Of a stretch of DNA of 35,522 bases, positions 1 through 35,522 are shown piece after piece. Below the pieces are notes generated by a model. The model searched no databases and was not told where the DNA came from. It was given only the letters and a program-made list of their open reading frames with translations. The stretch spans positions 1 through 35,522 of the forward strand of contig JACYMB010000261.1 of assembly GCA_015272205.1 (NCBI GenBank), in the 5' to 3' direction. The position numbers and the translations under genes are program-made. The stretch's first letter is position 1. Every line of letters begins with the position of its first letter. This DNA comes from Synechococcales cyanobacterium T60_A2020_003 (GTDB lineage Bacteria > Cyanobacteriota > Cyanobacteriia > RECH01).

Positions 1-2
1 TT

Positions 3-152
3 TCCGTTTTAGATGGTTTATCGAAAGATGAATACTATATAAGCGTTTCTTGCCCAGGCAGCGTACCAGCAAAATCATCTTGTATGCGTCGCATGCTACA
101 CAAAGTGACCAGGCTAGGAGGGAGACGTTATCAAATGGCACCAAGCAGATGA
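3..152 (+). CDS. C-terminal fragment of an upstream gene, possibly CpcD-like domain
   Basis: The frame is open from the left edge of the window to a TGA at 150-152 (49 codons), so only the end of the gene is visible. The last residues contain KVTRLGGR preceded by a hydrophobic YYISV strand. This loosely resembles the C-terminal part of the CpcD-like linker domain (hydrophobic strand, spacer, then I/V-x-R-x-G-G). The stop overlaps the next ATG as ATGA, an arrangement typical of translationally coupled genes. The downstream gene is dead, so this fragment may be decayed too. The family assignment is a weak motif reading; the open frame and the ATGA overlap are seen directly. Confidence 0.3.
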   Translation, partial: SVLDGLSKDEYYISVSCPGSVPAKSSCMRRMLHKVTRLGGRRYQMAPSR

Positions 153-1000
153 CAACTAATACCACCAGTTTTCGGGGATTGTAAACCACAGCGATTCATG
201 CCGGTGAAACACCTGATTTAGCAACCCGTGCCTCTTCTCCTAACATTGTTATGTCGTCCTCCTTCGTGACCGACGCCGATACGCCCTTCTCGGCTGAAAA
301 CTTGCAGGAGCAGACCACATTTTTCTATACCCGTGAAGGGAATCCAACCGTTCAGCAACTTGAGCAAAAATTGGCTGCCTTAGAGGGTGCGGAAGCGTGT
401 GTGGCGTTTAGTAGCGGTATGGCTGCTATCTCCGCGCTGATGTTCTACATGCTTAAACCGGGTGATCACATTGTCATGAGCGATGGGGCGTATGTGGGTG
501 CAGCGGAGTTAATGAAGGGATTAATCCCCGCCCTGGATATTCAGGTTACGCGAGTCAATACAACTGATTTAGACGCGATCCAATCGGCTATACGTCCTCA
601 AACGAAACTGATCCATATTGAGACCCCGTGCAACCCAATTGTTCGAATATCAGATATTCAGGCGATCGCCCAAATTGCTTACACAGCAGGTGCAAAGTTA
701 GTGGTTGATTCGACCTTCGCCACACCCGTCGCTACTCAACCCGTTACGTTCGGTGCAGATTTTGTCGTTCATTCTCTGAGTAAGTACCTGTGCGGGCATG
801 GCGATGCTATTGGTGGAGCCGTGTTGGGGACGAGTAGTGAAATATCAGGTATTCGCCATTTGCTGGTGCACCTTGGGGGGCACTCAGTCCATTTAATGCG
901 TGGTTGATTATGCGAGGGATTACAACCTTGCCTATTCGAATGAAAGCTCATGAGCAGAATGCGCTAAACGTTGCGCGTTTTCTGGAAGCTCATCCTCAAG
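149..1000 (+). pseudogene. Broken Cys/Met-metabolism PLP-dependent enzyme (cystathionine gamma-synthase/lyase-like)
   Basis: This is a remnant of the trans-sulfuration family of fold-I PLP enzymes, which act in methionine and cysteine metabolism. The probable original ATG is at 149. An in-frame TAA at 182-184 replaces the codon expected in the usual GLE-x-x-AIHAGE start. The body reads well from 185 and includes FFYTREGNPTVQQLE, SSGMAAISAL and the PLP-lysine region HSLSKYLCGHGDAIGGAVLG. At a run of six G near 872-879 the frame shifts by one. The shifted frame restores the family sequence [12 protein letters not shown] and [23 protein letters not shown] up to about 1000, where homology stops abruptly. 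Roughly the last quarter of a normal 380-400-residue enzyme is missing. Substrate specificity cannot be told. The nonsense codon, frameshift and truncation are all seen directly; together they make a functional product very unlikely. Confidence 0.85.
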
Positions 1001-1232
1001 TCAGAATCACTAATGCATCACAGCCAGCGATCGCCCCTTCAAGGCTTTGAGAATCACGGATGTCTCCAAAATAGAAACCGTCGGTTGTACCAAACAGATC
1101 TTGCACCTTCTGTTCCGACCGGGCAAAGCCCCTGACGGTAAATTGTTCGGGTCGTTGCTGAAGTTTTTGAACGACGATTGAGCCTGTGCGCCCAGTGGCT
1201 CCGGTGACTAAAACGTGACAAGGGATAGACAT
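996..1232 (-). pseudogene. Truncated NAD(P)-binding, NmrA/SDR-like protein
   Basis: The N-terminus carries a Rossmann nucleotide-binding motif, LVTGATGRTGSIVV (GxxGxxG type). A conserved ARSEQKVQ arginine region, a GDIRD segment and CDALVILT follow, as in atypical short-chain dehydrogenases of the NmrA-like/NAD(P)H-binding type. Such proteins are usually about 220-270 residues. This one stops after 78, directly at the point where the degraded PLP-enzyme gene ends on the other strand. ATG at 1232 is the natural start; a TTG lies 9 bases upstream. The catalytic or substrate half is missing, so it is most likely a non-functional remnant left by a deletion. The family call is firm at fold level only. 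Confidence 0.75.
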
Positions 1233-1322
1233 GGATTTCAACGAAAAGGACTGGTAACTATTCTCTCATCTCAGGGGAATAGGATCGGTGGAGCAGGGGC
1301 GATCGCCCATCCAACTTACGGA

Positions 1323-1553
1323 TTACAAATCGGTCGGATCAAACGGGTTTCGATAGTCGAGGTCTTCGATCAAATCGCCTGTGAACCAGGTTAATGTAGG
1401 GTCATTCTCGTCATAATCGGGATCAATGCGATAGTCGATGCAGCGATCGCCCTCAACCCCATGAGGATGAACCGTACAGGGCAGAAGCGGGCTCAGGCTG
1501 AAGAACTGACACGAGCTACACTCCGGCAGTTGGCGGAAAAAGCGAGGTTTCAT
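1323..1553 (-). CDS. Small four-cysteine protein, function unknown
   Basis: The predicted protein has 76 residues, starting MKPRFFRQLPECSSC. It has a CxxC pair at positions 12 and 15, and further cysteines at about 26 (PCTVHP) and 38 (DRCIDY). The histidine after the third cysteine and the spacing suggest a small zinc or iron-sulfur site. The acidic tail (DPDYDENDP...DLIEDLDYRNPFDPTDL) has no recognised domain. The reading frame is open further upstream to 1694, but that extension overlaps the DUF2584 gene in another frame and lacks protein-like character, so ATG at 1553 was chosen. No strong ribosome binding site is visible. It lies downstream of the DUF2584 gene on the same strand. I do not recognise a function. 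Confidence 0.55.
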   Translation of the reverse strand: MKPRFFRQLPECSSCQFFSLSPLLPCTVHPHGVEGDRCIDYRIDPDYDENDPTLTWFTGDLIEDLDYRNPFDPTDL

Positions 1554-1618
1554 CGCGTTGTGAAAAATAGAGTATGCGTTATACGTCCAGTATGCCGAGT
1601 ATAGACGGACAGGTACAC

Positions 1619-1885
1619 TTAGCCTTTCATGGACAATGCCGCTGGATAGAGGCGATGCACGGTAAACTCCACGAACGTTTGCCGATTTTTCCAAGTCAAG
1701 GTGTGGATGACGATGTCGGCCTGAGCCATCCAGTCAGTGTCTACAAGGGGAATCGGGACATCAATGGGGATAATCCTATACCCATCTTTAACGGCGTCAT
1801 AGGGGGTGTTAAGTGCTAATGAGGCTGGATAGCCTTGAGCGGCATTCAATTTCAAAATGCTATTGACTTGACAGGGCATTCCCAT
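1619..1885 (-). CDS. DUF2584 family protein
   Basis: The predicted protein has 88 residues and begins MGMPCQVNSILKL. It contains GYRIIPIDVPIPLVD and ends shortly after a VEFTVHRLYP strand. This matches my recollection of DUF2584, a short uncharacterised family found in cyanobacteria and Firmicutes, and the length is complete for it. The molecular function is unknown. The N-terminal Met-Gly-Met-Pro-Cys signature fixes the start at 1885. It lies about 65 bases upstream of the four-cysteine gene and is preceded by a small acidic gene on the same strand; whether these are co-transcribed is not shown. Confidence 0.7.
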   Translation of the reverse strand: MGMPCQVNSILKLNAAQGYPASLALNTPYDAVKDGYRIIPIDVPIPLVDTDWMAQADIVIHTLTWKNRQTFVEFTVHRLYPAALSMKG

Positions 1886-1944
1886 CGGTAATTATCCAAA
1901 TCTGGGCGATCGCCACTATACGCCATTTGCAGGAACGCGAATCA

Positions 1945-2250
1945 CTACAGCGTATCTATCCGTGATAAGGACTCAATGAGTTCCTCAACGTCTTCTCCAT
2001 CACGGCATTGCTGCACCTGATTCTTGAACCAATCAACTTCGTCTGGTTCAACCTCCTGCAACTCGTAGACTAACAACAGTCCTGCCACGCGCCCCAGAGT
2101 GACGGGAGCATAGGAGAGATGGCCGACTAGGGCGATCGCTTCTTCGTAAATTCGATAGGCGATCGCTTCACTGATCGGTTGCCCGATCTGTCCTGCAATT
2201 TCTTGCAAGCTGTGTTGAATAAACATTTGGAGGTCATCGTCTGGAGGCAT
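1945..2250 (-). CDS. Small acidic hypothetical protein
   Basis: The predicted protein has 101 residues and is strongly acidic and helical in character. It starts MPPDDDLQMFIQHSLQEIAGQIGQ and ends VEELIESLSRIDTL. There is no signal peptide, membrane segment or recognised motif. The codon use and the HIP1 sites inside it (for example around 2130 and 2160) resemble the neighbouring genes, which supports its being a real native gene. No clear ribosome binding site precedes the ATG. The function is unknown; its neighbours (DUF2584 protein, four-cysteine protein) give no clue. Confidence 0.6.
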   Translation of the reverse strand: MPPDDDLQMFIQHSLQEIAGQIGQPISEAIAYRIYEEAIALVGHLSYAPVTLGRVAGLLLVYELQEVEPDEVDWFKNQVQQCRDGEDVEELIESLSRIDTL

Positions 2251-2363
2251 AAGCAGTCAGCCGTCGCATTGCTTGCTTTGATTGTAGGCTGCCCCACCTC
2301 CAAACAACAGTTCGGTAGCCTACTAGTCGTCGTTGGAACCCATGCTCAGCGATAACGAATAGG

Positions 2364-2387
2364 GCCCCGTCCCCGATATTGCGGGGC
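2364..2387. repeat. Short GC-rich inverted repeat
   Basis: GCCCCG at 2364-2369 pairs with CGGGGC at 2382-2387 around a 12-base loop, in the non-coding stretch just left of the MITE. No T-run follows, so it is not a convincing terminator. Its role is unknown and the arms are short enough to be chance. Confidence 0.3.
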
Positions 2388-2401
2388 AACGTTCAAAATC
2401 C

Positions 2402-2546
2402 GGCGTTGCTGAAGGCGGCTATGAATTGCCCTCATCCCCAACCCTGCTCCCGCAGGAGCAGGGCGCTAAAACTCTTGTTCCCTCTCCTTGGGGGGAGGGC
2501 TGAAAAAGGCTTGCACACGAAAATCATACTTCTGTTCAGCAACGCC
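2402..2546. mobile_element. 145-bp MITE with 12-bp terminal inverted repeats and 8-bp target duplication
   Basis: The left end GGCGTTGCTGAA (2402-2413) is the exact reverse complement of the right end TTCAGCAACGCC (2535-2546). Similarity continues imperfectly inwards (CTATGAATT against GTATGATTT). The element is flanked on both sides by the same 8 bases, CAAAATCC (2394-2401 and 2547-2554), which is the expected footprint of transposition. Inside lies a hairpin, CCCTGCTCC/GGAGCAGGG near 2442-2463, and a second C/G-rich inverted run near 2490-2510. It encodes no transposase, so it would be mobilised in trans. It fills most of the 442-base gene-free stretch 2251-2692. I cannot assign the parental insertion-sequence family from the ends alone. 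Confidence 0.85.
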
Positions 2547-2692
2547 CAAAATCCTAGCGTTTTGGGGGGATGGAAGCTGTTCTCGATGTCGAGTGGAATT
2601 TAGGGAAATGGCAAAACTCTAGAAAGAGCTGATCGATTATCATCCTTGTATCGAGAATTCAAGGCAGCGGCGATCGCCCCCACTCCTAAGGC

Positions 2693-3646
2693 ATGAACCA
2701 ACTCATGAAACGACTGAAGCCCTTCATCCGTTGGGTCATTCTTGGCGGAACCCTCTTCTTTCTGGTGGCGGCGGTTAAAGCCCATTGGCAAGGGGTGGCC
2801 GAAATTCGGATTGCGCCTACGGGGTGGGCATTGTTGGCGATCGCCCTTGGTGTTACGCTACTCGCTCATATTTGCTCTGGGTGGGTATGGGGCTGGATTT
2901 TGCGCGAATTTTCCCAATCGGTGACGGCCAGTTGGAGCGTGATCACCTATCTCAAAACCAACATCGCCAAATATCTTCCCGGTAACGTGTGGCATTTCTA
3001 CAGTCGAGTATCAGCGGCAAACGCTGCCGGAATTCCCTTTTCAGTATCGGTAGTGTCAGTAGTAATGGAGCCGTTGCTGATGGCCGCCGCCGCCCTAGCC
3101 GTGGCTCTCTTTAGCCTGGAGCGATCGCAGATCTGGATTCAGATCCTAGTCCTGGCAGGAACCTTAGCGATCGTTCATCCCTATGGGCTGAATCGGGCGA
3201 TCGCGCTCCTTAGCAAAGCCAAACTCAAAAAAGCTCCCCCATCAGACGAGGGCGTCCCCATCCCCGAACCACCGACCGAACTGCCCAAACTCCACCGCTA
3301 TCCCTGGCGACCATTGCTGGGGGAGTTTCTCTTTTTAGGATTGCGGAGTATTGGGTTTGTGTTGGCGATCGCTGCACTCCAGCCCATTTCCTGGTCACAA
3401 GTGCCCTTACTCGTGAGCGTATTTAGTTTTTCCTGGCTGTTGGGTCTGGTCGTTCCCGGTGCGCCCGGGGGATTGGGTGTCTTTGAGGCAACGGCGATCG
3501 CCCTTTTATCTCGACACACCGACGATTTTTCTACCGCTGTGATCATTAGTGCCGTGGCGTTATATCGGTTGATCAGCATCTTGGCAGAGGCGGGTGGTGC
3601 AGGGTTAGCGTGGTTGGATGAGCGGCGATCGCTGAAATCGAGCTAG
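2693..3646 (+). CDS. LPG synthase TM-region/UPF0104-type integral membrane protein
   Basis: The predicted protein has 317 residues and about eight hydrophobic segments spread along its length. A short proline-rich cytoplasmic-looking loop lies near residues 185-205. The strongest family marker is the C-terminal motif PGAPGGLGVFEA (about residues 253-264), typical of the lysylphosphatidylglycerol synthetase TM-region/UPF0104 family. In MprF the related domain flips aminoacylated lipids. Here the soluble aminoacyl-transferase domain is absent, so a lipid-flippase or transport role in the cytoplasmic membrane is inference. The ATG at 2693 places a charged MNQLMKRLKP segment before the first helix, as expected. 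The nurA gene follows 36 bases downstream on the same strand and may be co-transcribed. Confidence 0.8.
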   Translation: MNQLMKRLKPFIRWVILGGTLFFLVAAVKAHWQGVAEIRIAPTGWALLAIALGVTLLAHICSGWVWGWILREFSQSVTASWSVITYLKTNIAKYLPGNVWHFYSRVSAANAAGIPFSVSVVSVVMEPLLMAAAALAVALFSLERSQIWIQILVLAGTLAIVHPYGLNRAIALLSKAKLKKAPPSDEGVPIPEPPTELPKLHRYPWRPLLGEFLFLGLRSIGFVLAIAALQPISWSQVPLLVSVFSFSWLLGLVVPGAPGGLGVFEATAIALLSRHTDDFSTAVIISAVALYRLISILAEAGGAGLAWLDERRSLKSS

Positions 3647-3682
3647 GATTTGACTAGTTCATCTGTTTGGATCGGAATTGCC

Positions 3683-4900
3683 ATGCTCGATCTTGTCAAA
3701 CTTGCCCGCCAAATGCAGGGCATGAGCCAGCACCTCAGCCAGGAAGCCACCGCTGCCCGCAAACGGATGGAGTTGGCCGAAGCGGCGCTCCGCAACGCCC
3801 GTCCTCGCCAGGATGAATTGGTTAGTAGACAGGAGCAGTGGCGCGATCGCTTGGGGTTTACGGCAGCTCAGCCCCTGGAACCGTTGGATACGCGAGTGCT
3901 GATCGACCCCGCACCAGACGCTCATACCGTTGTGGCTACCGACGGATCGCAGATTGCTCCTAGCCATCACGAAATTGCCTACTGTTATCTAATCAACGTG
4001 GGGCGGGTGGTTTTGCACTATGGGCAGAGTCGTTATCCGCTGTTGGACAGTCTGCCGGAGGTGTTTTATCGACCGGAAGATCTCTATGTGTCGCGACAAT
4101 GGGGCATCCGCACCGAAGAATGGATGGGCTATCAGCGCACGGTGTCAGAGGCGATCGCCCTTGCGGAACTAGCTACTCACCATGCGGCCGTTGCCGATCA
4201 AACGCAGCAGCTTTCCCTCCTCACCGCTCCCACGGGGCCAACGTTGGCCATGGTAGACGGATCGTTGATCCACTGGTTTCTGGAACCGTTGCCGCTGGAT
4301 GCGCGCGATCGCCTGTTGCCCCCGATGCTGGATGCTTGGGATCAGCTTCAATCGGCAAAAATCCCATTGGTGGGCTACTTGAGTGCGTCCCGCAGTGGCG
4401 AAGCGCTGAACTTTCTAAGGCTGCACACCTGTCCATTTGATGCGCCTGATTGCCAAACCCACTGCGTCGGCAAACCGGATCAAGCTCCCTGTCAGGTCTT
4501 TTCGCCGTTGCGCGATGCGGTGCTGTGGTCGGCGGTGCTGCAACCGGGGGAACGGGGCACCATTTGGAAGAGTTCGGCGCAAATCCTCGATGCCTACGGT
4601 CAGCACCAAATCTGTTTTTGCTATGTCCATGTCGGGGCAGAGATTGCCCGGATCGAGTTTCCGCAATGGGTCGCGGAGGATAAAGCCATGTTGAATACGG
4701 CTCTCAGTCTTGCATTGACCCAGGTGCAAAAGGGGTATGGCTATCCGGTGGCGTTGGCTGAGGCGCATAATCAGGCAGTAGTGAGGGGGGGCGATCGCAC
4801 TCGCTTTTTTGCCTTGTTAGAACAGCAGCTTGTCCGCGCCGGATTAACGAATATTGGTACGTCCTATAAGGAAGCGCGAAAACGAGGAAGTATCGCTTAA
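3683..4900 (+). CDS. nurA: NurA-domain 5'-3' nuclease
   Basis: The predicted protein has 405 residues. The NurA nuclease signature VVATDGSQIAPSHHE lies near residues 85-100, with the metal-binding aspartate in TDGS. A second acidic motif, MVDGSLIHWFLEPL, is near 190, and the conserved C-terminal GYPVALAEAHNQAVV is near 355-370. NurA resects DNA double-strand breaks with the HerA translocase in archaea; cyanobacterial homologues are less studied. ATG at 3683 is preferred because GGA lies 7 bases upstream and MLDLVKLARQMQ begins a clean helix. A TTG at 3650 would add 11 residues. No HerA-type gene is seen in the window, but xseA/xseB and recA lie nearby, fitting a repair neighbourhood. Confidence 0.8.
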   Translation: MLDLVKLARQMQGMSQHLSQEATAARKRMELAEAALRNARPRQDELVSRQEQWRDRLGFTAAQPLEPLDTRVLIDPAPDAHTVVATDGSQIAPSHHEIAYCYLINVGRVVLHYGQSRYPLLDSLPEVFYRPEDLYVSRQWGIRTEEWMGYQRTVSEAIALAELATHHAAVADQTQQLSLLTAPTGPTLAMVDGSLIHWFLEPLPLDARDRLLPPMLDAWDQLQSAKIPLVGYLSASRSGEALNFLRLHTCPFDAPDCQTHCVGKPDQAPCQVFSPLRDAVLWSAVLQPGERGTIWKSSAQILDAYGQHQICFCYVHVGAEIARIEFPQWVAEDKAMLNTALSLALTQVQKGYGYPVALAEAHNQAVVRGGDRTRFFALLEQQLVRAGLTNIGTSYKEARKRGSIA

Positions 4901-4913
4901 CAAGCGTTTCCCA

Positions 4914-5252
4914 TTAGGTCACGGCAAAACCTGTATGCTTGCGTATCTTCGGATGACGAAAACCTAATACAATATCTTCTTTGCCAATACCTGCTGCCAT
5001 CAAATCGGCGGCAACACCCTCTTCCGTGTCATCGTACTGAATCCAAACTTTTTGGCCAATCAAACTAATATGAATAGGTGTTGCATGGAGGTAATGATCA
5101 CCTCGCCAACCCATATCTATGATCAAATACTGACCCCGCTCATCATCAAAGACCACTTGAGATGTGTATTCATCAGGTAAAGTATTTCGATAGGCAGAAT
5201 GCTTCTGGAGAGTACTTTTAATGATGTTTTGATAGTCTAATCGGGTATCCAT
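4914..5252 (-). CDS. xisI: XisI family protein (fdxN element excision controlling factor)
   Basis: The predicted protein has 112 residues, the usual length of the family. Typical XisI stretches are visible: LDYQNIIKSTLQKHS at the start, then VFDDERGQYLIIDMGWRGDHYLH, KVWIQYDDTEEGVA and the C-terminal DIVLGFRHPKIRKHTGFAV. In Anabaena, XisI acts with XisH and the XisF recombinase during excision of the fdxN element in heterocysts. Homologous pairs are common in cyanobacteria without any such element, so their general role is unclear. The start overlaps the end of xisH by 16 bases, implying translational coupling. No XisF-like recombinase is present in the window. It is convergent with nurA, 13 bases away. 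Confidence 0.9.
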   Translation of the reverse strand: MDTRLDYQNIIKSTLQKHSAYRNTLPDEYTSQVVFDDERGQYLIIDMGWRGDHYLHATPIHISLIGQKVWIQYDDTEEGVAADLMAAGIGKEDIVLGFRHPKIRKHTGFAVT

Positions 5253-5656
5253 TGTACGATTACCTCGTTATCATCATCAAAAACCAATAATTTGATTACC
5301 TGATTCTTGAGCAGCACCTGTCCCAATTCTATAGCGAATACGCTGTTAAATGTGGGTTGAGATACAGCTAGATAAAGACCCCGCTCAATTCCCATCTCAT
5401 TTAGAATTTGGCGATATAAAATATACTGGCCTAACGCTTGTTCCAGATCTTTGACATCGGACGAGCCTAGAAAGCTTTTGACTTCAACGACTATTTTCTG
5501 TAAGCCTAGATCTGCACCAATAAGACGCTCTGCGCCTAGATCAGCCGATAATCGTTTCTTGCCAATTTGAAGCGGAAATGGATCGTGTGCAATTGTCCAT
5601 TTATCTCTTTGTAACGCACGTTTCACCGTGTCGTGATAGATGTCTTTTGCTGGCAC
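5237..5656 (-). CDS. xisH: XisH family protein (PD-(D/E)XK-like fold)
   Basis: The predicted protein has 139 residues. The N-terminal PAKDIYHDTVKRALQRDKW and the core SADLGAERLIGADLG...IVVEVKSF are characteristic of XisH, which has a restriction-endonuclease-like fold. The aspartate and the E-x-K of VEVKSF could form the nuclease-like site. GTG at 5656 gives the family-typical N-terminus M-P-A-K-D; an ATG at 5671 would add five residues. In Anabaena XisH is needed, with XisI, for fdxN element excision. Here the pair sits just after the exonuclease VII small subunit gene, 35 bases away on the same strand, so it may be transcribed with it. Confidence 0.9.
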   Translation of the reverse strand: MPAKDIYHDTVKRALQRDKWTIAHDPFPLQIGKKRLSADLGAERLIGADLGLQKIVVEVKSFLGSSDVKDLEQALGQYILYRQILNEMGIERGLYLAVSQPTFNSVFAIELGQVLLKNQVIKLLVFDDDNEVIVQWIPD

Positions 5657-5691
5657 CAGTACGCTCTTCAATAGATGTATCTAAGTAGGAT

Positions 5692-5970
5692 TCAGCTCAA
5701 ACCTGACTCTTCCCGATCCAGCAACGTTTCAATCAATAAGTCCGCCTGCTGTTGATGCTGATTCAAAAACGTTTCACACTGGTTCAGGTACTCCACCGCC
5801 TGGGAAAACTGCTGAAACACCTCCGCCAGTTCCAGTTCACCTGCCTCAATCCGACCAATAATCGCTTCAATTTCGCTGACAGTACGTTCATAGTGCCAGT
5901 TCGCAGGTAGATCAGAGGGGGCGATCGCGTCTTTGGTTGATTTCGATGGACTCGTTTTTTTGGGAGGCAT
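5692..5970 (-). CDS. xseB: Exodeoxyribonuclease VII small subunit
   Basis: The predicted protein has 92 residues. A low-complexity lysine/serine-rich N-terminus ([14 protein letters not shown]) is followed by the XseB helical core: [29 protein letters not shown], then the second helix [28 protein letters not shown]. XseB binds several copies along the XseA large subunit to form the exonuclease that degrades single-stranded DNA from both ends. The large-subunit gene lies directly upstream on the same strand, separated by a 212-base stretch carrying a heptamer repeat. The complete length and conserved GELEL core make the call secure. The C-terminus DREESGLS has no special feature. Confidence 0.9.
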
Positions 5971-6007
5971 AGGGGGAATCTCCTGACTAGGTGAATGGGA
6001 ATGGAGG

Positions 6008-6049
6008 TTTTGAGTTTTGAGTTTTGAGTTTTGAGTTTTGAGTTTTAGG
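6008..6049. repeat. Heptanucleotide tandem repeat (TTTTGAG x5 plus a variant)
   Basis: Five exact consecutive copies of TTTTGAG occupy 6008-6042, followed by a sixth degenerate copy, TTTTAGG (6043-6049). It lies between xseA and xseB in the leader of xseB. Seven-base tandem repeats of this kind (STRR-like) are well known in filamentous cyanobacterial intergenic DNA. A degenerate relative lies downstream of recA. Confidence 0.9.
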
Positions 6050-6182
6050 TCAAATTCGGTTCGTCGATGATCCGTGTATATCCCTGTAGGAACGGGGTTT
6101 GAAATTGAAATTGAATCTCGATACGTGTTAGAGGCTGTCTCCTAAACTCGCCCGCCCTAGGTTTCATCAATCGAACATGAGT

Positions 6183-7427
6183 TCAAGAGAGCGGGTATTC
6201 GACTGGACGCACAACCTCGACCTCGGCTGACCCTTCCGTGAACTGCACCATGAGGTGTTGTCCAGCGTAGAGTCCAACGGGCGATCGCACCACCCCACCT
6301 TTCTGATCGCGCACCACCGCATAACCCCGCTTCAATACCGACTCTGGATCAAGGGTCGTTAACGTATCGCGGAGGCGTTGGCAGTGCTGGTTAGAGGACT
6401 GCAACCGATGGCGCACTAACGTAATCAGGCGATCGCGCATCCAATCCAACGATTCCTGCTCATGCTGAAGCGACTGATCCAACCGAACACGGTGAAGGCG
6501 CGATCGCAGGCGTTGCTGTTCATCCTGGGCTATGTAGACCCGCTCCCGCAATGCTTGCACCAAAATCTCAGTCCGTTGGCGATGGTCGTCTTGCAGCAGT
6601 CGCAGATCTGGAACCGCTTTCTCCGCCGCTGCCGTGGGGGTATGGGCATAGGCATCCGCCACCAGATCCGCCAAGGTTTCATCCCGCTGATGCCCAATCC
6701 CCGCAATCACCGGGATAGAACAGTCGGCAACGGCTCGCACCACCCGTTCATCGTTAAAACAGGCCAGATCCTCCGATGCGCCACCCCCTCGTGCCAGGAT
6801 CAGCACCTCTGCCCGTCCATCCCGTTCGACTCGCTGAATCGCCCGCACAATCGACACCGGAGCCAGTTCGCCCTGCACCTGCGCCGGAGACAGCAACACC
6901 CGCAGTCCCGGATAGCGATGGCGCAAGGTGCGTTGAATATCGCCCCAGGCGGCGGCTTGGGGTGAAGTGACGACCGCAACCGTTTGAGGATGGACTGGTA
7001 AAGGCCGTTTGCGCTCGGAGGCGAACAGCCCTTCTGCCCGGAGGCGATCGCGCACCTGTTTTTCTCGCAGTGCCAACAGTCCCTCCCCTGCCGGAAGCAC
7101 CTGCCACCCCACCAGGCGATATTCTCCCCGTGGGGCATAGAGCCGCACCTGCCCCAGCACAATCACCTGTTCCCCTATCTTGGGTAAGGTTGCTAACCGA
7201 GACGCCTGACTCCGCCACACCACACAGGCGATCGCTGCTTTATCGTCCGGATCTTGCAGGGTGAAGAACAGTCCCTTGGGATGGTGATTCACACTCGACA
7301 CTTCCCCCGTCACCCACACCTGCCGCAGTTGCACGTCCTCTTCTACTAGTGACTGAATGTAGCGGGTCAGGCCAGCAACGGACAGCGCCATTTCGGGAAC
7401 CGTGAGACGGGGTTGATTGGAGAACAT
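6183..7427 (-). CDS. xseA: Exodeoxyribonuclease VII large subunit
   Basis: The predicted protein has 414 residues. The order is an N-terminal segment with ALSVAGLTRYIQSLVEED, an OB-fold single-strand-binding domain (VWVTGEVSSVNHHPKGLFFTLQD and onwards, about residues 30-110), then the catalytic domain. The catalytic domain has VAVVTSPQAAAWGDI near 150 and the motif LARGGGASEDLACFNDE followed by VIAGIGHQRDETLADLVAD near 205-250. A long coiled-coil-rich region (about 260-360) follows, then the C-terminal VLKRGYAVVRD segment. It works with XseB in single-strand DNA degradation during mismatch repair and recombination. ATG at 7427 was chosen because the family homology begins only a few residues later; GTG at 7466 would add 13 residues. 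Confidence 0.93.
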   Translation of the reverse strand: MFSNQPRLTVPEMALSVAGLTRYIQSLVEEDVQLRQVWVTGEVSSVNHHPKGLFFTLQDPDDKAAIACVVWRSQASRLATLPKIGEQVIVLGQVRLYAPRGEYRLVGWQVLPAGEGLLALREKQVRDRLRAEGLFASERKRPLPVHPQTVAVVTSPQAAAWGDIQRTLRHRYPGLRVLLSPAQVQGELAPVSIVRAIQRVERDGRAEVLILARGGGASEDLACFNDERVVRAVADCSIPVIAGIGHQRDETLADLVADAYAHTPTAAAEKAVPDLRLLQDDHRQRTEILVQALRERVYIAQDEQQRLRSRLHRVRLDQSLQHEQESLDWMRDRLITLVRHRLQSSNQHCQRLRDTLTTLDPESVLKRGYAVVRDQKGGVVRSPVGLYAGQHLMVQFTEGSAEVEVVRPVEYPLS

Positions 7428-7668
7428 GGCAGAGAAATCCAGTAAAGGGCAAGGGGAATCCAGCACTCTCCCAGAGATGATAGGGACTCACATCGAGAGC
7501 ATCATCACATTGATGGGTGCGGCACAGATAAAACTTCAACAAGTTGTTAGACTGTCATCGGCCAAACAATCCATACTCAGTAGCCGTGGCGACCCCAATC
7601 ACGCGCTCCAACCGGACACGCGTTTGGGTATTGCCAAAGCTCCAGAATGAATTGTTATGATAATGTAT

Positions 7669-7702
7669 AGTACCCTTGTATTTGTCTGAGTACAAGTGTA
7701 TT
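7669..7702 (+). promoter_or_regulatory. Pair of LexA-like boxes upstream of recA
   Basis: AGTACCCTTGTATT (7669-7682) and AGTACAAGTGTATT (7689-7702) start exactly 20 bases apart, i.e. on the same face of the helix. Each matches the cyanobacterial LexA box RGTAC-N3-D-GTWCB except for T in place of the penultimate C. A possible promoter overlaps the second box (TTGTCT at 7682-7687 and TATTTA at 7704-7709, 16-base spacing). The pair lies about 240 bases upstream of recA within the 515-base gene-free stretch 7428-7942; nothing else is recognised in that stretch. A role in recA control is inference. Confidence 0.35.
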
Positions 7703-7942
7703 GTATTTATACGGTTCACTTCGCGCAAGCATGATTATTCGGCTCCGGCAATCTGTCCTAGACTGGGTGAAGGACTCAGCATAAACGCTATGGATAGAGG
7801 CTGGCGATCGCTCTAAATTCTATATTTCCGCAACGCTCCTGGTCTGCTGAGACAATAGCAGGCATGGGTTACGCAAATTCCCAGGTTACGGTGGCTGGCG
7901 TTTCGTGTAAATCTGTAAGTTTCAAAAGGTTTTGAGGTGCCC

Positions 7943-9019
7943 ATGGCTAAGAGCAGCAACGAAAGTTCTGAAAAGATGAAAGCCCTGAATATGGTGCTGA
8001 CCCAAATCGATCGCACCTTTGGGAAGGGCAGTATTGTGCGGTTGGGCGATGCGCCCCGCATGAAGGTTGAAACGATTCCCAGCGGCGCACTCACCTTGGA
8101 TCTTGCCCTGGGTGGTGGTATTCCCAAGGGGCGGATCATTGAAATCTACGGCCCAGAAAGTTCGGGTAAAACGACAGTTGCCCTCCATGCGATCGCCGAA
8201 GTCCAAAAATCCGGTGGAATTGCCGCCTTTGTAGATGCTGAACACGCCCTTGACCCCACCTATGCAGGTGCGTTGGGGGTTGATATTGAGAATTTGCTCG
8301 TGTCTCAGCCCGACACTGGGGAAGCCGGATTGGAAATTGTGGATCAACTGGTGCGGTCTACGGCGATTGATCTCGTCGTTGTGGATTCGGTTGCCGCGCT
8401 GGTTCCCCGTGCCGAAATTGAAGGGGAAATGGGCGATACCCACGTCGGCTTGCAGGCTCGTTTGATGAGCCAAGCCCTGCGGAAGATTACCGGAAATATT
8501 GGTAAAACTGGATGTAGCGTCATCTTTTTGAACCAGCTTCGTCAAAAAATTGGCGTCACCTACGGCAACCCTGAGACCACCACAGGCGGAAATGCGCTGA
8601 AGTTCTACGCGTCGGTACGGATGGACATTCGCCGAATTCAAACGCTGAAGAAGGGAACGGAAGAGTATGGCATTCGCGCCAAGGTGAAAGTCGCCAAAAA
8701 TAAGGTGGCTCCGCCCTTCCGGATTGCCGAGTTTGACATCATCTTTGGCAAAGGGATTTCGAGTTATGGTTGCTTGATGGACTTGGCCGAGGAAACGGGA
8801 ATCGTGACTCGTCGTGGCGCGTGGTACAGCTACAACGGCGATAACATTGCCCAGGGTCGCGATAACGCCATTAAGTACATGGAAGAAAAGCCCGAATTTG
8901 CCCAGGAAATTGATCGCCTCGTGCGTGAAAAGCTGGAAATGGGGGCGATGGTTTCCGCCAATTCGATTGCGCCCAGTGATGCTGAAGACGAGGAGATTGA
9001 GGAACTGGATGATGAGTAA
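7943..9019 (+). CDS. recA: Recombinase RecA
   Basis: The predicted protein has 358 residues and is complete. The Walker A motif GPESSGKT is near 65-72, the Walker B region [11 protein letters not shown] near 138-148, the DNA-binding loop 1 [11 protein letters not shown] just after it, and loop 2 [23 protein letters not shown] near 195-215. The C-terminal tail is very acidic ([13 protein letters not shown]), as in other RecA proteins. RecA coats single-stranded DNA, catalyses strand exchange and stimulates LexA self-cleavage. ATG at 7943 has GAGG 5 bases upstream; a GTG two codons earlier is also possible. LexA-like boxes lie upstream. No recX gene follows; rsmH is convergent downstream. Confidence 0.98.
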
Positions 9020-9022
9020 TCT

Positions 9023-9056
9023 TAGTTTTGAATTTTGAGGTCTTAGTTTTGAGTTG
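9023..9056. repeat. Degenerate TTTTGAG-type repeats downstream of recA
   Basis: The stretch reads TTAGTTTTGAATTTTGAGG followed by TTAGTTTTGAGTTGAT, i.e. three to four imperfect copies of the same heptamer that forms the perfect array at 6008-6049. It occupies the short convergent gap between recA and rsmH and has no hairpin typical of a terminator. Confidence 0.6.
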
Positions 9057-9095
9057 ATGATGCGGGGGACAGCAGCGAGTTTAGGGCATGATTAG

Positions 9096-10088
9096 TTAGT
9101 GATCGGTTGCGATATCGTCATCTGTAATTCGCTCCGCCCAACGTAACTTTGCAGAGCGCGATCGCCCATTGTGTTCCATCTCTTCGGGAGTAGGCACGAT
9201 GGGCTTTTTCGTGAGCACCCGCAGCAGGGGATTTTCCCGCAGGGTGTGTTTCACGATCCGGTCTTCTAGGCTATGAAAGCTGATAATCCCTACCCGTCCG
9301 CCGGGTTTTAACCAGTGGGGCGCACGGTCTAGAAAGCGTTCCAGCACCTCCAATTCCCGATTCACTACAATGCGGAGAGCCTGAAAGGTGCGCGTGGCGG
9401 GATGGATGCGCCCGTAGCGGTAGCTTTTAGGCACGCTGTAGAAAATGACCTCCGCCAGTTCCGTAGTGGTCTCGAAGGGTCGCCGCTCGACAATGCGACG
9501 GGCGATCTTGCGCGACAGTCGTTCTTCGCCGTACTGATAAATGACGTTGGCGAGATCCTGCTCGTCCCAGGTATTCACAATCTCGGCGGCAGTCATGTCC
9601 TGCTGAGGATTCATCCGCATATCGAGGGGAGCGCTGAGCCGGAAGCTAAAGCCCCGATCGGGAATGTCGAACTGAGCAGAACTGACGCCCAAATCCGCAA
9701 TGATGCCATCAAAGCGGCGATCGCCCGGATCGAAATCAGCAAAATTGCCCTGCCAGATCTGGACGCGATCGCCATAGGGAGCCAGCTTTGCCTGAGCCGC
9801 CGCGATCGCCTGGGGATCTTGATCAATCCCGGTCAGGGTAAGATGGGGGGCGGCCTCCAAAATTAGAGCGCTGTGGCCTCCACCCCCCAAGGTGGCATCC
9901 AGGTAATCGCCCCCCTCGCGGATCGCCAATCCCTCGACAATTTCTGTGGCTAGCACAGGCACATGGACAAAGTCCGGTGCGTCAGAGGGCTGAGGTGAGG
10001 TGGTCTTGCTCTCCTGAGAGGCAGCGATCGCTAAATCAGACGATGGGGTTGGCTCTGTCACTCGATCTCGCTTGTCGTTATTATTCAT
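9096..10088 (-). CDS. rsmH: 16S rRNA (cytosine(1402)-N(4))-methyltransferase
   Basis: The predicted protein has 330 residues. A variable 40-residue N-terminal extension precedes the conserved [13 protein letters not shown] and the SAM-binding motif [12 protein letters not shown] (about 62-73). The signature [14 protein letters not shown], the D-x-R-M-N segment [27 protein letters not shown] and the C-terminal [18 protein letters not shown] follow. It N4-methylates C1402 of 16S rRNA in the decoding centre. ATG at 10088 has GAGGG upstream; an in-frame TTG at 10100 would add four residues. It is not next to a dcw cell-division cluster here. It is divergent from the MltA gene, with an 18-base gap, so the two genes must share or overlap their promoters. 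Confidence 0.95.
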
Positions 10089-10106
10089 TCGCACCCTCAA
10101 CTTAGC

Positions 10107-11288
10107 ATGATCAGACCGTTTGCTTCCCTAGGGCTTAGCCTGGGTCTTGCGTTCAGTAGTCTGGTAATCCCACTGCCATCCGCACGGGCATCCGATCTAC
10201 CGCTGCGATCAGTATCTTTGAGTGACCTTTCGCCAGAGGAACAAGCCCGGTTTGGATTGGACGATCGCCTCTGGGGAACCGCGAGCGATCGCCAAGCATT
10301 ATTAACGGCAATCAACTATTCGCTGAATTACCTCACCACGGACAAAGCCAGCGAGGCCTACGCCAACTATCCAGTGCAGGGCATCACGCGCGATCGCGTT
10401 CGGCGGAGTCTGGAACGCTTCCGAGATCTCGTACAAACCAGTGCGTCGGCGGCAGACCTGCAAGCGGCGATCCTACGGGAATTTGAACTGTATGAATCCG
10501 TGGGCAATGATGGCTTAGGAACCGTACATTTCACAGGCTATTTTGAACCCATCTATGCCGCCAGTCGCGTACCAACCGCAGACTACCGCTATCCCCTCTA
10601 TCGTCGTCCACCCACGCTGGAACAATGGACAGACCCGCACCCCACCCGCATCCAACTCGAAGGGACAGACGGCTTGCAGGGTAGCCAAGGCCCCTTGCGA
10701 GGACTGGAACTGGTGTGGTTGCGCGATCGCCTCGAAGCTTTTCTTGTCCAAGTCCAAGGTTCAGCCCGTCTGCAACTGACCGACGGCACGATGATGAGCG
10801 TTTCCTATCACGGACGCACCAATTATGACTACACCAGCCTGGGGCGGGAGTTAGTCAACGCCGGAATTTATACCCTGGACGAATTAACCTTGCCCCTCGT
10901 CATTCAATATTTCAAAGACCATCCCGAGGCGTTGAGTACCTATATCCCTCGGAATAATCGGTTTGTATTTTTCCGCGAAACCGACGGCGGTGCGCCCAAC
11001 GGAACCCTGGAATTTCCAGTCACAGCGGAACGCACCGTCGCCACGGATAAAGCCATTATGCCGATGGGAGCCTTGGCGATTATTCATCTGGATCTCCCCA
11101 TCGTCGCCGCTGACGCCAGCCTGGAAACTCGTCCGGTGAGTCGGTTTGTGCTGAACCAAGACACGGGTGGGGCGATTCAAGGGCCGGGCCGGGTAGATCT
11201 CTTTATGGGTACAGGCTCCATCGCAGGCGATCGCGCCGGACTTATGAACAGCGACGGACAACTCTATTTTCTGTTGCTCAAGGAGTAA
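10107..11288 (+). CDS. mltA: MltA-domain murein lytic transglycosylase with 3D domain
   Basis: The predicted protein has 393 residues. A signal peptide is visible ([28 protein letters not shown], cleavage near 28); there is no lipobox cysteine, so it is probably a periplasmic, non-lipoprotein form. The MltA domain includes [15 protein letters not shown] (about 140-155), a central insert, and [15 protein letters not shown] near 215. The C-terminal 3D domain carries three aspartate-containing signatures in [20 protein letters not shown] (about 348-367), which holds the catalytic aspartate in this family. It would cleave peptidoglycan between MurNAc and GlcNAc, forming 1,6-anhydro products. It is divergent from rsmH. 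All domain markers are present, so it should be active. Confidence 0.92.
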
Positions 11289-11408
11289 GGAGAGTGAGTG
11301 GGATGAGGGAACCGTTGAGTGAGTGACCTGTAGGAGAGTGAGCGGACTGTAGGAGTGGGTGGATTGGAGCAACGTTGAGTAAGCAAATTTGGGCGATCAA
11401 TCAAACCT

Positions 11409-11612
11409 TTAGCGGCGACGCACAAGACGAGTAGAGATCGATCGCACGGGTCGGTAGGTTCTCAAGGATAGGAGCGATCGCCGTAATCGAAACCGTCGCC
11501 GTGGCCGGAAGCCGATGTAGGCATCCGGGTTATCGATGAACGAGTGGTACGCGATCGCAAACGTGACCCCAAAAGCGACGTATTCCAACAAATGTTGCAT
11601 CCAGTGCGGCAT
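11409..11612 (-). CDS. Possible small arginine-rich membrane protein
   Basis: The predicted protein has 67 residues from ATG 11612. The upstream sequence on the coding strand, AAGGTG, could serve as a ribosome binding site. The first half (HLLEYVAFGVTFAIAYHSFID) is hydrophobic enough for one membrane segment. The second half is a run of arginines with serines (FRPRRRFRLRRSLLSLRTYR and further). The frame is open upstream to 11681, but the ATG at 11612 fits better. No family is recognised and the arginine-rich tail might be a coincidence of the local sequence. The rest of the stretch 11289-11961 holds only degenerate GAGTGAGTG-like repeats (about 11289-11365) and no other gene I can support. 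Confidence 0.35.
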   Translation of the reverse strand: MPHWMQHLLEYVAFGVTFAIAYHSFIDNPDAYIGFRPRRRFRLRRSLLSLRTYRPVRSISTRLVRRR

Positions 11613-11961
11613 AAGACACCTTAACCTAACGTGCGTTTTCTGCGTACTGTTAGCCTGCCCGATTCCTAGGGGTAACCTCAACAGCGATCGCCCCTACTTA
11701 CACAGTCTTTACGAAATGAAAATGACCGAATTTTGCGAACTTCTACGGAGACACGGCAATCCTGATGGAGACATCCTACACTGCAATATCGGATTGGAAA
11801 GATGCGCGACTCTGCGGAGACCACGACTTCACGCTCCAATACACAGATCAAATCGATGGGGCGATCGCGGTAACAAATCTCAATTTTGTGGGGTCACCTA
11901 TTCCCAAAACGATTGAATCGAACTGACAGGATTCTTGCTCCGCAGGTCATACCGATGGGTA

Positions 11962-13215
11962 TTATGGGGCTGTCCTCGACGCAGCGTTCCCCACTTTGGT
12001 CTGCGCCTCCCACACCCAGGCATCTTCCTCTGGGGACGCCATGGGATTCCCATGTTCGGCGCAGGCACGCCAAACGGCCATGGCCTCCGGTTGCCCTTGG
12101 GCATCCATCGCCTGAGCCAAGAGACAAATGCTAGCCCCCGGATCCTCGACCTCCGAGATGTTCGCAATATCAACCGCGCGACGGAGATAGCCCTCTGCTT
12201 CTGCCCATCGCTCCTGCTCTAGCCGCGCCCATCCCAGGTTCGTTGCAATGCCGTAGCGAATCTCGACATCAACGGTTTCATCCTCAATGAGGGGTTCCAT
12301 CGGGAGCAAAAGCTGCACGGCTCGTTCGGGCTGATCGGTAAGGATGTAAAGCCGCGCCAAGGGCGGATACGCCTCTAAAAATCCGGCTTGAGTGGCTAAC
12401 TGGTATTCCATCATTGCTTCCTCCAGTTGTCCTAGATCCTCATACAGTCGCCCTAGGTGGAAGCGAGTGCGGGCGTTACTCGGATCAGGCTGGAGCGATC
12501 GCGTATAGCGGGCGATCGCCATTGAAAAATTGCCCTCTTTCCAAAGTTGCAACCCAAGATTGTCGTAGATTCGGCTCAACTGGGGTAGCAGCGCATAGAA
12601 CGTCATCAATGCAATTAAGAGAACAAGTGCAAGGGCAAACTTCACCTCATGCCACCAGTGCTTTGACAGTCCCAATCGGGAAAGTCCATGTTCTAAGGTT
12701 TCTCGTCCTGCTCGCGTCAATGCGCCGCCCGCCGCCAGCGTCATCAAACTGGGCGTCAAAAACATGAAGAAACTCGCGACATCCGGTTTCTGGCTGAGAA
12801 AGCGCATTCCTAACGCCACCAAAATGCTGACACTGGCTGTCAAACAGGCCATCGTCAGCGCACTCCACAACCAATCCAATCGCTCTAGAGGATGGGGCGG
12901 TCGCTGGAATCGCCACCACCAAGCGGTATCCGCAGGTTCAAGACTTTCGCACCAGGCTTCTAAATCCCCGTACTGGGCGATCGCTGCCGCGTGGGATCGC
13001 AACCGTTCGTCTAAATCCAACACTTGGTGTAACGTGGCCGATGGGATGTAGGTGCCCGATTGCTGAGCCAGAACCGACCGTAAGGTATTCCGCGCCGATA
13101 AAACCTCTAGAATTTCGGCTTCAGTATAGGTTGGAGCGATCGCCTCTAACTGCTGAAGGGCGATCGCATAGGTGCGAAGCGATTGCTCAATAGGCGAAAG
13201 CTGGGGTTTTTGCAT
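11962..13215 (-). CDS. Membrane-anchored TPR protein
   Basis: The predicted protein has 417 residues. A soluble helical N-terminal region of about 105 residues is followed by hydrophobic segments near 107-131, 140-157 and 190-210. A TPR array lies from about 215 to 390: IYDNLGLQLWKEGNFSMAIARYTRSLQPDP, then TRFHLGRLYEDLGQLEEAMMEYQLATQAG and later units. TPRs mediate protein contacts; no partner is evident. ATG at 13215 (MQKPQLSPIEQS) was chosen over GTG at 13239. It follows pcyA on the same strand, 74 bases downstream, so the two may be co-transcribed. Nothing in the sequence indicates an enzymatic activity. Confidence 0.75.
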   Translation of the reverse strand: MQKPQLSPIEQSLRTYAIALQQLEAIAPTYTEAEILEVLSARNTLRSVLAQQSGTYIPSATLHQVLDLDERLRSHAAAIAQYGDLEAWCESLEPADTAWWWRFQRPPHPLERLDWLWSALTMACLTASVSILVALGMRFLSQKPDVASFFMFLTPSLMTLAAGGALTRAGRETLEHGLSRLGLSKHWWHEVKFALALVLLIALMTFYALLPQLSRIYDNLGLQLWKEGNFSMAIARYTRSLQPDPSNARTRFHLGRLYEDLGQLEEAMMEYQLATQAGFLEAYPPLARLYILTDQPERAVQLLLPMEPLIEDETVDVEIRYGIATNLGWARLEQERWAEAEGYLRRAVDIANISEVEDPGASICLLAQAMDAQGQPEAMAVWRACAEHGNPMASPEEDAWVWEAQTKVGNAASRTAP

Positions 13216-13289
13216 ATTGAGGTGTGCCCATCTGATCACGTTATCATTAGGCTCTATCCTACGTTGAAGGCTCTATCCCAACCAGTATC

Positions 13290-14054
13290 CTAGTTAGGCA
13301 TATCAAATAAAACCGTGGTCATGTAGCGCTCTGCCCAGGCATCCCCAAACGCTTTTTCCAGTACCCGCCGCGTCTTGTCGTTTTCTTGCTGCCGCATACA
13401 ATAGTGTCGCTGCCCCGCTAGGATGGCATCGAGCTTTTCAGGCGTCGGCGGTGTGGCGATCGCCATCTGACAGTGAATCGTCAACACGGCTCGCACATGA
13501 TCCAAAAACTGCTGTTCCTCATCCGGACTACTCGGACGCACAAACAGGCAAAACTCCGAGAAAATCTCCCCCCAAATAGGTAAATCTCTAGGCTGGGAAA
13601 AGGAGGTAGGGGCTAACCGTCGCATCGCAGTCGTATAGGCATCGGGCAAGGGTCGAGAACCGGGTGCCGCCACGCCGCTAAGAACTGGCGCACTCACGGG
13701 AGACAAGTCTACAATTGCCGCACTGATTTGGCCCCGCCCCCCCACCAAATCAGCTCCAAACATCGGCAGGTCATACTCCGGGCGGGGAAACATCACGCAG
13801 TGCAGGATATCCAGCGATTGCCCGACTTTTGCCAGTTCCAAATGCAGTTTCCGAAATTGGGGGGTTTGATAGCAGCAGTTTTCAATCACCAATCGCTCTC
13901 CTTCCAACCGCCCTTCCACATACCCCAAATCCTCAGGAAGTTGATAAGGCGACAGATCAAGGTGGGTCTTCCATACCTCTTCAATAGCAATACCCAAATT
14001 GCGAATCAGGGGATGCTGCTGTTCTCGCAACGCGGACGATTGAGACGATGTCAT
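13290..14054 (-). CDS. pcyA: Phycocyanobilin:ferredoxin oxidoreductase
   Basis: The predicted protein has 254 residues, full length for the ferredoxin-dependent bilin reductase PcyA. PcyA reduces biliverdin IXalpha in a four-electron reaction to phycocyanobilin, the chromophore of phycobiliproteins and phytochromes. The active-site signature is intact: glutamate in [11 protein letters not shown] (E73), histidine in [16 protein letters not shown] (H85) and aspartate in MFGADLVGG (D102). These correspond, with an offset of three, to the Glu76/His88/Asp105 residues known from Synechocystis PcyA. Downstream, [14 protein letters not shown] and the C-terminal [22 protein letters not shown] are also typical. 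It supports a phycobilisome-bearing organism, consistent with the nblA genes at 18.2-18.7 kb. Confidence 0.96.
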
Positions 14055-14288
14055 AGTATTGAAAACCTTGTATAAAATTCCCTAGGCAACACCCGATGGC
14101 GCTTGGATGTCCCTATTTCTATCGTGTCATGATTGGGGATCAATGCCTATTGCAACGAAATGTAATACGATCCAATTCGGAACGAACGCGATAGGCTAGG
14201 AATACATCAGGCTTGCCTCTCGATCCAATCGATAGGAAATGGACGAAGTTCTCGATAGAATTTAGCGTTTGGCATTTCAGGGCAGATT

Positions 14289-15101
14289 ATGGCAGGGCAA
14301 ATATTGGGCGATCGCTACGAAGTGCAGCAACAACTCGGCAAAAAGTCTGGACGCTGGACGCTGCTCGCCCAGGATCTGACGGATGGTTCTCCCGTCATTC
14401 TCAAGCTCATTTTTATAGACGATGAGCTGAAACCCGATGATCTCCGCCTATTTAAGCGGGAGATTGAGATTTTGAAAGTCATCTCCCATCCATCTACGCC
14501 CCGCTATTTAGGGTATTTCGAAATCGAGTTGCCGATGGATGGCAAAGCTCTAGCCCTGGTTCAATCCTACGTTGAAGGTAAATCTATCGACAGTTTCTTG
14601 AAAGAAGGGCGCACCTTTAGTGAGCGAGAAGTGAAGCATATCGCCAAGGAACTGCTGAAAATCGTGGACTATCTCCACATGCAGGAACCGCCCATTATCC
14701 ATCGAGATATTAAGCCCAGCAACGTGCTCCTTGCCTCCCAGCCCGATCGAGACGCGGTTCGTGTGTGCCTGGTCGATTTTGGATCCGTCAAGTCTCTCAC
14801 GAATCCAGAAGCAACATCGCTGACGCTAGTCGGCACTCAGGGCTATATGTCACCCGAGCAAATGGGAGGTCGCACGGTACAAGCGTCGGATCTGTATAGT
14901 TTAGGGGTAACGCTCATTACCGCATTGACGGGGTTAGAGCCGACCGATCTGCCCATGCGCGGTATGCGGTTTGATTTTGGGGAAATTGCGACGGTGAGTG
15001 ATCCCTTTGCCCAGTGGCTCAAACAAATGATTCAACCGGGCCTCGATCGGCGTTTTACCGATGCTCAGGAAGCTCTAACACAGTTGCGATCGATTCTATA
15101 G
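14289..15101 (+). CDS. Ser/Thr protein kinase, kinase domain only
   Basis: The predicted protein has 270 residues and is a bare eukaryotic-type kinase domain without a membrane segment or extension. The ATP lysine is K39 (VILKLIF), the catalytic loop HRDIKPSN spans 138-145 (D140), the metal motif DFG spans 163-165, and the activation segment ends in SPE at 188-190. The glycine-rich loop is degenerate: LGKKSGRWTLLAQD replaces the usual G-x-G-x-x-G, an arrangement I recall from a cyanobacterial kinase subgroup. All catalytic residues are present, so activity is likely. The substrate is unknown. The ATG is preceded by AGGGCAG. It lies 261 bases upstream of a second kinase on the same strand. Confidence 0.9.
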   Translation: MAGQILGDRYEVQQQLGKKSGRWTLLAQDLTDGSPVILKLIFIDDELKPDDLRLFKREIEILKVISHPSTPRYLGYFEIELPMDGKALALVQSYVEGKSIDSFLKEGRTFSEREVKHIAKELLKIVDYLHMQEPPIIHRDIKPSNVLLASQPDRDAVRVCLVDFGSVKSLTNPEATSLTLVGTQGYMSPEQMGGRTVQASDLYSLGVTLITALTGLEPTDLPMRGMRFDFGEIATVSDPFAQWLKQMIQPGLDRRFTDAQEALTQLRSIL

Positions 15102-15255
15102 CGCGGCTTAATGTCCTGAGGCAGCGATCGCCGTCTAGTATTTTCCTAAAAATTTAGGGAACCCTAGGAAGTAGGCCGAAGAGTGTAGTGGAGCCTCACT
15201 AGGATAACAGTACATCAGGGTGAACCTTTATGCGACGACACCGCATGGGCAGCAC

Positions 15256-15284
15256 GGCAACATCCGTACATCGTGGATGTTGCC
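15256..15284 (+). other. Perfect 10-bp stem-loop in the leader of the second kinase gene
   Basis: GGCAACATCC (15256-15265) pairs exactly with GGATGTTGCC (15275-15284) around a 9-base loop, 79 bases before the second kinase start. No T-run follows, so it is not a standard terminator. It could be an RNA structure in the 5' untranslated region or a protein-binding palindrome; the sequence does not decide between these. Confidence 0.5.
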
Positions 15285-15362
15285 CAACTTCAACCCTGCT
15301 ATGTTAAAGCTAGTGTATAGATTCGGCGTCTCCTGCAGCCCGGTTTCACGAGCCTTTCACCT

Positions 15363-16904
15363 ATGACAGATGTAGATCCCAACCTCGGACGACGACTTTC
15401 AAATCGGTATGACCTAGTGAGCCTACTGGGTTACGGGTCGATGGGACGCGTGTATGAAGCACGGGATATGCTGTTGGGTGGAGTGCCCGTTGCCGTTAAA
15501 TTTTTATCCCAAACCCTGCTAAACAACCGCATGCGTCAGCGTTTTGAGCGAGAAGCGATGACGTGCGCCCTATTAGGACAGCGCAGCATTCACATCGTGC
15601 GCGTGACTGATTATGGGGTGAATGAAGACGAAATTCCCTATTACGTGATGGAATGCCTGAAGGGGCAAAACCTCAGTGAGATCGCGAGTCGTCAATCGCT
15701 CACCATTCCCCGCTTTTTGAGCCTCATTCGGCAGATTTGTTTAGGATTGCAATGCGCTCACCAGGGCATTCTGATTGAGCAAGAAGTCTGTCCGATTATC
15801 CATCGCGACATTAAACCGAGCAACATCTTGATTGTTCAGGATGAGAGCTTGGGGGAACTCGCCAAGATTTTAGACTTCGGTATCGCCAAACTGCTCCAGG
15901 AAGATGCGGGGGCAACCAACTGCTTTATGGGAACGCTTCCCTACTCCTCGCCAGAACAAATGGAGGGACGAGAGCTAGACCCCCGCTCGGACATCTATAG
16001 CCTGGGTATCATGATGTTCCAACTTTTAAGTGGCAAGATGCCACTCCACGTGGATACCCATACCTTTGGCGGATGGTACAAGGCTCACCATCATCAAATG
16101 CCTCGCTCCTTTCAATCCGTTAACGCCGATCTTAAGATTCCCAAGGTGCTCGAAAGCTTGATCATGAGCTGCCTTGAAAAATCACCGGGCGATCGCCCCC
16201 AAAGTGTCGTCGAAATCTTAAAAGCCCTAGAGCCCCTAGAACAGCGATTTGGAACCGGACGCCAGATTGGTCAACGCATTGGCGAAGCCCTCTCTAAGGT
16301 GCAAGTGACGCCCCACCAGCCCACTGACAGGATCAGCGGCTCAACAAAAGGGGTTTGTGCGCTAGCCACGTGGCCTAAAACAATGCCGATCGCAGATATT
16401 GTCTTTCCCAATTTAATCAAAACGGATGAGGGACACCAGGCGACCCTGTGGGTCATGCTGCCCCACGACGAAATTCAAAAACGGGCATCTTGCACTCGGT
16501 ACAATCAATTTCTATTTCTTGAAGCTCCCCATCCCATGATGCTGTGGTTAACCGTTCTCTATAGCACCCTGGCAGGACCCAAATGGATGCCGTCTTATCT
16601 GGATCTAAAGTCTCCCCAAGGACAGCAGATTGCCCGTGTGCTTTGCAATACTGGCGAGTACAAGATCTTGCTATTTTCTCAGGAAAATCCGAACCGCTGT
16701 GCAAGCATGCTCACGTCTACAATTGCGGATCCGCAGCGACGGCTAATGCAAGTGTGGATTTCGACCAGTCAACTGTCGAACACAACATCCCACGCATCGC
16801 TGAGCAAAAATATTTTGAAGGCTGAACTCGAAAAGCTAAAGCCCAAAGTCCTCATGAAACTAGAGTCCATCTACAACACAGTCGATCAAGATCTATCGGG
16901 CTAA
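15363..16904 (+). CDS. Ser/Thr protein kinase with C-terminal extension of unknown function
   Basis: The predicted protein has 513 residues. The kinase domain (about 15-290) is canonical: glycine loop LGYGSMGRVYEA at 22-33, K46 in VAVKFL, HRDIKPSN at 147-154, DFG at 171-173, SPE at 196-198, and SDIYSLGIMMFQLLSG in subdomain IX. Residues about 300-513 form a second soluble domain with no membrane helix and no motif I recognise. It contains hydrophobic strands such as ATLWVMLPHD, MLWLTVLYSTLAGP and KILLFSQENP, and a helical end, LKAELEKLKPKVLMKLESIYN. It is presumably cytoplasmic. A perfect hairpin precedes the gene. It is convergent with the universal stress protein gene, 12 bases away. Confidence 0.9.
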   Translation: MTDVDPNLGRRLSNRYDLVSLLGYGSMGRVYEARDMLLGGVPVAVKFLSQTLLNNRMRQRFEREAMTCALLGQRSIHIVRVTDYGVNEDEIPYYVMECLKGQNLSEIASRQSLTIPRFLSLIRQICLGLQCAHQGILIEQEVCPIIHRDIKPSNILIVQDESLGELAKILDFGIAKLLQEDAGATNCFMGTLPYSSPEQMEGRELDPRSDIYSLGIMMFQLLSGKMPLHVDTHTFGGWYKAHHHQMPRSFQSVNADLKIPKVLESLIMSCLEKSPGDRPQSVVEILKALEPLEQRFGTGRQIGQRIGEALSKVQVTPHQPTDRISGSTKGVCALATWPKTMPIADIVFPNLIKTDEGHQATLWVMLPHDEIQKRASCTRYNQFLFLEAPHPMMLWLTVLYSTLAGPKWMPSYLDLKSPQGQQIARVLCNTGEYKILLFSQENPNRCASMLTSTIADPQRRLMQVWISTSQLSNTTSHASLSKNILKAELEKLKPKVLMKLESIYNTVDQDLSG

Positions 16905-16916
16905 GGGTTGGGGCGC

Positions 16917-17789
16917 TCAGCCCTTAGTGGGTAAATACAGAATCGGGTACCAACTCCCCCGCAACAACTCTTCGGCAAGGCCACGTACCGACCATTTCAA
17001 CCAATTTTGCTTCGCGGTGACCACAATGGCGCTAATGTCGTGCTCCAGCGCAACGTCCATAATACCTTCTACTGGATCACCGCGGCGGAGTTCGGTAGTA
17101 ACCTTCAGGCCAACTTGCTCTAGCTCCCGTTTTGCAGCGTCTAACTTCTGCGCGGCTTCGGTTTCGCTGTATTTCGGAGGCAACCCCCGCAAACCTTGCT
17201 CTTCAAAAATCCAGCAGAGTAGGCAACGCTCTAGGGAATGGGCAGGCCGATCCTGAGCCATTTGCTTGATGGTGGACACCAAGGCATCGGATGCTTCCGC
17301 GCCGTTGTAGGGTAGCAAAAAGTAGCGATTGAGGTGCTGACACCGCAGCGCTAGTTCTTCGGTGGTGTAGGCAGAGATGAGCTGGGGTCTCAGAATTAAC
17401 ACGGGCTTCGCGTTGCGCTGGCAGAGATCGAGGGTGGTACTGCCAAACAGCTTTTCCTCTAGCAGGCTGCGGGTTGGCATGCCCAGGATGATCAAATCGC
17501 TGTTATTGGCTTGGGCAATCTTGAGGATGGTATCGCCCGGTTTTCCGGTGCGGATTTCGATTTTGACCTCCACCCCGGCAGGCACATCTTTAACATTGGC
17601 GTAGAGGCGATCGCGTGCTGCGGCTATCTCAGCCTCATAGACTTTGGGGATTTCTCGTTCTTCAGAAAGAGGAATAGCATGAAAAAAAATAATCTGCTGT
17701 AGCCCACTCGCGGCCAAGTTGGGTACAAAGTGGGTTAAACGCTGGAGTCCGTCGGTGAAATCCGTGCAGATGAGGGCACGCTGAAACAT
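16917..17789 (-). CDS. Tandem-domain universal stress protein
   Basis: The predicted protein has 290 residues and two UspA-like modules. Module 1 (about 1-140) starts MFQRALICTDFTDG and includes KIAQANNSDLIILGMPTRSLLEEKLFGSTT, which resembles the Usp nucleotide-binding end (G-2X-G-9X-GS) but with threonine in place of the second glycine. Module 2 (about 155-290) ends with IMDVALEHDISAIVVTAKQNWLKW...LLRGSWYPILYLP. Between them, RPAHSLERCLLCWIFEEQGL carries two closely spaced cysteines. Usp proteins are cytoplasmic stress-linked proteins, often nucleotide-binding. ATG at 17789 was chosen because family homology begins at once and AAGG lies upstream; an earlier in-frame start at 17864 adds an unlikely serine-rich leader. 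Confidence 0.85.
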   Translation of the reverse strand: MFQRALICTDFTDGLQRLTHFVPNLAASGLQQIIFFHAIPLSEEREIPKVYEAEIAAARDRLYANVKDVPAGVEVKIEIRTGKPGDTILKIAQANNSDLIILGMPTRSLLEEKLFGSTTLDLCQRNAKPVLILRPQLISAYTTEELALRCQHLNRYFLLPYNGAEASDALVSTIKQMAQDRPAHSLERCLLCWIFEEQGLRGLPPKYSETEAAQKLDAAKRELEQVGLKVTTELRRGDPVEGIMDVALEHDISAIVVTAKQNWLKWSVRGLAEELLRGSWYPILYLPTKG

Positions 17790-18227
17790 AAGGCAACCTT
17801 TCCCAAAACGTGCTGCACTGGAGGAAGGTACAGTGCTTTCCTCAAGACTATCATTAGACCTCAAAATTTTCTGCGCTGTTGTATTGGGAATCTACAAAAA
17901 TCTAGTTTGGGCAAACCTCTATGTACGCTTCCTAGTCCTTGCCAGAGCATTCCCTGTGGAGAGAAAGGGACGCTGCCCTAAACTTTAACGGACATACCCA
18001 GGAAACTTAGAAACGCTTTCTAGCGCACCGACGTCCAGGAGCGTTCGACTCGCATGCACGCACACCATAACGGATCCTTGATGTCCAATCGTTCCACTCT
18101 CGATCTATCTCTACATCTTCAACACAATCTCACGTAAGAATGAGGAATGGACGTCCCAGCACCACCCGCTCTGTCCTGCGCTTCAAGAACACAGCAAGAG
18201 ATGGAGAGCGCCGACCTCATCGACAGT
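17790..18227. other. Gene-free stretch between the stress-protein gene and the first nblA
   Basis: About 440 bases contain no open frame or RNA gene that I can support. It should hold the promoter of the minus-strand universal stress protein gene and the 3' end of the nblA transcripts, but I see no clear hairpin with a T-run and no recognisable binding site. Confidence 0.5.
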
Positions 18228-18404
18228 CTAAATACGGGCTCGCTTCATCAAGTCACGAATCAGATTGTCTTTGATCATGAGGGTTTTCGAAACTTCCAGA
18301 AGTAGCTCTAAGGCTTGTTCGCGGCTCATACCTTGAACCTCTTGCTTTACCTTTTGGATTTCGAACTCTTGTTCCATCGATAAATCAAATGAGAGGAAAT
18401 TCAT
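18228..18404 (-). CDS. nblA: NblA family phycobilisome degradation protein (58 residues)
   Basis: This is a short gene starting MNFLSFDLSMEQEFEIQKVK, with MSREQALELLLEVSKTLMIK and a DNLIRDLMKRARI end. The segment pattern (LSMEQEFEIQ, MSREQAxELL, LMIKDNLIRDLMK) is that of NblA/Ycf18. NblA is a small helical adaptor that binds phycobiliproteins and the ClpC chaperone to trigger phycobilisome breakdown under nitrogen or other nutrient starvation. A strong ribosome binding site, GGAGGA, precedes the ATG. It lies 80 bases downstream of a second nblA on the same strand, and the two differ considerably in sequence, so they are old paralogues rather than a recent duplication. Confidence 0.9.
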   Translation of the reverse strand: MNFLSFDLSMEQEFEIQKVKQEVQGMSREQALELLLEVSKTLMIKDNLIRDLMKRARI

Positions 18405-18484
18405 ACGTCGTCCTCCAAGGATTGGGAATCGTCATTCAGTCATCGAACAATCACACATGCAGTTACTCGGAACCATTGTGTAGC

Positions 18485-18682
18485 CTAGGCTTCCAGCCCA
18501 AAGCTGTCTAGCGGTGTTTTTCGTAGCAGGTTGCGGATCACGTTGTCTTTGATCATCAGCAACCGAGACGCTTGCACGAGAAGTGCCTGCGCTTGCTCGT
18601 GGGTCATGTTGTCTGCGGATGCCTCCATCAGACGCATTTGGAACTGCTGTTCTAGAGTGAGATCGTAAGCAGAAGGATCCAT
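18485..18682 (-). CDS. nblA: NblA family phycobilisome degradation protein (65 residues)
   Basis: The predicted protein has 65 residues, starting MDPSAYDLTLEQQFQMRLMEASADN. The NblA core LTLEQQFQMRL, MTHEQAQALLVQASRLLMIKDNVIRNLLRK is complete. ATG at 18682 follows a strong AGAGGAGA ribosome binding site; the frame is open to 18745, but that extension has no family similarity. It is the first gene of a tandem nblA pair, as also seen with nblA1/nblA2 in Synechocystis. NblA acts in the cytoplasm as an adaptor for phycobilisome proteolysis during nitrogen starvation. A long leader (about 600 bases gene-free) upstream fits a regulated promoter. Confidence 0.93.
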   Translation of the reverse strand: MDPSAYDLTLEQQFQMRLMEASADNMTHEQAQALLVQASRLLMIKDNVIRNLLRKTPLDSFGLEA

Positions 18683-19276
18683 GATTTTTCTCCTCTGTTC
18701 TGGTTCTATAACGTTGATGCAGCGTTGAACTGCGAGTAGGTACACGAAATCTAGAGCTATGTAACCATAAAGCTCTTTGTGAACCTCTTAGAGGTCGGTT
18801 TTCGCTCTGTTGAAATTGCCCAACTGAAGCAGATAGATGTGACGTGTGCCGAATTCAATACTTGAATTGACGATAGTCGCAAACGCTCTGCTGTACCCTA
18901 TAGACTTCACACAATTGTAGAAAAAACAATCGCGAACTGTGTAAATAATTATAACAAACATTTGACAAATTGCCACATATTTAGAGACTTCGGCAATAAT
19001 CATCAGGTTCCCTGTGCAGAAATCACAGGTTGCAGTCTTTTTAGCAGGTCGCAACAGGTAGAAATGCTCAGTATGAACCATTCTGGCCGTTTGGATACAA
19101 CAAAGCTTGACGCTACCTGCAGAGTCTTCATCTATACAATTTCGGTAAACGCCGCTGAAGACAGCGTTTTTCAATGTTTGAGAGCCGAGCAATTCCCTGC
19201 CTTATGGATGAAATCACACAAAGGTTTCAACCTTTGGGATGAGCGTTTTACCCAGGCTTGATATTCCATCATCTAT
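18683..19276. other. Long gene-free leader upstream of the nblA pair
   Basis: About 590 bases hold no gene I can support; open frames in both directions here (18788-19192 minus, 18962-19261 plus) look like chance. The only structured signal is an NtcA-promoter-like arrangement at 18914-18955, described separately. The part around 18900-18970 is AT-rich. Confidence 0.5.
18914..18955 (-). promoter_or_regulatory. NtcA-activated-type promoter candidate for nblA
   Basis: On the minus strand, GTT-N9-TAC (18955-18941) lies 21 bases upstream of TACAAT (18919-18914). The known NtcA class-II layout is GTA-N8-TAC, 20-24 bases, then TA-N3-T. The spacing and -10 fit, but the operator is one base too long and has one mismatch. 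Regulation of nblA by NtcA under nitrogen limitation is known in other cyanobacteria; its use here is inference. Confidence 0.3.
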
Positions 19277-20428
19277 TTACCCAGGCGTAGAGGCCGAGGC
19301 TTGAAGCTGAGGCTGAAGCAGTTGGTGAGGCTGGATCCTGAGACAGGAGTGAGGATGAGACGGGGCGATCGCTCCCCAGATGATGCCGCGACTATCGGGG
19401 GGGAGTTGTGCTAAGTGGGCGGGCGTTTGGCTGAGCCAAATCCAGGGACAGTTGGGGAAACGGATGTGGGAATCCTGAGCGTCTTCTTGCATGGTGACTC
19501 CAGCGAGGGTTTCTAGAACTGCCGTGTCTCCTCGCACGAGTCCTGTGGCGGCTGTCCAGAGCTGAACGCTTAAATTCTGTCTTAAGGCATAAAAGTATAG
19601 GGAGGTGGCGGCGGTTACCGCTTGCTCAAAGCAATCCTCGTCGTCCCAGGCGATCGCACTATCTAGCCCAATCACCACCGCTTGTCCTCCGGTGAGCACT
19701 TCCAGTTCCCGAACGCGTAATTCGCCATAGCGGGCGCTGGTGCGCCAGTGAACTAAGCGGGTGGGATCGCCCCAACGGTAAGGACGCAGGGCGCGGGTCA
19801 GTCCTTCGGTGGCGCCGTGGGATTGTTGTCGGCTTTGGATGAAGTGGTGGGTGTCGGTGCCGATTTCGTCGAGGAGGGGACACTGGGAAAGGTTGAGATC
19901 GCGAGGATAGACGATGGCCGTTGCCGGGCTCTGCACGGTACGGCGACACCAGAATAGACCTAGGGGGGCGGCGGTGCGAAGCTGGACGGTATGCCAGCGG
20001 TAAATGCCGCGCCGGGGGGCTGGCTGACTGTACACCCAGCGATAGGAGTCTTGAGCGGGTACAAATTCGACGGTGTGTCGCTGTGGAGGGGCAAGGACGA
20101 TGGGCAGTAGATCGTAAACTTCAAACAGGGTTTTGGGGCGAGGGGTCGGGTTCACGAGATGAAGTTCGACCTGAATGGTATTGCCAGCGCTGATGGGGGA
20201 GATGGGGCTGCGCTTGACCTGAAGATGTTTGAGAACGAGGGGGGGCAAAACGGAGGCGATCGCCAATAGGGCAATCATGGTGCCGCTGATTACGTAGAGC
20301 CAGCCGACCATGGTATTGGTCGCGGCGGCAAAGAAGAAAATGGCTAACCCTAATAACAACCAACCACTGTAGGCTGGCGCAACCCAGCGGTTTTCAAACC
20401 ATTGGTTGATGGCCTCAAAAATGTTCAT
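19277..20428 (-). CDS. DUF58 domain-containing membrane protein
   Basis: The predicted protein has 383 residues. Two membrane helices lie near the N-terminus (about 20-36 and 41-64), followed by a beta-rich extracytoplasmic-looking region. The DUF58 signature LRPYRWGDPTRLVHWRTSARYGELRVRE is near 215-242, and a von Willebrand A-like stretch, AVVIGLDSAIAWDDE, is near 252-266. DUF58 proteins often accompany MoxR ATPases and transglutaminase-like proteins; neither is visible here. ATG at 20428 was selected, and a GTG at 20437 is an equal candidate since neither has a good ribosome binding site. The function is unknown; a role in assembling surface or membrane complexes is the usual guess for the family. 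Confidence 0.85.
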   Translation of the reverse strand: MNIFEAINQWFENRWVAPAYSGWLLLGLAIFFFAAATNTMVGWLYVISGTMIALLAIASVLPPLVLKHLQVKRSPISPISAGNTIQVELHLVNPTPRPKTLFEVYDLLPIVLAPPQRHTVEFVPAQDSYRWVYSQPAPRRGIYRWHTVQLRTAAPLGLFWCRRTVQSPATAIVYPRDLNLSQCPLLDEIGTDTHHFIQSRQQSHGATEGLTRALRPYRWGDPTRLVHWRTSARYGELRVRELEVLTGGQAVVIGLDSAIAWDDEDCFEQAVTAATSLYFYALRQNLSVQLWTAATGLVRGDTAVLETLAGVTMQEDAQDSHIRFPNCPWIWLSQTPAHLAQLPPDSRGIIWGAIAPSHPHSCLRIQPHQLLQPQLQASASTPG

Positions 20429-20511
20429 TTTGGACACGGGATAAGGGGCGATCGCTTGATTATAAGGTTCCCAAAAGGGGGCGATCGATTATCAAGAAAG
20501 TTAGGAAAGCA

Positions 20512-20775
20512 CTACCCAGCGTTTTGCAGTATCCAATAAAATCCTGCACACAAGAGGGCAAGGATGGCGGGAACGGCTAGCATTAAAATACCAATGTAGG
20601 GTGTAGTAGCTATGCCGACGGCGATCGCAGCTCCAAAGTAAGGCAGCAAAATACAGAAAGTAACTATGAAAACTCTTAAAGAAGTCCACTGAACAAACTT
20701 AGCATAGTCTTTATACCCAAGTTGAGCATTCTGAGTTGGCTTATGGAAAGGATCATTTGGTATTTTCGAGGGCAT
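20512..20775 (-). CDS. Small two-helix membrane protein, unknown
   Basis: The predicted protein has 87 residues. The N-terminal soluble part MPSKIPNDPFHKPTQNAQLG is followed by two hydrophobic segments, about 34-56 (VFIVTFCILLPYFGAAIAVG) and 60-83 (IGILMLAVPAILALLCAGFY). The positive charges lie before the first helix. No family is recognised. A HIP1 octamer inside it (20621-20628) is the last one before the long HIP1-free stretch, so this gene belongs to the native side of the compositional boundary. It lies between the DUF58 gene and the acyltransferase, all on the minus strand. Confidence 0.6.
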   Translation of the reverse strand: MPSKIPNDPFHKPTQNAQLGYKDYAKFVQWTSLRVFIVTFCILLPYFGAAIAVGIATTPYIGILMLAVPAILALLCAGFYWILQNAG

Positions 20776-20794
20776 AACCGTATTTCTAGTAGCT

Positions 20795-21559
20795 CTACTT
20801 TAAGATATAGCTTGGAAAATCTGCTATTTCATTATGTGAAAGTAAATTTTTTGCTTCTCTAATAAATTGGAGGACATCCTCTCTAGGAAGGAGTTGTAAA
20901 AGGTCAGGTCTGTAGTTCCAATACCCTAACTGTAAAAGTACTTCAGCAATAGAATCAGAAAGTCTTTTCCGTATGGGCTTTGCAGGCACTCCTCCAACAA
21001 TAGTGTAGGGTTGAACATCTTTAGTCACAACTGCGTTAGCGCCAATAACTGCGCCAGAACCAATCCTTACCCCTTGAATTATTACTGCTCCGTCTCCTAT
21101 CCAAACATCATTTTCAATGATAGTTAAGCTATCTCTAGAATTCCTTTTGCTAAGACCAAATATCTTTTGAAATTCATCATCAGAGTATGCCTGAATAGCA
21201 CTTTTGAACTTGCTATACTCCTTTACCCTCAGAAATGGATGTGTGGAAATAGAGAATAGATTATGACTGATAGCTCCAATGCTACATCTCCTACCAATAG
21301 AGCAATAACGACCTATAAAAACATTGTCTCTTATGTAGCCACCATCATTAATGTATGAATATGCACCAATAAATGATGTTTTCCCACGTGGTATGATGGT
21401 TGGGGAATGTACGGAAACTCTCTCTTCAAAAATCAATCCTCGCAAGAATTGATAATTTTTGAAAGGTATAGAATCATTATCTTTTTCCGTAACGTGAGCA
21501 ACATGATTGACAATCGTTGAATCAATAAATGAATTTAGCTTTTGGTCAATGGTCTGCAT
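20795..21559 (-). CDS. Hexapeptide-repeat (left-handed beta-helix) acyltransferase
   Basis: The predicted protein has 254 residues. Hexapeptide repeats run through [42 protein letters not shown] (about 55-95) and resume at [55 protein letters not shown] (about 145-200). A loop with [14 protein letters not shown] between them contains the histidine expected for acyl transfer from acyl-CoA. This is the CatB/xenobiotic- or sugar-O-acetyltransferase type, common in polysaccharide loci. AGGAAAAA precedes the ATG. It is AT-rich and lacks HIP1, like its upstream neighbours. The likely job is acetylation of a sugar made by the adjacent glycosyltransferases; the exact substrate is unknown. Confidence 0.85.
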
Positions 21560-21694
21560 AAAGTTTTTCCTAGCAGGACTTCATATCTTTAAAAAGACAA
21601 CTAAGTTTCCAGACTCCATCTTGATGTCGGATTGAAGCTTCAAAAGTTACAGGAAATTCAAAAGAAACGTTAAAAACTACTATAAACTAAAACT

Positions 21695-22393
21695 TCAAGT
21701 TTTTCTATAAACAAATATGGAATGACCATGAGGTTCTTTGGACGGTTCCCATGGAATAGCATGTAAAAGAAATTCTTCTTCAGTGAATAAAGTTGACACT
21801 GGGATAAAGCAATCTTTACCTAAAGACTCGGCGATTAAATCCGTAACATCATCCCCAAATAAGCGAACATGGTCTTTCTGACCAAATCTTTTTCTGCGCT
21901 CTAACTCAGATAGTCCAGGATTTAAGTCTTCAATTGTTTCTTTTCCTCTATGTATAGGTATAGTAAAAATCATAGTCCCTCCAGGCTTTAAAATTCTATC
22001 AAAACCACGTAGAACACCTCGAACTGAGCAGAGAAGATGTTCTAATACATGGTTATGAATGATTAAATCCCATGAGGAAGAAGGCATAGAATATAGATCT
22101 TCACATATATCTATTCGTTTAACTTCTTTTTTGGAGTTCTTATAAATATCGGGAAATAAATCACATGGTTGATAATTTTCTTCGTGAGTTGATGTAAAGA
22201 GATTGATAAAACAAATCTCTGGGGCAAAATGTAATATCTTATCTTCTTTTCTTGGCAACCCAAGTTTTTGCAGAGTTAGATGTACAACTCTACCACGCTC
22301 CAGAGAATGGCAGGAAAGACATTTTGCTCTTGGACGTCCCGCAAACTCGCCAAAGGATTGACCGCCACAAATTGGACATTTTTCCGTACCCAT
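21695..22393 (-). CDS. SAM-dependent methyltransferase with N-terminal zinc-ribbon
   Basis: The predicted protein has 232 residues. Four cysteines at 6, 9, 25 and 28 (CPIC and CLSC) form a small zinc-ribbon. The class I methyltransferase part follows, with a degenerate motif I around KILHFAPE, WDLIIHNHVLEHL near 105-117, and RILKPGGTMIFTIPIHRGK near 128-146. The HFAPE type is frequent in polysaccharide and glycan clusters. The start ATG has AGGAG 8 bases upstream. It begins 18 bases after the stop of the giant glycosyltransferase gene and is almost certainly co-transcribed with it. The base composition is AT-rich and HIP1-free, like the end of that gene. The acceptor, probably a sugar or glycan, is inferred. 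Confidence 0.85.
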   Translation of the reverse strand: MGTEKCPICGGQSFGEFAGRPRAKCLSCHSLERGRVVHLTLQKLGLPRKEDKILHFAPEICFINLFTSTHEENYQPCDLFPDIYKNSKKEVKRIDICEDLYSMPSSSWDLIIHNHVLEHLLCSVRGVLRGFDRILKPGGTMIFTIPIHRGKETIEDLNPGLSELERRKRFGQKDHVRLFGDDVTDLIAESLGKDCFIPVSTLFTEEEFLLHAIPWEPSKEPHGHSIFVYRKT

Positions 22394-22411
22394 CAAGAAC
22401 TCCTGTAAGAT

Positions 22412-25400
22412 TTAGGGATTAACTCTAATACTTAGGACTTTCGTTGCTAAAAGATTCATGATTGTTGGTGTTGTTTCAGGGAAAGAAGCTATAGGATTAT
22501 TCGTCTGTTTGGTAAAGCCAAGATTATGAGCATATACTTCATAGAAAAGTTGTTCATACCGTTTCGCTTGAAGCATGAGATTTAGATTGTCCTCTGCATA
22601 TTGTCTACAGTTTTGAGACATATCATTTCCCGTTAGGACTAATCGAATTCCTTTTGCTAATCCTTTAAAGTCACCAACAGAGAATGTATAGCCTGTAATG
22701 CCATCCTGAACCATGTCGGGTATAGCCCCTGTCTGAAATCCGACCACTGGCGTTCCACAAGCGATTGCTTCAGCGGTCGTATTTGAAAAAGTTTCTTCTA
22801 AAGAAGGTACAACAACCACATCTGCGGCTGAATACGCTACTGCAAGTTTTTCATTATCGCTAATATAGCCTAGACTTTTGTGATCAAGTTTAATTTGATC
22901 ATTAGCTGGCGTCTTATCACCAACTAACATCACAAATGGATTCAATTCTGCTTGTTCTTGTTTAAGGATATCAAAAGCAGCTATAACTTCCCGATAGCCT
23001 TTCACCGCACTGGAAAAAGATGGAACATAACCAATAATTTTGCGATCGAGAGGAAGTCCTAACTTCTTACGTGCCTCAACTTTGTTATGCGGCTTAAACA
23101 CATCTATTTCTATTGAGTTCGGTATAATCTCAATTCGACACTGATTAAAGAAGGGTGCTTTCTTAACAATCTCTGCTGTGTGCTTGCTCAAAGTCACGAT
23201 TGTAATGTTTTCAAAATTGTAGTAGTGCCTCTTAGCAGCAAGAACCTTGCTAGGAAAGTTATCGAAATGATCGACAAGTTGAGGACAGTTCTCACAATTC
23301 TTTTGCCACTCAATACATCCATGAAAGAAGTGACATCCCCCTGTGATAGGATTCATATCTCTAATAGTCATCACAAGAGGCTTATTCATATTACTCAGAT
23401 ATGCAATATTTTCAGCAGATAAGAATCGCGCTGTCCAGTGGAGGTTAATTACATCAGCATCTTTAACTAAGGACTCAAGCTGCTCTGGAGTAATTAGGGG
23501 ATGATTAATCGTAAAAATTGTGAGTTCGGGTTTACTAATTGAAGGATCTTGCAAAATTCTCCAGGAATGCCCATTTTGAAGAGGATGAGGCATTACCTTT
23601 ACGCCTGGGAATGATTCATGATTTCTAACCGTGGTCAGAATCGTAGAGTTTATACTCGTGTTCTGTAAACCTTTATGGAGTCGGAAGGCGGCATACCCTG
23701 CACCTTGGATAGTACTTGATGAGAACAGGGTGGCGTTGAGCTTGTTTTGACAGACTTTAAAGATCTCCTTTGTCAGTAACGCTACTTGCTTTTTGCTTGA
23801 AAAGTGAGAAAGCCTTTCGGTTGCATACTCAATGTTATCGGAAAAACATTCTCCCTTCTCAAACATCCCTTTCAATGCTTGACCTATAGCTAGCCCATCT
23901 CCATGCTGTACTATTCTTGAATGTTTGCTCTCATATCCAACAACTTCGGGCAATCCTCCAGCGTTCGTAACAATGACTGGCAAACCAGAAGCGATAGCCT
24001 CCAAAACGGAAACTCCAAAAGTCTCTGATCTTCTAAGTGAGTCCTGAGTATAGGTTGAAGACTGTATGAACACATCAAATTTTTGGAAGTAATCTAATTC
24101 CTCCGAAAAATTAACAAATGGAATTAAGGAAACATTTGACTGCAATTTTAGATTTTCAATTTCAGAAACAGTTTCTTGATAAAAATCTTTCCCGTTAGCA
24201 TACACAATTGTTAGATGAACATCAGCATAACAATTGTTCTTAAAGAACTGAAGTCCCTGTAACAAATAAATATGACCTTTCCAATCTATTAACCTCCCTA
24301 CTGCAAGTATTTTAAGAGTTTCGCCTTTCTTAAAATAATTAGACTTTTTTCTGTTGGAGAAGAATCGCTCATGAACTGTATTATGGACAAGGCTAACTTT
24401 GTCATCAGAAACACCATGTTTTAATAACTCTTGCTTGAGATAGTGAGAAACAGCAGTGAAAGACGTATTTTTTCGCTTTGAGAAGTCCCCAAGTAAATAG
24501 TCTCTATACTCTTGATTCTCTTTCATTGAGAACACATCAATACCATGGGTCATGCTAATAGTAGGCACCGAAATATTCAATGGCTTCAATCGTTGAAATA
24601 TTTTCCACTCATTTAATGCAAAGTGAGCAACTACAACATCAGGTCTCATATTCTCGAAAATATACTTATACAGCTCATTTCTGATTTCAACATGAAAGTC
24701 TTGCCATGGTAAATATATGCCTTTGCTGTAGGGGCGCTCATCAGGAAGTAATCTATGCTCATATAGAACAAAATTATCAAAAACAGTCTCTTTTTCAAGG
24801 CGCTGAATCAGATCATAGATAAAAGCTTCTGATGGTCTAGAGAAGACAGATACAAAGTGTAGAAGCTTTCCTCGACCTGAGTTTTTAGTTCTTGAAAGGA
24901 TAGTATCAAACTGTTCTATCAGTGCTCCAAATAAACCATGTTTAGTATTAATCTGAATTGAAGACTTAGGTATATTTAGAATTTCTGCAAGTCTAATAAA
25001 GTCTAGAAATGCTTTGCCAGATTCTGTATGTGACAGTTTAAACTTAGGCAAACATCTAAAACAATGCTCAACGTACTTTGATAAACTTTTCAGAAAAAGA
25101 GTTTGATCTTTGTATTTTTGAGCTATCGCAACTAAGCCTGACGATCTTCCAGGATTAAATCGAAATAAATATATGTTCTCTGCTTCTAAATGTTCTAAAA
25201 ATTCAAATCGATCTTTGTAAGTTTTAATTACTTCAGAGATAAATAACTGTCTTCGTTCTGGAGAGTCTCCTGATGAAAGTCCCCCCTCTGAAAGAGTGAA
25301 AAGCTCTCTTGGAACCAAATTGAATTTTACACCTTGCTGAAACGCTTTTCGTATCCAAAGTGCATCGCTCACGATATGATAATCTTCAGAATATTTTCCA

Positions 25401-28400
25401 ACCAAGTCATAACATTCTCGACTGACTAAAAATGTATTATGGCAAACATTAAGATGGCCTAGGAAAATTCCTTCATTGATACCACTATTGATGAACGTAG
25501 TACCTTTATGAGAGTAGTAGGTGTATACAACTGAGGAATTATGCTGCTTCGCAACCTCAATACAAGAACTCACAAACTCTAATGAGTACCAATCATCTGA
25601 GTTGAGAATGCTGATGTAATCACCATGGGCTAGTTCTAGCCCCTTATTCATGGCATTATAAATACCTTTGTCAGGTTCGGAAATGAAGTAATCAATTTTG
25701 TCACTGTATTTTCGAATAATGTCTAAAGTCTCTTGTTCGCTTCCACCATCAATAACAATATATTCAACATTCTGGTAGGTTTGGTTAAGAACAGAATTGA
25801 TGCAACGCTCAAACGTAGTGGAGTTGTTATAAACAACAGTAATAATTGAAACAAGAGGAAATTCTTCAGAACTAACCTTGTAGATACCAGACAAACGTAA
25901 CCCGCCTTCTGCTTGTCGTTTGCCTGTTAGGTCAGGATAAGTGTCATATTTCCCACATATGAATACATCTACAGATTGCTCACTCAGTCTTTTTTTTTTA
26001 ACCTCTTCTAATACAAGACCAAGCTCTCGATAAAGATCTGCATCTTCAGGATACAAGTTGATTGCTTCACGATATAGGTTAACCGCTGCTGTTAAATGCC
26101 CCTGCTGTTTGAGATCTCTCCCCTTGTCTAGATATTGATTACTGGTAAGGTGATCAGATTTAGCCCTATTCATTTGTGAAGTACTAGCATGATCATTTCT
26201 AGCAGAACTTTGGCTACCATTCGAAGATGCTACTTCCACCTGTGAAGACAAATACCCTCTTGCTACTTGAAATTGTTCTTTGACTGCAACATCTCTATTC
26301 ACAGTTTTCTGCTGATCATGTTTTCTAAACAGTGCAAACGGATAATCTACAACCTCCAACTTTGCACCCATCTGGGCACACCGCATCCAAAGGTCATGAT
26401 CCATCGCATAGTGCAAATCCTCATTAACATTCCCCCCAACCCGCTCCCAAATGCTACGGCTAAAAAAGACCTCAGGTTGATAAAAGAAGTATCCATCCGC
26501 CCAACGCCCCGATACATCCGCCAAGTTATCCACCGTGAAATCCGCCTGTCGTGCTAGGGGCTTACGAATCAACTGAACTTGGCGATTCTCATGTACCAAA
26601 CATATTCCCGCAATCACATCACACGGACGCTGAAGATAGGTCAGCGCCGCCATGTGGAGGGCTCCTGGCATCAAGCGATCGTCGCTATTCACCCAGAGGA
26701 GGAGTTCTCCGGTTGCCCGTTTGAATCCCTTGTTGATAGCATCGGATTGTCCCCGATCGGGTTCGATGATGAGATCGGTTAAGTAAGGACGGTAATGCGA
26801 CAAAATCGCCTTCGTGCCATCCGTAGAGCCACCGTCAACCACGATATATTCCAGGTTGGGATACTGTTGACGTGTGACCGATAGAATCGTTTCCTCGATA
26901 TAAAGCCCCTGGTTGAGTGAGGGCGTCACCACCGTAATGCGAGGCCAAGGGCGATCGATCGGCTTCATCCGCTCCAACCCCGAAATCCACGGTGCCCATT
27001 CCTGGGACCACAGTGGGCTATCTGGACTAAAAAAGGGGAGAGGCATCGTCTCTATACCGCCGACTTGGTCAACCTCTCGAAAATAGTCAAGGGCAGACGT
27101 AACATCGTACGCTTCTAAACTTTGCATTCCTTGAATAAACTTTAAGGCTCCGATGCGATCGTTTAACCACTGCAACGTAGGCTCAAGCTCAATGACGTTT
27201 CTATAGCCTTCAATTGCTCCGTTCCAGTTGCCTAAACGGATGCACGCTTCAGCCAAATTGTAATGAGACCAGTAGAAGTCTGGATTAAGGTCAATTGCCC
27301 GCTTATAGGCATCCACAGCTTCACTCCAACGCCCTAACTCGGACAACGCTACTCCCAGGTTGTGATGCGACCATGAGAAATCTGAACTGAGAGCTATAGC
27401 CCGCTCATAGGCATCGATCGCATCTTCATAACGCTTTTGTTTGGACAGAGCATCTCCTAAGCCATGCCAACAGTAGGAACTTTCAGGGGCCTGTTCAGTT
27501 GCCTGGCGATACCGCTCCTCTGCAACTGCAAACTGCTCTTGTTTGGAGAATACCCGCGCCAACGAAAATAGAGCTTGTGCAGAATCTGGGGCAAGCAGGA
27601 GCGATCGCTCGTAACATGAACGTGCAAGTTCTAGATTGTGTTGTTTTTCAAATATTTCTCCTAGTGAGATATGTTGTTCGGGGGTCGCTCGCTCTGACTC
27701 TAACGTTAACGCCCGATAGTAAGCATGGGAGGCTTCTTCGGTTCTCTCTAGTTTTCCTAGCACCTGCGCCAAATTCCAATGGAAGCTAGCTCGACTTTCA
27801 ATGGCGATCGCCTTTTCATAACACTGGATCGCCTGTTCCCACTGCTCTTGCCGCGCGTAGAGCGTTCCCAAATTCCCCCAGTCGATTGCTAGGGATCCAT
27901 CCAGGTCAACCACTCGCTCGTAGGCTGCAGTGGCGGTGATCCAGTCCTCATTCGCCTGAGCTAGGTTGCCGCGTTCGCGATAGTGAATCACGGCTTGGTC
28001 AGAGCAATCCTCTGCCGCCTTTTTCAACACCTCCACCACCTGGTACAGCGCATCAGGATCGGTATCGTCCGTGGTTTGGAGTATATCCATGAGCTTGGTC
28101 AATGGGGAGAGATCCGCTTGCGCCAAGGTCGAAGAGGTCGAAGCAGAACGAACCAGGGTACTGCCTCGACCCCGACGCAAGAGCACTTGGTAATGCTCTA
28201 CGGCTTCTTGCCACCGCTCCATGTTCCCGAGCAGATCGGCCAACTTTTGGCGTGCGCCCAACTGCGAGGGATCGTACTGCACCGCAAGCTGGTAGCACTC
28301 TACTGCCCGGTCGGTCTGTCCCCACAGCAAAAAGCGATCGCCAAAGGAGACCATCTCTTCAGCCGCTAGCTTTTCTGGCTCAAGCTTGAGCGCTTGATAC

Positions 28401-29848
28401 CAGCACTCCATCGCTGATTCGGTTTTCCCCAAGGCTTGCCATGCCCGCGCCAGGTTGCGGTAGGCTCCGGCAAAGTCGGGGTTAAGGGCGATCGCCTGCT
28501 TGAAATGCTGAACGGCGGTTGTCCACTCTTGTTGCTGAGCGTAGACCGTTCCCAAGTTGGTGTAGATTTCCGCCGAGTCGGGCTGGTAGTCCAAGGCTTT
28601 TTCGTAGGCAGCGATCGCACTCTCAAACTGCCCCAATTGCAGGAGAGCATTGCCCAAGATCCGGTATGTGTCGCTGTTGGGTTCCCGCTCTAAAATGTAC
28701 TGGCAGTAGGGAATCATCTCTTGCCAGTTTCGGTCATCAAGACACTCGTGAACCCGCACCTTAGCAAGTTCCATTTTTTCCGCGTCAGACAACTCTGGCT
28801 CTGCTTCAACAGGTTGGGTATTAAAAGGGAGAGATGGGGCGGTTGATGAATCCGTCTCTGCTGCGGACTGTCTCTCGGCATCCGTGTCTTGGGATTGCTT
28901 GTACCGGAGTGCCTCTGCCAAGTGCTCATAGGCTGCAATCAACGTGGGATCATTCCGAACCGCCATCCGAAAACAGTCGATTGCCCGATCGATCTGCTTC
29001 CAGAGTAGGAACTCTTTACCCAAATCTAGATAGTCACTTGCGTGACCCGCATCGGGATCGAGCATCATGGCTTGATACCAACAGTCGGCGGATTGGTGTA
29101 ATTGATCCAGGCGCTGCAACACGCGAGCAAGGTTACGATAGGCTCCGGCAAAATCCGGCTTGAGGGCGATCGCCCGTTCGTAGCACTCTACGGCGGCTTG
29201 CCACTGGTGCTGCTGCGCTTCAAGGCTCCCAATGTTCGCCCATACCTCTGCCCAATTGGGTTCTAAGGCGAGGGTTTGCTGATAAGCTTCAAAGGCATCG
29301 TCTAGCTGCCCTTGCCGCTGCAATGCCGTTCCTAACAGCTTATACGCTAAGGCCGAGGGGGTTTGCTGGACGACCTGCAATCTCAGGGCGATCGCCTCTG
29401 CCCACATTTGTTGGTCAATCAGAGATTGCAAAGACTCAATCGTGGCATTAGTGGCGTTTTCTGCGGACTCATTATCGTTATCTACTTCCTGGGCGCTGAT
29501 GTCTACGTCAGAATCATCATTCTCATCGATCGATGGCGGAGCGGTTGGACAGGATTCTGCATCGGGTTCCGAAACTAAAGAGAGGCTATCGTTATCTCCT
29601 ACCTCTACAGGTTCTGTAGCATCGTCCTCAGCGTGGATAGACTCTGGATGGACGGCGATCGCCTGCTCATAGGCTGTTGCAGATTGGTCAAGGTTTCCTA
29701 ACTCTTGGAGGACTTCCGCAAGGCGTTGATAAGCGCTAACACACTGCGGATCAATCTGAATCGCGGCTTGGTAGGCTTCAACAGCAGACTCTAAATCGCC
29801 CTGCTGTCGGAGATGGTCTCCGGCCTGTACCTGCTCAATCGCTGTCAT
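22412..29848 (-). CDS. Giant TPR protein with four glycosyltransferase domains (GT2-GT2-GT4-GT4)
   Basis: The predicted protein has 2478 residues. A TPR array fills about 1-905, interrupted by acidic linkers near 75-140 and 320-360. A GT2 domain lies at about 968-1200 (TVVTPSLNQGLYIEETILSV, VVDGGSTDG, acid motif WVNSDDR). A serine/asparagine-rich linker and one TPR follow, near 1205-1290. A second GT2 is at about 1330-1560 (SIITVVYNNSTTFE, ILNSDDW). A first GT4 is at about 1660-2030 (VGRLIDWKGH, SETFGVSVLEAIASGLPVIV). A second GT4 is at about 2037-2440 (GYVPSFSSAVKGYREV, ETFSNTTAEAIACGTPVVGF). No signal peptide or membrane helix is seen, so it is probably cytoplasmic. It would add several different sugars to one acceptor. 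ATG at 29848 has AGGAG at 5 bases. Composition changes near 26.3 kb, between the two GT2 domains. Confidence 0.93.
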   Translation of the reverse strand: MTAIEQVQAGDHLRQQGDLESAVEAYQAAIQIDPQCVSAYQRLAEVLQELGNLDQSATAYEQAIAVHPESIHAEDDATEPVEVGDNDSLSLVSEPDAESCPTAPPSIDENDDSDVDISAQEVDNDNESAENATNATIESLQSLIDQQMWAEAIALRLQVVQQTPSALAYKLLGTALQRQGQLDDAFEAYQQTLALEPNWAEVWANIGSLEAQQHQWQAAVECYERAIALKPDFAGAYRNLARVLQRLDQLHQSADCWYQAMMLDPDAGHASDYLDLGKEFLLWKQIDRAIDCFRMAVRNDPTLIAAYEHLAEALRYKQSQDTDAERQSAAETDSSTAPSLPFNTQPVEAEPELSDAEKMELAKVRVHECLDDRNWQEMIPYCQYILEREPNSDTYRILGNALLQLGQFESAIAAYEKALDYQPDSAEIYTNLGTVYAQQQEWTTAVQHFKQAIALNPDFAGAYRNLARAWQALGKTESAMECWYQALKLEPEKLAAEEMVSFGDRFLLWGQTDRAVECYQLAVQYDPSQLGARQKLADLLGNMERWQEAVEHYQVLLRRGRGSTLVRSASTSSTLAQADLSPLTKLMDILQTTDDTDPDALYQVVEVLKKAAEDCSDQAVIHYRERGNLAQANEDWITATAAYERVVDLDGSLAIDWGNLGTLYARQEQWEQAIQCYEKAIAIESRASFHWNLAQVLGKLERTEEASHAYYRALTLESERATPEQHISLGEIFEKQHNLELARSCYERSLLLAPDSAQALFSLARVFSKQEQFAVAEERYRQATEQAPESSYCWHGLGDALSKQKRYEDAIDAYERAIALSSDFSWSHHNLGVALSELGRWSEAVDAYKRAIDLNPDFYWSHYNLAEACIRLGNWNGAIEGYRNVIELEPTLQWLNDRIGALKFIQGMQSLEAYDVTSALDYFREVDQVGGIETMPLPFFSPDSPLWSQEWAPWISGLERMKPIDRPWPRITVVTPSLNQGLYIEETILSVTRQQYPNLEYIVVDGGSTDGTKAILSHYRPYLTDLIIEPDRGQSDAINKGFKRATGELLLWVNSDDRLMPGALHMAALTYLQRPCDVIAGICLVHENRQVQLIRKPLARQADFTVDNLADVSGRWADGYFFYQPEVFFSRSIWERVGGNVNEDLHYAMDHDLWMRCAQMGAKLEVVDYPFALFRKHDQQKTVNRDVAVKEQFQVARGYLSSQVEVASSNGSQSSARNDHASTSQMNRAKSDHLTSNQYLDKGRDLKQQGHLTAAVNLYREAINLYPEDADLYRELGLVLEEVKKKRLSEQSVDVFICGKYDTYPDLTGKRQAEGGLRLSGIYKVSSEEFPLVSIITVVYNNSTTFERCINSVLNQTYQNVEYIVIDGGSEQETLDIIRKYSDKIDYFISEPDKGIYNAMNKGLELAHGDYISILNSDDWYSLEFVSSCIEVAKQHNSSVVYTYYSHKGTTFINSGINEGIFLGHLNVCHNTFLVSRECYDLVGKYSEDYHIVSDALWIRKAFQQGVKFNLVPRELFTLSEGGLSSGDSPERRQLFISEVIKTYKDRFEFLEHLEAENIYLFRFNPGRSSGLVAIAQKYKDQTLFLKSLSKYVEHCFRCLPKFKLSHTESGKAFLDFIRLAEILNIPKSSIQINTKHGLFGALIEQFDTILSRTKNSGRGKLLHFVSVFSRPSEAFIYDLIQRLEKETVFDNFVLYEHRLLPDERPYSKGIYLPWQDFHVEIRNELYKYIFENMRPDVVVAHFALNEWKIFQRLKPLNISVPTISMTHGIDVFSMKENQEYRDYLLGDFSKRKNTSFTAVSHYLKQELLKHGVSDDKVSLVHNTVHERFFSNRKKSNYFKKGETLKILAVGRLIDWKGHIYLLQGLQFFKNNCYADVHLTIVYANGKDFYQETVSEIENLKLQSNVSLIPFVNFSEELDYFQKFDVFIQSSTYTQDSLRRSETFGVSVLEAIASGLPVIVTNAGGLPEVVGYESKHSRIVQHGDGLAIGQALKGMFEKGECFSDNIEYATERLSHFSSKKQVALLTKEIFKVCQNKLNATLFSSSTIQGAGYAAFRLHKGLQNTSINSTILTTVRNHESFPGVKVMPHPLQNGHSWRILQDPSISKPELTIFTINHPLITPEQLESLVKDADVINLHWTARFLSAENIAYLSNMNKPLVMTIRDMNPITGGCHFFHGCIEWQKNCENCPQLVDHFDNFPSKVLAAKRHYYNFENITIVTLSKHTAEIVKKAPFFNQCRIEIIPNSIEIDVFKPHNKVEARKKLGLPLDRKIIGYVPSFSSAVKGYREVIAAFDILKQEQAELNPFVMLVGDKTPANDQIKLDHKSLGYISDNEKLAVAYSAADVVVVPSLEETFSNTTAEAIACGTPVVGFQTGAIPDMVQDGITGYTFSVGDFKGLAKGIRLVLTGNDMSQNCRQYAEDNLNLMLQAKRYEQLFYEVYAHNLGFTKQTNNPIASFPETTPTIMNLLATKVLSIRVNP

Positions 29849-30073
29849 GCTCACTCCTAACGGGTATGGAATAGATGTTCTGTGTACCTTGAATATTCTG
29901 CCCCGATTTTTACATCGGTACAGTTTGGTTTAACTTTCTTAGCGGTTATGGATTGGGATGGATGAGGGCGATCGCCCCCGCTCGAGAAACGATCGACCTA
30001 AAATCCATTATTTCCAGGGGTAGGCAGCACGTACCCACCATGCAGAAAACAATGGCATGAACAGATTCGACGA

Positions 30074-33000
30074 TCAATCCCACTGAAACTCCATCTGCAA
30101 ATAGTCTTCTAAGCGGCGGGTGTGGGGTTCAAAGAAGTTAGCAAGCACGTGCCGCACATCCGACTCCTCGTCGGAGTAAGACCCGACGTTATATTTGCCG
30201 CTAGTCGATGTCGATGCAGCCGGAATATTGAGAAAATCATATACCTGTTGCATCGTTTCATCGGTATTCTTGAAGAAATTTTCACTTTTGAGAATGAGCA
30301 TTTGCTCCCTCGGAAATACAGAGAACCACCGCTTCAGCATGTAAACATACAAACCGCCAAAGACAGAGTTTTGGAAACCAGATCCCTGCTGCGTCATCAA
30401 CTGTTCCTCCGTAGCATGGGCTAAAGCTTCCATTTCTTCTGCGATCGCAACATCGAGCGATCGCGATTCAACCCCGTGCCGCCTGCGATGGTAATACGCC
30501 GAGATCGCTCGATCTACAGGATTTCGCAGGAGGGCAATCAGCTTGATGTTCGGAAACATGGAATGAATGTTCGTCTCGGTGCCAACGCTGTAAAAGTAGT
30601 TGGGACTGGCCTCTCCGGTGTAGAATCCTGGCTCATCGGTTAAGGAGGGAAACTGGGATAGATACCAGTCTTTGCCGAGATGGAACTGCCGATCAAAGAA
30701 ATCGACTTCTTTGCGCTGGGGTAGCAAAATCTGGGAATGGGTATTCAGATACTGGTACAGGGACGTCGTGCCACACTTGGTTGCACCAATGATGATGAAA
30801 TCTGGGGGATGAGTTTTGCGATCCGGCCATTGCACCTGTGCGAATTCGGGATACGTAGCCGTGATGGAGGCATAACAACCTGCTCGATAACTGTCGATCG
30901 CTTCCTCAATCTTCTGTTTACGCGTCAGCACGTCACCTAAATTCGACCACAAGATGGGATGAAATGATCGGTCTGACGCCTGAATCCGCCGATACAAGCT
31001 AATTAGACCTTGAAGATGATGCTCTTTCGCATACATGTATTGAAGTTCTACGTATGCCCTGCGCTGCATCGGATCCTGCTCAATCGCTTGCTGATAGCAA
31101 ACCATACAGGCATCACCATAGCCACGTTGACGTAATTCTCTGCCCAGCTCAAATAGCTCTATCTCGGCGTCTGCCCTAAGTCCGATGGCCTGCTTATACG
31201 AAGCGATCGCCTCCTCGATTCGCTTTACCCTAGTCAGCGCATTCCCTAAGGTGAGGCGAAATTGGGGATGCTCCGGCTTCAGGTGCACCGCTTTTTGCAG
31301 CGGCGCGATCGCATGCTCTGGTTGCCCCAGTCGCAAATACATCATGCCCAGAGAGTGATACGCCCACGGAAAATCAGGATTGAGATCAGTCGCGTGTTGA
31401 AACGCTGTGGCCGCGTCTGCCCACTGTTGGAGTTGCCTGAAACTATGTCCCAACTGATGATAAGTTAAACAGTCTGGTTTAAGGGCGATCGCCCGCTGAT
31501 AGTGGTGAATCGCTTGATCATAGTGCTCCATTCCTGCAAACGCACTACCGAGGCCATGATGAGCAGGAGCATAGTCGGCATCCAGATCGAGAGCCGCTTG
31601 ATAGGTTGCAATTGCATCTTGATAGCGTTCTGCCTTTAAGAAGGCGGTGCCTAGGTTGTAGTGTGCTTCTTTCAGCCCAGGATATTGTTCGATCACCGCT
31701 TGATAGGCCGCGATCGCCTCTTCAAAAGACTGTTGGGCAAGGTAAGCATTCCCGATCAAGAACTGGCTTTCAGCATCATTCCACTGGGGGTTAAGGGCGA
31801 TCGCCTGTTGACGATGGCGAATCTCAGCCTCTACATCCCCGATTCTGCTGTATACCTCCGCCAGCCCCCAATGCGCTTCTGCAAAACTATCGTTCTCGGC
31901 TAACGCGTTTTGATAGGCGGCGATCGCGTCATCCCAATGGCGTTGACTTGCATAAAGCTGCCCAAAACAGGCATAAACTTCGGCCAAATTAGGGTCAGGA
32001 TGTACCGCTAGCGTGTGCCACGTCATTGCCTCATCAAATAGCCCTTGAGCCTGAAGCATATGGCCCAGGGTGCGACTCGTCTGAAACGTATCGGCTTGAG
32101 TTTGAAATGCTTTTTCGCAGGAGGCGATCGCCTCTTTGAGATAAGGAAGCATAGACGACTCTTGAACTCGATGATCCGGAGTGATTTTTAGCCTAGCATC
32201 TCCATTCTGTTGCCAGCTTTTCAAATGGGTAAGAATTGTGTCTACCGTAGATGTCCCAATCCACAAATCTTCGGTCAGCGGGTTGGGAGACATCACCTGA
32301 CGAATAGGATGACAGCTCAGCACCTCCGCATAGGCAATCAGGTGATGTAGACCCAGTTGGCGACTGATATCCCAGTAGTAGGGACGGATGTAGTTCGGCG
32401 ACGTTAGTTCAATGACGACCGTCCCCGGACGGCAAAATACTAGATTCGTCAAACTGCTGCCGTGAGCCGCGATGATGACCTTGGCATGGTGGAACAACGT
32501 CGCCTGTTCAACGACCGATCGCTCAGCCAAGCCAACAGAGACAAACCCTTCTACCTCTAAGTGTTTAACCAGTTCAGCTTCGTTCAGTACTTTGCGATAG
32601 GTGGCATCCGCTCGACTGATATAAATTCGTTCAGGGTACGCCTCTTGGGTCGAAATATGGGGAAGAATGCGATCGCGCAATACGTTTAATGTCCAAGGCT
32701 GTGGCCATCCCAAATAGCCAGAGAATGAAGGCACAATCAGCTCATCAGCTTGAATATGGGGATGGCGATCGCTCTCGATAATTCGATCATCCGGCACACC
32801 AAAGAGTTTCAGCGTTTCGCGTTGAAACGATCGTTGCTGACTGTTCACCACAATTCCATCCAGGGTTGACAGGTTGATCCCCGCTTGCCGCAACAGTTCC
32901 AAGCGAGGCAGGATATCCACCATCCAATGAAAATAGACATGTCCTGACAGTCCTGACACTACCGCAACTCGTCCCTGTAGGCGTTCAACGGGATGTTGGT

Positions 33001-34324
33001 ACCTGGCGATCGCCCGCTCTGGTTGCACAGTCTGCTGAGAACAATTCGGCAACTGTCCTGGATATTCGCGCGATCGGGATGAAATCCAGGTGTTCTCTTG
33101 GTTATAGACAGCAATTACGTTGCAGATCTGCCATGGGTTTTTATAAGGGGCAATCCAACACTGTCCATCGGGTAAAGTCAGCACATCGAGCGGAAATAAT
33201 GTATTGGCTAGTCCACTGCCCCCCAGTTTATAAACACCAGACGCAATCTGCTTTGGCATATAGGAGTGCCAAATGTCCTGGAGGCAAGCTCGACAGTTAA
33301 GTCCACCACAACCGTTCAGGGTCTCAAGTGTTTCTACAGTGCTTTCAACGAGAGATGGCGAAGAAGAAACGGCAGTCGGTTGGGACTCTATCTCCCTATC
33401 TCTAGAGGATGTAGGAGTGGCTGTCTCCTCTACAGGGGCGTTCCACACTGTTGCGTAGTGTTGAACTAAGACTGCAGCGGTCAATCGTCCTTGATCGCTT
33501 AAGCATTGCGACAACTGATCATACGTTTCTTCTAAATAGGGATTCAACTGAAGCGCGTATGTATACACTTGTTCGGCATACTGTCGCTGCGATCGCCCTC
33601 CATCTCGCGTAAATAGATCTCCCCAGTACCGATACGCGTTTGCTAGATGGATTACTGATTTTGAATCTAAAGCCAATAACGCCTTCAAAAACAGAATGCT
33701 CTCTTTCCTGGCAAGACCTAGAAAGTCCTCAGGGTCTGGTGTAGAGTCTAAAACTTGATCTTGATATATACGGCAGTAAGCATCAATAAGATTGCGTTGT
33801 GGGAGCACGGCTTGTCGAAAGTAAGCCATCGCCCGCTGTGGCTCTTCTAATGAGAGCCATTCCATTCCGAGCTCAGAATAAATGAGCGTATGCGGTTGAC
33901 GCTTAAGAACCTCACAAAAACAAGCGATGGCACGGTGGTGGTATCGTTTTCGCTGCAAGAGCTTGCCCATATTATAATAGGCCAGGGCAAAGCTAGGATT
34001 TAGCGCAAGCGACTGCTCGAAGGCTATGAGCGCCTCTTCAAAACGATTCATATGGGCAAGCGATCGCCCCATGTTGTTATAGATGCTAGCTTGAGTCGGA
34101 TCATGCTTGAGAGCCATGCGATAGACATCTATGGCTTCTGCATGTTGATTTAAAAACTGAAGGGCGATCGCTAGATTTACATAGACGTCACCATCATCGG
34201 CGTGAAGGGCGATCGCCTTCTGGTAAGCATCTACCGCTTTTTGCCACTGCTCTTGCGCCAGAAACACGTCACCCAACCGACGGTATAACTCGTGCAGAGG
34301 TTCTGGGGAAGACTGTTGCTGCAA
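30074..34324 (-). CDS. TPR-GT61-TPR-sulfotransferase fusion protein
   Basis: The predicted protein has 1416 residues. TPRs cover about 8-175. A GT61 (DUF563-type) glycosyltransferase lies at about 340-670, with GHVYFHWMVDILPRLELL, ERIYISRADATYRKV and the characteristic AHGSSLTNLVFCRPGTVVIEL. A second TPR array runs about 720-1130. The C-terminal sulfotransferase (about 1170-1416) has the 5'-phosphosulfate loop IIIGATKCGTTSLYQYL and the 3'-phosphate motif LLRNPVDRAISAYYHRR, so PAPS is the expected donor. The start is TTG at 34324, with AGGAG 8 bases upstream; I see no better ATG. The protein combines sugar transfer and sulfation. It lies 226 bases upstream of the giant glycosyltransferase gene, on the same strand. 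Its composition is native, with many HIP1 sites. Confidence 0.92.
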   Translation of the reverse strand: MQQQSSPEPLHELYRRLGDVFLAQEQWQKAVDAYQKAIALHADDGDVYVNLAIALQFLNQHAEAIDVYRMALKHDPTQASIYNNMGRSLAHMNRFEEALIAFEQSLALNPSFALAYYNMGKLLQRKRYHHRAIACFCEVLKRQPHTLIYSELGMEWLSLEEPQRAMAYFRQAVLPQRNLIDAYCRIYQDQVLDSTPDPEDFLGLARKESILFLKALLALDSKSVIHLANAYRYWGDLFTRDGGRSQRQYAEQVYTYALQLNPYLEETYDQLSQCLSDQGRLTAAVLVQHYATVWNAPVEETATPTSSRDREIESQPTAVSSSPSLVESTVETLETLNGCGGLNCRACLQDIWHSYMPKQIASGVYKLGGSGLANTLFPLDVLTLPDGQCWIAPYKNPWQICNVIAVYNQENTWISSRSREYPGQLPNCSQQTVQPERAIARYQHPVERLQGRVAVVSGLSGHVYFHWMVDILPRLELLRQAGINLSTLDGIVVNSQQRSFQRETLKLFGVPDDRIIESDRHPHIQADELIVPSFSGYLGWPQPWTLNVLRDRILPHISTQEAYPERIYISRADATYRKVLNEAELVKHLEVEGFVSVGLAERSVVEQATLFHHAKVIIAAHGSSLTNLVFCRPGTVVIELTSPNYIRPYYWDISRQLGLHHLIAYAEVLSCHPIRQVMSPNPLTEDLWIGTSTVDTILTHLKSWQQNGDARLKITPDHRVQESSMLPYLKEAIASCEKAFQTQADTFQTSRTLGHMLQAQGLFDEAMTWHTLAVHPDPNLAEVYACFGQLYASQRHWDDAIAAYQNALAENDSFAEAHWGLAEVYSRIGDVEAEIRHRQQAIALNPQWNDAESQFLIGNAYLAQQSFEEAIAAYQAVIEQYPGLKEAHYNLGTAFLKAERYQDAIATYQAALDLDADYAPAHHGLGSAFAGMEHYDQAIHHYQRAIALKPDCLTYHQLGHSFRQLQQWADAATAFQHATDLNPDFPWAYHSLGMMYLRLGQPEHAIAPLQKAVHLKPEHPQFRLTLGNALTRVKRIEEAIASYKQAIGLRADAEIELFELGRELRQRGYGDACMVCYQQAIEQDPMQRRAYVELQYMYAKEHHLQGLISLYRRIQASDRSFHPILWSNLGDVLTRKQKIEEAIDSYRAGCYASITATYPEFAQVQWPDRKTHPPDFIIIGATKCGTTSLYQYLNTHSQILLPQRKEVDFFDRQFHLGKDWYLSQFPSLTDEPGFYTGEASPNYFYSVGTETNIHSMFPNIKLIALLRNPVDRAISAYYHRRRHGVESRSLDVAIAEEMEALAHATEEQLMTQQGSGFQNSVFGGLYVYMLKRWFSVFPREQMLILKSENFFKNTDETMQQVYDFLNIPAASTSTSGKYNVGSYSDEESDVRHVLANFFEPHTRRLEDYLQMEFQWD

Positions 34325-34515
34325 TCCTAAAACTCCTAAACCTTGATGGGGGAATCGGTGCTGGATACCTTGGGTGACTATGATTCTATCTTCTCAAAAA
34401 TAGGGCTGCCAAACCATTCTTACAGCCAACGACAACCTGCCAGACTACGCTGTTGTGAATCGTTTACATAGCCAGCATTACCAGCAGAAGCCAATAGCTC
34501 TGCCTAGAAGACATC

Positions 34516-34606
34516 AGGACTTACGCACTACGTGCGGCGTCCTGAGTCTTTTAGGCGATTTTGCGCGGGTTACACCCGCGCAAAATCGCCCAATTGCGTA
34601 AGTCCT
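34516..34606. mobile_element. 91-bp MITE-like element with long perfect hairpin
   Basis: The ends AGGACTTACGCA (34516-34527) and TGCGTAAGTCCT (34595-34606) are exact reverse complements. Inside, GGCGATTTTGCGCGGGT (34554-34570) pairs perfectly over 17 bases with 34574-34590 around a 3-base loop. A 6-base direct repeat, AGACAT, lies just outside (34509-34514 and 34607-34612), with one extra C on the left, so it may be a target duplication. No coding capacity is seen. It fills part of the gene-free stretch 34325-34683, which otherwise holds only the terminator. Confidence 0.75.
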
Positions 34607-34612
34607 AGACAT

Positions 34613-34644
34613 AAAAAAGCAGGAGATGGTTGGTCTCTCCTGCT
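34613..34644 (-). terminator. Rho-independent terminator of the RTX-type gene
   Basis: Read on the minus strand, AGCAGGAGA (34644-34636), a 9-base loop and TCTCCTGCT (34626-34618) form a perfect 9-bp stem, followed directly by a run of T (34618-34613). It lies 40 bases after the stop of the calcium-binding protein gene and should end its transcript before the TPR-GT61 gene. Confidence 0.9.
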
Positions 34645-34683
34645 TATTCAGAAGTGGCGAATAAAACGAAACCAAACGATCTG

Positions 34684-35295
34684 CTAAAAAATCTCGAAGT
34701 TATCAGCTTGTGGATTAACGCCATCAATATTCACCAACTTCGTATCTTTCGTCTTCTCGTCATCGTTGTAGTACAGTACACCTTCGCTCTTGACAAAGAT
34801 CAGAGTTGCATCAATCTTGCTAGAGTTCTTCTTAACAACGGCAAGATCGTCGGGATCCAAGGCACCAGCTTTGAGGTTCTTGTCAACGATCTTCTTGTCC
34901 AGACGAATTAAATCTCCTTTGCCAAGATCTTTGATCGTGTCAAGCTTCTTCGCCCTGTTGCTCTCCACCAAATCCCCGTTGCTGAACTCAAAGATGTCTT
35001 TGCCTTTACCGCCAATCGCAACGTCTTTACCAGCACCACCAACAATGGTGTCGTCTTGCTTACCACCCCTTAGCTTATCGTCGCCACCCCGCCCTTCAAT
35101 AGCGTAGTCAAAGCTACCAAAAGCAGTCACTTTATCGTTTGCTTTTGAACCTTCAACCAGCACAGTTCCTTTGGGAGTCTTAGGCTTAGGTTTATCTGGT
35201 GTTGTGACCGTTACCTTTTTCGAGGTCGTAATATCCAGGCCATACAAGTCTAGTAGAACGGCCGCGTTAGCATCATTCGTTGTAAATTCTGACAT
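34684..35295 (-). CDS. Small RTX/hemolysin-type calcium-binding protein
   Basis: The predicted protein has 203 residues. After a short N-terminal part and a proline/lysine-rich linker (TPDKPKPKTPKG), four glycine/aspartate nonapeptide-like repeats lie at about 66-103: GRGGDDKLR, GGKQDDTIV, GGAGKDVAI, GGKGKDIFEF. A C-terminal domain ends in VNPQADNFEIF. RTX repeats bind calcium in a parallel beta-roll, usually outside the cell after type I secretion; the hydrophobic C-terminal end is compatible with such a signal. There is no N-terminal signal peptide. ATG at 35295 (MSEFTTNDANAAV) was chosen; an upstream start at 35346 has no supporting features. Its own terminator makes it a separate transcription unit. 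It is lysine- and aspartate-rich compared with its neighbours. Confidence 0.85.
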   Translation of the reverse strand: MSEFTTNDANAAVLLDLYGLDITTSKKVTVTTPDKPKPKTPKGTVLVEGSKANDKVTAFGSFDYAIEGRGGDDKLRGGKQDDTIVGGAGKDVAIGGKGKDIFEFSNGDLVESNRAKKLDTIKDLGKGDLIRLDKKIVDKNLKAGALDPDDLAVVKKNSSKIDATLIFVKSEGVLYYNDDEKTKDTKLVNIDGVNPQADNFEIF

Positions 35296-35374
35296 GGCAA
35301 TTTCTTTGCAATATGAAGTATGCGAAGTAGGTAAAGTAATCCACACACAATCCTATGTGCGGCCAAGAAAAAAA

Positions 35375-35521
35375 TCAAGCAGGGGGAATACTGACCTTTG
35401 ACCACTTCGATCTATTGGAACTATTGAGCGCTTCATTGTGGTTGGCATGAACCTCTGAAGCCGCACTAATCGCTGTAAAGGGGTGTTCTGGTTTGACCCA
35501 CTCGACCCGTGGGTCCCCTGG
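35375..35521 (-). pseudogene. Transposase C-terminal fragment (possibly IS1-like), running off the window
   Basis: The minus-strand frame is open from the right edge to a TGA at 35375-35377 (48 residues). It contains VEWVKPEHPFTAIS and SEVHANHNEALNSS. I associate the EVHANHNEA stretch with C-terminal parts of cyanobacterial IS1-like transposases, in which an arginine-rich RRR segment normally follows. Here the sequence diverges to SNRSKWSKVSIPPA and stops, suggesting truncation. The assignment rests on recalled motif similarity only, and the rest of the gene is outside the window. Confidence 0.35.
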
Positions 35522-35522
35522 A

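Follow-up and report, generated by a model that had tools for sequence, protein, structure and literature searches.

A probable laterally acquired catalytic tail on a TPR-glycosyltransferase giant from a conserved cyanobacterial operon

The window, a 35,522-nucleotide stretch of contig JACYMB010000261.1 from Synechococcales cyanobacterium T60_A2020_003, encodes a giant glycosyltransferase (GT) whose TPR-GT2 core is native in composition and whose AT-rich 3' tail was probably acquired laterally through an exchange resembling C-terminal (tip) displacement, a reading to which we assign a probability of about two in three. Based on its sequence, we propose that this protein may act as a TPR-scaffolded multi-glycosyltransferase, possibly modifying an RTX surface protein, and that it may have been diversified by tail replacement. 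Its gene is the last large gene of a conserved cyanobacterial operon encoding an RTX-repeat protein, a TPR-GT61 protein and TPR-glycosyltransferase giants. The features of the window are listed in Table 1.

Table 1 Features identified in the window, with positions counted from its first nucleotide
Feature	Position	Strand	Evidence or remark
DUF58-family protein, native island flank	19277..20437	minus	57% ortholog in family members without the operon
AT-rich HIP1-free island	20636..26355		Maximum-likelihood segmentation; tetranucleotides
Hexapeptide acetyltransferase, AT-rich (GC3 0.28)	20795..21559	minus	Pfam PF00132; NCBIfam below cut-offs
SAM methyltransferase, AT-rich (GC3 0.24)	21695..22396	minus	Pfam PF08241
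Mosaic giant protein, 2,480 aa, uninterrupted ORF	22412..29854	minus	TPR array-GT2-short TPR-GT2-GT4-GT4
Second GT4 domain, residues ~2051-2449	22508..23704	minus	Pfam PF00534; E-x7-E present
First GT4 domain, residues ~1718-2010	23825..24703	minus	Pfam; E-x7-E present
Second GT2 domain core, residues 1336-1455, different subfamily	25490..25849	minus	Pfam PF00535; NSDD motif
Short TPR opening the AT-rich tail, residues ~1245-1283	26006..26122	minus	Pfam TPR_11
First GT2 domain, residues ~971-1203	26246..26944	minus	Homology to G124 ortholog; NSDD motif
Compositional break, codons ~1160-1190	~26285-26377	minus	GC3 and codon-usage change points; synonymous-codon test
TPR array, residues 1-920, native composition	27095..29854	minus	Pfam TPR families; GC3 ~0.56; z ≤0.6
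TPR-GT61-TPR-sulfotransferase protein, 1416 aa	30074..34324	minus	PF04577, residues 464-638; PF00685, residues 1173-1370
RTX calcium-binding repeat protein, 220 aa, likely ATG 35295	34684..35346	minus	Pfam PF00353, 30 bits (cut-off 23 bits)

The HIP1 octamer occurs 79 times in the window, against 0.78 expected. The original prediction had reported a HIP1-free interval flanked by HIP1-rich DNA and an AT-rich stretch at about 20.7-26.3 kb, and both were recovered when GC content and HIP1 were profiled along the region: the longest HIP1-free gap spans 20628-27601 (6,980 bp; the runner-up is 1,758 bp), and the segmented island has 37% GC compared with a median of 52.5% for the same genome. The island starts inside the giant gene, where a change point at codon 1167 separates a GC3 of 0.56 before it from 0.31 after it (log-likelihood gain 84); in 28 further ORFs of this genome that reach 600 aa, the gain never exceeds 14.0. 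The switch lies within a single open frame, as had been claimed. The GC3 values of the island genes (0.24, 0.28 and ~0.31) compare with 0.568 ± 0.051 (minimum 0.371) for 167 genes sampled from the same genome, and tetranucleotide z-scores of 8-9.5 set the island apart from the TPR half and from the upstream gene, neither of which exceeds 0.6, in agreement with the predicted foreign-looking composition of the GT2-GT4-GT4 part, the methyltransferase and the acyltransferase and with the native look of the TPR-GT2 half.

One position had to be corrected, since the switch had been placed near the serine/asparagine-rich linker (residues 1205-1240) and actually falls towards the end of the first GT2 domain. 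By the synonymous-codon test, codons 1141-1176 are native-looking, whereas codons 1178-1206 (P = 0.002) and 1190-1227 (P < 1e-4) are AT-rich. Because homology of the first GT2 domain reaches residue 1203, the break is within or at the extreme end of this domain, whose final ~15-40 codons are already AT-rich. The HIP1 gap extends 1.25 kb further upstream than the break; ~2.8 HIP1 sites would be expected there at 2.25 per kb (P ~0.06), so this extra HIP1-free DNA is unremarkable.

In the island, HIP1 depletion coincides with atypical G+C content and codon usage, as in the HIP1-poor genomic islands of Synechococcus elongatus, where this combination marks acquired DNA (PMC3025956); whole genes were scored in that case, whereas the boundary here is intragenic. 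An intrinsic AT-richness of glycosyltransferases was considered and rejected, because GT genes elsewhere in this genome have GC3 values of 0.51-0.65 and carry HIP1. Neither direct repeats nor tRNA genes were found at the island edges, the genes identified within the island include none for transport, and no ABC transporter was identified among the annotated window genes. The window also combines AT-rich GT, methyltransferase and acyltransferase genes with a conserved DUF58 flank that is present in family genomes lacking the whole operon.

The ~275-kDa giant protein likely starts at ATG 29848 behind an AGGAG, two codons past the listed GTG. Its four GT domains retain intact catalytic motifs (NSDD in both GT2s, E-x7-E in both GT4s), supporting the predicted combination of four transferases in one enzyme, and their order is as predicted except for an additional short TPR between the two GT2 domains. 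In searches with separate domains, the relatives of the second GT2 domain are single GT2 genes from cyanobacteria and Bacteroidota, and the second GT4 domain is 31-37% identical to single-domain cyanobacterial GT4s. Across 290 cyanobacterial genomes, nothing closely related to the first GT4 domain was found (best cyanobacterial match 28%). An internal translation start at Met 1228 (26173) was also considered; no Shine-Dalgarno is present in the sequence upstream of it, and a separately made second half is therefore not favoured.

The operon in the window is colinear with that of the distant cyanobacterium G124, with 31% identity over 156 aa between the RTX proteins at equivalent positions, 45% over 419 aa between the TPR-GT61 proteins and 44% over 540 aa between residues 671-1203 of the giant and its ortholog, in which TPR-GT2-short TPR-GT2-GT4 is already contained within one ORF. 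The RTX gene, the first operon gene within the window, adjoins the TPR-GT61 gene in about 16 of 17 loci, this one included (14 directly upstream by motif, the window by Pfam, and locus L240, where the gene is frame-split), whereas RTX genes make up 1 of 174 genes in background loci. The window TPR-GT61 gene itself is native in composition (GC3 0.51, tetranucleotide z ~0.2). The giant gene is absent from all three same-family genomes searched (G001-G003). In distant relatives carrying the same operon, the composition of the loci is mostly uniform, which fits a local replacement in the window. A mosaic structure common to every TPR-GT giant of the operon was considered and rejected, most being uniform, and for the same reason tail exchange is occasional rather than general among these loci. 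In open-licence PMC papers, we found neither this operon nor tail swapping in TPR-glycosyltransferases described, which is weak evidence of novelty.

Comparable cases of tail exchange were found in another cyanobacterial genus, g23. Sister species share TPR cores up to about residue 1243 (95% identity for G183/G299, 80% for G183/G024) and carry non-homologous tails of AT-rich transferases, with GC3 falling from 0.55 in the core to 0.22-0.28 in the tail. Conversely, G183 and G297 are 63% identical in their tails and 37% in their cores, showing one tail on two cores, and the island flanks are conserved (62-99% identity); crossovers in g23 are predicted to concentrate at the 3' end of the core and, beyond the island, at the conserved GT2 gene. 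At the sequence level, tip exchange between g23 sister species is demonstrated by these comparisons; in the window, displacement is suggested by composition and by analogy, the three same-family genomes lacking the gene. At the example locus L141 of g23, no RTX neighbour is present, and RTX occurs only beside its paralogous locus. Strong breaks (gain >20) were also counted in 69 ORFs of 600 aa or more taken from TPR-GT loci. They were detected in 6 of 9 TPR+GT ORFs, a set of nine that is not independent because it contains four g23 orthologs, in 2 of 27 ORFs with TPR only, in 1 of 20 with GT only and in none of 13 others. The break in the window is thus not singular, comparable breaks being present in several lineages.

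The displacement of tips on a retained core is familiar from Rhs genes and polymorphic toxins. Similar to Rhs genes, in which conserved cores and non-homologous tips are evolutionarily decoupled by C-terminal displacement (Jackson et al. 2009, PMC2935791), different tips occur on one core and one tip on different cores, as seen in g23 and as suggested for the window. However, Pfam assigns the tips here to GT2/GT4 glycosyltransferases rather than toxins and recognizes no Rhs/YD core, and an array of dissociated tips was not seen behind the giant gene. Because its core is TPR plus GT and its tips are glycosyltransferases, the protein is not a member of the Rhs/polymorphic toxin group and resembles it only in mode of evolution. 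The exchange of AT-rich glycan genes between conserved flanks, as in g23, also resembles the switching of O-antigen, capsule and EPS islands, but Wzx/Wzy and ABC exporter genes like those of such islands were not seen in the window island, and one of the boundaries is intragenic, so that the switch yields a new chimeric enzyme. WbbB, WbdA, WbbM and the Klebsiella O7 ORF6 protein are multi-GT O-polysaccharide polymerases (PMC11231755). The giant shares with WbbB/WbdA-type enzymes several GT modules per polypeptide and a methyltransferase in the system; it differs in its four GT modules and in having the methyltransferase as a separate gene, and apparently also in its scaffold, which by Pfam consists of TPR arrays, where WbbB/WbdA-like systems have a coiled-coil ruler with a terminating methyltransferase or kinase and a linked ABC transporter.

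The exchange that we favour involves a resident TPR-GT2 core that would have received a lateral AT-rich 3' tail, comprising the end of the first GT2 domain, the short TPR, GT2, GT4 and GT4, with the methyltransferase and acetyltransferase genes probably arriving together with it. The most likely route would be recombination between flanks that are conserved, one crossover falling within the core ORF. In a search for the donor, neither plasmids nor viral contigs contained a record spanning 80% of the tail. The GTDB contigs matched only GT2 and GT4, at 25-42% identity and mostly in Bacteroidota, as separate genes where checked (L041), and we do not claim a Bacteroidota origin.

The acquired cassette joined in frame to a resident TPR-GT2 gene, as originally predicted, agrees with an AT-rich HIP1-free module behind a native half, but a new two-gene fusion is just one way to obtain it, given the tail-bearing ORF of G124. 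In such a one-off fusion, a whole foreign TPR-GT2-GT4-GT4 gene would have come to lie behind the resident TPR-GT2 gene, the stop being lost and the intergenic stretch becoming the Ser/Asn linker. The low complexity of this linker is consistent with that scenario, as is the opening of the AT-rich half with a methionine (residue 1228) and a short TPR, an arrangement with which separate AT-rich TPR genes of g23 islands also begin (L193:2524-4197, L141:5735-7198). However, the AT-rich stretch begins 40-65 codons ahead of Met 1228 and includes the end of the GT2-1 homology, this methionine has no Shine-Dalgarno, and the GT2-short TPR-GT2-GT4 order pre-exists in the single G124 ORF, all of which make a one-off fusion unlikely. 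Because of this pre-existing ORF, a fresh fusion is no more likely than the replacement of an earlier tail.

An origin without foreign DNA, in which an old 3' half became AT-rich because mutation was locally biased or selection on codons was relaxed, a common situation in surface-glycan loci, would be in line with the frequency of AT-rich glycan genes in related loci of the other genomes examined. It is nevertheless very improbable, as neither the other GT genes nor the other large ORFs of the same genome are AT-rich, the composition shifts within ~30 codons, the island lacks HIP1 and reaches tetranucleotide z-scores of 8-9.5, and the AT-rich part is demonstrably exchanged between g23 sister species. 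A chimeric assembly, in which the TPR-GT2 gene was misjoined to a foreign AT-rich contig, deserves consideration in a 403-contig draft, but it is the least probable of these explanations: the island is flanked on both sides by native HIP1-rich sequence on a single contig, so a chimera would need two joins, one of them in frame, and the equivalent intragenic break is present in the single-contig genomes G024 and G183.

Under the displacement reading, the four transferases may work sequentially on a single glycan that the TPR scaffold holds, and the gene neighbourhood suggests that the acceptor is possibly the co-encoded RTX protein, which would be glycosylated in the cytoplasm ahead of export. 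To our knowledge, few enzymes responsible for the glycosylation of RTX surface proteins have been described. SwmA and oscillin are glycosylated RTX surface proteins of cyanobacteria (review PMC3034196); like these, the putative surface glycoprotein of the window is of the RTX type, its gene lying in a GT operon directly upstream of TPR-glycosyltransferase genes, but it is small (220 aa). A broader reading, which we hold only tentatively and rate below even odds, is that a widespread cyanobacterial RTX-linked TPR-scaffolded glycosylation operon uses the C-terminal catalytic tail of its last giant as a replaceable cassette, the glycan being rewritten per recombination event and the TPR core kept.

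Surface glycans of cyanobacteria influence phage attack, gliding and grazing. If the replaceable-cassette reading is true, core/tip evolution of the Rhs kind would operate within a biosynthetic enzyme, and one recombination event would rewrite the glycan of a secreted RTX protein while the substrate-binding TPR core stays. The conserved RTX-TPR-GT61-TPR-GT operon provides named genes for testing, and the g23 sister species, whose cores are nearly identical and whose tails differ, represent a natural experiment. Core/tip displacement in GT giants suggests that surface-glycan chemistry may change via the catalytic tail of one enzyme, with its scaffold kept.

The window, one entire contig of a 4.02-Mb draft genome, carries 79 copies of the HIP1 octamer (GCGATCGC) against 0.78 expected, a density that suggests a cyanobacterial source, and its HIP1-free gap is four times the length of any other. 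Segmentation delimited an AT-rich island of 37% GC within this gap; the HIP1-free interval at 26.36-27.60 kb is nothing unusual in native DNA. The island exceeds the background tetranucleotide distance by 8-9.5 sd; the TPR half of the megaprotein and the upstream gene are both at the background level. Within the megaprotein ORF, a sharp break at codon 1167 takes GC at third codon positions (GC3) down from 0.56 to 0.31 without interrupting the frame (change point, lnL gain 84). In a 255.6-kb sample of the same genome, GC3 of 167 genes was 0.568 ± 0.051 (minimum 0.371), and the best gain in the 28 ORFs that reach 600 aa was 14.0. Seven GT-like genes from other parts of the genome showed GC3 of 0.51-0.65 and contained HIP1. 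Taken together, these results indicate that the HIP1 gap and AT-rich stretch of the original prediction are real and far beyond chance, with a native-looking TPR half and with methyltransferase and acetyltransferase genes that share the composition of the AT-rich half. HIP1 loss is known to mark acquired DNA in cyanobacteria (PMC3025956).

The switch had been placed at the Ser/Asn-rich linker between the two GT2 domains (about residues 1205-1240), but it starts 15-40 codons earlier. Synonymous-codon tests showed that codons 1141-1176 look native, codons 1178-1206 are AT-rich (8 GC-ending codons vs 15.9 expected, P=0.002) and codons 1190-1227 strongly so (7 vs 21.6), while alignment to the best ortholog (G124, 44% identity) extends through residue 1203. 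By codon usage and homology, the foreign composition therefore begins within or at the extreme end of the first GT2 domain. The predicted four-transferase ORF is intact; the two GT2s carry NSDD and the two GT4s E-x7-E, suggesting that all four transferases could be active.

Positions and properties of features in the window and in related loci
Feature	Position	Context or domains	Composition or basis
HIP1-free gap	20628-27601		HIP1 search
AT-rich island	20636-26355		segmentation
Megaprotein, 2480 aa	22412-29854(-)	TPR array, GT2, short TPR, GT2, GT4, GT4	Pfam
Methyltransferase gene		downstream of megaprotein	as island
Hexapeptide acetyltransferase gene		downstream of megaprotein	as island
TPR-GT61-TPR-sulfotransferase gene	30074-34324	upstream of megaprotein	native; Pfam
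Small RTX-repeat protein	34684-35346	upstream of TPR-GT61 gene	PF00353
ORF, 218 aa, perhaps truncated gene	251-907	resembles N-terminal half of PLP-dependent cystathionine-type lyase	by eye
G024 giant, 2226 aa		GT2-GT2-GT2	
G183 giant		core GT4, then short TPR, GT2, GT4	
G299 giant		MptE-like domain, GT4	
G301 giant		GT2	
Transposase-like ORFs in exchanged g23 islands	L141:7257-7721, L193:4752-5771, L211:442-1239	zinc-ribbon, IS-like N-termini	by eye
GT4-GT2 fusion, pattern reversed (L175, G151)	6931-10365	GT4 34% to window's last GT4; GT2 47% to window's first GT2	front AT-rich (GC3 0.27), back normal (0.49)
TPR-GT61 gene over two frames (L240, G009)	8571-11019	pseudogene or sequencing frameshift	

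A comparable break was found in a giant protein of genus g23 (G024; GC3 0.55 to 0.28 at codon 1274, gain 82), whose TPR core is also present in G183, G299, G301 and G298 (the last cut by a contig break and uninformative on its tail), with a distant version in G297. The G183 and G299 proteins are 95% identical across residues 1-1243 and unrelated past that, their tails dropping to GC3 of 0.22-0.23 (gains 126 and 137). Conversely, G297 bears a G183-type tail (tails 63% identical, cores only 37%), and both island flanks are 62-99% conserved around mostly unshared AT-rich genes. Sequence comparison thus indicates that core and tail are exchanged independently in g23. The second half of the core GT4 of G183 (L193, residues ~1243-1510) is apparently deleted in G024, G299 and G301 (L141, L211, L212), leaving the stub LLQRLPAVEFV just before the tail.

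Breaks in G290, G053, G124 and G151 are weaker or reversed; the 69-ORF survey, with loci picked by homology and four orthologs of one case included, is descriptive only. Judging from its own break and the exchange in g23, the window's tail was probably exchanged in the same way. The AT-rich tail and two decorating genes would have replaced an earlier 3' end of the core gene by recombination, with one crossover within its GT2 region. No donor was identified in plasmid, viral, GTDB contig and cyanobacterial genome searches. C-terminal displacement is established for Rhs proteins (PMC2935791) and multi-GT polypeptides for Klebsiella O-polysaccharides (PMC11231755); a search of open-licence papers found neither tail displacement in TPR glycosyltransferases nor a description of the operon considered below.

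The gene order of the window recurs in G124 from another cyanobacterial family, where an RTX protein (31% identical to that of the window over 156 aa) and TPR-GT61 (45% over 419 aa) are followed by more TPR genes and a TPR-GT2-short TPR-GT2-GT4 protein (1816 aa). At E<=1e-40, the TPR-GT61 marker occurs in 47 of 194 cyanobacterial genomes and is absent from the three genomes compared from the window's family. By a strict motif found in only 1 of 174 background genes, an RTX gene lies directly upstream on the same strand in 14 of 17 TPR-GT61 loci; the window (by Pfam) and L240, with its TPR-GT61 gene split by a frame break, are the 15th and 16th. Composition is uniform in most of these operons, the window being an exception. 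The small upstream RTX gene in nearly all loci examined (window, L174, L231-L245) suggests a conserved RTX-protein glycosylation operon.

O-GlcNAc transferase contains TPRs. This analogy, together with SwmA and oscillin being RTX glycoproteins (PMC3034196), makes the co-encoded RTX protein a candidate glycan acceptor, which is the weakest step of our proposal and tentative, at somewhat below even odds; the main alternative is that a free polysaccharide is the acceptor instead. In the proposed mechanism, the TPR array would hold the acceptor or partner proteins, with the four transferases attaching sugars one after another, and methylation, acetylation and sulfation would be the finishing steps.
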